44,716 nucleotides of DNA, from IMG/VR virus record IMGVR_UViG_3300027987_000068, positions 1-44,716 of that record; one strand, given 5' to 3'. Below the pieces are notes generated by a model. It did no database searches, was not told where the DNA came from, and saw nothing but the letters and a program-made list of their open reading frames with translations. Shown here piece after piece: positions 1-44,716 of the stretch. Both the position numbers and the translations under genes were made by a program. The DNA comes from a virus. The number at the start of each line of letters is the position of its first letter. Positions within the stretch are counted from its first letter, which is position 1.

Positions 1-482
1 CCGACTCGATCGCGCTCCTCGTGCGCGGGCTCGCGCTCCTGATCGACATAGTGCCCGGGCTCGGCGACGTCGCGGAGGGCGTCGAGGGCGTCGCCGACCG
101 GATCTCCGACGCGGCCGACAACGTCCGGCGGTTCGCCGTGATATCAAGGGCCGCGGCCGACGGCATGTATCGCGACGCGCTCCGCGTCAAGCGTGGAGCT
201 CCGGGCGCGGACGGGCTCACGACGATACCCGACGTCGGGCTGCCGACCGCCGACTCGACGCCGAAAGCCGGAACGGGAGGATCTAGCAAGTCGAAGCTCG
301 AGGGCGCCGCGAAAGCGCTCGACACGTACAAGAGAGGACTTGAGTCGATCCGCACGCTCTCGAAATTGCTCGGCTCGGATTTCGATGCGCTCGGCGCCGA
401 GGCCGCGCTCGTCAATTCCGCGCTCGTCGCGCTCGCGAACGAGGGCGTCGACGAGAACGATGCCAAGATGCGCGAGCTCCGC
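1..482 (+). repeat. Near-identical end repeat, left copy (inside tape-measure gene)
   Basis: Bases 1-482 align to 44244-44716. By eye the copies differ at five single bases and by one 9-nt insertion in the left copy (around 274-284). All five substitutions are synonymous in the tape-measure frame and the indel is in frame (Ala-Gly-Thr-Gly-Gly-Ser-Ser against Ala-Gly-Ser-Ser). This is the overlap expected when a circular genome is opened, but because it is imperfect it points to two natural variants or a true duplication rather than sequencing noise. Confidence 0.9.
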
Positions 483-1191
483 CGACGAGGCGCTCAAGCG
501 ACAAGCGCATGGGCTCGAATCCATCCGGACGCTCGCGCAAACGCTCGGCAGCGATTACGACGCGCTCGCCGCGGAGGCATCGCTCCTCGAGTCGGCGATC
601 CGCTCGCTCGCGGACAACGGCGTCGGCGCGCTCGACCCGCGCATGGTCGAGCTCTCCGACCGGCTGTCGGTCGTACAGGAGGGAGCTCGCGAGACGGCTC
701 GGCAAATGGCGATCGCCGGCGAGGTCGCGACGGCGGTCGGCGACCTCCTCGCCGCGGCGTTCGGCGGCGAGATCGGCCCGCTCGCGGCGGCGAAAGCAAA
801 GGAAAACGCAATTCTCGCGGCCGAGCAAACGGTCCACGGCATCGTCGCGAGCTTGAACCCGTTCACGGCGCCGAAAGCCGCGGCGCATTTCGCGGCGGCC
901 GGCAAATTCGCGGCGATAGCGACCGCATGGGCAGCGCTCGGCGCGTCTACCGGAGGGTTCAGCGCAGCCGGCGGAGGCGCGAGCGCGGGCGGAGCGGCGG
1001 GCGCCGGCACCGGCCAGCGAACCGCGGCGCGGACAGCGGCGCCGGGAGACGAGATTCACATACATTTCGTCGGCCCGGGATTCGACGCGGTAAATCCGCA
1101 AGTGCAGCGGATCATAAGGCAAACGATCGCGACGGAGCAAACGAGGCGAGGAAACGCGGTCGTCCGCATCCACCGGAGTAACCGCTCGTGA
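1..1191 (+). CDS. Tape measure protein, C-terminal part (continues from 43256, apparent frameshift near 482)
   Basis: This is the downstream part of the tail tape measure, which sets tail length and is threaded through the tube. Reading starts in the frame of base 3 (Asp-Ser-Ile-Ala-Leu-Leu, a hydrophobic stretch) and must move to the frame ending at the TGA at 1189-1191. The switch falls near 482, where two bases seem to be missing: GAGCTC-TCC-GCC would restore Glu-Leu-Ser-Ala-Asp-Glu. Two related units of about 50 residues lie on either side (both contain GLESIRTL and a Gly-Ser-Asp-Phe/Tyr-Asp-Ala-Leu motif), so the protein has an internal tandem repeat. The tail end is Ala/Gly-rich. Collapsing the end overlap gives a full protein of about 720 residues, short for a tape measure. 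The next gene starts at 1188 with a 4-nt overlap. Confidence 0.85.
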
Positions 1192-1631
1192 CCTATCCAT
1201 TCCGGCCGCGGTTCGTCTATGGGCCGACCGGCTCGCAAACCGACGTGACGCTCTCGCTGCCGTCCCGCGCGTGGGAGTATCAAATGCCGACCGTCGGCGG
1301 ATCGAGAACCGCGGCGTCCGGCGTGCCGGCTGCACACGTCGTGCGCTCGGATATGAACCTCGTTCTCCCGATCCGGTTCCGCGAAACCGAATGGCTCGAC
1401 GTGCTCGGCGTCATCCAATGGGGACAGCTCGCGGAGTCGTTCCTCTATTACCCGGACGCGGGCGGGACCGTGATCGCGTCGGCCCGGACCGTGTACCTCG
1501 AGCATCCGCAAGCGAGCGAGCTCCTCGAGCCGCAACGCGACGACGATTTCCCGCGCGTCCGTGAGCTGACGATCACGCTCCGGAAAGCCGACCAAACGGC
1601 ATGGGATTTCGAGTTTTACGCGAACCCGTGA
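1188..1631 (+). CDS. Probable distal tail protein
   Basis: A 147-residue protein starting at GTG 1188, overlapping the tape-measure stop by 4 nt. It is rich in aromatic and beta-type residues with no signal peptide or membrane segment. Its place directly after the tape measure and before a very large modular tail protein is the classic slot of the distal tail (Dit-like) protein that caps the tube. I see no catalytic motif; the assignment rests on size and synteny, and it could be another minor tail protein. Confidence 0.55.
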   Translation: MTYPFRPRFVYGPTGSQTDVTLSLPSRAWEYQMPTVGGSRTAASGVPAAHVVRSDMNLVLPIRFRETEWLDVLGVIQWGQLAESFLYYPDAGGTVIASARTVYLEHPQASELLEPQRDDDFPRVRELTITLRKADQTAWDFEFYANP

Positions 1632-1637
1632 GCCGCC

Positions 1638-4600
1638 GTGTATAAGCTCGCGCTCTCCGTCGACGGGTTGCTCAAGCAACACATTTACAATGATGCGTCG
1701 CACGCGTTCTCTACTGGCGATTGGGACCTCGGCGGCGAGACGGTCGCGCTCGACGGCTCGGGTCGGCTCCAATTCCCCTACGGGAGCGGCGTCGCGCGGT
1801 TCGGCCGACTAACGACGGTCGCCGATCAATCCGAAATGTGTGTCGCGACATTGTCGCGCGTTGTCAGTTTCGGCGGCACGACGTGGCTCGGCGCGGGCGC
1901 GTTGTGCTCCGGCTCGCAAACCGGGCTCCTCGGCCGACAGTCGCGGATCTCGGCGCCGCTCAGTATCGACGAGGATGATTCCGGCACGCTCTCGAATGTG
2001 AATACCGGCTCGAGTTACGCGTTCGCGGCGGGCTCGTTCCATTGGATGATTTTGCACGCGGACGCGTCCGTCCTCACGTTCCGGAACCATTCGACGCCGG
2101 AGATCGTGACCGGCTCGCAAATCGCTGGCTCGAGGTCGGGGAAACCCGGCATTTGGCGACAGACGACCACCTCCGGGAACCTGATCCTAACCGAGCAATT
2201 TTACGCGATGAAAGGCCGGTACGCGATTTTCTCCGGCCTTGCTCAAAACATGGTGGTCGCGCTGTACGGCTCGACCGGGACGCTGATCGAATCGCAAACC
2301 GCGGACGCGTCCGGAATCGCCGCGTTCGATATGCTCGGCGCGAACCTCGTTTTCGCCAACGCCCGATGGGTCGTCGTGTACGACACGGACGGCACGACGC
2401 CGCGCGCGATCAAGGAATACGCGACGACCGGCGCGAACCGGCGCGGCATCATCGGCGGCGATTCGTGGGTCCTATCCTCGGCCACGAGCCAAGCGGCGAC
2501 GATCACGAATCCGGGCGCGGAGCTCGGGAATAACAACGGCTGGACCTCGGGCGGCGGCTCGTTCGTTCCGGCGTTCTCGAGCGTCTCAAAGCGCACCGGC
2601 ACCTACTCATGGCGCCTACACTCAACGCTCACGCAAACGAATTACAGATATCAGGACGTGAGCGTACCGGCTCAAGCGGAAAGCAAGATCGACGCGGGCG
2701 ACGGCGTGGTTCAATCGCTCTATTGGCAAAACGGGCTCGCCGGGCAAAACGACGGCGGGTGGATCGACCTTGAATTTTATTCGGGCGCGATGTCGCTCCT
2801 CGGCGCGTCCGCGTATACGGTCAACCGCCAGCTTACCGGCTCCGGCACGACGTACCGGCCGCGAGGCGAAACGGTCGCGGTGCCGGTCGGCACGCGGACG
2901 GTTCGGCTCTACCTCCGCGGGAATCAGAACACGGGCACCGACCCGGACGCGTACATCGACGACATCGAGCTTCATCTGACGGTCGGCGGGCCGACGACGC
3001 CGACCGTCGCGCTCGACCCGGATTCGTTTTTCGTGGACGCGGTCGGGTCGCTGTACGCCAGCGACGAGAGCCTCGATCACAAGGCGACTCAATGGCAAAT
3101 CTCGACCGATGCCGGGTTCGTGACGATCGTCGAGGACACGACCGACACGTACGACCCGGGCTCGCCGCAATCGCCTCCGACGCATACGTTCGTCGACCTC
3201 AACGCGTCGACCAATTATTGGGCTCGCGTCCGTTATCAGGACACCGACGACCAATGGTCCGGGTGGGGCACGGCGAGCACGACGACCGACGCGGGCAACG
3301 CGCCGAACACGCCGTCGATCGTCACGGCGACGCCGACCGTCGATCAAGTCACGCTCGAGGGCTCCGCGTTCAGCGACACGGAAATGCCGGCCCGCGCGCT
3401 CGTGATGGCGGAATGGCAAATCGACGAGAGCGGCGGCGATTTCTCGACGCCGGTCGTCGAGAGCCTCCTCGACCTAGTGAACCTCCTCGCGATCACGCTC
3501 GGCGGGTTGACCGCGTCGACGGATTACATCGCGCGATACCGCCAGCGGGCCGACGACGGCTCATGGTCGGCGTGGAGCTCGAGCAAGGCGTTTACCACGA
3601 CGGCCGCGCCGGCATCGCCTCCCGCGACGCCGACCGCGTCGCTCAGCTCGAAAACGTCGCATTCCGTGACGCTCGCCGGCTCCGCGTTCTCGTATCCGGG
3701 CACGGGCGAAACACACGCGGAGACGCTCGTCGAGGTGTCGACCTCGAGCTCGTTCCCGTTCGCGTCGACGTTTCAAGAGTCGTTCACGCCGGGGCAGACG
3801 TCCGGGCTCCTCGTCGACGGGCTGTCGCCGAATACGCTCTATTATTACCGGATCCGGTACCGGGCGACCGACGACGTATGGTCGGCGTGGAGCGCGACGC
3901 AATCGACCACGACGCTAACCGACGTCCTCGCCGGCGCGTTCCTCGTCGCCAGCTCGCCGAGGCATGGCGCCGTCGTGAGCGGCTCATACCCGATCGCGTT
4001 CTCGCCCGTGCTCGGCGGCGTCGATTACGAGCTCGAGCTGTCCGCGAATTACGTCGATTGGACGCCGATCGCGACCGTCTCGACGTCGCCGTATTCTTGG
4101 GACACGACGAGCGTGCCGGACGGGACGTACGTCCTCAGGATCCGGGCGACCGACGGCTCGAGCCCGACGCGTTGGGAGTATCGGATCGTGTTCGTCGATA
4201 ACGCCGGCGATCCGCTCTTGTTCAACGTGAACGCGGACGACGGGCAGCCGTCGAGCGAATTCGCGGCGCGATGGAATACGACCGGCCATGCATGGACGCT
4301 GAACGAGACGAGCGTCCTCAATACCGGCTCGAAGCTCGCGAGCACGGGATACGCGGGGCTCGCGTGGTCCGGCGCATATGAGCCGCGCGACGCCGATATC
4401 GTGGTCGAGGTCCTCAACGCGTCGACCGGCGGCTCGTTCCCGTGGTCGTGGTTCCCGGAGCAATGTTTCGCTGGCGCCGGGCTCGTCGGTTCCGGCTCCG
4501 GGAGCGACATCGTCGACGGCATCGTCGCGACGTTTTACTCGATTCCGATTAATGCGATCGGCGATTGCTTCACGGGCGGGCGCGGCGACGGGTTCCTCGT

Positions 4601-6875
4601 CGTCGAGGCGTTCGAGGCGGGTATCCGCGTCAAATCGTCGACCGTGAACCTCGGGAAAATCCATTTCGTCAAGCTATTCGGCGGATGCTCCAAGGTGCCG
4701 AGGTACGGCGTTCGGCTCCGCGTCGACACGCTCGAGGAGCTCCCGAACGATCGGCGCCGCGTCCGGATCCGCGCGACCGTGCAGGGAATGGAAATCGACA
4801 CCGACGCGGCCGGCGAATGGCATTACGACGGCACGCTCGAGACGTCGCTCCAATGCGGCGAGCCAATGTACGCGACAAAGGAAATCACGACGTCGAACGC
4901 GTACCGATCTTTTACCTCGATGACGGTCCGCGCTCTCGATTTCGGGTCGTGCCTCGCGCCTCCGGCGACATCGCCTCCGGGCGGCGAGGGTGGAATCGGT
5001 ACCGCGGCGAAACCGTGCACGCTCATTCTCCAAGTGTACGAGGAGGACCGGGCTACGATCGCGTGGGAGGTCGGCACGGATCCCGACCACCCGAACCCGT
5101 TCCTCGCATTGCCGGAGAATTACGACGAACAAGAGATCGACGTCGTCAATGGCGCGGCGACGATCGGGCAAGTCGAGGCGATCGTCGTCGACCCGAACCA
5201 AATCGTCGGCGACCAATACTCCGGGTGGATGACGGAGCGGCTGTCGGAGGGCTCGATTACCGCGGTGCATGGCCGGCGGTGCCGGCTGATCCGGTATATC
5301 TCGCCCGAGCTCGGGTGGATCGTGCTCGCCGACGGACCGGCCGGCCCGCCGCGCATGGACGAATCATATGCGGCGTATCGCTGGACGATCCGCGACACGC
5401 GCGAGACGGAGCGCGCAATCCGCGCGTTCGTGAGCGCCGATGTGTGGGTCCTCCCGCTCGGGATCGAAAGCGGGTGGGGATACGACGCCGGGGAGTGGCT
5501 CGTACCGCCGGCCGACCCGCTCACGGGTTCAGTGTGCCGCGATGCGTACAGCGTATCCGTCACGCTCGACGATTATTGGTCGAGCTCGTTCGGCTGTCCT
5601 CCCGGCGCGATCTCGCCGTCGAGCCCGGACCTCCTCGATGACGCCGTCGTTATCCAATCGCTCGAAATGTTCCTCCCGGTTTGGGACGACGTCGCCGGCG
5701 TGCAGCGTTACCCGGATGTGCGGGTAATGTGGCGGCCGAGCGGCGGCGGCCCGGACGATTGGGTCGAATTCGATCCGCGTTACACGGATAACGAGGGCCT
5801 CGTCGGCGACCGGCTCGTGTTGGGTCGGGAGGACGCGGTCACGCCCGGCGGCGTCACAGTGACAGCCGCGTACAGATTGGTCCTCTGGAATTTCTTTACG
5901 AGCGGCGTGCCAAGCTTGCAAGAGAACCTCGAGACGGCTCCGAGCCTCCCGGCGAACGGCCAGGAGGTCGAGGTCGCGGTACGATGGGTCGGCGCGCCGA
6001 GCGCCGAGCGGCCCGTGTTCCTCGAGTATGACGAGGACGGCGTTACCCGGCTCACGACCGGCAAGCTCCTCCGGAATCTGTACGACGGAGTCTATTCGGC
6101 CCGCGACCCGGACACGGGCGCCGTCGTGCCGAGCGACGTCCTATACGACCCGGCAGCGCTCGCGCAAATGACGGACCCCGTCCGGGCCGTGATTACCGAG
6201 CTCGTCGAGGACGGCCGCGATTGGAGCGAGCGCGTCGTGTATTCGCCGACCGGGTGGATACCGGCGCTCGATCGCGACCTAAGAATTTCGCCCGTGTCGC
6301 AAGTGCCTCCCGAGACGACGGCGGGGCTCACCGATGTAACTAACCTCGTGACGAACCCGCTGCCGGATTGGAACGCGGGCGAGCGAATAATAAACGTCGT
6401 CGGGTTCACGTACGACCGTTATTACGTCGACGCGCTCCGGGCTCCCGACGCTATCGGGCATTTGCGCTCGCGCGAGATCACGCACATTTACGAGGATGCG
6501 GCGTCGGTCCGGACGCATAAGGAACAACGCGTCACGTTCGACGGCGTGCTATTCGCGGCGCTCGGCGACGAGAACGGCGCGACGCGCGGGCTCGCATCCG
6601 AATACGGGTTTGCGCTGGCTCAGCTCCGGAAATTGTACGTCCTCGACCGGTTCAAGGATGGCGCGCAAGCAATCCAAGTGCCCGTGTTTCGGAGCGTGAC
6701 AGCGCTTAATCGTCCGGGCGATTGGGTCGTCGTCGACCTCTCGTGGTTCCCGGATTACCTCCTCCGACGTCGCGGCATGCTTACGATGATGCAAGTCATC
6801 GCGATCCGCGACCTCGATTGTGCATGGCGCTTGCTATTGCTCGAGGAGGCATTCCCCCCAACGCTCGGGAGTTAG
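1638..6875 (+). CDS. Large modular tail hub/fibre protein with FN3-like domains
   Basis: The protein has 1745 residues and starts at GTG 1638 without an obvious Shine-Dalgarno, probably by coupling to the gene ending 1631. Residues 1-290 look like a beta-sandwich (lectin/LamG-like) region, and 290-450 resemble a carbohydrate-binding jelly roll (Asn-Pro-Gly-Ala-Glu opening, Tyr-Ser-Trp-Arg-Leu core). Three FN3-like units begin near 451, 555 and 659, each with a Trp-Ser-x-Trp-x-(Thr/Ser) strand, followed by an Ig/Big-like unit at about 770-855. A Pro/Gly linker lies near 1105-1125. The last 600 residues look like a phage tail-hub part, ending in a PGDWVVVDLSWF-type segment. It probably acts at the tail tip in host binding. 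Domain names are inferred from sequence style. Confidence 0.7.
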   Translation: MYKLALSVDGLLKQHIYNDASHAFSTGDWDLGGETVALDGSGRLQFPYGSGVARFGRLTTVADQSEMCVATLSRVVSFGGTTWLGAGALCSGSQTGLLGRQSRISAPLSIDEDDSGTLSNVNTGSSYAFAAGSFHWMILHADASVLTFRNHSTPEIVTGSQIAGSRSGKPGIWRQTTTSGNLILTEQFYAMKGRYAIFSGLAQNMVVALYGSTGTLIESQTADASGIAAFDMLGANLVFANARWVVVYDTDGTTPRAIKEYATTGANRRGIIGGDSWVLSSATSQAATITNPGAELGNNNGWTSGGGSFVPAFSSVSKRTGTYSWRLHSTLTQTNYRYQDVSVPAQAESKIDAGDGVVQSLYWQNGLAGQNDGGWIDLEFYSGAMSLLGASAYTVNRQLTGSGTTYRPRGETVAVPVGTRTVRLYLRGNQNTGTDPDAYIDDIELHLTVGGPTTPTVALDPDSFFVDAVGSLYASDESLDHKATQWQISTDAGFVTIVEDTTDTYDPGSPQSPPTHTFVDLNASTNYWARVRYQDTDDQWSGWGTASTTTDAGNAPNTPSIVTATPTVDQVTLEGSAFSDTEMPARALVMAEWQIDESGGDFSTPVVESLLDLVNLLAITLGGLTASTDYIARYRQRADDGSWSAWSSSKAFTTTAAPASPPATPTASLSSKTSHSVTLAGSAFSYPGTGETHAETLVEVSTSSSFPFASTFQESFTPGQTSGLLVDGLSPNTLYYYRIRYRATDDVWSAWSATQSTTTLTDVLAGAFLVASSPRHGAVVSGSYPIAFSPVLGGVDYELELSANYVDWTPIATVSTSPYSWDTTSVPDGTYVLRIRATDGSSPTRWEYRIVFVDNAGDPLLFNVNADDGQPSSEFAARWNTTGHAWTLNETSVLNTGSKLASTGYAGLAWSGAYEPRDADIVVEVLNASTGGSFPWSWFPEQCFAGAGLVGSGSGSDIVDGIVATFYSIPINAIGDCFTGGRGDGFLVVEAFEAGIRVKSSTVNLGKIHFVKLFGGCSKVPRYGVRLRVDTLEELPNDRRRVRIRATVQGMEIDTDAAGEWHYDGTLETSLQCGEPMYATKEITTSNAYRSFTSMTVRALDFGSCLAPPATSPPGGEGGIGTAAKPCTLILQVYEEDRATIAWEVGTDPDHPNPFLALPENYDEQEIDVVNGAATIGQVEAIVVDPNQIVGDQYSGWMTERLSEGSITAVHGRRCRLIRYISPELGWIVLADGPAGPPRMDESYAAYRWTIRDTRETERAIRAFVSADVWVLPLGIESGWGYDAGEWLVPPADPLTGSVCRDAYSVSVTLDDYWSSSFGCPPGAISPSSPDLLDDAVVIQSLEMFLPVWDDVAGVQRYPDVRVMWRPSGGGPDDWVEFDPRYTDNEGLVGDRLVLGREDAVTPGGVTVTAAYRLVLWNFFTSGVPSLQENLETAPSLPANGQEVEVAVRWVGAPSAERPVFLEYDEDGVTRLTTGKLLRNLYDGVYSARDPDTGAVVPSDVLYDPAALAQMTDPVRAVITELVEDGRDWSERVVYSPTGWIPALDRDLRISPVSQVPPETTAGLTDVTNLVTNPLPDWNAGERIINVVGFTYDRYYVDALRAPDAIGHLRSREITHIYEDAASVRTHKEQRVTFDGVLFAALGDENGATRGLASEYGFALAQLRKLYVLDRFKDGAQAIQVPVFRSVTALNRPGDWVVVDLSWFPDYLLRRRGMLTMMQVIAIRDLDCAWRLLLLEEAFPPTLGS

Positions 6876-6880
6876 TCGGC

Positions 6881-7156
6881 ATGGGCAGTCTAATCGAAAT
6901 GAATGGCACGACGGTCGTCGTTCCGAAATGGTTATTCGGGTGGTTCCTCACGATCTTAACGACGAGCGTCGTCGGGCTCGTCGGCATGGTTTTCGGGCTG
7001 AACGCAAAGCTCTCGGATATGAATACGCGCGTCGCGATCACGGAGCGCGAGGGCTCATTCCGCGAGCGCGAACACACGTCATTCCTCTCGGCGCTGTCCC
7101 GTCTCGAGGCCCGCCTCGAGGCGCACGAGCGCGACCACCGGAGGTTGAACCCGTGA
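6881..7156 (+). CDS. Small membrane protein with coiled coil, XhlA/holin-associated type
   Basis: A 91-residue protein from ATG 6881, five bases after the hub gene stop. It has one clear membrane segment at about residues 17-40 (WLFGWFLTILTTSVVGLVG) followed by a charged, Arg/Glu-rich helix (about 50-90) that should form a coiled coil. This design is common for small proteins placed next to phage holins and endolysins. It overlaps the next gene by 4 nt. It could be a holin accessory protein or a simple membrane anchor; no family-specific motif is visible. Confidence 0.55.
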   Translation: MGSLIEMNGTTVVVPKWLFGWFLTILTTSVVGLVGMVFGLNAKLSDMNTRVAITEREGSFREREHTSFLSALSRLEARLEAHERDHRRLNP

Positions 7157-7452
7157 GCCTATTCCGTGACGAAAAGGGATCCGTGAGCATGGCGCGCACG
7201 CTCCTCGCGACGGAATTCGTCTACGTCGCGACGTTCGGCGGGTGGGGCGCGCTCTCGAGCTCCGTCCGGCTCATGCCGGAATGGTGGGTTTTCCACGGGA
7301 CGCTGATTATCGCGCTCGCCGCATGGGCGGGCGGGCCTCGAGCGATGGAATACCTCGGGCCGCGGATCGCCGAGGTCGGCAAGGTGATCGGCGAGGCGGC
7401 GAAACGCGTCGAGCGTACGGACGATCGCCGGAAAGATCGGGAGAGCGACTAA
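7153..7452 (+). CDS. Putative holin (two membrane segments)
   Basis: A 99-residue protein starting at GTG 7153 in a GTGA overlap. It has two hydrophobic stretches, about residues 20-34 and 56-74, and a charged C-terminus rich in Lys, Arg and Asp. This matches class II holin architecture, and the amidase gene follows directly. An internal ATG at 7189 could give a shorter form lacking the charged N-terminus; dual starts are known for some holins but not shown here. Function is inferred from topology and neighbours. Confidence 0.5.
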   Translation: MSLFRDEKGSVSMARTLLATEFVYVATFGGWGALSSSVRLMPEWWVFHGTLIIALAAWAGGPRAMEYLGPRIAEVGKVIGEAAKRVERTDDRRKDRESD

Positions 7453-7454
7453 CC

Positions 7455-8030
7455 GTGGCCGGCATCGTTTGGAACCCGCAATGCGTCCGCACCATTCCGA
7501 ACGCGCAGTATTACACGGCGCCGCTCGGCGAGCGGCGGCTCGGCGTGATGCTGCACTATGACGCGAGCGGGAACGACGCCGGCGCGGTCGCGTGGTTCGC
7601 GGATCCGAGGTGTCAAGTGTCGTACAATTGGCTCGCGCTCGACGATGGCTCATACGTCGAGATCGCGCCGCGCGATGCCGGCGCGTGGCACGCGGGGATA
7701 TGCAAGAGCTCCGATCCGGCGCGGCTGCCGTACCGGAGCGCGAATCGAGCATTCTACGCGATCTCGGCCGCGACGGACGACCGCGTCGACGTGACGCCGA
7801 TTCAGCTCCTGACAATCGCATGGCTCACGCGCCGTTGTTACTCGTGGGAGAGCTGGCCGCTCGAGGATACGTGGCGCATCGTGGGGCATTCCACCGAGGC
7901 AGTGTACCCGGCCGGGCATCCGAAAGCCGGCCAACGCGGACGCAAGAGCGACCCGGAGGGCGGGTCGCCGGCGAATCCCATCTATTCGCCGGACGATGTC
8001 CGGCAACTAATCGGGAGGGTGATCCTATGA
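7455..8030 (+). CDS. Endolysin: N-acetylmuramoyl-L-alanine amidase (type 2)
   Basis: A 191-residue protein starting at GTG 7455. It matches the Amidase_2/PGRP fold that cuts the bond between muramic acid and the peptide stem of peptidoglycan. Expected catalytic positions are visible: His34 in LHYDAS, Tyr57 in SYNW, His145 in VGHSTE, and Lys164/Asp166 in RKSDPEG, where Asp replaces the Cys zinc ligand of T7 lysozyme. His79 lies in GAWHAG. There is no signal peptide or separate wall-binding domain, so it should need a holin, and candidates lie on both sides. A single-domain form is typical of Gram-negative phages. It overlaps the next gene by 4 nt. Confidence 0.9.
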   Translation: MAGIVWNPQCVRTIPNAQYYTAPLGERRLGVMLHYDASGNDAGAVAWFADPRCQVSYNWLALDDGSYVEIAPRDAGAWHAGICKSSDPARLPYRSANRAFYAISAATDDRVDVTPIQLLTIAWLTRRCYSWESWPLEDTWRIVGHSTEAVYPAGHPKAGQRGRKSDPEGGSPANPIYSPDDVRQLIGRVIL

Positions 8031-8443
8031 CGGACGCCGAGAGGGAGCTCAAGCTCAAATCGGAGTACACGCTCGCATGGCTCGCGTGGGGGTTCTTGAT
8101 CCTCGCCGGCGAATTCGTCGTGTCGGCAGCGAACCGGACGCCCGTCCTCCTCGTCGCGGTCGGCGCGTTCGTCGTCCTCGAGGGCCTCGCGATCCGGCGC
8201 AAGAAAGCCGGCGACACGCTGTCGGAGCATGTATGGAAATTCTACCTCGGAGGATGGGCACGAATCCCGCTCGTGCTCGGGATCGTCGCGCTCCTCGGCT
8301 CGAGGTTGTACGAGCTCGGGCTCGACGTGACGCTCACGCTCTCGACGCCGCTCGGCGTGGTCGACGTCGGCCGGTTCTCGCTGATCGGCGGGCTCGTCGG
8401 ATGGCTCGTGCCGCATTTCCTCGGGCGCGGGCGTTGGGGATAG
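8027..8443 (+). CDS. Multi-spanning membrane protein, possible holin
   Basis: A 138-residue protein from ATG 8027, preceded by GGGAGG. Hydrophobic stretches lie at about residues 18-34, 38-54, 77-92 and 113-132, so three or four membrane passes are likely. The N-terminus is charged. It sits directly after the amidase in the lysis cassette, which suggests a holin, antiholin or other membrane-disrupting role. No family signature is recognised. Confidence 0.45.
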   Translation: MTDAERELKLKSEYTLAWLAWGFLILAGEFVVSAANRTPVLLVAVGAFVVLEGLAIRRKKAGDTLSEHVWKFYLGGWARIPLVLGIVALLGSRLYELGLDVTLTLSTPLGVVDVGRFSLIGGLVGWLVPHFLGRGRWG

Positions 8444-8444
8444 C

Positions 8445-8633
8445 ATGGGCGCCCGGAGCTCGAATGTGTGGTCGGTCCTCGAGACGCTGATCCGCTCGCC
8501 GTGGGCGTGGATCGTCGGAGGGCTGATCGTCGGCGTCGGCGTGTTTCGTCTATTCACGCTCGACGAGCTCGCCGACGCGCTCTCGAGAGTGTTCGCCGCG
8601 CTCGGCGCGGCGGGAGGTAAGCTCCTACCATGA
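8445..8633 (+). CDS. Short single-pass membrane protein
   Basis: A 62-residue protein from ATG 8445, one base after the previous stop. It has one strong membrane segment at about residues 17-36 (PWAWIVGGLIVGVGVFRLF) and a small amphipathic tail. It overlaps the spanin gene by 4 nt. By position it belongs to the lysis cassette; it could be a pinholin-like or regulatory peptide, but nothing beyond topology supports that. Confidence 0.4.
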   Translation: MGARSSNVWSVLETLIRSPWAWIVGGLIVGVGVFRLFTLDELADALSRVFAALGAAGGKLLP

Positions 8634-9265
8634 GTCGCAATACATTGACAGCCGCCGCGGTCCTCGTCGCGATCGCGGTCGTCGCGGCCGGATTGTTCGG
8701 CTGGCAACGCATGAGCTCGGCGACGCGGCGCGCGATCGAGGCGGAGGGACGGCTCGAGGAGCAACGAACCCGGACCGCTGAGCTCGAGGAGGTCGCGCGG
8801 GCCGACAGCTCGAGGGTTGAGCTCTTGCAAGATTCGGTCGAGGCGGTCCTCACGGAGAACGCCGCGGCGTGGGAGGCGGCCCGGGCGTCGGGCGAGGAGG
8901 CGGCCCGGCAGCTCCGACGAGCTCGAGCGAACGCGGCGACAGTCGCGCGTGGGGATACCGCGCTGTCCGCCGTGCTCGACAGTTTGAATGCCGCGACGGA
9001 GGCCCGGGTCGTCGACCTCGAGAACCGGCTCGAGGCGGCCGAGCTCCGACGCGTCGAGGAGGTGAATATCCTCCTCCGTCGGATCGAGGCGACCGATTCC
9101 GCGCTCGTCTCGGAGCGGGCCGTGTCGGCGAGCTTGCGCGTGCAGCTCGCGACGGCGCTCGAGCGCGGCGACGCGTACCGGGACGCGGCCCGGCCCGGCT
9201 TGTTCGATTGGGCGCAACGCATCGCGCTCGTCGGGCTCGCCGCGGACAAAATCCTCGGAGGCTAG
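8630..9265 (+). CDS. Inner-membrane spanin (Rz-like)
   Basis: A 211-residue protein from ATG 8630 with a good Shine-Dalgarno (GGGAGG) upstream. It has an N-terminal membrane anchor at about residues 7-25, then a long Glu/Arg/Ala-rich helix (about 30-180) with heptad character, and a short C-terminal segment. This is the architecture of Rz-type i-spanins, which join inner and outer membranes during the last lysis step. Length is somewhat above lambda Rz. I could not find a lipobox-bearing o-spanin nested in or next to it. A spanin implies a host with an outer membrane. Confidence 0.6.
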   Translation: MSRNTLTAAAVLVAIAVVAAGLFGWQRMSSATRRAIEAEGRLEEQRTRTAELEEVARADSSRVELLQDSVEAVLTENAAAWEAARASGEEAARQLRRARANAATVARGDTALSAVLDSLNAATEARVVDLENRLEAAELRRVEEVNILLRRIEATDSALVSERAVSASLRVQLATALERGDAYRDAARPGLFDWAQRIALVGLAADKILGG

Positions 9266-9275
9266 ATATCCACAC

Positions 9276-9292
9276 GTCGCCCGAACGGCGAC
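9276..9292 (+). terminator. Small GC hairpin after the lysis cassette
   Basis: A perfect 6-bp stem, GTCGCC paired with GGCGAC around a CGAAC loop, lies 11 bases after the spanin stop. It is followed by CACATTT rather than a U-run, so it may be a weak terminator or an RNA-processing site ahead of the strongly translated gene at 9315. Confidence 0.35.
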
Positions 9293-9314
9293 CACATTTC
9301 AGGAGGTAGGGATC

Positions 9315-9758
9315 ATGGCACAGGGCGACGTAACATTTTTTCAGGAGGCCAACGCGTACCAAATCGACGGCGGATGGGAGGCGGCCGATGACATCAAATG
9401 CGCGATCCTCGACAACACGGTCACCCCGACAGCCGCGACCGCGACGCCGGCGCTCGGCGATTTCACCGAGGTAGGCACGGCCGGCTCGTACGTTGCGGGC
9501 GGCACCTCGCTCGGCACGCTCGGGACGGTCGTCACCCAATCGGGTGCCGTGATGACGTTCGATTCGGCGACGAACCCGACGTGGGCTCAGAATGCGTCGA
9601 ACGACGTCGACGCGTATTGGGGCCTCGTCTATAACGACACGCAAGTCGGGGATCCGGCGCTCTTGTTCGTCGATCTCGGCGGGCCGGTCGATATGACGGC
9701 CGGGGACTTGACCATCACCTGGAACGCGAGCGGGATCTACACAATCACGATCACGTAA
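9315..9758 (+). CDS. Probable virion-associated structural protein
   Basis: A 147-residue protein from ATG 9315 with a strong Shine-Dalgarno (AGGAGGT) and hairpins on both sides, so it is probably strongly expressed. Composition is typical of beta-rich virion proteins: many Thr, Ala, Gly and Asp, few Lys, no Cys except one, no membrane segment. The end alternates Thr/Ile as a final beta strand. Comparable proteins in other phages sit among tail or decoration genes. It may be a decoration or fibre-base protein; no specific fold is recognised. Confidence 0.45.
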   Translation: MAQGDVTFFQEANAYQIDGGWEAADDIKCAILDNTVTPTAATATPALGDFTEVGTAGSYVAGGTSLGTLGTVVTQSGAVMTFDSATNPTWAQNASNDVDAYWGLVYNDTQVGDPALLFVDLGGPVDMTAGDLTITWNASGIYTITIT

Positions 9759-9767
9759 ACCGCGATA

Positions 9768-9791
9768 CGGGGGAGGCGCCGTCCTCCCCCG
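9768..9791 (+). terminator. Strong 9-bp GC hairpin
   Basis: CGGGGGAGG at 9768-9776 pairs perfectly with CCTCCCCCG at 9783-9791 around a 6-base loop. Only two T follow, so this is not a textbook intrinsic terminator, but the stem is very stable. It lies in the 50-base gap between the structural gene and the methyltransferase-like gene and could reduce read-through or protect the upstream mRNA from decay. Confidence 0.55.
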
Positions 9792-9808
9792 TTCGACGGA
9801 GGAACGAA

Positions 9809-10549
9809 ATGCCGGTCGGCAATTGGAACCTCGCGCGTATGTTCGGCACGTATTGGCTCCCGATCGACCACGGCGAGGAGCCGGTGCGGAGCCACCCGCT
9901 TTGGGGTCAGGTCGTGAATTACGGGCGCACGCGCGCTAACCTCCTCCAAGCGCCTTGGGGCGATATCACGTGGTACCGCAATTTCTGGAACCTCGTCGCG
10001 TCCGCGGGCGGGATTCAGCCGAGCGACACAATCGTATTTCTCGGCGCCGGGTTCGGGTATCTTGCGGAGGCGGCGCTCGACGCGGGATGGGCGAGCGTCC
10101 AAACGGTCGACGACTCGAATTGGATCGACGCTCATAAAGACGAGCTCGGGTGGCGATGGAACGGCTCCGCGTGGGTTCAGGATCAAAAGAACATGAGCGA
10201 CGCGGTGCAAGCCGTTTGGCATAAGGCGGCGCTCACCTCGAACCCGGTCGCGCTCCGCAACGCGCTCGGCGGCCGGCGAGATTGGGTGATTACCGATTCG
10301 ATGCTCTCGTCGCTCGTCTCGAGCGCGGATCCGTTCTATACGGCCGGCGAGGAGGACGGCACGGAGCTCGATACGGCGTTCGCCGGATGCGACGGGCTCG
10401 TGCAGCCGACCGGGACCGTCTTGCACCTCGTGACGCTGAACGCGAAACCGCCGTTCCATCGGCGCGACTCCGTCGCGAGCTGGAAAGCATTGCACCCGGC
10501 GCACGCGTTCGCCGTGAACGGTCCGTTTCCCGATTTCGCGATCCTGTAA
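9809..10549 (+). CDS. SAM-methyltransferase-like protein in the tail/fibre region
   Basis: A 246-residue protein from ATG 9809 with a clear Shine-Dalgarno (GGAGG). Residues about 74-93 hold TIVFLGAGFGYLAEAALDAG, a class I methyltransferase motif I (GxGxG-like), and about 15 residues later an acidic VDDS follows as motif II. A later RRDWVITDS could be the motif IV strand. Trp and Tyr are frequent in the first 70 residues. Substrate is unknown. Lying between two virion-type genes, it could modify a virion component or be carried in the particle. It ends two bases before the next gene. Confidence 0.55.
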   Translation: MPVGNWNLARMFGTYWLPIDHGEEPVRSHPLWGQVVNYGRTRANLLQAPWGDITWYRNFWNLVASAGGIQPSDTIVFLGAGFGYLAEAALDAGWASVQTVDDSNWIDAHKDELGWRWNGSAWVQDQKNMSDAVQAVWHKAALTSNPVALRNALGGRRDWVITDSMLSSLVSSADPFYTAGEEDGTELDTAFAGCDGLVQPTGTVLHLVTLNAKPPFHRRDSVASWKALHPAHAFAVNGPFPDFAIL

Positions 10550-10551
10550 CG

Positions 10552-13092
10552 ATGGCGCTCCAAGCTCTCCCGTCGACGTGGGATGGCGGCTATGTGGCGG
10601 GGCCGTATCTCGGGGCTAACGGGCACGTCTATATCCTATCGCGCGACGACTCCGGTAATATCGGCATCCTCAAGACGACGGCGCCCGGATCGTCGGCATT
10701 CACGGAACAAGACGGGAGCAATCGCCCCACAGTAACGGGCACGACCGCGTTTTTAGACGTGAAAGCGTTTTGGGATCGAGCTGCTGACGTGGTTTGGGTG
10801 ATCGCGTGGAGCGACACGGTTCCCGCGATGGGCGACCCGACGTATTACCTCGACGTGTGGTCGTTCAGTATGGCGTCGGATGCATGGACGAAAACGGGCG
10901 GGCCGCGTGGCAACATTCACAGTTATACGTCGGGCGCGGTCTCGCTCGCCCCCAAGATCATGCTCCGGACGTTCGACTCCGGAACGAATCAATTCGACCT
11001 CGCCGTGATTTTCTCCGGCGCCGACGCCGCTGATATGGGCTCGGCGTTCCGCACGACGTACCATATGTGGTACGACAGCGCGGCGGGGACACCGGCTTGG
11101 ACAACGCCGACGAGGATCGACTCGAGCACGGGCGGCGTGCATTACGACCCGAGCTCGATATCGACCGATGTCACGTCGTCGGGTAACTATGCTGTGGAAT
11201 GGGCGGCGGTAGGCAGCGGGCCAGAGGCGCGCATGATGTTCGGCTCGACCCACAGTGCCGGGGCAATTGGCGCCGTGGGGACGGGATCCGTCACCGGACC
11301 GGTCGACGGCAAGTTTCACGTTGCCTATAACGACGGTGGGACGTGGCGCGGAACGCTCGTGCAAATGGGCGGCACGACATCGGCGAACGGCATCCGGTAC
11401 GACCCGACCAACGCGACACCGTTCGCGAGCGAAACCGAAGAATCGGACATCACGGGCGCTATCAACATCTACTCCGCTGAGATCCTCGGCGCGTACGATC
11501 CCGACACCGACATCCGGTACGCGATTTACGTCAATAACAGCTCGACCGGGCAGATTCGGACGGTCGAATCGGATAACGAGGCATCGTGGGGGAACGATAC
11601 CGTTCGGCGGACCGTGACGAGCGGGATCGTACATCTACAGTGGCACGGCGCGGCGATTTACACCCGAAGCGGGACGAAACTCCTCGCGTATTGCTATTAC
11701 GACTCGAACGAGGGCCTCGGGTATTACGACGAGATCTCGCTCGCGAGCGGCGACACAAATGTAAACGCGAATACCGAGACGCTCTCGCTCGCGACGCATG
11801 CCGCGACGGTCAACGCGGAGACGAACGTCCTCGCGAATGTCGAGACGCTGTCGCTCGCGACGCATCCCGCGACGATCACGCTAACGGTAAACGTCGCGGC
11901 GGGCACGGCCGCGCTCGAGCTCGCGACGCTGCCGGCGAATGTGAACGCGGAGACGAACGTCCTCGCCGGTGTCGAGACGCTCGGGCTCACGACACACGCG
12001 GCGACCGTGAACGCGGAACGGAACGTCGAGGCGGCGACGGAGACGCTCGAGCTCGCGACGCTCGCTGCCGACGTCAACCTCGATCGGTTTGTCGCTGCCG
12101 GTACCGCGGCGCTGTCGCTCGTGACGAATCCGGCGACCGTCAACGCCGAGACGAACGTGCAAGCGGGCACGGCCGCGCTCACGTTGGCGACGTTCCCGGC
12201 CGACGTGAGCCTCGGCAAAGTCGTCGACGCCGGGACGGCCGCGCTGTCGCTCGTGACGCATGCCGCGGACGTCAATCTCGACAAGCTCGTAGACGCCGGG
12301 ACGGCCGCGCTCACGCTGGCGACGCAACCCGCCGACGTGAACCTCGACCGCAACGTCGCGGCCGGAGTCGCGACGCTCACGCTCGGAACGCTGCCGGCCG
12401 GCGTGAATGCCGAGACGAACGTCCTCGCCGGTACGGCCGTCCTCACGCTGGCAACGTATCCGGCGTCGATCGGCGGTTCGACGAATATCGCGGCGACGAC
12501 GGCGACGCTCACGCTCGCGACGTACGCGGCGGGCGTGAATGCGGAGACGAACGTCCTCGCGGCGACGGAAACGCTCTCGCTCGGTACGCTCGCGGCCGAC
12601 GTGAATCTCGACCGGTTCGTCGCTGTCGGAGTCGCCGGGCTCACGCTCGCGACGTATCCGGCCACGATCGAGGTCGGAGGCGCGACGAACGTCAACGCGA
12701 CGACGGCGACGCTCGAGCTCGCGACGTATCCGGCCACCGTGAACGCCGAGCGGAACGTCCTCGCCGGCACGGCAGCGCTCATGCTCTCGACCTCGAGCGC
12801 TCAAATCGGGCTCGACCGCGACGTCGCGGCGGCGACCGCCGCGCTCGTGCTCAATACGTATCCGGCGATCGTGGAGCTCGGCGGGGCGACGATCGCGGCC
12901 GGCGTCGCCCGGCTCGAGCTGGCAACGTACGCGGCGACGATCCTCGCCGTGCAGCTCGGCGAGAACCCGGGCACGGTCGTCGGGCTCGAGGGATCCGCTG
13001 TCACCTCGGCCGAGCTCACCGGTGCGGCGGACGTCGACGGGACGCTCTCGGGCCGGGCGGATGTATCCGGTACGCTCGAGGGACAGCGATAA
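10552..13092 (+). CDS. Long fibre-like protein: propeller-like head plus 18 repeats of 22 residues
   Basis: An 846-residue protein from ATG 10552. Residues 1 to about 400 are rich in Trp, Gly, Asp and Tyr with strand-turn patterns such as DVVWVIAWSD, suggesting a beta-propeller or sialidase-like domain. From residue 403 to about 801 come eighteen tandem units of about 22 residues with the pattern Asn-Val-x-Ala-Gly-Thr-x-x-Leu-x-Leu-Ala-Thr-x-Pro-Ala-x-Val-Asn. The regular spacing of Leu/Val suggests a beta-solenoid or fibrous shaft. The last 35 residues have short Gly-x repeats. No catalytic site is visible. Neighbours suggest a virion fibre or appendage. Repeat boundaries are certain; function is inferred. 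Confidence 0.65.
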   Translation: MALQALPSTWDGGYVAGPYLGANGHVYILSRDDSGNIGILKTTAPGSSAFTEQDGSNRPTVTGTTAFLDVKAFWDRAADVVWVIAWSDTVPAMGDPTYYLDVWSFSMASDAWTKTGGPRGNIHSYTSGAVSLAPKIMLRTFDSGTNQFDLAVIFSGADAADMGSAFRTTYHMWYDSAAGTPAWTTPTRIDSSTGGVHYDPSSISTDVTSSGNYAVEWAAVGSGPEARMMFGSTHSAGAIGAVGTGSVTGPVDGKFHVAYNDGGTWRGTLVQMGGTTSANGIRYDPTNATPFASETEESDITGAINIYSAEILGAYDPDTDIRYAIYVNNSSTGQIRTVESDNEASWGNDTVRRTVTSGIVHLQWHGAAIYTRSGTKLLAYCYYDSNEGLGYYDEISLASGDTNVNANTETLSLATHAATVNAETNVLANVETLSLATHPATITLTVNVAAGTAALELATLPANVNAETNVLAGVETLGLTTHAATVNAERNVEAATETLELATLAADVNLDRFVAAGTAALSLVTNPATVNAETNVQAGTAALTLATFPADVSLGKVVDAGTAALSLVTHAADVNLDKLVDAGTAALTLATQPADVNLDRNVAAGVATLTLGTLPAGVNAETNVLAGTAVLTLATYPASIGGSTNIAATTATLTLATYAAGVNAETNVLAATETLSLGTLAADVNLDRFVAVGVAGLTLATYPATIEVGGATNVNATTATLELATYPATVNAERNVLAGTAALMLSTSSAQIGLDRDVAAATAALVLNTYPAIVELGGATIAAGVARLELATYAATILAVQLGENPGTVVGLEGSAVTSAELTGAADVDGTLSGRADVSGTLEGQR
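11758..12954 (+). repeat. Array of 18 coding repeats, unit 66 bp (22 residues)
   Basis: The array runs in one frame through the C-terminal half of the fibre-like protein. Units are 22 residues, with two units extended by two residues (Gly-Gly insertion before the Ala-Thr end, near residues 710 and 800). Some units share GTGAACGCGGAGACGAAC-type DNA, showing recent duplication, while others have drifted. Confidence 0.9.
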
Positions 13093-13118
13093 ACTTTTCG
13101 GAGGAGGAGGGCGATACC

Positions 13119-13490
13119 GTGGCGAAAACGCAACAGGATTTGACCATTTACCGGAGCGGCTCGTACGTGCCGGTCGTGAACCTCCTCGATACCGACGGCT
13201 CCGGCTGGAATCCGAACGGGTTCGATCTCCGGTACCGGATCGCGTACAGCTCCCGGCATGCCGCGGCGCTCCTCGAGATCGACTCCCCGGACATCACGAC
13301 CGACGAGCCCGTATCCGGCACGTTCACGGCGACGATACCGCTCGACACCGCGCGGACGGAGCTCCTCCCGACCGGCCGGCTGTATCACGAGCTCTATGCC
13401 GTGAGCCTCGGCGGCGAGCGGATTGTCCTAATGACGGGCCTCCTGACCGTGATCCCGGCGCAAGCCGAACACGAGGCGGTCGGCTCGTAA
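13119..13490 (+). CDS. Small beta-rich structural protein, BppU-N-like
   Basis: A 123-residue protein starting at GTG 13119, after an unusually long Shine-Dalgarno run (GGAGGAGGAGG, 13100-13110). The N-terminus (QDLTIYRSGSYVPVVNLLD) and the rest resemble the small Ig-like domain found at the start of upper baseplate/fibre proteins, in which a QDLTIYRGD-type strand opens a sandwich. No membrane segment or signal peptide is seen. It closes the structural block before the regulatory region. It may be a fibre adaptor or chaperone; the domain match is by pattern only. Confidence 0.5.
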   Translation: MAKTQQDLTIYRSGSYVPVVNLLDTDGSGWNPNGFDLRYRIAYSSRHAAALLEIDSPDITTDEPVSGTFTATIPLDTARTELLPTGRLYHELYAVSLGGERIVLMTGLLTVIPAQAEHEAVGS

Positions 13491-13528
13491 CGGCGTAAAG
13501 CTCGACCTCCTCCCGAGCTCCGCCGTTC

Positions 13529-13575
13529 AGCGGGTCGGGCCGTGTTTCCCCGTGAAACATTGCGCCCGGCCCGCT
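13529..13575 (+). terminator. 12-bp stem-loop, candidate late terminator
   Basis: AGCGGGTCGGGC (13529-13540) pairs with GCCCGGCCCGCT (13564-13575), with one G-U pair and a 23-base loop that itself contains a 6-bp hairpin. It follows the last structural gene by about 40 bases. Only CTT follows, so intrinsic termination is uncertain; it may be a structured 5' leader element or a protein-binding site. Confidence 0.45.
13543..13559. promoter_or_regulatory. parS-like palindrome
   Basis: TGTTTC-CCC-GTGAAACA reads as an interrupted palindrome. It matches the bacterial ParB site TGTTTCACGTGAAACA with both half-site ends intact, one A-to-C change and one extra C in the centre. No parA or parB gene is present in the window. 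It could bind host ParB, another regulator, or simply form the inner hairpin of the surrounding stem. Confidence 0.35.
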
Positions 13576-13597
13576 CTTGCGTGTCGTGCACGCTTGA

Positions 13598-13614
13598 CCG
13601 ATATTCGTTATCGG
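13598..13614. promoter_or_regulatory. Palindrome, possible operator
   Basis: CCGATA (13598-13603) and TATCGG (13609-13614) form a perfect 6-bp inverted repeat with a TTCGT spacer. It overlaps the putative TTGACC element and lies 32 bases before the first small gene, a position fitting an operator or a small RNA hairpin. Confidence 0.35.
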
Positions 13615-13645
13615 GGTTTGTTTCCCGTGTGCACGGAGAGGCAGA

Positions 13646-13864
13646 ATGGCAAGGCGCGAGGAGCTCGATCTTTGGAGACGGCTCGTACGACGTCGGCTCG
13701 ACGAGCGCAACGCGACGGGCGAATGGGAGGATTATATCGCGTTGTTTTTACGCGACGACGAGCCGGGCTCGATCCTCGATTCACTCGAGGCGGCCGGCGT
13801 GATCGACGCGGACGGGATCCTCACACCGGCAGGGCGTCAAGCGGCGTCGTGGTTAATGACGTGA
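13646..13864 (+). CDS. Small hypothetical protein, first of the early-type operon
   Basis: A 72-residue protein from ATG 13646 with a GGAGAGG ribosome site. Highly charged N-terminal helix (Arg/Glu/Asp), then a segment GSILDSLEAAGVIDADGILT that resembles a winged-helix-type helix-turn-strand. As first gene after the regulatory region it may be a regulator, but I recognise no family. Confidence 0.45.
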   Translation: MARREELDLWRRLVRRRLDERNATGEWEDYIALFLRDDEPGSILDSLEAAGVIDADGILTPAGRQAASWLMT

Positions 13865-14043
13865 TCCGCACGAGCCGAGGTGTCCGGATGGCGGCGGACC
13901 TATGGGATTTCGTCGACGCGTACGCCGAGGCGCTCGGCGTGTCGGCGTCGGCGTTGCTCGAGCGCTGGACGCGCGAGCGGCGGGACGCTGTCCGCGGTGC
14001 GGGCGGCGAGGATTCACAACCTCACGGGGAGGTGAGCAAATGA
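13861..14043 (+). CDS. Ribbon-helix-helix-like small protein
   Basis: A 60-residue protein from GTG 13861 (GTGA overlap); ATG 13888 is an alternative start. The segment GVRMAADLWDFVDAYAEALG followed by VSASALLERWTRER has the strand-helix-helix pattern of CopG/Arc-type DNA-binding proteins, with a polar strand and a second helix opened by Ser. It may regulate this operon, for example at the nearby palindromes. This is a pattern call only. Confidence 0.45.
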   Translation: MIRTSRGVRMAADLWDFVDAYAEALGVSASALLERWTRERRDAVRGAGGEDSQPHGEVSK

Positions 14044-14261
14044 ACGCGGGAGCGAGGGATCCGAGGCGGACGCTCCGGATCGGGTTCGTCGACGAGCGCA
14101 TGATGCCGCGCTGTCCGGTTTGCGGCGATCGTGTGACGCTGACGCGACTCCACCGGATCCGCTACCACCATCGCCCGGGCGTCGACGTCGGTCGGTGCCC
14201 GGCGACGCGCCTCACGATGGGCGAGGCGCGCCTCGCGGCGCGCGGGGAGGTGGCACGATGA
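14040..14261 (+). CDS. Small CxxC protein
   Basis: A 73-residue protein in ATGA overlaps on both sides. One CPVCGD motif (about residues 25-30), a following HxxxxxHH cluster and a later Cys could make a zinc site. Arg-rich and basic, so nucleic-acid binding is possible. No recognised family. Confidence 0.4.
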   Translation: MNAGARDPRRTLRIGFVDERMMPRCPVCGDRVTLTRLHRIRYHHRPGVDVGRCPATRLTMGEARLAARGEVAR

Positions 14262-14587
14262 TTCGGGCGAGCGGGTTCCCGGAGACGCCGTGGACGCGGG
14301 TCGTGTTCGGCGTCCGGAGCGGCAAGGTGCTGGACGTCGTCCAGACACGGAGCGCTCGGGAGTCGTTTCGTTGGGGCTCGGCCGACGTCCGGGCCGGCGA
14401 GAGGCACTACGGGGAGCCGGTCCGGGTCGAGCTGTACCGGAGCCTCGAGGACGCGAACGCCGGCACGCCGTACGCGATGGTCGAGCCCGAGACGGTCGGC
14501 CGGGTATCGCTGTCGATCCCCGCGGCGACGATCGCCGAGCGGCATTGCCTCGCACGCGCCGCGTGGCTCCGGGAGGTGGCACGATGA
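14258..14587 (+). CDS. Hypothetical protein
   Basis: A 109-residue protein from ATG 14258, ATGA-coupled on both sides and preceded by GGGGAGG. Mixed alpha/beta composition with no membrane segment. It contains a single Cys near the end and a segment YAMVEPETVGRVSLSIPAAT. No motif or family recognised. Confidence 0.4.
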   Translation: MIRASGFPETPWTRVVFGVRSGKVLDVVQTRSARESFRWGSADVRAGERHYGEPVRVELYRSLEDANAGTPYAMVEPETVGRVSLSIPAATIAERHCLARAAWLREVAR

Positions 14588-14727
14588 CAGCCGAAATCCT
14601 CAACCTCACGGTGCGGATCGTCGGGCTCGTTCTCGTGATGGCGGGGACGCTCGTCGCCGTCGGCGTCGCGTTCGTTCGGCTCATGGACCGGCACGAGACG
14701 CGGTCGCGCTCGAGGTGGTCGCGATGA
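14584..14727 (+). CDS. Short single-pass membrane peptide
   Basis: A 47-residue protein with one membrane segment at about residues 8-31 (hydrophobic Leu/Val/Ala stretch) and an Arg/Ser-rich cytoplasmic tail. ATGA-coupled to both neighbours. Its role is unknown; small membrane proteins of this type are common in phage early regions. Confidence 0.4.
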   Translation: MTAEILNLTVRIVGLVLVMAGTLVAVGVAFVRLMDRHETRSRSRWSR

Positions 14728-15167
14728 CGCCGGCGGCGTGGGACGGCGAGCTCCGCGTGTCGCCGACGTCGGGCGACGTGTTCGGCCGTGTACACGCGAA
14801 AGGCCCGCCGGGCGAGGGCGCCCGACGGGCCGGGGAGGTAACGCAAGCGGCCGGATCGAGGCCCGCCGGGTCAATCTCGCCGGCGCCAGCTCCGGACGCA
14901 AGCGGGCTCCCCTGCCCGGATTGCTCGACCGGGCACGCGGAGGATTGCGAGGGCTGCCTCGACGGGCTCCGGCCGTGTGAGCATTGCGGCGACCGGCCCG
15001 CGGTCCTCGAGATCGGCGAGGGAGCGTATTGCGCGGCATGCGAGGAGGACGGGCTCCTCGTCGAATGTCAATTCGCGTTGAGCCAGCTCGTCGACCATGA
15101 GAGCGCTCGAGCTGCCGTCCGCATCGTCCGCGAGAGGATCCTCGCGGGGATGCTCCGGCGGCCGTAG
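14724..15167 (+). CDS. Cys-rich zinc-ribbon-like protein
   Basis: A 147-residue protein from ATG 14724 (GTG 14715 also in frame). The first 60 residues are low-complexity Pro/Ala/Gly. Residues about 64-107 hold CPDCSTG, CEGCLDG, CEHCG and CAAC, four CxxC motifs resembling the DnaJ cysteine-rich domain, so two zinc ions are likely. The C-terminus is helical. It may bind a protein or nucleic-acid partner. Substrate unknown. Confidence 0.45.
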   Translation: MTPAAWDGELRVSPTSGDVFGRVHAKGPPGEGARRAGEVTQAAGSRPAGSISPAPAPDASGLPCPDCSTGHAEDCEGCLDGLRPCEHCGDRPAVLEIGEGAYCAACEEDGLLVECQFALSQLVDHESARAAVRIVRERILAGMLRRP

Positions 15168-15195
15168 TTTCATTTTCACGGGGGAGGAACGTACG

Positions 15196-15417
15196 ATGGC
15201 GGCTGGAATCTTGAGCGCGCCGGGCACGGGGGCGGGACCGTGCCTCGAGCCATGCTCGCACACGGATTGCGCGGCGTCCCGCGAATGGGCGGAGCGCGCG
15301 TGTTCGATTTGCTCGGAGCCGATCGGGTTCGAGGTCCGTTTCTACCGGACCGGCCCGGACCGCGAGCTCCTCGCGCACGCGGCGTGCCTCGAGCGCTCGC
15401 TCGAGCTCGAAGCATGA
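15196..15417 (+). CDS. Small zinc-finger-like protein
   Basis: A 73-residue protein from ATG 15196 with a strong GGGGGAGG ribosome site after a 28-base gap. Six or more Cys (CLEPC, C at about 25, CSIC, then HAAC) suggest one or two zinc sites. It overlaps the Mom-like gene by 4 nt, so the two are probably co-translated. No family identified. Confidence 0.4.
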   Translation: MAAGILSAPGTGAGPCLEPCSHTDCAASREWAERACSICSEPIGFEVRFYRTGPDRELLAHAACLERSLELEA

Positions 15418-16208
15418 GCGCGCAACGCTGGCGCGACCGGCGCGACGTCTACCGTCCGGCGGGCGAGACGATCCGGACGGCCGCGTACGACGTCGAGCCG
15501 ATCGCCGACGACCGTACGGCACGGGCGTTCGTCGAGCGGCATCACTATTCGGGCACCTACCCGGCGGCCCGTTTCCGCGTCGGGCTCTACCGGCGCGCCG
15601 AGCTCGTCGGCGTCGCCGTGTTCTCGCATCCGTGCAACGATCGCGTCCTAACGAACGTGTTCCCGCGGCTGTCCGCTCGGGACGCGGTCGAGCTCGGCCG
15701 GTTCGTCTTGCTCGACGAGGTACCGGCGAACGGGGAGACGTGGTTTCTCGCGCGGGCATTCGACGTGCTCCGCGCTGCCGGCATCCGCGGCGTCGTCTCG
15801 TTCTCCGATCCGGTCGCGCGTACCGACGTGCACGGCCGTCGGCTTTTCGCCGGGCACCTCGGCACGATCTATCAAGCGCACAACGCGCGTTTCCTCGGGC
15901 GCGGCGACGGCCGGACGTTGACGCTCCTCCCGGATGCGACCGTGTTCTCGCACCGCGCGGCATGCAAGATCCGGGCGGGCGCTCGAGGATGGCGGTACGC
16001 GAGCGCTCAGCTCGTCGCGTACGGCGCTCAGCCGCTCGAGGAGGACGCCGACCGGCCGGGTCGGGAGGCGTGGCTCCGTCGCTGGCTCTCGGCGCTCACA
16101 CGGCGACTCCGGCACCCGGGATGCTATCGGTACGCATGGGGCCTCGATCGTCGTGTCGAGCTCCCGGACGGCGCCCGGTACCCGAAAGCGCTCGAGGTGG
16201 CGGCATGA
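15414..16208 (+). CDS. mom-like: Mom-like DNA adenine modification protein (GNAT fold)
   Basis: A 264-residue protein. Residues 38-50 (ARAFVERHHYSGTYP region) and the segments GVAVFSHP, AVELGRFVLLDEVP, ANGETWFLARAF, VVSFSDP and GHLGTIYQAHN (147-157) follow the pattern of the phage Mu Mom family, acetyltransferase-fold proteins that convert adenine in DNA to a carbamoylmethylated form and so block restriction enzymes. In Mu, expression is tightly controlled by Com, a small zinc protein; the small Cys-rich protein coded just upstream and overlapping by 4 nt is a tempting analogue, though not recognisably Com. It overlaps the RecE-like gene by 4 nt. The family call is from motifs; activity is not shown. 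Confidence 0.7.
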   Translation: MSAQRWRDRRDVYRPAGETIRTAAYDVEPIADDRTARAFVERHHYSGTYPAARFRVGLYRRAELVGVAVFSHPCNDRVLTNVFPRLSARDAVELGRFVLLDEVPANGETWFLARAFDVLRAAGIRGVVSFSDPVARTDVHGRRLFAGHLGTIYQAHNARFLGRGDGRTLTLLPDATVFSHRAACKIRAGARGWRYASAQLVAYGAQPLEEDADRPGREAWLRRWLSALTRRLRHPGCYRYAWGLDRRVELPDGARYPKALEVAA

Positions 16209-17098
16209 GCCGCCCGGAGCTCCCGCCCGGGATCCACCTCGGCGTCGGCATGGGCGATTATCTCGCGCTCCCGTACGCGAGCGCGTCCGGGCTCGAGCTC
16301 CTCGACAAGAGCCCGAAAAAGTACCGGCACGCGCTCGAGCATCCGATCGAGGAAACGCCGGCGATGCGGCTCGGGACGGCGCTCCACCTCGCGGTCCTCG
16401 AGCCCGACACGTTCGGCGCCCGGTACATCGTGATCGGCCGATGCGAGGGCCGAAAGAAAGACGGCGAGAGGTGCCAATACCAAGGGAGCACGTATCGCGA
16501 CGGGCAATCGTTTTGCGGGACGCACGACCCGGCCAAGGGAGAGCCGCTCGCGCCCGGCGTCGTGATCCTCGAGGAGCCAGCTCGCGACGACGTCGTCGGC
16601 ATGGCGGACGCGATCCGAGCTCACGCTCGCGGCTCGTCGCTTTTCGACGGCGCCGGCGCGTTCGAGGCGACGGTCGTATTCGACGATCCGGCGACCGGGG
16701 TCCGGGTCAAGATTCGACCGGACCGGCTCGTCGACCGGGCCGGCATGCTCGTCGAGCTCAAGAGCACGCGCGACGCGTCGGATCGGTTTTTCCCGAAAGA
16801 CAGCGAGAACCGCGGTTATTTCCGAAAGCTCGCGCTGTACCGACGCGGGCTCCGCGCGGCCGGGTTCCCGTACAAGAGCGCGGCCGTGCTCGCGGTCGAG
16901 TCGGAGGCGCCATATGATCTCGTGCCGTACCTCGTCGACGAGGGCGATCTCGACGGGCTCGAGGGCGAGCTCGACCGGCTCCTCGCGCTGTACGCGGAAT
17001 GCTCGAGCTCGGGCGTGTGGCCGGGATACGCGGAGGAGTTTCAGCTCTTGAGGCGTCCGGCGTGGGCGCGCAATCGCGACGAATTTTCGTCGTTCTAG
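16205..17098 (+). CDS. RecE-like PD-(D/E)XK exonuclease
   Basis: A 297-residue protein from ATG 16205. Typical exodeoxyribonuclease VIII-type motifs are present: GTALHLAVLEP with His61, Glu154 in FEATVVF, Asp173 in RPDRL, Glu184-x-Lys186 in VELKST, then a helix with YFRKLALYRRG. It should digest double-stranded DNA ends to expose single strands for the annealing protein encoded next. An unusual insert at about 80-107 holds Cys80, Cys90, Cys104 and His107, a probable zinc knuckle between the first His and the catalytic core. Functional pair: the RecT-like gene at 17131. Confidence 0.8.
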   Translation: MSRPELPPGIHLGVGMGDYLALPYASASGLELLDKSPKKYRHALEHPIEETPAMRLGTALHLAVLEPDTFGARYIVIGRCEGRKKDGERCQYQGSTYRDGQSFCGTHDPAKGEPLAPGVVILEEPARDDVVGMADAIRAHARGSSLFDGAGAFEATVVFDDPATGVRVKIRPDRLVDRAGMLVELKSTRDASDRFFPKDSENRGYFRKLALYRRGLRAAGFPYKSAAVLAVESEAPYDLVPYLVDEGDLDGLEGELDRLLALYAECSSSGVWPGYAEEFQLLRRPAWARNRDEFSSF

Positions 17099-17130
17099 TG
17101 TCGTAATTTCTCACACGGGGGAGGTAGCAA

Positions 17131-18030
17131 ATGTCGGAGGGAACGGAGGTCGTCAAGCGGGCGGACGAATACGTCCGGGACGTGTCAGCGTTCGGGAGCG
17201 GGTCGGATTTCAACAGAGCTCAGCGCGTCGCATCGGCGCTCGCGGCGAGCGACATCGTGCCGGCTCAGTTTCAAAAGAACCTCCCGAACGTGCTCGTCGC
17301 GATGGAATACGCGAACCGGCTCGGCGCGAGCGTGCTCGCCGTGATGCAAAACCTCGACGTCATCCACGGCCGGCCCGGGCTCCGCGCGAGCTTTCTGATC
17401 GGTACCGTGAACGCTACGGGCCGGTTCTCGCCGATCCGGTTCCGCTGGCAAGGCGAGGAGGGCACCGACGCGTGGGGATGCCGCGCGGTCGCGATCGACC
17501 GGGAGTCGGGCGAGGAATGCGTCGGCCCGCTAATCACGGTCGCGCTCGCGAAAGCCGAGAAATGGTACAGCAAGGCCGGGTCGAAATGGCAAACGATCCC
17601 GGAGCTTATGCTCATGTATCGGTCGGGCGCATGGTGGACGCGCGTATATGCTCCGGAGCTCGCGCTCGGGCTGCACACGACCGACGAGCTCGAGGACGTC
17701 GCGGCGGTCGCCGCGCCGGCGAACCTCGAGGCGGCAGCCGCCGCGCTCGATCGTCGGGACGGGCCGACGCCGATCGTCGGCGAGGAAATCCCGGAGGCGG
17801 AGGTCGTGAGCTCGGAACCGTCGGAACCGGAGGCGACGAACGCGCAAATTGCCGGGCTGATCGACCTACAGGAAAAAGCGACGGATGCCGGGCTCCGGCT
17901 CGCCGCGGAGGACGTCGCGGCGATCGAGGCGGCGATCTCGACGCGTGACCGGTCGGCGGTCCGCAAATGGACGAAAACGCTCTCGAGCATGCTCGCGCAC
18001 GCGTCGGCCGAGCCGACGCTCGGAGTATGA
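17131..18030 (+). CDS. RecT-like single-strand annealing protein
   Basis: A 299-residue protein from ATG 17131 with a GGGGGAGG ribosome site after a 32-base gap. The core at residues 27-110 (AQRVASALAASDIVPAQF, then NLPNVLVAMEYANRLG, then HGRPGLRASFLIG) matches a phage RecT-type family that anneals complementary strands. After about residue 190 comes an acidic low-complexity linker and a C-terminal helical domain (about 235-290), perhaps a host single-strand-binding-protein contact. It pairs with the RecE-like nuclease upstream and overlaps the ATPase gene by 4 nt. Confidence 0.8.
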   Translation: MSEGTEVVKRADEYVRDVSAFGSGSDFNRAQRVASALAASDIVPAQFQKNLPNVLVAMEYANRLGASVLAVMQNLDVIHGRPGLRASFLIGTVNATGRFSPIRFRWQGEEGTDAWGCRAVAIDRESGEECVGPLITVALAKAEKWYSKAGSKWQTIPELMLMYRSGAWWTRVYAPELALGLHTTDELEDVAAVAAPANLEAAAAALDRRDGPTPIVGEEIPEAEVVSSEPSEPEATNAQIAGLIDLQEKATDAGLRLAAEDVAAIEAAISTRDRSAVRKWTKTLSSMLAHASAEPTLGV

Positions 18031-19382
18031 CCATGAGCGCGCATACGACGATCGTCCGAATTATCGCCCGGGATTTTCAAGGGCTCCGCGCGGCTCGCGT
18101 GAAGCTCACGGACGCCGGGCTCGTGCGCGTCACGGGCAAGAATGGCTCCGGCAAGAGCTCGCTCCTCCGCGCGATCTCGGCAGCGCTCGGAGGCGCGGCG
18201 GAGGTCCACGTCCGCGCCGTGAACGATGCAAGCGCGGACGGCACGGCCGAGGTGGAGCTCGAGCTCTCGAACGGGTTCAGGATCCGGCGCAAGCTCACCG
18301 AGGCGAACCCGAAAGGATACCTCGCCGTGATCGGGCCGGACGGCGGGAAATACGGGCAAGGCAAGCTCGACGACCTCGTCGGCCCGCTGTCGTTCGATCC
18401 GCTCGCGTTTTTCGGGCTCAAGCCGGCCCGGCAAGCCGAGATCCTCCTCTCGCTCGGCAGCGATCCCGAGCTCGCCGCAAAGCTCGAGGCGAGCCGGCGC
18501 GGCGAGGCGGAGATATACAACGCGCGGACGCCGTGGATCTCGAAGCAACGCGCCGCGGCAAAGGTGCCGAAACCCGAGGGCGCCAAGCCGGAGCGGATCG
18601 ACGTCTCGGCCGAAATGACTCGGCTCCGCGAGCTCCAAGCTCGCGACCGTGATCTCGGCGAGCTCAAGAGCCAGCTCGCGACGTGTGAGTCGACGGCGCG
18701 GCGTCGGCTCGAGGCGGTGGAGGACGCCGAGGCGGCCGTCGAGAAAGCGCGAGCCGCGCTCCGGATGGCCGAGGCGGAGGTCGTGCATCGGCGCAATCTA
18801 TTCGAGGAGGCGGAGAACGAGGCGGCGACGCTCTCCGACGAGATTGCCGAATACGCCGACCCGGCTCCCGAAATCGAGGAGGTCGCGGAGCGGATCGAGG
18901 CGGCCGACCGGGTCGCGCTTGAGCTCATGCCGTGGCGTGCATGGGAGGAGGCGCAACGCGACAACGCGGAGGCGGCCGACCGGGTCGTCGAGCTCACGCA
19001 CGAGCTCGAGGCAGCGGCAGCCGCGCGGCATGCGATGATCGCGGACGCCGGAATCCCGATCGCCGGATTGAGCTTTGACGAGCACGGCGCGCCGATGCTG
19101 CACGGTCGTCCGCTCGAGCTCGCGTCGGGCGGCGAGCGGATCCGGCTCGCTGTCGAGGTCGCGCTCGCGGTCGACCCGGCGCTCGGAATCTGTCTCGTCG
19201 ACGAGGCGAACGATCTCGACCTCGACGCGCTCCGGGCTCTGCACGACGAGGCGATGGCGCGCGGGTTTCAATTGGTCGTCTGCCGGATCGGGCTCGAGGG
19301 CGACGGCGAGGTAATGGTCGCCGACGGCGTCGCGCTCAGCGACGGCGAGACGCTCGAGGAGCCGGAGGAGGTCGACGCATGA
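18027..19382 (+). CDS. SMC/RecF/RecN-like coiled-coil ATPase
   Basis: A 451-residue protein from ATG 18027; ATG 18033 is a second start. Walker A is GKNGSGKS (37-44), the ABC signature is LASGGER (about 365-371) and Walker B is GICLVDEAND (about 387-396). The middle (about 195-350) is a Glu/Ala/Arg coiled coil, shorter than in true SMC proteins. Such phage ATPases usually sit beside recombination genes and act in DNA end processing or repair. Sequence alone does not separate a RecF-like role from an SbcC-like one; no SbcD-type nuclease is seen next to it. Confidence 0.75.
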   Translation: MTMSAHTTIVRIIARDFQGLRAARVKLTDAGLVRVTGKNGSGKSSLLRAISAALGGAAEVHVRAVNDASADGTAEVELELSNGFRIRRKLTEANPKGYLAVIGPDGGKYGQGKLDDLVGPLSFDPLAFFGLKPARQAEILLSLGSDPELAAKLEASRRGEAEIYNARTPWISKQRAAAKVPKPEGAKPERIDVSAEMTRLRELQARDRDLGELKSQLATCESTARRRLEAVEDAEAAVEKARAALRMAEAEVVHRRNLFEEAENEAATLSDEIAEYADPAPEIEEVAERIEAADRVALELMPWRAWEEAQRDNAEAADRVVELTHELEAAAAARHAMIADAGIPIAGLSFDEHGAPMLHGRPLELASGGERIRLAVEVALAVDPALGICLVDEANDLDLDALRALHDEAMARGFQLVVCRIGLEGDGEVMVADGVALSDGETLEEPEEVDA

Positions 19383-19639
19383 GCAAGGATCGCAAATCCC
19401 CGCGAATCATCACGGGCGAGGCAGCGAAAAAGCGGGCCGTCGAGATCGGGACGGCGATCGACAAAGCATTAAAAGACGAAAACATTGACCGCGTCGGATT
19501 CGCCGTGTTCGCGTTCGATTACGAGCTCGGCGTGACCTATACGTACAGGATCAATCTCCGCCGGCAATTCGTCCTCGACTCCGTCCGGAAATTCATTAGA
19601 ACCGAGGAGGCCGCGGCGAATCCGCGGGCGGAGGCATGA
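19379..19639 (+). CDS. Hypothetical protein, 86 residues
   Basis: Starts at ATG 19379, ATGA-coupled to the ATPase gene. The N-terminus is rich in Lys, and the middle alternates aromatic beta residues (VFAFDYELGVTYTYRINL) before a final helix. Possible DNA-binding or ATPase accessory protein. No family recognised. Confidence 0.4.
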   Translation: MSKDRKSPRIITGEAAKKRAVEIGTAIDKALKDENIDRVGFAVFAFDYELGVTYTYRINLRRQFVLDSVRKFIRTEEAAANPRAEA

Positions 19640-19836
19640 GTTACGTCTATCTGAGGAGTCGCGCGGGTGACGTATACACGGTCGGGCATTACCAACCCGA
19701 CGGAACGTGGATCGCCGAGAGCGATCACGAAACGCCCGAGAAAGCGGCGGAGCGCGTCCATTACCTGAACGGCGGCGTATCGGAGGCTCACGTCGCCAGG
19801 ATCCTGCGGGCGCTCTACACACCGAGCGGGCCATGA
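19636..19836 (+). CDS. Hypothetical protein, 66 residues
   Basis: ATG 19636 in an ATGA overlap. Begins SYVYLRSRAGDVYTVGHY, a beta-hairpin-like pattern (similar in style to WW/DUF small strands), followed by two helices. Function unknown; translationally coupled on both sides. Confidence 0.4.
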   Translation: MSYVYLRSRAGDVYTVGHYQPDGTWIAESDHETPEKAAERVHYLNGGVSEAHVARILRALYTPSGP

Positions 19837-20027
19837 GCGAGCATCTTAGCGTTACGCGCGCCGAGGCGTTAACGATGGCGCGGCTCGTGAATGCCTACAG
19901 CTCCGCGCAAACGGCGGTCGAGCAATTGCGCCCGCTCCTCGACTCGATGGGCCTCCTCAGAGCGAACGGCGAGCTCAACGCCGACCGCGTGGTGCTCGTC
20001 ACGAAAGCCGCGCGGGGCGAGACGTGA
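19833..20027 (+). CDS. Hypothetical helical protein, 64 residues
   Basis: ATG 19833 in an ATGA overlap. Mostly helical with Leu/Ala heptad-like spacing (EALTMARLVNAYSSAQTAVE). No motif. It may form a small coiled-coil accessory protein. Confidence 0.4.
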   Translation: MSEHLSVTRAEALTMARLVNAYSSAQTAVEQLRPLLDSMGLLRANGELNADRVVLVTKAARGET

Positions 20028-20371
20028 GCGCGAATTGCCCGGATTGCGGGCGGCCCGAGTCGCGTTGTTACACGCCGGTCGACGAGCGCTTTCCGAGCGC
20101 GGCACGCGATGCGTTCGCGGCGCATGGATACAAGAGCGCGGCGACGTGCCCGGCCGGCCAGCTCCGCGATATGCGGGCGGTCGGATGGTGCTACGATCGC
20201 GCCCGGTTCTCGAGGCATTGGCGCGGTCGTGAGCTCACGCCGGCGGAGCGTAAAGGCGCCGGCATTTCTCTCGAATACCGGCCGCCGGGCGAGATCCTAA
20301 CGGATCACGAGACGAGCGACACGAGCCGAGCGGGGGATCCGTCCGGCGGTCCGGGGGAGGCGGAATCGTGA
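20024..20371 (+). CDS. Small zinc-binding-like protein
   Basis: A 115-residue protein from GTG 20024. CPDCGRPESRC at the start is a zinc-knuckle pattern, with Cys near 42 and 56. The tail after residue 80 is Pro/Gly/Ser/Glu-rich and probably disordered. Function unknown. Confidence 0.4.
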   Translation: MSANCPDCGRPESRCYTPVDERFPSAARDAFAAHGYKSAATCPAGQLRDMRAVGWCYDRARFSRHWRGRELTPAERKGAGISLEYRPPGEILTDHETSDTSRAGDPSGGPGEAES

Positions 20372-20463
20372 ACGTCATTCTCGGAGGGCTCGCGATCGTG
20401 GCCGGCGTCGCGGGATTCCTCTCGGCATGCTGGCTCGCCGACCGCATCGGAGGCCGGAGGTGA
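20368..20463 (+). CDS. 31-residue membrane peptide
   Basis: Starts at GTG 20368 in a GTGA overlap and ends in a GTGA overlap with the next gene. It is almost entirely one membrane segment (VILGGLAIVAGVAGFLSACW) with a basic end. The coupling on both sides argues that it is translated despite its size. Confidence 0.35.
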   Translation: MNVILGGLAIVAGVAGFLSACWLADRIGGRR

Positions 20464-20678
20464 TCGGCACGGCGCTCGGGCTCGTCGTCGGCGGTGCGCT
20501 CCTCCTCGTCGTCGGGTTCGCGCTCGGCGTGGGCGAGCGGGAGGAGCTCCTCGAGCAAGAGCGAAACGAGATTTTCCGCGCCGGGTTCCTGCACGGTATC
20601 CGGCATGAGCGACACGCTCCGCGCGAGCATCCGCTCGAGGGTCCGGAGCTCACAGTAACGGACGGAGGTGCACGATGA
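20460..20678 (+). CDS. Single-pass membrane protein, 72 residues
   Basis: GTG 20460. One membrane segment at about residues 5-24 (ALGLVVGGALLLVVGFALG) followed by a charged helix and a His/Arg/Pro-rich tail. ATGA-coupled to the downstream gene. May act with the preceding membrane peptide; function unknown. Confidence 0.4.
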   Translation: MIGTALGLVVGGALLLVVGFALGVGEREELLEQERNEIFRAGFLHGIRHERHAPREHPLEGPELTVTDGGAR

Positions 20679-21538
20679 CGCGAGGCACGATCGAGAACCT
20701 ACGCAAAACCGCCGAGGCGGAGGCGGACAACGCCGAGGCTGAGCTCCGGCTCGAGGACCGCGACAGCTCGCCCGACGAGGGCGCGGAGGACGCGGCGCCG
20801 ACGAACGGCAAGGCGGACGGGTTCGATCCGTTCGGCCGGATGGCGCCGAAACCCGAGGCGGAGGAGGCGGCAGCGGACGGAGCTCCGGATCCGGACCGGT
20901 ACACGCCGCGCCCGCCGACGGCCGACGAGCTCGAGCGTGCCCGGGAGGTGTGGGCTCAGATTCAGGGCCGGTGCCAGGACTGGACCTCGGAGCAAACGGT
21001 CGAGTCGCTCGTATCAATCGTCGACGTGCATCCGAGCCTCACGGCGCCGGACGAATGGCAAGGCGAGGAGGACGACGAATACCGCGAGGCGGATTGCGTG
21101 CGCGAGATCGCGTCGGTGCTCCTCCGCGGCTGCCGGACGCTCGCGATCTCGCCGCGCAAGGTGACGTGCCTATGGCGGAACAAAGCGAAATGGACGCGGG
21201 CCGGTAAGACGGTTCACGCGACCGTGATCCCGTTCGGCAAGCGCACGCAATTCCTCACCGACGGCGTGCTCGCCGCGCTCGAGGTGAATTTCCACGATTT
21301 CAAGACGCTGAACCCGCTTCAAAAGGTATTCGCGGTGTACCATGCGCTCGCCGCGATCGACGCCGAGGGTGGCCGGATCCCGCCCGATTTCGAGGGATAC
21401 CGCCACGAGCTCGAGGTATTCGGCGTCCGCGTGTTCCGGGATCACGTCTCGATGACGAACGCCGTCCGGCATGGCATGGGTCGCGAGCTCGCATACCAAT
21501 TGAGCCTCCTCGACGCGGATTGGGGCGAGGAGTCGTAA
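20675..21538 (+). CDS. Putative phage metallopeptidase-like protein lacking the zinc motif
   Basis: A 287-residue protein from ATG 20675. The first 90 residues are acidic and low complexity. The C-terminal half shows an organisation resembling phage proteins of the putative metallopeptidase family: KVTCLWRNK, then a helix LQKVFAVYHALAAID where the family has HELLH-type residues, then FEGYRHELEVFG where it has a His-Asp/Glu-x-x-x-Phe site. The first zinc motif is not conserved here (YHALA), so catalysis is doubtful. The call is tentative. It lies next to the RuvC-like resolvase in the replication block. Confidence 0.35.
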   Translation: MTRGTIENLRKTAEAEADNAEAELRLEDRDSSPDEGAEDAAPTNGKADGFDPFGRMAPKPEAEEAAADGAPDPDRYTPRPPTADELERAREVWAQIQGRCQDWTSEQTVESLVSIVDVHPSLTAPDEWQGEEDDEYREADCVREIASVLLRGCRTLAISPRKVTCLWRNKAKWTRAGKTVHATVIPFGKRTQFLTDGVLAALEVNFHDFKTLNPLQKVFAVYHALAAIDAEGGRIPPDFEGYRHELEVFGVRVFRDHVSMTNAVRHGMGRELAYQLSLLDADWGEES

Positions 21539-21539
21539 C

Positions 21540-22103
21540 GTGAGGATCCTCGCGCTCGACCCGTCGCTCACGGGAACCGGCGTCGCGCTGTACGGCACGG
21601 AGCTCGAGGGCGAATTCGCGGGCGTCCGGACGTGGACGATCGTCCCGCCGGCGCATTACCGCGGCGCGGCCCGGCTGCACGCGATACAGCAAGAGATTGC
21701 GAATGTCGCGCGTGGGATCGACCTCGTCGTGATCGAGGGATACGCGTTCAGCCGGCAGAACCAAGCGCACCAGCTCGGCGAGCTCGGCGGCGTAATCCGG
21801 CTCACGTTGTTTTGCATGCGCGTTCCATTCGTCGAGCTCGCGCCGTCGATCCGTGCCAAGCTCGCGACCGGCAAGGGCAACGGCTCGAAAGACGAGGTTT
21901 TTTCGGCGGCGTTCGTCCGGCTCGGGTACCGCGGCAGCTCGAAAGACGAGGCGGATGCGTTATGGCTCCTCGAGGCTGCGTTGCAACATTACGAGCTGCC
22001 GGGCCGCGCGACGCTCCCCCAAACACATACCGAACGGCTCGCGAAAGACGAGACGCGATGGTATTCGTACGCTCACCTCAAGCAACGGGCGGAGGCGAGG
22101 TAG
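21540..22103 (+). CDS. RuvC-like Holliday junction resolvase
   Basis: A 187-residue protein from GTG 21540, one base after the previous stop. RNase H-fold acidic residues are in place: Asp7 in LALDPSLTGTG, Glu66 in VVIEGYAF, and Asp136/Asp139 in SSKDEADALWLLE, with a Lys-rich GKGNGSKDEV stretch before. It should cut branched DNA made by replication or recombination, clearing concatemers before packaging. The length is normal for RuvC. Confidence 0.8.
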   Translation: MRILALDPSLTGTGVALYGTELEGEFAGVRTWTIVPPAHYRGAARLHAIQQEIANVARGIDLVVIEGYAFSRQNQAHQLGELGGVIRLTLFCMRVPFVELAPSIRAKLATGKGNGSKDEVFSAAFVRLGYRGSSKDEADALWLLEAALQHYELPGRATLPQTHTERLAKDETRWYSYAHLKQRAEAR

Positions 22104-22106
22104 ACG

Positions 22107-23021
22107 ATGGATCTCGAGAGCGAACGGGCGCGCTCGGCGTTACGTCGTACGGCGGCGCAAGATGACGAAATGCTCGACGTACGGGCGCGCATGCTCCTCG
22201 AGGACGTGCCGGCCGATTCCGACGCGTTCGAGGCGCGGGCCGAGAAATTGTGGCCGATGTTCGGGCTCGAGCGCCGGCTCCGGGTGGCTGCCCGGGCGAG
22301 GGAGCTCCGGTCGGCCGCGCCCGATTTCAAGACGCTCCTCGAGAACCGGGCGGAATGGGTCCTCGAGGAGCTCGACCGCGGCGGTTTCGACGACGACCGG
22401 ATCCCGAACGTGATCCGGCGCGAATTCGAGACGGCGTCGGTTTGGTATCGACACGTCCTCGAGAAACGCGTCCGGGAACGCTGGCGCGCCCGTGAGCGCG
22501 TCGAGGAGCCCGAGCCGGCCGAGACACCGGCCGAACCCGTCGAGGCAGCTCACGCGGGCACGGAGCCCGCGGAGGAGCCATCCGCGCCCGATGCTCCGCC
22601 GGCCGATGCGCCGGCGCGCGTGCTCACGTCCACGGAGGGATACGAGCTCGCGAAATCGTTCTACCTCGCGAACCCGACGGCGTCGTCCCGGGAGGTATAC
22701 GCGTACCTCGAGACGATCGGATCGCCGAGCATGAGCGAGGAATCATTCTGTCGCTCGACGGCCGTCAATCTCCGGAGCGAGCTCGGGATTAAGCATCGGC
22801 CGAAACGCTCGCGCCGTCCGAAACCGTCGAAAGCGAGGGAGCCGCTCAAGCCGCCGGCTCCGAAACCCGAACCGAGGGAGGCGCCACCCGAGACACCGAT
22901 CGACTCGAGCCCGAGGGATCTCGAGGCATTGGCGGAGGCATTCCGCCGCGAAATCGCGCTCACCGAGGCCCGGCTGAACGGGCTCCGGTTCGCGCTCCAC
23001 CGAATGACCGGGGAGGTCTAG
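22107..23021 (+). CDS. Hypothetical DNA-region protein with Pro-rich linkers
   Basis: A 304-residue protein from ATG 22107. Three parts: a helical N-terminal domain (1-125, charged), a Pro/Glu/Ala linker (130-170), a small domain (about 175-235) with SFYLANPTASSREVYAYLE and Ser-rich turn, then a Lys/Arg/Pro-rich stretch (236-275) and a final helix. The middle domain has the feel of a helix-turn-helix. Possibly a primase or replication accessory factor; no motif is diagnostic. Confidence 0.4.
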   Translation: MDLESERARSALRRTAAQDDEMLDVRARMLLEDVPADSDAFEARAEKLWPMFGLERRLRVAARARELRSAAPDFKTLLENRAEWVLEELDRGGFDDDRIPNVIRREFETASVWYRHVLEKRVRERWRARERVEEPEPAETPAEPVEAAHAGTEPAEEPSAPDAPPADAPARVLTSTEGYELAKSFYLANPTASSREVYAYLETIGSPSMSEESFCRSTAVNLRSELGIKHRPKRSRRPKPSKAREPLKPPAPKPEPREAPPETPIDSSPRDLEALAEAFRREIALTEARLNGLRFALHRMTGEV

Positions 23022-23023
23022 CA

Positions 23024-23233
23024 ATGGAAACGGGAATGTTGGTCGCGTTCGTCGCGTTCGGATACTGGCTTTACGTGCTCTCGATTTGCCGGCTGAACGC
23101 GGCCCGCAAGACGCTCGAGGAGGCGCGCGAGGAGCAAGACAGGGCCGAGGATACGTGGCGGGCGCTGTCGCTCGTGCTCGAGGTCCGGGAGGAGCTCCGC
23201 GAGCGTGAGGGGAACGAACCGTGGCGCGGGTGA
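23024..23233 (+). CDS. Small membrane-anchored coiled-coil protein
   Basis: A 69-residue protein from ATG 23024. Membrane segment at about residues 5-22 (MLVAFVAFGYWLYVLSI), then a Glu/Arg/Ala coiled coil (about 28-60). Overlaps the next gene. Function unknown. Confidence 0.4.
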   Translation: METGMLVAFVAFGYWLYVLSICRLNAARKTLEEAREEQDRAEDTWRALSLVLEVREELREREGNEPWRG

Positions 23234-23409
23234 TGCGTACGCCGGGAGGCGCGCCGATGGATCCGGAGTATTTCCTCGAGGATCTCGTTCGCGCCGTGAT
23301 GGTCAAGAGTGGCGCTCCCAAGCGGCTGCACCGCGATTTGCTCGAGGATCTCCGCGGGCATGAGACGTACCGCGCGCTCCTCGCCGTGCTCCGGGAGGGC
23401 GAGCCATGA
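23221..23409 (+). CDS. Hypothetical protein, about 60 residues
   Basis: Starts at GTG 23221 (62 residues, ribosome site AGGGG upstream) or GTG 23230 (GTGA overlap with the previous stop). Contains a helical core EYFLEDLVRAVMVKSGAP and a Leu-rich end. No motif recognised. ATGA-coupled to the next gene. Confidence 0.4.
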   Translation: MARVMRTPGGAPMDPEYFLEDLVRAVMVKSGAPKRLHRDLLEDLRGHETYRALLAVLREGEP

Positions 23410-23690
23410 GCCGGCAACATGAGCTCGACCGGCTCCTCGATGACGGTCGCGACCACGTACCCGAGGGAGGCGGTACACGCGAGGTCGAGCTCGAGCGGAT
23501 CATTACCGAGCTCGAGGCCGGCCCGGCCGCCGTTCGGAATCAGCTCGAGGGCCTCGTACGCAATACGCTCGCCTCGACAGTCGGCCCGGACGTGGACGAC
23601 GTGCTCGACATCGCGGCCGGCTGTCACGCGCGACTATGCGCGCTCGAGGACGCGGTCGTCGACCTCGCGAGGTGGCTCCGTGAGAGGTGA
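23406..23690 (+). CDS. Hypothetical helical protein, 94 residues
   Basis: ATG 23406, ATGA-coupled. Acidic, almost fully helical, with regular Leu spacing that suggests dimerisation. It precedes and overlaps the replication protein by 11 nt and may be a partner or regulator, but no motif supports that. Confidence 0.4.
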   Translation: MSRQHELDRLLDDGRDHVPEGGGTREVELERIITELEAGPAAVRNQLEGLVRNTLASTVGPDVDDVLDIAAGCHARLCALEDAVVDLARWLRER

Positions 23691-24867
23691 ATACGCGGCG
23701 ATCCACGAGGCATTGCCCGACGATCCGGAATTTCAGCGGCTCGGCCCGGGCGCCCGACTCTTGTGGTATACGCTCCGGCTCATGCTCGGCCCGTCGGGTA
23801 TCGACATCCTCCGAGCTCACGAGACGGCGCTCGAGGAGCCGACGGGCCTCGACGCGCCCGGAATCGCCCGCGGGCTCGACGAGCTCGAGGCGGGACGCTG
23901 GCTCGTGCGGGAGGGCGACGTCTTATGGCTCCGGAACGTGCTCCGGTATAATCCGCATATGACGACGCGGAACGAGCGCCACCGAACCGGGATCCTCAAG
24001 CATTTACAGGGCCTCCCGCGGTACATGATCGTCCGCCGGTTCGCCGATTACTACGGGCTCCCCGACCCGTTCCCGGGGGAGGTATCCGATAGTCATTCCG
24101 ATAGCCATTCGGATAGTCTACCCGATAGCCATTCGGTACCCTATGGCAAGCACGAGACACGAGACACGACGCACGAGACACGAGACACGAGACACGACAC
24201 CGGACACCGGAGTAACGACACACGGACGCCGGACGCCGTAGTACCGGACGCGCGTCGATCCGACACGCCCGGACAGAATGGCCGGCTCGAGTCGTTCCTC
24301 GGCGAGCATGCGGATTGTCTCGACGGCGTGCCCGAGACGGCGCTGCCGTCGATATGGGGATGGTACCGGCCGCTCGGAACCCGGGAGCGGACGTGGCGCG
24401 AGATCGACCCGGAGCGGATCCCCGGCATCCTCGCGAGCTCTATCCTCGCGTGGAAAGCCGCGAACAAAGGCGGAGAATTCTACGCGCCGTTTTTCCATTC
24501 GATCGTCGAGCGCGAGGCGGAACGCGTCCGGACGGAGGGATCCGAGGCGGCAGCTCATACCTCGGCATCCGAGAACGACCGCGAGGCGACACGACGAGCT
24601 CGAGCACACGTCGAGGAGGTCGACGCTCGGGCTCGTGAGCGACTCCAAGCCGAGGGAGCCGAGACGCTCGAGCAAGCGAACGCCGCTCGGGATTGGCTCA
24701 CCGGACAGCCGCCGGGCGTGCAACAATCCGTCGCGATGGATCTCAAAGCCGGGCTCCTACGGCTAGGCTGGCGCGGCGATCCCCGGAAAGCTCCGCCGGC
24801 GCTGTCCGCGCCGATCATTGTCGAAGCCGTCAAGAAAGCGCGTGCAGCGCGGGAGGTGGCAACGTGA
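23680..24867 (+). CDS. Replication initiator / replisome organiser-like protein
   Basis: A 395-residue protein from GTG 23680 within the end of the previous gene. The N-terminal domain (1-105) resembles the winged-helix domain of phage replication proteins: ARLLWYTLRLML, GLDELEAGRWLVREGDVLWLR and NVLRYNPHM patterns. A low-complexity Ser-Asp-His and Thr-Arg-Asp-rich segment (about 135-175) is encoded by iteron-like DNA repeats. The C-terminal domain (about 205-395) is helical with a Trp-rich start. The layout parallels lambda O, which binds repeats inside its own gene. No helicase gene (Walker motif) is seen nearby, so host helicase may be recruited. Confidence 0.6.
   Translation: MRGEYAAIHEALPDDPEFQRLGPGARLLWYTLRLMLGPSGIDILRAHETALEEPTGLDAPGIARGLDELEAGRWLVREGDVLWLRNVLRYNPHMTTRNERHRTGILKHLQGLPRYMIVRRFADYYGLPDPFPGEVSDSHSDSHSDSLPDSHSVPYGKHETRDTTHETRDTRHDTGHRSNDTRTPDAVVPDARRSDTPGQNGRLESFLGEHADCLDGVPETALPSIWGWYRPLGTRERTWREIDPERIPGILASSILAWKAANKGGEFYAPFFHSIVEREAERVRTEGSEAAAHTSASENDREATRRARAHVEEVDARARERLQAEGAETLEQANAARDWLTGQPPGVQQSVAMDLKAGLLRLGWRGDPRKAPPALSAPIIVEAVKKARAAREVAT
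24086..24133. repeat. Four tandem 12-bp repeats, candidate origin iterons
   Basis: Units CCGATAGTCATT, CCGATAGCCATT, CGGATAGTCTAC and CCGATAGCCATT lie head to tail without gaps. They encode Ser-Asp-Ser-His/Leu repeats in the initiator-like gene. The unit is much more AT-rich than its surroundings. A direct-repeat array in an initiator gene is the usual form of a phage origin. Confidence 0.6.
24152..24200. repeat. Seven tandem 7-bp repeats next to the iterons
   Basis: ACGAGAC repeated seven times in register, with variants ACGACGC (third) and ACGACAC (last). It encodes alternating His-Glu-Thr-Arg-Asp-Thr because 7 is not a multiple of 3, so the DNA rather than the protein repeat seems to be kept. 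It starts 18 bases after the 12-bp array. Confidence 0.65.
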
Positions 24868-25418
24868 ACGGTCCAAGCGGCTCCGGGAACGCCGGAGAGC
24901 CCATGCGGGGGAGCTCTCACGTCGTGATCGGATGCGCGGGTGAGGGCTGTCCACGACGGCGGTTCTTGTACGGCGAGATCCTCGACGGCGAGCGATGGTA
25001 TTGCCCGGAGCACGGCGCGGACCTCGAGCGATACCTCGCGATCGGAGCCAAGCTCGCGGAGGTGGTCCGGCGCGAGCTCGACGACCAATACGGGCCGGCC
25101 AAGCCGACGGAGGCGGAGGCGGCCGAGCTCGAGGCGGTGCGGCGTGAACGGGAGACGCTCGAGCGCCAGCTCGGCGAGGAGGAGCTCGTACGCCGAGAGG
25201 CGGAATTCATCGAGCGTGTTCGGTCGATCGGGGAGCTCAAACCTCCGCCGGAGGATCCGCCCGACGTGCCCGGATTGCGATTCGTTGAGCTCGAGCCGCC
25301 GCTCACGGCCGAGGAGCTCCGGGAGGCGTCGGATACGGGTGGGCGGCTCCGGGAGGAAATCCGCCGGATGCTCGATGCCGGCCGGGAGGAGCTCGGGCGC
25401 CCGGAGCGGGAGCCGTGA
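24864..25418 (+). CDS. Hypothetical protein with zinc-ribbon-like start
   Basis: A 184-residue protein from GTG 24864, coupled to the replication gene. CAGEGCPRRRF and WYCPEHG (about 24-49) form a possible Cys2-Cys-His zinc site. The rest is Glu/Arg/Leu-rich helix with coiled-coil character (about 80-125) and a Pro-rich hinge. It could act with the initiator, as a loader or accessory factor; unproven. Confidence 0.4.
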   Translation: MNGPSGSGNAGEPMRGSSHVVIGCAGEGCPRRRFLYGEILDGERWYCPEHGADLERYLAIGAKLAEVVRRELDDQYGPAKPTEAEAAELEAVRRERETLERQLGEEELVRREAEFIERVRSIGELKPPPEDPPDVPGLRFVELEPPLTAEELREASDTGGRLREEIRRMLDAGREELGRPEREP

Positions 25419-25633
25419 GGCGGGCGGCATGGTGGTGGGCGCAAGGCCGGACCGACGGGCCGATGATAAACCCGGCCGCCGAGCTCTCGGAGGTCGTGCT
25501 CAAAGGCGGGCCACTCGACGGCAAGACGTACCGCATACACGTCGGGATCCAGACTATCGACGCGCCGGCGTTCGGCGTTCGATACCGGCGGCTCGGCACC
25601 TCGAGGGTATTCGTCCCGGAGCGGGAGCCGTGA
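25415..25633 (+). CDS. Hypothetical protein, 72 residues
   Basis: Starts GTG 25415 in a GTGA overlap. Contains VVLKGGPLDGKTYRIHVG, a beta pattern shared with the protein at 26764 (YLHGGLHHGETVLAAVG), so the two may be distant paralogues of a small phage beta-domain family (GGPxDG type). No known function. Confidence 0.45.
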   Translation: MRRAAWWWAQGRTDGPMINPAAELSEVVLKGGPLDGKTYRIHVGIQTIDAPAFGVRYRRLGTSRVFVPEREP

Positions 25634-26154
25634 CGGGCCGGCTCTCGAGGGAGGACGTCGAGCTCGCGGTCCTGAACGCGAGGCGGGCGCTTGACGTCGT
25701 CGAGCGGCACCGGCTCGGCCCGGGACACGGCGAGCCCGGCCGGAGGCGCGGCAAGAGCGAGCGGGACGCCCGGCGCGGGTATCTCGGCGAGGTCGCATAC
25801 GCTCGAGCGTTCGGGTTGCCGCTGCCGATCGTGCCCGACGGGCTCCCCGACCACCCGTGGACCGCGGGCGATTTCGGGAGCGTGCAGGTACGATCGACGG
25901 AGCATCCCGACGGCCGGATCCCCGTATTCCTCGAGCCGACCGTCGAGCCGCTGTCCCGGACGTTCGTTCTCGTCGTCGTGAGCTGGCTCGCGGACGGGAC
26001 GGCATCGTACCGGATCGCCGGCGAGATCGAGGGAACCGAGGCGGTCGCTGTCGGGTTCGATCCGGCGCCTCGAGGATACGTCCGGCCGGGGAGCCGCCGG
26101 CAATTGTGGGTCGATCAATGCCACCTCAAACCGCATCGGAGGCGGATGCGATGA
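25630..26154 (+). CDS. PD-(D/E)XK nuclease-like protein
   Basis: A 174-residue protein from GTG 25630. It has GYLGEVAYARAFG with a conserved Glu, then AGDFGSVQVRST, which fits Asp-x(n)-Gln-x-Arg of diverged PD-(D/E)XK nucleases, followed by beta strands (TFVLVVVSWL). The Lys of the usual E-x-K is replaced by Arg after Gln. It could be a diverged phage endonuclease or a small DNA-binding fold. It is separated from the next gene by 16 bases. Confidence 0.45.
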   Translation: MTGRLSREDVELAVLNARRALDVVERHRLGPGHGEPGRRRGKSERDARRGYLGEVAYARAFGLPLPIVPDGLPDHPWTAGDFGSVQVRSTEHPDGRIPVFLEPTVEPLSRTFVLVVVSWLADGTASYRIAGEIEGTEAVAVGFDPAPRGYVRPGSRRQLWVDQCHLKPHRRRMR

Positions 26155-26170
26155 TTAGGACACGGGCAGC

Positions 26171-26767
26171 GTGACAGCCGAGCCGCTCCCTCCGACGACG
26201 TTGTGCAACGCCCGAACACGGAGCGGCGGGACGTGCTCGAGGGTCGCCGGGTTCGGGACCGACCACCTCGGGCAAGGCCGGTGCAAGTATCACGGCGGCG
26301 CGACGCCGATCCGGAGCGGCCGGTATTCGACGATAACACGGCCGCGCATCGCTGAGCTCGTCGCGCAATTCGAGGACGATCCCGACCCGCTCAACATGCT
26401 GCCCGAGCTGGCGGCTGCCCGGGCGTTGTTCGTCGATTTCGTCGAGAGGTACGACGTCAACACCGCCGCGCTCCTCGCATGGCACGCGGCCCGGAACGCC
26501 GAGAACGGCGAGCCCGAGCCCGACCCGGATGCGGAACCGCCGAGCCGGCCGCGCGGCGTGATATCGCTCCACGACGCCCGGGAGCTCCTCGCCGAGATCA
26601 CGCGCATCGTCAAGCGTATCGAGGATATCCGTGCCGCGAATGCGATCTCGAGGTACGATTTTTTCCGCGTGATGTCCGAAATGGGGCGGATCGTCGACCT
26701 TTGCGTCGAGGACGATGCGACCCGTACACGCATCCACGACCTATGGGGGGGGATCCGGCTCGCATGA
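26171..26767 (+). CDS. Probable small terminase / HGG zinc-motif protein
   Basis: A 198-residue protein from GTG 26171. The N-terminus has CNARTRSGGTCSR followed by GRCKYHGGA, a Cys/His motif common in phage proteins coded near the large terminase and often annotated as small terminase-like. The remainder is helical with an acidic linker (about 113-128). It would recognise packaging DNA and load the large subunit. The large terminase lies 1.2 kb downstream, with four small genes between, so the role is likely but not certain. Confidence 0.5.
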   Translation: MTAEPLPPTTLCNARTRSGGTCSRVAGFGTDHLGQGRCKYHGGATPIRSGRYSTITRPRIAELVAQFEDDPDPLNMLPELAAARALFVDFVERYDVNTAALLAWHAARNAENGEPEPDPDAEPPSRPRGVISLHDARELLAEITRIVKRIEDIRAANAISRYDFFRVMSEMGRIVDLCVEDDATRTRIHDLWGGIRLA

Positions 26768-27030
26768 TCGGGAAAACTGAGCGCGTGTATCTGCACGGCG
26801 GGTTGCATCACGGCGAGACGGTCCTCGCCGCTGTCGGCATTGGTTCGATCGAGTTTCCGGTCCGGCTCGAGTCGGTACGGCATCCCGACGGTTTCGTCGG
26901 CGTCGGGCTCGTGACGGCGATTTACGAGCGGACGGAGGCGGTGCACTACGGGCTCCCCGTGTATTTCTGCCGCGACCCGAAACGCGGGCGTCCGGCTGGC
27001 GGGTTGGATCCGACGGAGGTTGAGGCATGA
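26764..27030 (+). CDS. Hypothetical protein, 88 residues
   Basis: ATG 26764 in an ATGA overlap. Beta-rich N-terminal half (VYLHGGLHHGETVLAAVG) similar in pattern to the protein at 25415. No membrane segment. ATGA-coupled to the next gene. Function unknown. Confidence 0.45.
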   Translation: MIGKTERVYLHGGLHHGETVLAAVGIGSIEFPVRLESVRHPDGFVGVGLVTAIYERTEAVHYGLPVYFCRDPKRGRPAGGLDPTEVEA

Positions 27031-27305
27031 TTACCCGACGCGGTTTTCTCGGCGCGCTCGGCGCGCTGCCGTTCGTCTCCAAGTGGCTCCCAAGTGGAGC
27101 CGCGGAGCCCGCCGTTCCCGGCCGCGGGCTCTACACGCTGCCGGATATCGCCGAGGAGGCACGCATCGTCGTCGAGGGCCTCGAGCCATCCTGGAGCCTC
27201 GAGCCCGGCGCATGGCAATTGTGGGGATATCATCCGCCCGTCATCGTCGAGCTCCAAACGCTCGACGGGCCGGTCGAGCTCGACCTCGGGGAGCTCGAAC
27301 CATGA
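27027..27305 (+). CDS. Small protein with a Tat-like signal peptide
   Basis: A 92-residue protein from ATG 27027. It begins MITRRGFLGALGALPF, an excellent twin-arginine motif (Thr-Arg-Arg-Gly-Phe-Leu), followed by a hydrophobic core and a possible cleavage site near SGAA (about residue 26). The mature part has a few aromatic residues (WSLEPGAWQLWGYHPP) and ends acidic. If functional it would send a folded protein to the periplasm through the host Tat system, unusual for a phage. Role unknown; perhaps superinfection exclusion. Confidence 0.5.
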   Translation: MITRRGFLGALGALPFVSKWLPSGAAEPAVPGRGLYTLPDIAEEARIVVEGLEPSWSLEPGAWQLWGYHPPVIVELQTLDGPVELDLGELEP

Positions 27306-27544
27306 TCGACAACGAAATCGCGGTCGGCGATGCGTGGGCCGTATGGATGCGTCGAGGGCTCGAGCGCGACGGGGAATGGTATTTGATTCGGCACACGGTC
27401 CGCGGCACCCGTGTCGGTTCGATCCGGGCAGCATTGGGCCGCTACGGGCTCGGCGTGTTTGACGACGAGGCCGAATGGCGGAGCCTCCGCCGGCGCGGGC
27501 TCGTGGCGTGTCGCCGCGTCCGGATCGCGGCGCTCGGCGTATGA
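27302..27544 (+). CDS. Hypothetical protein, 80 residues
   Basis: ATG 27302, ATGA-coupled both sides. N-terminal acidic segment with Trp, then a basic C-terminal half (RRRGLVACRRVRIA). It resembles small nucleic-acid-binding phage proteins only in charge. No family. Confidence 0.4.
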   Translation: MIDNEIAVGDAWAVWMRRGLERDGEWYLIRHTVRGTRVGSIRAALGRYGLGVFDDEAEWRSLRRRGLVACRRVRIAALGV

Positions 27545-27948
27545 GCCAGCGAATCGAGGAGTCGCTCGGCCCGCCGAACGTCGAATGTCCCGAATGCCTC
27601 GGCGGAGGGTGGTCGTGCGAGATCCACGTCGGCCGACCGTGGGCCGGGTGGATCGGCGACGAGGGCGGATGCGCGCCGGGATGCGCCGGCCCGGGCGTCC
27701 CGTGCCGCTGCCGGCCCGGAGCTCGGCGGCATCGCCCGTTCGCCGACATCCGCGGCTCCGTGTGGGGCGACGAGGGCGACGACGTGCACCTCGAGGATCT
27801 CACCGGCGCGCTCCTATGCCGGGCGACGCGCCTCGACGTGCTCGGCCCGACGGAGTACCGATCGCACGAGCGTTGGCTCGCGACGTGCCGCGGCTGTCTC
27901 GACGAGCTCGAGCGGCTCCAAGCCGCGGAAACCATCCGGGGCCGCTAG
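27541..27948 (+). CDS. Cys-rich zinc-binding protein
   Basis: A 135-residue protein from ATG 27541. Cysteines at about 16, 19, 26, 44, 48, 55, 57 with CPEC, CAPGC and CRC, plus CRGC later, suggest two or three zinc sites. The tag stop directly abuts the terminase start. It may be a nuclease-type or DNA-binding accessory of packaging, by position only. Confidence 0.4.
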   Translation: MSQRIEESLGPPNVECPECLGGGWSCEIHVGRPWAGWIGDEGGCAPGCAGPGVPCRCRPGARRHRPFADIRGSVWGDEGDDVHLEDLTGALLCRATRLDVLGPTEYRSHERWLATCRGCLDELERLQAAETIRGR

Positions 27949-29570
27949 ATGACGACGCTCGGCGACCTCCTCCTCGAGCGTGTCGGGTCGGCTCCGCCGT
28001 CCGTGCTCGAGCAAGGGATCCGCCGAGCTCGCGCGCAAATCGGGATCGCTGAACCGCGCGCCGATCCGCTCGACGCGCCGCTCGATTGGGAGGCGTGGGT
28101 CCGTGAGCTTTTCCCCACCGCGCCGCTTGGAATTGGGCATGGGAGATCGAGAGCCCGGACGACGAGGCGGACCCGTTCGTCGGGATATGGCCTCGAGGCG
28201 GAGGCAAGAGCACGACGGCCGAGCTCGTCGCTGTCGCGCTCGGCGTCCGCGGTGTACGCCGTTACGCGTGGTACGTCCGCGAGACGCAAGTGCAAGCGAA
28301 CGATTCGCTCGACAACGTCGGCGCGCTCCTCGAGTCGGATTCGATCGACCGGTACTACCCGGAACACGCTCAACGCCGGCTCTCGAAATACGGGCATTCA
28401 AAGGGCTGGAATTCCTCGAGGCTCGCGACGGCCGGAGGGTTTACGATCGACTCTCTCGGGCTCGACACGGCAGCGCGCGGGCTCAAGGTCGGCGAGGTCC
28501 GCCCGGACCTAATCATCCTCGACGATATCGACGGGCTCCACGACTCCGCCGAAACGACCCGCAAGAAATTCGACACGATCACGAAAACGCTCCTCCCGGC
28601 CGGCACGGCGCGGACGGCTGTCCTCGCGATTCAAAACCTAATTATCCCGCATGGCGTGTTCGCCAAGCTCGCCGACGGGCGCGCGGATATGCTGGCGCGC
28701 CGGCGCATGAGCGGCCCGCATCCGGCGATCGTCGACCTCGAGACGTCGACCGTCGAGGAGGGCGGCCGGCTCCGCGCCGTGATTACCGGCGGCCGGGCGA
28801 CGTGGGAGGGACAATCGCTCGAGGCGTGTCAAACGCTGATCGACCTAATCGGGCTGAAATCGTTTCTCCAAGAATGCCAACACAACGTCACACACCGCGA
28901 GGGCGCGTTGTGGCAACCCGAGCTTTTCCGGCACGTCTCGAGCCCGACGACGTTCCGGCGCATCGCGATCGCGGTCGACCCGTCCGGAGGCGGCGACGAG
29001 ATCGGGATAATCGCGGCTGGCGTGACGCACGACCGACGGTACCGCGTGCTCGCCGACGTGACGCAAAAGGGCCGGCTCGGCCCGCTCAATTGGGGCGCGA
29101 AAGCCGTCGAGCTGTACGACGAGCTCGAGGCGGACCGGATCGTCGCCGAGCGGAATTTCGGCGGCGATATGGTCGAGTCGAATATCCGCGTCGCTGCCGG
29201 CGAGCGGCGCGTGCCGGTCGAAATGGTCACCGCATCGCGCGGCAAAGCGATCCGCGCCGAGCCGGTCGCATCGCTGTACGAGGACGGGCTCGTCGATCAC
29301 GTCCCGGGCTTGACCGCGCTCGAGACGGAGCTCACGACGTGGATCCCGGGCGACAAGTGGAGCCCGAACCGGCTCGACGCGCTCGTATGGGTTCTAACCG
29401 AGCTCGCGCTCAAGCCGAAAAAGCGGGTCGACGTGTATTACGCCGGCATGGACGCCGACAAGAAACGGGAGGAGTCGTGGCAAGGCAAAGGGAATGGCAA
29501 GGCTGGCACGGAACCATTTTCGAGCTCGCCGAATGGCTCACAGAATGGGAGCGGGCGGGCCGGATCGTGA
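27949..29570 (+). CDS. terL: Terminase large subunit, with an apparent -1 frameshift near 28107-28128
   Basis: The motor and nuclease that cuts and packages the genome. The N-terminus reads from ATG 27949 to about 28116, then must move to the frame of 28116-29570; the second frame has a TGA at 28104-28106 and no start before the Walker A. The joined protein is about 540 residues: WVRELFP near 47-56, Walker A PRGGGKSTT at 82-90, Walker B LIILDDID at 188-195, and nuclease acidic motif AVDPSGGGDEIG (Asp344), then AERNFGGDMVE. A canonical slip heptamer T-TTC-CCC lies at 28110-28116. A missing C in the 4-C run, or one base elsewhere in 28107-28128, would also restore the frame. Confidence 0.85.
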
Positions 29571-29734
29571 CGGACGCATTCGGTCGGCCGCTGATCCTCG
29601 GCCCGGTTACGGTCATATCGGCCGACGAGGAGTCATCGGCGATTATCGCTTTCCTGATCGCGGTATGGGTCGACGTGCCCGGCTCCGCGCCGAGCTGGCG
29701 CGCGGATCCCGACAGCTCCGGAGCGGCGCCATGA
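29477..29734 (+). CDS. Hypothetical protein overlapping the terminase end
   Basis: An 85-residue protein from GTG 29477 with a good ribosome site (GGGAGGA) inside the terminase 3' end, overlapping it by 94 bases. It contains IFELAEWLTEWERAGR and a hydrophobic SSAIIAFLIAVWV stretch (possible membrane segment near 55-67). ATGA-coupled to the next gene. Function unknown. Confidence 0.45.
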   Translation: MARQREWQGWHGTIFELAEWLTEWERAGRIVTDAFGRPLILGPVTVISADEESSAIIAFLIAVWVDVPGSAPSWRADPDSSGAAP

Positions 29735-30021
29735 GAGCCGATCGGGTCGTGACGTTCGCGCGGTTCCGATCGTGGGATCTATGGGACGGCATCCGCGTAC
29801 ATCGTACGCTCGTGCTCGAGGACGGATGCGAGCCGCAAGAGCTCCGGCCGAACGACGCGCCGGAGGAGCACGCGGCCCGGGCGTTCGAGGCGGCGACGAG
29901 GCATATCCCCGAGCGGCTCCTCCCGCTGCCGGCGCTCCCGGGCGCCGAGCGGCAAATCAGCCGGCGCGGCAAATGGGCACGGATCGAGCATCGCCGGCGG
30001 GCGAGGGAGCGGGCCGAATGA
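29731..30021 (+). CDS. Hypothetical protein, 96 residues
   Basis: ATG 29731, ATGA overlap. Aromatic start (FARFRSWDLWDGIRVHRTL), an acidic middle and a strongly basic C-terminus. No motif or family recognised. Coupled to the HTH gene. Confidence 0.4.
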   Translation: MRADRVVTFARFRSWDLWDGIRVHRTLVLEDGCEPQELRPNDAPEEHAARAFEAATRHIPERLLPLPALPGAERQISRRGKWARIEHRRRARERAE

Positions 30022-30236
30022 GCGCGACGCTCCCGCCGCGGATGCGGCAAGTCATCACGCTCGTTTGTGAGGAGCGGCTCACGTACCCGGAGGTCGCCGA
30101 CCGGCTCGAGATATCGCTCTCGACGGTCCGGACGTACGTCTCGGAGATCGCCACCCGGGCACGGCTCGAGACGGGCGAGGAGCTCGAGCCGCGCCGCGCC
30201 ATCGCGCATTTCTACCGGCAGCAAGCCGCCGGGTGA
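30018..30236 (+). CDS. LuxR/GerE-type HTH regulator-like protein
   Basis: A 72-residue protein from ATG 30018. LPPRMRQVITLVCEERLTYPEVADRLEISLSTVRTYVSEI is a textbook LuxR-type four-helix DNA-binding domain (Leu-x-x-Arg, then Tyr-x-x-Val-Ala, then Leu-x-x-Ser-x-x-Thr-Val-Arg). No sensing domain. It sits between terminase and portal, followed by a gap with 10-bp direct repeats, and may control late genes or be a packaging accessory. Confidence 0.65.
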   Translation: MSATLPPRMRQVITLVCEERLTYPEVADRLEISLSTVRTYVSEIATRARLETGEELEPRRAIAHFYRQQAAG

Positions 30237-30323
30237 GGCTCCTCCCTCCGATACGACCGCGCTCCGATACGTCGGCCGGGAGCGCCGATACCGCGCTCGA
30301 GCTCGAGGCTGTACGCTCTCGGC
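30237..30323 (+). promoter_or_regulatory. Short gap with direct repeats before the portal gene
   Basis: CTCCGATACG occurs at 30247-30256 and again at 30263-30272 (16-bp spacing), with a shorter CCGATAC at 30286-30292. Just downstream lies the GTG of the portal. The gap follows the HTH gene, so the repeats are candidate sites for that protein, although they could be remnants of coding sequence. Confidence 0.35.
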
Positions 30324-32621
30324 GTGGCTCAAGATTGGCTCGGGCGGCTCCTCGGCCGTGTGGATTTCGCCTCGCACGAGGCGACTCCTAACGGATCCCG
30401 CAACGGTGCATCCGTCGCCCGAGGCGCCTCCGAGGCGAAAGGTGTAACGCTCGGCGCCGGCGTGATCCCCGGGACATCCGGGTACCAATTTTTCTCGCCG
30501 GACGGCCGGGTTTTCTACTCGGCGCAAGGCTCCGGCTCCGACGTCGACGCCGTCTCGCGCAACACGGCGCTCCTCGCGTCGGCGTATCTCTATGTCGCGA
30601 TGCGCTGGCGGATGCGAAAGCTCTCCGAGCCGCCGCTCATGGTCGTCGAGGAGGATAGCGACGGGACGGAGAGGTGGATCGAGGACCACCCGCTCGCCGA
30701 GCTCCTCGAGAACCCGTCGCCCGATTACGATATGGGCGAGCTCATCGCGCGGACCGTCGCATACATCGACCTCACCGGCTCGGCGTTGTGGGTCAAGGAT
30801 CCGACGCGCGGCGGGCTGATCGGGCGTTTAACGCCGTTCTCCGGCGAGGAATTCCGCGTCGAGCCAGCCGCCGACCGGATATATGGCCGGTTCCTCCTCG
30901 ATGTCGACGGCCGCGGGCAATTCTCGCGCGTCAAGGCTCCCGAGGAGGTCGTGCATTTTCAGGAGCCGAACCCGCTCGATTGGTCGCGCGGGATCTCGAA
31001 AGTCGACGTCGCGTTGCAAATGCTGAACCTCGGGCAAGCGGCGATCGCGGCGACGAAAGACATCCTCCGGAATTCGTTGTTCCCGTCGGTCGTGATTCAA
31101 TCCGCGTCGGATTGGAACCCGAGCCCGGACGAATGGGAGGCGTACAAGCAAGCCGTCGATTCGTACGCCGACCGCGACAAGCGGGGCAAGCCGCTCGTGT
31201 TGCTCGGCGGCGGCACCGCGACAAAGCTCGCCGCGACGATGAAAGACCTCCTCCCGGGCGACATCCTCTCCCGGGTCGAGGCGACCGTCTCGGCCGTGTT
31301 CGGCGTTCCCGCGGTCGTGCTACAGTATCAAATCGGGATGGAAAACGCGCCGTGGTCGCAAATGGGCGAGGCGCGGCGCATGGCGTACGACGACACGGTC
31401 GTCCCGGATTGGAACACGATCGAGCGTACCTCGACGCGACAGCTCCTCCTCGCGCCGACGACCGTCGGCGGCCGGCCACCCGAGACGAACCGGAGCCGGC
31501 GGATCGCGTTCGATAAGACGGACGTTCGGGCTCTACAAATCGACGTCGTGCAAATGTCGGCCGTCGCGGTCCAGTGGGAGAAAATTGCATCGCTGAACGA
31601 GCGCCGCGCTCTCGTCGGGCTCGAGCCGGTCGAGGATCCGGCAGCCGACGAGATCCCCGAGCTCACCGCGCCCGAGCCGCCTCCGGCCGGCGGCGATTTC
31701 TCGAACCCGTTTGCGAACGACCTCGAGCCGCTCGACGCCGAGGACGTGACCGCGGCGAGCTCCCCCGTGCCGCTCGAGCGTAAAGCGGCGCCCGAGCTCG
31801 TGTGGTCGCATTTCGATCGGTCAACGAAAGCGGCCGGCGACGAATGGGAGCCGCCGATCGCGTCGGAGCTCGCGCTCGAGCGCGACGCCGTCGTCCGGAT
31901 CGCCGAGCGAACGCTCAGCGGCAAGACGGGCCGAGCCGGGCTCGAGACGAAAGCCGTATCGGACGACGATCTCCGCGCGTTCCTCGAGGAGCTCGACAGT
32001 TTTATCAAGACGCGGGCGACGCCGCGGCTCCGCGCAATCGCGTATCCGCTGATTTTCGGCACGGCGCGTGCCGGCGTCACGGCGGCCGCCGAGACGCTCG
32101 GGCTCTCGTTCCGCGTGTTGCAACCCGGGCTCCTCGATTACGCGTCGCGCGAGACGGTATTCCTCGCGTCGGTAATGGGCGAGACGCTCGGGACGCTGAT
32201 CGCCGAGCTCGTGCAAACCGGGCTCGAGGAGGGCGACACGGTCGGTAAGCTCGTTCAGCGGATCCGCTCGAGCGAGGCGGCTTTCGGCCGGACGCGTGCA
32301 AAGCTCGTCGCGCGGACGGAAACGACGAGGGCGTGGAATGGTGCCCAACGCGCGACGCTCTCCGATTACGAGGCCCGGACCGGGAACGCCGTTTTCAAGT
32401 CGTGGCTCTCGGCTCGCGACGCCCGCGTCCGGCCCGAACACGTCGCGCTCGATGACGGCAAATATCTCCCGATCGACGCCGCGTTCGATAACGGGCTCCT
32501 CGCGCCCGGCGAGCCGAATTGCCGGTGCACGCTCACCTATTCGCTCGACGAGGTTCCCGCTCCCGTCGGCGCCGCTGCCGGCGCCGGCCGGCGCGGTGGA
32601 TCCGGGGAGGCAAACGCATGA
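30324..32621 (+). CDS. Portal protein fused to MuF-type head morphogenesis domain
   Basis: A 765-residue protein starting GTG 30324. Residues about 50-430 match the HK97-type portal: SDVDAVSRNTALLASAYLYVAMRWRMRKL, WIEDHPLAELLENPSPDYD, AYIDLTGSALWVKD, QMLNLGQAAIAATKDILRN and GVPAVVLQYQIGMENAPWSQM. After a Pro/Glu linker (about 450-490), residues 540-740 look like the phage Mu gpF/SPP1 gp7 head-morphogenesis domain: LVARTETTRAWNGAQR, FKSWLSARDARVRPEHVALDD and the CRC near the end. It forms the DNA gate of the head. Fusion of portal with MuF is seen in some phage lineages. Overlaps the protease gene by 4 nt. Confidence 0.85.
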   Translation: MAQDWLGRLLGRVDFASHEATPNGSRNGASVARGASEAKGVTLGAGVIPGTSGYQFFSPDGRVFYSAQGSGSDVDAVSRNTALLASAYLYVAMRWRMRKLSEPPLMVVEEDSDGTERWIEDHPLAELLENPSPDYDMGELIARTVAYIDLTGSALWVKDPTRGGLIGRLTPFSGEEFRVEPAADRIYGRFLLDVDGRGQFSRVKAPEEVVHFQEPNPLDWSRGISKVDVALQMLNLGQAAIAATKDILRNSLFPSVVIQSASDWNPSPDEWEAYKQAVDSYADRDKRGKPLVLLGGGTATKLAATMKDLLPGDILSRVEATVSAVFGVPAVVLQYQIGMENAPWSQMGEARRMAYDDTVVPDWNTIERTSTRQLLLAPTTVGGRPPETNRSRRIAFDKTDVRALQIDVVQMSAVAVQWEKIASLNERRALVGLEPVEDPAADEIPELTAPEPPPAGGDFSNPFANDLEPLDAEDVTAASSPVPLERKAAPELVWSHFDRSTKAAGDEWEPPIASELALERDAVVRIAERTLSGKTGRAGLETKAVSDDDLRAFLEELDSFIKTRATPRLRAIAYPLIFGTARAGVTAAAETLGLSFRVLQPGLLDYASRETVFLASVMGETLGTLIAELVQTGLEEGDTVGKLVQRIRSSEAAFGRTRAKLVARTETTRAWNGAQRATLSDYEARTGNAVFKSWLSARDARVRPEHVALDDGKYLPIDAAFDNGLLAPGEPNCRCTLTYSLDEVPAPVGAAAGAGRRGGSGEANA

Positions 32622-33388
32622 GCAAGCTCGACCGGTCGCGCCTCGAAATGAAAGCGCTCGGCGTCGACGATGACGCCCGGACGTTCGAGGGCCTCGCGTC
32701 CGCATGGTCGCTCGATCTCCAAGCCGATCGGATCGTGCCCGGCGCGTTCAAGCGATGGATCCGGGAATGGCGCAAGAGCGACCGCGTGCTCCCGCTCCTC
32801 GATTCGCACAATCCGTGGACGATCTTTACGACCGTCGGCAAGCTCCTCGACGCCGAGGAACGCGACGACGGCTTGTGGACACGCTGGCGCATCATCCCGG
32901 GACCGAAAGGCGACGAGGTGCTCTCGCTCCTCTCGAGCGAGGACGGCGGCCCGTTCGTCGACTCAATGTCGATCGGGTACCGCGCGACGCGTTGGGAGAT
33001 CGAGCACGACGACGAGCTCGACGTCGACGTCCGCGTAATCAAGGAAATCCAGCTCGAGGAGGTGTCGCTCGTGCGGTTCCCGGCTCAGCCGGACGCGACG
33101 ATCGACGCCGACTCCGTCCGCAAATCGCTCGAGGAGCTCGTCGAAGCGACTCCGACCGCTCAGCGCGCCGAGCTCAAGAGCGCGCTCTCGGCCGTCGCGG
33201 ACAAATGCATCGGCGGAGCGTGCAGCAAAAGCACGGCGCCGCTCGAGGAGGACGATTCAGCTCCGCCGGATCCGGCCGGCGGCGACGATGACGGAGAGCC
33301 GCCGGATCCCGGGCTCCTCGATTCGATCAAGCTCCGCCGACTCCGGCTCCGTCGGTCGGCAACCATTCCCGAGGAGGTTGTAACATGA
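32618..33388 (+). CDS. Prohead protease (HK97 family, S78)
   Basis: A 256-residue protein from ATG 32618. The catalytic His64 lies in LLDSHNP and Ser118 in DSMSIGY, with the partner Glu in IQLEEVSLV (about 144-152). It cleaves scaffold and capsid N-termini during maturation. After residue 165 the chain becomes disordered, acidic and then Arg-rich, a region that could serve as scaffold. Overlaps the capsid gene by 4 nt. Confidence 0.9.
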   Translation: MSKLDRSRLEMKALGVDDDARTFEGLASAWSLDLQADRIVPGAFKRWIREWRKSDRVLPLLDSHNPWTIFTTVGKLLDAEERDDGLWTRWRIIPGPKGDEVLSLLSSEDGGPFVDSMSIGYRATRWEIEHDDELDVDVRVIKEIQLEEVSLVRFPAQPDATIDADSVRKSLEELVEATPTAQRAELKSALSAVADKCIGGACSKSTAPLEEDDSAPPDPAGGDDDGEPPDPGLLDSIKLRRLRLRRSATIPEEVVT

Positions 33389-34767
33389 GCGACACCGACC
33401 GGCAAAAGGATCTCGAAAAGATCCTCGCCGAAGCCGACCGGCTCCAAGCGTATTACGCCGAGATCGACCCGGCCACCAAGAAAACGCGGCGATGGGTGAA
33501 AGAGGACCGCGAGACGTTCGAGCGGCTTTGCGCCGAGGGCGCAGAGCTGCAAGCCGAGATCGAGGCGGAGGCGAAATACGCGGAGCTCGAGCGGCGCCGC
33601 GAGCAACAGTCCCGGCTCGCCGGCGACCCGACGCTCCCGGCGTCGCGCTCGCACGCGCAAGCGACGGCCGACGCGAAAGACGTCGCCGGGTACGTCACGC
33701 TCGGCGACGCCGTCGTGATGTCGGAGGCGTTTCAGGATTTCAGCGCGTCCGGGTACGCGACCGGCACAAAGGCGGTCGTCCAGCTCGCCGGCGCGCTGAT
33801 CGGGCGCAACGTGGTCCACGGTCCGCGCGGCGAGCCGCTGATCGCGCTGAACCGCGAGGGTCGCAAGATGTTCGAGAGGTTCGCCCGCGAGAGCAAGGCG
33901 GTCCCGACGCTCGGCACCGGCGTCCTCGATCCCGACCGGGTCGCGCGAATCCCGCAAGTCACGGCGGACGAACGGCTCCGGATCCGTGACGTGATCTCGA
34001 CCGGGCAGACGGGCGCGGGCTCCGTCGAATACGTCCGGGAGGACAGCTCGACGAACGCCGCGGCGCCGACCGCGCATGGCGCGATCAAGCCGGAGGAATC
34101 GGTCGTGTATTCGCTCCAATCGACGCCCGTGAGGACGGTCGCCGGATGGATGCCGGTTCAGAACCAGCAGGTCGAGGACTGGGCTCAGCTCCGCGGGCTG
34201 ATCGACGGCCGGCTCCGGTACAGCGTGCAGCGGACGGAGGAGGAGCAAGTCCTGTACGGCGACGGGACGGGCGTCAACCTCGAGGGGATTTGCGTCGTCG
34301 CCGGCACGACCGACATCGCGACCAATGGCCGGTATTCGGGCGCGACGCATACGCTGATCGACGTCGTGAAAATGGGCATTTCCGACGTGATGGTCAGCGG
34401 GTACGAGGCGAACGCTGCCGTAATGCACCCGTTCGATTGGGAGGCGATTTGCCTCGAGAAAGGGACCGACGACCGGTACGTGTGGGTCGTCGTGACCGAC
34501 GCGACCGGCTCCCGCATTTGGGGCGTCCGCGTCGTCGAGGCGATCGGCGCGGAGTCGCGGTCGACCGGGCAGCGGAACATCATCGTCGGGGACTGGAATA
34601 TGGGAGCTCAGCTCCTCGACCGAATGGTCCTCACCGTTCAGGTCGGGCTCGTCGACGACCAATTCGTCCGGAACATGCGGACGATTCTCGCCGAGGAGCG
34701 GATCGCGCTGCCGATCTATGCTCCGGCAGCGTTCGCGTTGTTCGAGACGGTCGCGGCCGGCTCGTAA
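33385..34767 (+). CDS. Major capsid protein, HK97 fold
   Basis: A 460-residue protein from ATG 33385. Residues 1 to about 80 form a coiled-coil delta/scaffold domain with heptads and Arg/Glu, probably removed by the protease. The mature part has HK97-type features: VVQLAGALIGRNVVHGPRGEP, VARIPQVTADERLRIRDV, the E-loop region, YGDGTGVNLEGICVVAGT and NAAVMHPFDWEAICLEKG, and ends in a hydrophobic FALFETVAAGS. It is the principal shell protein. Gene order protease-capsid is typical. Confidence 0.9.
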   Translation: MSDTDRQKDLEKILAEADRLQAYYAEIDPATKKTRRWVKEDRETFERLCAEGAELQAEIEAEAKYAELERRREQQSRLAGDPTLPASRSHAQATADAKDVAGYVTLGDAVVMSEAFQDFSASGYATGTKAVVQLAGALIGRNVVHGPRGEPLIALNREGRKMFERFARESKAVPTLGTGVLDPDRVARIPQVTADERLRIRDVISTGQTGAGSVEYVREDSSTNAAAPTAHGAIKPEESVVYSLQSTPVRTVAGWMPVQNQQVEDWAQLRGLIDGRLRYSVQRTEEEQVLYGDGTGVNLEGICVVAGTTDIATNGRYSGATHTLIDVVKMGISDVMVSGYEANAAVMHPFDWEAICLEKGTDDRYVWVVVTDATGSRIWGVRVVEAIGAESRSTGQRNIIVGDWNMGAQLLDRMVLTVQVGLVDDQFVRNMRTILAEERIALPIYAPAAFALFETVAAGS

Positions 34768-34771
34768 ACGC

Positions 34772-35407
34772 GTGAGCGATTCGCGGCGGTCGGGCGGGCG
34801 CCCGGGAGGTCGAGCTCCGATAGGAGCGCGCTCCCCCGTCCGGCCGCCGCGTCTCATGGACGACGACGACATATCTCGAGCGCGGAGGCTCGCAATGGAC
34901 CGGAGACAGCGACGGGAGGCACGACGCGAGGAGCAAGCCGAGGCCCGGGCGCTCCGCAACGCTCGGCGCATCCTCGCGGCCGGACAGCCGCTCCCGCCCG
35001 AGCTCCGGGCGTACGAGCTCCTCGTCGTCGGAACCGGGAAAGGGCTGCCGGGCGCTCCGGCAAACAAGATGCTCGCCGGCCCGGAGGAGGACAAAGGCGG
35101 CGAGGTCGTACCAATCGAGACGCTCGTCTCGACCTCCGATTTCGAGCCGGACGTTCCGGATATCACGGAGGAGGAGCTCGACGCCGAGCTCAGCGCTCCA
35201 CCCGAGCCCGACGCGCTCCCCGAACCCGATCCGCTCGACCCGCTCGAGGGGATCCCGTTCGCCAGCTCGAGCGCGGAGGAGCTCGCGCGCTCGAGGGCGC
35301 TCATCGCGGAGGATTTCGACGGCGTGCAGCCGTCCGGCGTGACCGGCTTTACGAAAGCCGACGTCGAGGCGGTCCTCCTCGAGACGGTCGACCCGCGCGA
35401 CGACTAG
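34772..35407 (+). CDS. Hypothetical neck-region protein, acidic
   Basis: A 211-residue protein from GTG 34772, four bases after the capsid stop; ATG 34856 is an alternative start (183 residues). The N-terminus is Arg/Gly/Pro-rich, then a charged helix (RRARRLAMDRRQRREARREE type), and a long acidic Glu/Asp/Pro stretch. It ends VTGFTKADVEAVLLETVDPRDD. Located where head-tail adaptor or decoration genes sit. No fold recognised. Confidence 0.4.
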   Translation: MSDSRRSGGRPGGRAPIGARSPVRPPRLMDDDDISRARRLAMDRRQRREARREEQAEARALRNARRILAAGQPLPPELRAYELLVVGTGKGLPGAPANKMLAGPEEDKGGEVVPIETLVSTSDFEPDVPDITEEELDAELSAPPEPDALPEPDPLDPLEGIPFASSSAEELARSRALIAEDFDGVQPSGVTGFTKADVEAVLLETVDPRDD

Positions 35408-35415
35408 GGCCGACG

Positions 35416-36942
35416 ATGCTCCTCAAAAAATGCGTATGTGGCAAGCGAGGCGGCTCGCGCGACGAGCGGCACGGGATCCCCGTGCACCGCTGCCGGTGCG
35501 GCATCATGCGGCAAGCCGTCTCGATGACGGAGGCCGAATACCGAGCATTTTACGCGACCGGGTACCTCGAGGACGTCTACACGCATTCGCTCGAGCAAGA
35601 TCGCCGCGTCGCGGAGCTCCGGCTCGACGCATACCGGCTCGAGGTCGGGCAACGGCTCCTCGATCTCGGCGCCGCTAATGGCGCGTTCGTCCGGGCCGCG
35701 AACGAGCGCGGGCTCGACGCATGGGGTCAGGATCTCGCTCGCGCTGCCGATTCGGACCGAACATACGTCGGCGAGCTCGCCGATCTCAATTTCCCGAGCG
35801 CATGGGCCGACGTCATCACCGCGCATGATGTCCTCGAGCACGTCGTCGACCCGAACGCATGGCTCGCGGAGGTTCGGCGCATCCTCCGCGGAGGCGGCGA
35901 GCTGATCGTCGATTTCCCGCGGTTCCATCACGAGAGCGGCGCGCATCACTGGAAACCGATCGAGCATTTGTGGTGCCTCGACGACGAGCAATTGGTCGGG
36001 CTGATCCGGGCCGCCGGGTTCTCGATCGCGAGCGTCGAGCATCCGATCGAATCGAAAACGGTCGTCCGCGCGATCGCGCCGCGCGTGACGCGCTGCCGTA
36101 TCCTCGTTCCGCCCGGGATCGGCGACGGATATTGGGTCGCCGCAAAGCTCCGCGGGCTCCTCGAGTCGCGCGGCATCGGGCCGGCCGACTCCGAGATATG
36201 GGTACACGACGGCGGCCCGCGCCGTGCCGGGGAGCTTTGGTCGCTCCTACCGTTTACGACATTCGGAGGATACGCTCGGGTCGCGAAAGGCCCGCACCTC
36301 GACGCGGCGTACAAACCTCCCGGCGTCGCCGTGCAAGAAAACGTCGCCGGGTTCGATCTTTTCCTCTCGTTCAACGGCACGCTCGAGGGCGGCAAGAGCC
36401 TCGACGACGCGTTGCCCGGCCCGACCGATTGGTCGCTGCCGCTTTTCCATTCCAAGGGCCAGCAGGACGCGGAGGAGCGATTCCGTGAGCGCGGTCCGTA
36501 CATCGCCGCGGCATTTTGGGATCACGGGATATACAAGTCGTGGCTCGAGCAATTCGGCGAGGCGGCGATCCTGAAAAACCTCCGGCTCCTCCTCGGCCGC
36601 GGGTTCCGGGTCGTGCTCATGGGCGCCGAATGGGATCGCGGGAAAATCAGCTCGCGGCTCGCGAAACAAGAGCCGGCCGCCGAGGATATGCTCGGCCGGA
36701 CCTCGTTCGAGGAGCTCCTCGCGCTGATCCGCGGCGCGTCCGGCGTGTTCGGGTTCCCGGCCGGCAATACGCTCCTCGGCCCGTTCCTCGGCCGGCCGAC
36801 CGTGCTCCTATGGAACGGGCGTTTCCCGCGCTCATTCTGGACCGATTGCGCTCCGCCGGACGCGCCATATACGGCCGTCTCGACGCGGCTGAGAAAGCCG
36901 TCGCTCGCCGCGTGGCACCTCGCGGAGATGCTCCGCCGATGA
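35416..36942 (+). CDS. Methyltransferase-glycosyltransferase fusion
   Basis: A 508-residue protein from ATG 35416. Cys6, Cys8, Cys26 and Cys28 make a small zinc knuckle. Residues 75-215 are a class I SAM methyltransferase: LLDLGAANGAF (81-91) is motif I, GQDL is motif II, ADVITAHDVLEHV (about 132-144) is motif IV, and RRILRGGGELIVDFPRF follows. From about 228 comes a second domain: RILVPPGIGDGYW, LFHSKGQ, FRVVLMGAEW and GFPAGNTLLGPFLGRPTVLLW, close to GT9 glycosyltransferases of the heptosyltransferase type. Methyl and sugar transfer may be linked. Start of a four-gene cassette, each overlapping the next. Confidence 0.7.
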   Translation: MLLKKCVCGKRGGSRDERHGIPVHRCRCGIMRQAVSMTEAEYRAFYATGYLEDVYTHSLEQDRRVAELRLDAYRLEVGQRLLDLGAANGAFVRAANERGLDAWGQDLARAADSDRTYVGELADLNFPSAWADVITAHDVLEHVVDPNAWLAEVRRILRGGGELIVDFPRFHHESGAHHWKPIEHLWCLDDEQLVGLIRAAGFSIASVEHPIESKTVVRAIAPRVTRCRILVPPGIGDGYWVAAKLRGLLESRGIGPADSEIWVHDGGPRRAGELWSLLPFTTFGGYARVAKGPHLDAAYKPPGVAVQENVAGFDLFLSFNGTLEGGKSLDDALPGPTDWSLPLFHSKGQQDAEERFRERGPYIAAAFWDHGIYKSWLEQFGEAAILKNLRLLLGRGFRVVLMGAEWDRGKISSRLAKQEPAAEDMLGRTSFEELLALIRGASGVFGFPAGNTLLGPFLGRPTVLLWNGRFPRSFWTDCAPPDAPYTAVSTRLRKPSLAAWHLAEMLRR

Positions 36943-37493
36943 CGTGGCTCGACGAGCTCGTCGATGCATGGTGGCCGGACGACACGCTCCGACCGGAGTC
37001 GGACGTCCTTGCGTGGCTCGAATCGAAACACGCGGTCGCCGAGCGGCTCGAGCCGCGCTCGATCGTCGAGCTCGGCGTCCGCGCCGGGTATTCGGCGTTC
37101 GCGATGCTATCCGGCGCGCCGGGCGCGCGGTATCTCGGGCTCGACGTCGGGTATCCGTCGATTTACGGCAGCGAGGAGGGCGCGCTCCTGCACGGCCGAG
37201 AGCTCCTCGCCCGGTTCGACGCAACGATCCTCGAGGTCGACACACATGCCGTGCGGCGGCTGCCGGTCGCGGACCTTTGGCACGTCGACGCCGATCACAG
37301 TTTCGGCGGCGTGGCGATGGATCTCGACCTCGCGTTCCGGAGCGGCGCGCGGTACGTGCTCGTCGACGACTACCGGTGCGGGCCGGTCGTATGCGCGGCC
37401 GTCGACGCGTGGGCAGCCGTCAACGCGCTCGACGTCGAATTGATCGACGACGGTTTTCGGGGGAGCGCGTTGCTCGCGCTGGCATGCTCGTGA
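36939..37493 (+). CDS. Class I methyltransferase (Methyltransf_24-like)
   Basis: A 184-residue protein from ATG 36939 in an ATGA overlap. IVELGVRAGYSAFAML (about 42-57) is motif I; YLGLDVGYP is motif II; WHVDADHSFGGVAMDLDLAFR and ARYVLVDDYR correspond to the acid-rich later motifs that bind metal or catechol-like sugar O-methyltransferases. This subfamily includes sugar O-methyltransferases, which fits the neighbouring glycosyltransferases. Overlaps the next gene by about 10 bases. Confidence 0.65.
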   Translation: MTWLDELVDAWWPDDTLRPESDVLAWLESKHAVAERLEPRSIVELGVRAGYSAFAMLSGAPGARYLGLDVGYPSIYGSEEGALLHGRELLARFDATILEVDTHAVRRLPVADLWHVDADHSFGGVAMDLDLAFRSGARYVLVDDYRCGPVVCAAVDAWAAVNALDVELIDDGFRGSALLALACS

Positions 37494-38299
37494 GAGCCGT
37501 CCCGCCGTTTCGGGGGGAGCTCGGCATCCTCCTCCGGTTTCATGCCGCGGCGGTTCGCGCGCTCGATCGTCCGCTCCTCGTCGTGCACGAGCCCGGGCTC
37601 GAGGCGGTATATCCCGACGTCGAGCGCGAGCTCACGAGCTCGACCCGGCCCGACATTGATCGTCGCTGGAATTACGCGCACGACGGAGCGTACGTCGGCG
37701 CGTGGCGTGATACGCTCCGCGCCCGCGGCCACGAGCTCGTCGAGCCCGACAAGACGAACCGTCTACCGATCCGCCCGTTCCGGCCCGAGCCGTTCGTACG
37801 GCAACGTCCCGATGCGAGCTCCCACGTCGTCGTATGTCCGCGCCGGCGCGCGTATGGTCCGTCCAAGAATTGGGACGCGTGGCCGGTCGTCGCGGCCGGT
37901 ATCCGGAAAACGCATTCCGTGTTCGTCGCCGGGCTGCCCGAGACGTCGTACGACGTGCCGGCCGACGAACGAGCGTGGGATTACGAGCGCCCGCTCGACG
38001 CGACAATCGAGGCAATGCGGACCGCGTCGCTCGTCGTCGCGACCGCCTCCGGGCTCTCGCTCCTCGCCGTGATGTGCGGCGCGCCGCTCCTCCTCGTCGC
38101 GTCTCGAGGCGGGCTCGTCGCGCCCGGCCCGACCGGCGCGCATCCGCGATACTGGCGGATCCCCGTCGCCGACTATTACGACCCGCTCAACCATTCCGGC
38201 TCGCTGATCGACGTTGTCGATCGCGGCTGGCAACGTCCGATCATGGTCGTGCAACGCGCTCGAGCCCGGGCCGCGAGCCCGGAGGGAGCTTTCGCGTGA
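37484..38299 (+). CDS. Glycosyltransferase, GT9/heptosyltransferase-like
   Basis: A 271-residue protein from ATG 37484, or GTG 37490 in a GTGA overlap. Patterns: GELGILLRFHAAAVRAL, VVVCPRRRAYGPSKNWDAWP, SVFVAGLPETSYDVP, and a nucleotide-sugar site TIEAMRTASLVVATASGLSLLAVMCGAPLLLVA. These fit ADP-heptose-type glycosyltransferases (C-terminal Rossmann half). The N-terminal half is short, so it could be a single-domain acceptor or a partner of the fusion protein upstream. Overlaps the GT2 gene by 4 nt. Confidence 0.6.
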   Translation: MLVRAVPPFRGELGILLRFHAAAVRALDRPLLVVHEPGLEAVYPDVERELTSSTRPDIDRRWNYAHDGAYVGAWRDTLRARGHELVEPDKTNRLPIRPFRPEPFVRQRPDASSHVVVCPRRRAYGPSKNWDAWPVVAAGIRKTHSVFVAGLPETSYDVPADERAWDYERPLDATIEAMRTASLVVATASGLSLLAVMCGAPLLLVASRGGLVAPGPTGAHPRYWRIPVADYYDPLNHSGSLIDVVDRGWQRPIMVVQRARARAASPEGAFA

Positions 38300-40029
38300 G
38301 GCTCGCGGTCGTGACGTGTTGTCGGGATTACGGGCGATTCCTCGACGATTGGGCTCGCTCGCTCGTCGCGCTCACGGTCCGGCCCGAGCTCGTCGGGATC
38401 GTCGACGCTGGCTCGAGGGACGACACGCCCGACCGGATCCGCGAGGCGAGCGCATACCTCGAGGCGGCCGGGATCCGCGTCGAGACGCGCCGGATCGACA
38501 GCCGTAACCTCGGCACCGCACGGAACGCCGCGGTCGAGATCGCGGACGGGTTCGAGTGGGTCCAACATTTCGATGTCGACGATACGGCGATGCCGCATAT
38601 GGTCGCCGATTTCGCGGAGCTCGCCGATCGCGCCGACGTGATCCCGGCCGGGTACGAGCGGAACGGCAACCTCGCGGCCGGGCCTCGGAACCGGAGGCGG
38701 CTCTACAGCTCGAGCCGCGGCGCGTCGACGCTCCGGTCCGGAGCTCCGGCGTCCGGCGTGTCGCCGTTCCGCCGCTCATTTTGGGAGCGCTCGCCGTACC
38801 GCGAGGATATGCCGGGCGGGTGGGATACCGCGTTGTGGATCGGGTTTGCACACCTCGACGCGCGGTTCGTCCCGACGCGTCGGCCCGTATTCTGGTATCG
38901 GCAACATGCCGGCTCGACGTTCAACGATCGGCGCAAGAATGAGCGCCGTACGCAATTCGTCGGATGCCAGCTCGCGGCGCTCCGGCGAGGCGACAGCGGC
39001 GTTACCGTGCTCGTGCCGTGGCAACCCGACAATGGACCGCGCGACGCTGCGTGGGCATGGGTCCGGCGCCGGTACGAGGAGCTCCGGCCCGATTGGCAAA
39101 TCGTCGAGGGCTCATGCGGCGCCGGCGAATGGCGGAAAGGGCTCGCGGTACAGGCCGGGCTCGCTCAAGCTCGAGGCGACGTCCTCGTGATCGCTGACGC
39201 GGATTGCGTGGTCGACCTCGAGGCGATCGACGAGGCGATCCAGCATGTACGCGCCGGCGCCGCGTGGGCGATCCCGCACCGGCTCGTGCACCGGCTCGAC
39301 TCCGCGTCGACGTCGCACATCCTCGAGAGCGAACCTCGAGGCGTGGAGCTCGGCGGCCGGACGATCCGCAAGCCGTACGAGGGTTACGCGGGTGGCGGCG
39401 TGTTCGTCATCCGGCGCGACCGGTACGAGGCGTCCGGCGGGATCCCGCACCGGTTCAGCGGGTGGGGCGCCGAGGATGAAGCGCTCGCCGTGATCCTCGA
39501 CGCGCTGATCGGCGATCACGTCCGGCTCGAGGCGGATTTGTGGCATTTGTGGCATCCGCCCGGCCGGCGCGGCTCGCATCCGCGTTACCAAGAAAACCGG
39601 CGGTTCCTCTCGGCGATCAAGCGAGCGGCGGCCGATCCCGACGCGTTGTGGTCCGTGCTCGCGGCGCTTGAGGCTGGCGCGACCGTGAGCTCGAGCCGAG
39701 GCACGGAGCTCGTTCGCATGATCGCGCTCGAGTCGTTCCGGATCGGCACGCGTACGATCGTACGCGGGCAAGCATTCGCCGCGACGCCCGAGGAGGTCCG
39801 CCGGTTCAGGATCCGCGAGCAAAAGCTCGCCGTCGAGCGATATTCCGGCGTCGGCCGTCGGGCCGCCGAGCTCAAAGCCGCCGCGGCCCGGATACCCGAC
39901 GGGCAACAGCGCCGGCTCGCGATGGCCGGCACGAGGACGCGCGCCCGGGCCGAGCTCGACGGCGTGCTCGCGCTCACGCTCCCCGAACCCGATCCGTTGA
40001 GGCGGGTCGACGAGGCGGACGATGCTTGA
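38296..40029 (+). CDS. Double GT2 glycosyltransferase with a neck-like C-terminal domain
   Basis: A 577-residue protein from GTG 38296. Domain 1 (1-225) is a GT-A fold: VVTCCRDYGRFLDDWARSL, VDAGSRDDTPD, and DVDD at 93-96. Domain 2 (from about 237) starts VLVPWQPDNGPRDAAW, has DADC at 301-304 and GWGAEDE at 389-395, typical metal-binding and acceptor-site motifs. Residues 475-515 (MIALESFRIGTRTIVRGQAFAATPEEVRRF) look like the small phage neck protein with pattern M-x-ALxxF..G..T..RG..F, so a glycosyltransferase seems fused to a virion-type domain. Overlaps the connector gene by 8 bases. Confidence 0.65.
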   Translation: MRLAVVTCCRDYGRFLDDWARSLVALTVRPELVGIVDAGSRDDTPDRIREASAYLEAAGIRVETRRIDSRNLGTARNAAVEIADGFEWVQHFDVDDTAMPHMVADFAELADRADVIPAGYERNGNLAAGPRNRRRLYSSSRGASTLRSGAPASGVSPFRRSFWERSPYREDMPGGWDTALWIGFAHLDARFVPTRRPVFWYRQHAGSTFNDRRKNERRTQFVGCQLAALRRGDSGVTVLVPWQPDNGPRDAAWAWVRRRYEELRPDWQIVEGSCGAGEWRKGLAVQAGLAQARGDVLVIADADCVVDLEAIDEAIQHVRAGAAWAIPHRLVHRLDSASTSHILESEPRGVELGGRTIRKPYEGYAGGGVFVIRRDRYEASGGIPHRFSGWGAEDEALAVILDALIGDHVRLEADLWHLWHPPGRRGSHPRYQENRRFLSAIKRAAADPDALWSVLAALEAGATVSSSRGTELVRMIALESFRIGTRTIVRGQAFAATPEEVRRFRIREQKLAVERYSGVGRRAAELKAAAARIPDGQQRRLAMAGTRTRARAELDGVLALTLPEPDPLRRVDEADDA

Positions 40030-40570
40030 TCTCGGCGAGGTGAAATCGTGGCTCAACAAAACCGACACCGCGCGGGATGACGAGCTCCGCGCGCTGACGG
40101 ATCGAGCGTGTGCCGCGGTCGAGCGCGAGCTCGATTGGTGGTTCGGAGCTCCGCGCTCCGTCGCCGAAACCGTGAACGGCAACGGGCGGCCCGTGTTCTA
40201 TCTCCGGCAGCCGCCGCACATTGATACGCCGCTCCTCGTCGAATACCGCGCGAGCCTCGCGGACGATTGGGAGATCGTGCCGGCGACCGATTACGAGCTC
40301 GACGGGCGCGCCGTGCAGCATGCGTATTGCTGGACGCGCGGGCTCCGGAATTGGCGATTCACGTACGCCGAGGGATTCGACCAACCTCCGGGCGATGTCG
40401 TGCAGCTCGTTTTGCGGCTGATCGCCGCGCAATGGCTCCGACCACAGTCGGGCGACATCCAATCCGAGACGCTCGGCCGGTATTCGTACACGCGCGGCGG
40501 CGAGATCGACGTCGCGAGCGTCGACGGCTGGACGGCGGTCGCCGCGAATTGGAAACGAGGGCGGATCTAA
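40022..40570 (+). CDS. Head-tail connector (gp6-like adaptor)
   Basis: A 182-residue protein from ATG 40022. LDLGEVKSWLNKTDTARDDELRALTDRACAAVERELDWWFG has the helical pattern of HK97 gp6-like adaptors that attach below the portal. It begins inside the glycosyltransferase end and is followed at once by the closure gene at 40571. No signal or membrane segment. Confidence 0.7.
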   Translation: MLDLGEVKSWLNKTDTARDDELRALTDRACAAVERELDWWFGAPRSVAETVNGNGRPVFYLRQPPHIDTPLLVEYRASLADDWEIVPATDYELDGRAVQHAYCWTRGLRNWRFTYAEGFDQPPGDVVQLVLRLIAAQWLRPQSGDIQSETLGRYSYTRGGEIDVASVDGWTAVAANWKRGRI

Positions 40571-40933
40571 GTGGGCGCGATAACGCACCTCCTCGACCAC
40601 ACGGCGCGCGTGTGGCGCCGCGTCGAGACGATCGGCACGCTCGGCGATACGATCGTGACGTACGACCTCGCATACGACGAGCTCGCATGCGCCGAGGACG
40701 GGCAAAATTCAGTCGCCGGCAACCCGGGCGCCGGGCAAACGCCGATCGGTCGGAGGTGGGTCTATTTCGACGTGGGGCCGACGATCCGGTTCCGTGACGT
40801 GATCGAGCTCGTATCCGGCCCGAACGCGCCCGCCGCGCTCGAGGTCGAGTCGAGCGACAATCGCCGCGGGCATCACCTCGAGATTCAAGCGAGCGAATTC
40901 CGGGGCAAGCTCCCGGAGGAGGCGGGCTCGTGA
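40571..40933 (+). CDS. Head closure / head-tail joining protein
   Basis: A 120-residue protein from GTG 40571. LLDHTARVWRRVETIGTLGDTIVTYD and later beta strands (WVYFDVGPTIRFRDVIEL) match head-closure proteins of the SPP1 gp16/HK97 type in size and order. It sits between adaptor and gp10-like genes. GTGA-coupled to the next gene. Confidence 0.65.
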   Translation: MGAITHLLDHTARVWRRVETIGTLGDTIVTYDLAYDELACAEDGQNSVAGNPGAGQTPIGRRWVYFDVGPTIRFRDVIELVSGPNAPAALEVESSDNRRGHHLEIQASEFRGKLPEEAGS

Positions 40934-41409
40934 TCCGCTGGCGCGAAAGCGAATGGGAGAACCTCGACGGGATGGGCGACGAGCTCTTGCACGAGCTCCG
41001 GCCGCGTGTCGAGCATCTTGCCCGGCGGATCGGCGTCCTATTCGAGCGAGAGCTCAAGCGCACGCTAACGGGCGCCCGGCACGGTCGCGTTTACAAAGTG
41101 AGCCGGACCGGCCGGAAACACGTCGCGTCGGCGCCCGGCGAGGCGCCGGCGGTCCTGTACGGCGGGCTCCGGAATTCGATCGGGCATACCGAGCCGAGGT
41201 GGTCCGGGTGGATCGTGTGGACGGAGATCGGGACGGGCCTCGGCGTCCGCGCATCCGACCCGCGGAGCGACCCGGACGCGTACGCGCGCCGGCTCGAATT
41301 CGGAGGCGGCGACTCGAGAGGAGTCTACATCGCGCCGCGTCCGTACATGGAACCGACAACGCGGCGCGTCGAGCCCATGATCGACCGGCTCGTGGAGCGT
41401 GGCGTATGA
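40930..41409 (+). CDS. HK97 gp10-like tail/neck protein
   Basis: A 159-residue protein from GTG 40930. The helix ELLHELRPRVEHLARRIGVLFERELKRTL followed by YKVSRTGRKHVASAPGEAP and a final RPYMEPTTRRVEPMIDRL is the usual pattern of the gp10-type neck component. Synteny with neighbours supports it. ATGA-coupled to the tail terminator. Confidence 0.7.
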   Translation: MIRWRESEWENLDGMGDELLHELRPRVEHLARRIGVLFERELKRTLTGARHGRVYKVSRTGRKHVASAPGEAPAVLYGGLRNSIGHTEPRWSGWIVWTEIGTGLGVRASDPRSDPDAYARRLEFGGGDSRGVYIAPRPYMEPTTRRVEPMIDRLVERGV

Positions 41410-41825
41410 GATGGGACGACGTGCTCACCGCGATACGTGCCGCGCTCGTGGCGGACAGTGTCGTCGCGGCGTTGTACGGCAATTCGGTCCGGCTCGCCGG
41501 CGACAGCGATTACAAGACGCCCGGCATCGAGCTCCGGCTCTTGATCGACTCGATCGACGAGACGTGGGAGCCGTGCACGGTTCAGGTCGACCAATGGGCC
41601 GAAACGGCGCCCGAGCTCGTCGCCGGCGAGCGCGCGATCCGCAAGCTCCTCGATCACGAGAGCCCGACCACGATCGAGGGCGTGTATATGTGGGCGACGT
41701 TCCTCGAGGGCGCGGATCTCGGCGCCGTGGCGATGGGTCCGGACCGCGGCAACGTGTTCGGGAGAGCGATGCGGTTCCGGATGATGCCGGTACGGGAGGA
41801 CCAAAGGGCCGGACGGTCGGCGTAA
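41406..41825 (+). CDS. Tail terminator protein
   Basis: A 139-residue protein from ATG 41406. The order adaptor, closure, gp10, terminator and tube is standard, and the sequence RWDDVLTAIRAALVADSVVAAL at the start and VQVDQWAETAPELVAGERAIRKLL are typical of gp17/gpU-like terminators that cap the tail before joining to the head. Followed by a 25-base gap with a GGAGGAGG ribosome site. Confidence 0.65.
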   Translation: MRWDDVLTAIRAALVADSVVAALYGNSVRLAGDSDYKTPGIELRLLIDSIDETWEPCTVQVDQWAETAPELVAGERAIRKLLDHESPTTIEGVYMWATFLEGADLGAVAMGPDRGNVFGRAMRFRMMPVREDQRAGRSA

Positions 41826-41850
41826 CAATCTCACGGAGGAGGAACCTCTC

Positions 41851-42543
41851 ATGCTGTACAACTTGCTCGACCTCGAAACCGTGCTCCGCAAGATCGGGCG
41901 GGGGACGGTATGGTACGCGCACGACGGGACCGGCCCGCTCGATATCGGGTCGCCGATCAAGTGGGACGGCACGACGGCTCTACAGCTCGCGCCGATCTCC
42001 GACACGGAGGGCGAGATCGTCCGGAACCCGAATGCGGACATTGCAACGCTCACGCTGCCCGAGCTGAGCGGAACCGCGGTGCACGAGGCGACCGCGGTCG
42101 GAGGCAACCCGACGCTGTCCGTTCCGTTGTTCCTCGCGGATCCCGACCTCCTCGCGATCCTCTCGGAGACGGGCCTCGCGGGAATGGGGCATTTTCGCGT
42201 TCGCGATGTGTCCGGCGTAACGATCGTCATTTTCCCGGAGGCGCTTTTCCGGAAAGACGACGGCACGTACGCTCAGCTCAGTTTTACCGGCGGGACGTGG
42301 CTCCTCGACGGTGGCGCGCTCGGCGCGGCGCGCACGACGCTCCTCGGGCATTCGACGTGGTTTTGGAATGCCTACATCATGCGTCCGGAATTCAGTTTCC
42401 GGGGCGGACACGGCGACGATGCCAAGAACATCGAGACGGTCGAAATCCGCGGCATGTTCCATTCCGGGATGCCGGACGGACAACGGATTTTCACGATCGG
42501 CGATCCGACGCTCGTCGGTATCGACCTCGAGGGAGGTAGCTAA
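41851..42543 (+). CDS. Major tail tube protein
   Basis: A 230-residue protein from ATG 41851 with a strong GGAGGAGG ribosome site. Beta-rich with TLTLPELSGTAVHE, TLSVPLFLAD, LSFTGGTWLLDGG and a final GDPTLVGIDLEGGS. Tail tube proteins have this size, position (between terminator and chaperones) and need for high expression. No extra Ig-like domain is apparent. Confidence 0.75.
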   Translation: MLYNLLDLETVLRKIGRGTVWYAHDGTGPLDIGSPIKWDGTTALQLAPISDTEGEIVRNPNADIATLTLPELSGTAVHEATAVGGNPTLSVPLFLADPDLLAILSETGLAGMGHFRVRDVSGVTIVIFPEALFRKDDGTYAQLSFTGGTWLLDGGALGAARTTLLGHSTWFWNAYIMRPEFSFRGGHGDDAKNIETVEIRGMFHSGMPDGQRIFTIGDPTLVGIDLEGGS

Positions 42544-42546
42544 GCC

Positions 42547-43038
42547 GTGCAACCCATTTCTCCCGTCCCGAGGGAGGAGCGGGCTCGTATGCTCCGCGAG
42601 AAATTCGGCGCGCCGGAGCCGGTCGATCCCGGGCCGGCTCCGCGCCCGCTGAACCTCGACGCGGTCCTCGATTTGGGAAATACGTGTTATTTCCTATTTC
42701 GCGGCCGAGCGTACGGCGTCCCGCCGCTGCCGTGGCGTGCCGGCGAGCTCCTCCTCGATGCCAAGCTCGAGGCAATGTCGATCGGGCGTCTCGTCGATCG
42801 TGAGGAGCTCCCGCGATATTACGCGTCGCTCCGCCAGCTCTCCCGGATCTTGTGGCGGCATACACGATGCGTCGGCCGCGTTCGTCGGCTGGCGCATCGT
42901 CTCGGCATCATGCGGAACCCGTACCGCAACGCGAGCGACCAACAGCTCGTCGAGCTCGTCGATTTTTTCTTGGGGCGCCGGATGTCACGCGGCGACCTCC
43001 GGCCGCTGGCCGGCGTCCCGGAGCTCGGAACCTTTTAG
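42547..43038 (+). CDS. Tail assembly chaperone, short form (gpG-like)
   Basis: A 163-residue protein from GTG 42547. It ends GTF at a TAG (43036-43038). Helical C-terminal half with RLAHRLGIMRNPYRNASDQQLVELVDFFLGRR. Its position between tail tube and tape measure is that of lambda G. It contains the slippery TTTTTTC in frame near codon 139-141, from which a longer form is read. The chaperones keep the tape measure soluble during tail assembly. Confidence 0.7.
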   Translation: MQPISPVPREERARMLREKFGAPEPVDPGPAPRPLNLDAVLDLGNTCYFLFRGRAYGVPPLPWRAGELLLDAKLEAMSIGRLVDREELPRYYASLRQLSRILWRHTRCVGRVRRLAHRLGIMRNPYRNASDQQLVELVDFFLGRRMSRGDLRPLAGVPELGTF

Positions 43039-43253
43039 ATGATGCCGCGACGTTCGCGCATAGGCTCCCGGCGTGGTGCGGGCCGGACGGGTTGCCGCTC
43101 TCGTGGCGCCATTACGTCTACGGCGCCGAGTACCTCGCGAGGGCCGATGCGCGGGAGGACGTCCGGCTCGCGGCTGCCGTCCGGATCGCGTCGCACGCGA
43201 CGCCGAACCATTTCAAGATGTGGGTTGACCGCATGAGAGCGGGGGAGGCGTAA
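42547..43253 (+). CDS. Tail assembly chaperone, frameshifted long form (gpGT-like)
   Basis: Reading the gpG-like gene to the TTTTTTC at 42963-42969 and slipping back one base continues in the other frame to the TAA at 43251-43253, giving about 235 residues. The added part has a Pro/Arg hinge, then LLDDAATFAHRLPAWCGPDGLPLSWRHYVYG and a helical AREDVRLAAAVRIASHATP, which reads as genuine protein. This reading frame has no ATG or GTG start suitable for separate translation near its beginning, which supports frameshifting. The tape measure starts three bases later at 43256. Confidence 0.75.
42963..42969 (+). promoter_or_regulatory. Canonical -1 slippery heptamer T-TTT-TTC
   Basis: In the gpG-like frame the codons are GAT TTT TTC TTG, giving heptamer T TTT TTC (X XXY YYZ). 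It lies about 70 bases before the gpG stop, within the overlap of both frames, the proper place for the lambda-type G/GT switch. GC-rich sequence follows (GGGGCGCCGG), which may form the usual stimulatory structure. Confidence 0.8.
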
Positions 43254-43255
43254 CG

Positions 43256-44716
43256 ATGGCCGGCGGCCCGATCCGCAAGCTCGTGCAGCTCGTGCTCGAT
43301 CGCAACGCGGCGCGCAAGATGGAAAGCGACGCGAAAAAGTCGCTCGGCGTCGTCGATCGTGCGCTCGGCAGCGTTAAAGGAGCCGTCCTCAAGCTCGGCG
43401 CCGCGATGCTCGCGGTATTCGCCGTCCGGCGCATCGCCGCGTTTACGGCGGAGGTGTATAAGCTCGGGCTCAGCGTCGCCGAGACGGGCAGTAAATTCCG
43501 GACGACGTTCGGCGAGGCGACGGAGCTCCTCGACGCGTTCCTCGCCGATTTCACGCGGATTGCCGGGCTTACGAATACCGAGGGTCGCGAGATGGCCGCG
43601 ACGGCCGGCGCGATCGGGCAAGGGCTCGGGTTCTCGACGCAAGAGTCGGCGAAATTCTCGGCGAAAATCCTACAGCTCGCCGGCGACCTCGCGTCGTTCA
43701 ATAACGTGCCGATCGAGGAAACATTCGCCGCGCTCCGGTCCGGCATCACGGGCGAGACGGAGCCGCTCAAGCGATTCGGTATCGTGCTCTCGGCCGACGA
43801 GGTCAAGCTCCGCGCGCTCACGCTCGCACATAAGACGAACGCGAGCCAGCTCAGCGACTCCGAGCTCGCGCTCGGCCGGCTCGTGCTCATGTACGAGAAA
43901 GCCGGCATAGCGGTCGGCGATCTCGAGCGCACGCAAACCTCCGGCGCAAACATGGCGCGCCAGCTCGGCGCCGCGTGGCGCGAGCTGAAAGAGGCGATCG
44001 GCGTCGCGCTCGTCGGCGCGTCGGATGCCGAGGGATTTTTCGGTCGCTTGACCGGCGTCGTCCGCGGGCTAACCGCGTGGGTCCGGGATAATCAAAAGGC
44101 GTTCGACGCGCTCGGGCTCGTTTTCATTTCGACGATTCAGTTCCTCGGCTGGCTCGCCGACGGCGTGTGGCGGGCCGGCCAGCTTATCGCCGGGTTCTTT
44201 ACCGGCGCGGCGTCCGGCGCGGCGCAAGTTACCGCGATCCTCGCCGACTCGATCGCGCTCCTCGTGCGCGGGCTCGCGCTCCTGATCGACATAGTGCCCG
44301 GGCTCGGCGACGTCGCGGAGGGCGTCGAGGGCGTCGCGGACCGGATCTCCGACGCGGCCGACAACGTCCGGCGGTTCGCCGTGATATCAAGGGCAGCGGC
44401 CGACGGCATGTACCGCGACGCGCTCCGCGTCAAGCGTGGAGCTCCGGGCGCGGATGGGCTCACGACGATACCCGACGTCGGGCTGCCGACCGCCGACTCG
44501 ACGCCGAAAGCCGGATCTAGCAAGTCGAAGCTCGAGGGCGCCGCGAAAGCGCTCGACACGTACAAGAGAGGGCTTGAGTCGATCCGCACGCTCTCGAAAT
44601 TGCTCGGCTCGGATTTCGATGCGCTCGGCGCCGAGGCCGCGCTCGTCAATTCCGCGCTCGTCGCGCTCGCGAACGAGGGCGTCGACGAGAACGATGCCAA
44701 GATGCGCGAGCTCCGC
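43256..44716 (+). CDS. Tape measure protein, N-terminal part (runs off the window end)
   Basis: Starts ATG 43256 with GGGGGAGG ribosome site and reads 487 codons to the edge. It opens AGGPIRKLVQLVLDRNAARKMESDAKKSLGVVDRALG and contains the family pattern ITGETEPLKRFGIVLSADEVKLRALTLAHKT (about 165-195), typical of phage tape-measure proteins with transmembrane-like hydrophobic segments near residues 290-345. The sequence continues at base 1-482 in the same frame after collapse of the end overlap. Length and hydrophobic helices fit a protein that enters the host envelope with the DNA. Confidence 0.9.
   Translation, partial: MAGGPIRKLVQLVLDRNAARKMESDAKKSLGVVDRALGSVKGAVLKLGAAMLAVFAVRRIAAFTAEVYKLGLSVAETGSKFRTTFGEATELLDAFLADFTRIAGLTNTEGREMAATAGAIGQGLGFSTQESAKFSAKILQLAGDLASFNNVPIEETFAALRSGITGETEPLKRFGIVLSADEVKLRALTLAHKTNASQLSDSELALGRLVLMYEKAGIAVGDLERTQTSGANMARQLGAAWRELKEAIGVALVGASDAEGFFGRLTGVVRGLTAWVRDNQKAFDALGLVFISTIQFLGWLADGVWRAGQLIAGFFTGAASGAAQVTAILADSIALLVRGLALLIDIVPGLGDVAEGVEGVADRISDAADNVRRFAVISRAAADGMYRDALRVKRGAPGADGLTTIPDVGLPTADSTPKAGSSKSKLEGAAKALDTYKRGLESIRTLSKLLGSDFDALGAEAALVNSALVALANEGVDENDAKMRELR
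44244..44716 (+). repeat. Near-identical end repeat, right copy
   Basis: Counterpart of bases 1-482, 473 bases long because it lacks the 9-nt in-frame insertion. It ends at exactly the point (base 482 equivalent) after which the left copy changes reading frame, suggesting an assembly boundary there. Confidence 0.9.

Follow-up and report, generated by a model that had tools for sequence, protein, structure and literature searches.

The 44,716-nt window analysed here (the whole stretch of DNA in the IMG/VR record IMGVR_UViG_3300027987_000068) carries four coupled enzyme genes at 35416-40029, in the gap between the capsid and adaptor genes, and this cassette is probably (about 0.77) a virion glycosylation module of the kind known from mycobacteriophages, in a new version. 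This reading draws on features computed directly from the DNA and its relatives, namely the gene content and its coupling, the family membership of a fused glycosyltransferase (GT), a conserved operon slot and a conserved C-terminal serine. The relevant features, all on the + strand, are as follows.

28290..33388, +, genes for the large terminase subunit, a portal/head-morphogenesis fusion and the maturation protease, in the upstream portion of the virion operon
33385..34767, +, major capsid protein ending in ...FETVAAGS, the last Ser being the proposed acceptor (PF05065, E 2.5e-39; phrog_10)
34856..35407, +, 183-aa Arg-rich/acidic protein, preceding the enzyme genes
35416..36942, +, fusion of a methyltransferase (MT) and a GT9-like domain, 508 aa (Methyltransf_23, E 2.7e-15; weak Glyco_transf_9, E 7e-4)
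36939..37493, +, SAM methyltransferase-like protein of Methyltransf_24 type, 184 aa (PF13578, E 1e-4, below the Pfam cut-off)
37484..38299, +, GT9-like glycosyltransferase, 271 aa (PF01075 in three of four family members)
38296..40029, +, two-domain glycosyltransferase, GT2 + GT7-like, 577 aa (two GT-A domains by Pfam/PHROG)
40022..40570, +, head-tail adaptor, the downstream border of the cassette (phrog_442, E 2e-21; 8-base overlap with the last GT gene)
41851..42543, +, probable tail tube protein (by position and synteny) ending in ...GIDLEGGS, the other proposed acceptor

A first-pass annotation had placed four enzyme genes between capsid and adaptor, among virion genes, and gene calls together with Pfam and PHROG searches confirm this with small refinements. 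Specifically, the start that it gave, 34772, is an in-frame GTG upstream of the 183-aa gene (34856-35407), and the enzyme genes themselves run from 35416. Upstream of the cassette lie the terminase, portal/head-morphogenesis, protease and capsid genes, and downstream the adaptor, neck and tail genes and the gene for the tape measure protein. Because the successive overlaps along the enzyme genes and into the adaptor measure 4, 10, 4 and 8 bases (the last at 40022), the four enzyme genes and the adaptor constitute one coupled run; promoters and terminators in the cassette region did not rise above the level of shuffled sequence. The probable tail tube protein has no PHROG match, and is named by its place before the tape measure gene and by synteny kept in relatives.

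The last enzyme had been described as a double GT2, a label that needs correcting, since its second half is GT7-like. The N half is a GT2 domain (PF00535, E 2.2e-19, over the cut-off; phrog_9549, E 1.8e-43; motif HFDVDD), and the C half matches Glyco_transf_7C (PF02709, E 1.5e-7, over the cut-off) and phrog_1721, ‘galactosyl transferase’ (E 6e-18), with the motifs ADADC and GWGAED, and is followed by a C-terminal extension of ~130 aa. The acidic metal-binding motifs (D93/D95/D96, D303-C304 and GWG-ED) are invariant across 10 homologues, and the GT2 half is 39-41% identical to the mycobacteriophage GTs Tweety gp104 (cluster F1) and Optimus gp15 (cluster J).

For the other three genes, the initial description as an MT-GT9 fusion, a second methyltransferase and a GT9-like enzyme is kept, on Pfam and family-profile matches that are strong only for the methyltransferase half of the fusion; the family assignments of the 184-aa and 271-aa proteins are weak when each is taken by itself. 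The 508-aa fusion combines a four-Cys N terminus and a class I SAM methyltransferase (residues ~1-225) with a GT9-like domain (residues ~226-508; PF01075 at 19.3 bits against a cut-off of 22), and its family profile matches methyltransferases (E 6e-11) and heptosyltransferase II, 1psw (E 7e-4), in the PDB. Structure prediction, suggested at the outset as a check, gave for the fusion a model of pLDDT 75.5 whose fold matches are the sugar C-methyltransferases MtmC, KijD1 and TcaB9; the best Foldseek matches, to fatty-acid synthase, were dropped (rmsd 19-30, TM 0.25). The family profile of the 184-aa protein weakly matches O-methyltransferases in the PDB (E 0.003), and in L030 and L033 homologues of this protein lie close to the MT-GT9 fusion. 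The 271-aa protein has no Pfam match alone, but three of four family members match Glyco_transf_9 (PF01075, best E 6e-7), and the family profile matches 1psw at E 0.004. Its model (pLDDT 64.7) gives Foldseek matches to TibC, WaaC and 1psw, so that its predicted fold resembles the GT9 heptosyltransferases of TibC/WaaC type, although identity is ~14% and the model is of low confidence. TibC itself acts on proteins, as an O-heptosyltransferase.

Hypermodification of DNA is a frequent role of phage GTs, and these enzymes could in principle synthesise a DNA sugar modification or attach it to the phage genome. The cassette GTs match protein/polysaccharide-type families and sit in the head operon, however, and no hydroxymethylpyrimidine-forming gene appeared among the scanned genes of the window (many without a family, in a perhaps incomplete record), which makes a role on DNA highly improbable.

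The closest known parallels are mycobacteriophages, some of them with reported virion glycans. According to four papers, all citing Freeman et al. 2023, Che8 (F1), Corndog (O) and Myrna are glycosylated, and in such phages the capsid and tail tube carry glycans at their C termini (PMC12363180, PMC12619734, PMC11256854, PMC11600133). One of the four reports that Che8 gp110 and Corndog gp38 represent a GT essential for capsid glycosylation (PMC12363180). Cluster O phages have an O-methyltransferase and three GTs inside the virion operon (PMC4351075). When the cassette was searched with profiles built from Catdawg gp36 and Tweety gp108, no GT of the gp110/gp38 type was found; its homology is to different GTs of these phages. 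Since this homologue is missing, the cassette would work like the Che8/Corndog system without being a strict member of it, and initiation has to be left to another candidate enzyme.

Optimus offers the same slot, gp12-gp21 lying between the major head protein gp11 and the head-tail connector gp22, in the order GT, kinase, MT, GT, GT, galactosyltransferase ... GT. As in the window, there is a homologue of the GT2 half (gp15, ~40%), a galactosyltransferase of the C-half type (gp17) and a methyltransferase (gp14), but the GTs are separate genes, a kinase and other GTs are added, the methyltransferase is of a different family, and the capsid, only distantly similar to that of the window, ends in Phe. 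Corndog and Catdawg share with the window four consecutive MT/GT genes in the virion operon (PMC4351075, PMC11600133), a relative of the C-half GT (27.8%) and, in Catdawg, capsid and tube endings of -GS and -DS; they differ in that their cassette lies between portal and protease, includes the gp38-type GT, has a different methyltransferase and contains no MT-GT9 fusion. In Che8 and Tweety the GT genes occupy the right-hand genome end, outside the head operon, and include gp110, which has no homologue in the cassette. Nevertheless, the GT2-half homologue Tweety gp104 adjoins a methyltransferase, and Che8 encodes two more enzymes beside gp110, one an MT-GT2 fusion and the other a GT recognised by the C-half profile (L075, E 1e-27 and 2e-73), a profile that Catdawg GTs match too. 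The two adjoining methyltransferases of the window belong to families other than those of Che8, Catdawg and Optimus. The four-enzyme fused organisation, initially called unfamiliar, is therefore less so given the comparable clusters in Optimus and Corndog, but the exact fusions did not turn up in 50,697 phage records. Among these, neither the MT-GT9 fusion nor the 271-aa enzyme has an isolated-phage relative, and among isolated phages the fused GT is the only cassette enzyme with clear relatives. The original suggestion that a virion protein is glycosylated gains support from the GT2-half homology, the Optimus slot, the cluster O operon (PMC4351075) and the reported capsid and tube glycans.

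A search for co-occurrence of cassette and capsid, also recommended by the first-pass annotation, placed the GT2 + GT7-like pair within the virion operon in 16 of the 17 non-redundant contigs that carry it. These contigs include phages with an SU10-type capsid (PF17236); the capsid types differ and the partner enzymes vary, comprising methyltransferases, GT9 and PIG-L enzymes. The pair is encoded by separate neighbouring ORFs in Streptomyces prophages and is fused in the window phage. GT presence was scored with profiles built here, PF00535 alone being too insensitive (it misses Catdawg). Such recurrence of the same gene pair, in the same type of slot and in many independent contigs, argues that the arrangement is not due to chance.

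The position in the operon also bears on the other role first proposed, in which the enzymes modify a host surface polysaccharide or glycolipid and so exclude competing phages, as in seroconversion. GT9-type enzymes are best known from the LPS core, phage GTs for O-antigen conversion exist, and PHROGs places GTs of the cassette type under ‘moron’. Against this, the cassette has a fixed place inside the late virion operon, is coupled to the adaptor and is kept with different capsid types, and its proteins have no clear membrane segment (over 19 residues, hydropathy peaks at 1.2-1.4 in three enzymes and at 2.0 in a core helix of a GT9), where gtrABC-type O-antigen conversion has a membrane flippase and bactoprenol GT; a GtrB-like profile reached only E 0.07. 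Homologues in host clusters were also sought: a strong phrog_9549 match occurs in one of 395 actinobacterial genomes, there in a prophage, and nine more have weak GT2 matches only. A host-polysaccharide origin of the GT2 family was thereby ruled out as the main reading. The homologous mycobacteriophage system, as described in two reports, acts on virion proteins (PMC11600133, PMC12363180), and a host-surface role is altogether improbable.

If virion proteins are the substrate, their C termini are of particular interest. In GT-bearing phages (the window lineage and its Streptomyces relatives), capsid and tail-tube proteins end in Ser in 27 of 27 cases, compared with 11 of 108 other proteins of those contigs (p 6e-20, a value that ignores kinship), and in three held-out phages in 6 of 6, compared with 7 of 36 controls (p 3e-4). 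Phrappuccino was left out of the comparison, its stretch lacking a capsid annotation. In Che8 the capsid ends ...NKTGS and the tube ...YSDGS, and in Catdawg ...PLVGS and ...IKGDS. These counts nominate the C-terminal Ser of capsid and tube as the glycan acceptor, at roughly even odds. In Gaia both proteins end in Ser while our profiles found no GT, so a Ser ending is not sufficient.

It is also conceivable, if rather unlikely, that the glycan goes to a different virion protein, such as a neck, head-closure or tail-tip protein or the 183-aa protein, whether instead of capsid and tube or in addition to them. The cassette adjoins the 183-aa gene and neck genes, the C-terminal motif of the 183-aa protein is fused to the GT in the relatives L013 and L015, and Ser endings occur in 5 of 8 head-closure proteins (including that of the window, ...EEAGS) and 4 of 8 tail terminators. 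Nevertheless, only capsid and tube have a Ser ending in every case, the last residues of the 183-aa protein are ...RDD, and the known cases bear their glycans on capsid and tail tube.

Taking the virion as substrate, we infer the chemistry, the order of sugars, the initiating enzyme, the acceptor residue and the benefit as follows. Late in infection, the cytosolic cassette enzymes would equip virion proteins with a short methylated glycan, the C-terminal Ser of the capsid and tail-tube subunits being the likeliest site. The first sugar might be transferred to Ser by a GT-A domain of the GT2/GT7-like enzyme or by one of the two GT9-like domains, the remaining GT domains would extend the glycan, and the two methyltransferases would add methyl groups either to the sugar or to its nucleotide precursor, possibly by O-methylation. 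The glycan would then coat the particle and alter its surface presentation.

Virion glycosylation has so far been reported for a few mycobacteriophages, and the same kind of module would now extend to uncultured phages and Streptomyces prophages, with differing capsid types and a GT pair that stays constant while the enzymes around it are exchanged. A Ser-ended capsid and tube offer a concrete candidate acceptor, and raise the question of how one enzyme set could recognise two unrelated proteins; the lack of the GT reported as essential in Che8 and Corndog implies another initiating enzyme. More broadly, a free C-terminal Ser after small residues (typically -GS) might be a shared, convergently evolved acceptor tag across many phage groups, through which one enzyme set glycosylates both the unrelated capsid and tail tube, and tag plus GT could then predict glycosylated phages from sequence; the chances of this proposal seem to us evenly balanced.

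Finally, Pfam and profile searches found no enzyme or other family for the 183-aa protein (34856..35407). Its C-terminal motif resembles an E3-binding (PSBD)-type domain, and a similar motif occurs in L013, L014 and L015, the small protein of L014 giving a weak PF02817 match (E 9e-4, below the cut-off).

As the first-pass annotation had proposed, a set of methyltransferase (MT) and glycosyltransferase (GT) genes is placed between the capsid and head-tail adaptor genes of the window, a virus record of 44.7 kb; the gene calls bear this out, as do the flanking genes, with terminase, a portal/head-morphogenesis fusion and protease on the 5′ side and neck, tail genes and tape measure on the 3′ side:

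33385-34767, capsid gene
34856-35407, 183-aa non-enzymatic gene
35416-36942, enzyme gene 1, 508-aa MT + GT9-like fusion
36939-37493, enzyme gene 2, 184-aa Methyltransf_24-type
37484-38299, enzyme gene 3, 271-aa GT9-like
38296-40029, enzyme gene 4, 577-aa GT2 + GT7-like
40022-40570, head-tail adaptor gene

The interval 34772-40029, given for the cassette in the first-pass annotation, does contain four enzymes, but its first gene is non-enzymatic. From the gene at 35416 through the adaptor, neighbouring genes overlap by 4, 10, 4 and 8 bases, and therefore a single coupled run extends across all four enzyme genes and into the adaptor. The 183-aa protein ends in a short PSBD-like (E3-binding domain) motif, which recurs in small proteins preceding the adaptor in loci compared from other contigs and genomes (L013:11778-12413, L014:11741-12561) and is joined to the GT C terminus in L013 (9995-12118) and L015 (9995-11818); it may tether an enzyme to a structure.

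The firmest enzyme assignment is the 577-aa protein, whose N-terminal half is a phrog_9549 GT. It had been called a double GT2 enzyme; the GT2 domain stands, but the second domain is GT7-like (Glyco_transf_7C, phrog_1721 ‘galactosyl transferase’, GWGAED). The 508-aa protein combines a class I MT with a GT9-like domain, and its family carries an invariant N-terminal C-x-C...C-x-C pattern (8 homologues). Its model (pLDDT 75.5) is similar in the MT part to sugar C-methyltransferases (MtmC, KijD1, TcaB9), and in the family profile the GT9-like part matches E. coli heptosyltransferase II (E 7e-4). MT-GT9 fusions in L036, L037, L046 and L052 reach ~800 aa with an extra C-terminal domain (...FHG.PRP...W...NWR). 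The 271-aa protein is GT9-like through its family's matches, with TibC and WaaC as nearest structures to a low-confidence model, and weak but consistent matches suggest a Methyltransf_24-type enzyme for the 184-aa protein. A host polysaccharide family was set aside, since phrog_9549 matched strongly (E 1e-72) in one of 395 actinobacterial genomes, the match being a Streptomyces prophage itself, and no cassette enzyme has a clear membrane segment; nine further actinobacterial genomes scored only E ~1e-9 to 1e-10.

Searches with alignments of the GT and of the MT-GT9 fusion yielded clear matches at ~50 viral loci and at three loci in actinobacterial genomes, and synteny was placed by local tblastn and iterative profiles in 17 non-redundant contigs. 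The first-pass annotation had asked whether cassette and capsid co-occur in other phages. The GT2/GT7-like pair is inside the virion operon in 16 of the 17. The capsid family varies, with an SU10-type capsid, different from that of the window, in L021 (PF17236), L022, L026 and L061, which lies in a Streptomyces genome. The pair lies between capsid and adaptor in 11 contigs, both borders being visible in eight (window, L008, L013, L014, L015, L021, L022, L061) and cut off in L002, L026 and L027; between head-closure and neck genes in three (L003, L017, L020); and 3′ of the tape measure gene in two (L023, L025). No structural gene was found near the pair in L016.

The pair is the constant component, mostly as the final cassette gene, while partner enzymes vary: a double MT and an MT bearing a CTP-dependent riboflavin-kinase domain in L002 and L014 (the kinase-bearing MT at L014:7340-8272, PF01982 C-terminal, E 7e-15, and a similar gene at L002:5322-6254), GT9 and MT in L008 and L027, MT in L015, and a PIG-L deacetylase and MT in L017. 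The PIG-L family (GlcNAc de-N-acetylase) gene, at L017:6390-7193, hints that the glycan may contain GlcNAc. Streptomyces prophages encode the two GT domains as neighbouring, unfused ORFs, and the window fusion therefore joins enzymes already working side by side; an MT profile built from these prophages also matches Optimus gp14 and Tweety gp103.

Among 50,697 phage records (tblastn), the GT2 half has ~40% identity to proteins of cluster J and F1 mycobacteriophages, and the C half matches Streptomyces, Gordonia and other mycobacteriophages more weakly. The GT cluster of Optimus (cluster J) occupies a slot identical to that of the window cassette (major head protein, GT, kinase, MT, GT, GT, galactosyltransferase, protease, two small genes, GT, head-tail connector). 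Catdawg (cluster O) has an O-MT and three GTs between portal and protease, and Che8 encodes an MT fused to a GT2 together with a C-half-type GT and gp110 (L075, L077). Published work names glycosylated proteins for Che8, Corndog and Myrna (PMC12363180), locates the glycans C-terminally on both capsid and tail tube (PMC12619734) and has cluster O enzymes act on these two proteins (PMC11600133); Corndog capsid modification had been suspected earlier (PMC4351075).

In the compared operons, the last residue of capsid and tail-tube proteins is Ser, preceded by small residues (...VAAGS in the window capsid, ...LEGGS in its tube). In the window and its relatives this holds for 27/27 capsid and tube proteins versus 11/108 others from the same contigs (p 6e-20, uncorrected for relatedness; portal, protease, adaptor, closure, neck, terminator, tape measure and cassette proteins, each fused GT entered once per domain name), some tube identities, in the window and Streptomyces contigs, coming from position and synteny. 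Che8 (...NKTGS, ...YSDGS) and Catdawg (...PLVGS, ...IKGDS) share the ending. Controls were nine further phages and 19 actinobacterial prophage capsids whose flanks (up to ~9 kb per side, less at contig ends) gave no GT profile match. Collapsed to capsid families, 5/6 capsids end in Ser versus ~5/28 controls (p 0.005), and 6/6 tubes versus 2/8 (p 0.009). Three held-out phages, chosen solely for a C-half-type GT, gave 6/6 (p 3e-4 versus controls): Babsiella (...ETAS/...EDGS), Octobien14 (...AYSS/...GNGS) and Cornie (...PEGS/...GDGS; capsid/tube). The exceptions are Optimus, whose capsid lacks the terminal Ser (...APSF; tube ...VGLS), and Gaia (L070; 5514-6485, ...SSGS; 8073-8660, ...VVGS), in whose genome the profiles recognised no GT; its endings may reflect a host or unrecognised GT, or chance. 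Because of these, the Ser ending, as read from sequence, accompanies GTs yet has no strict tie to them in either direction.

Taken together, the cassette enzymes would glycosylate virion proteins and methylate the resulting glycan, a reading to which we give roughly three chances in four; that the acceptor would be the Ser with which capsid and tube end is an evenly balanced proposition. The GT reported as essential in Che8 (gp110) and Corndog (gp38) (PMC12363180) has no homologue within the window cassette, so the initiating step would fall to some other enzyme. Glycans keep antibodies off mycobacteriophages in animals (PMC11256854); for an environmental phage, another advantage has to be sought. 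Such virion glycosylation systems have been known since 2023; new, as far as the tools used can tell, are the GT fusion, the occurrence of an MT-GT9 fusion in such a setting, the lineage of uncultured phages and the C-terminal pattern shared across families; this pattern may already be partly stated in the 2023 work (Freeman et al.).

Elsewhere, the window carries a recombination module (15632-19382), with genes resembling those for exonuclease VIII, RecT and SbcC, and a 1745-aa protein (1638-6875) that matches a PHROG of virion structural proteins and has a purple-acid-phosphatase N-terminal type domain.
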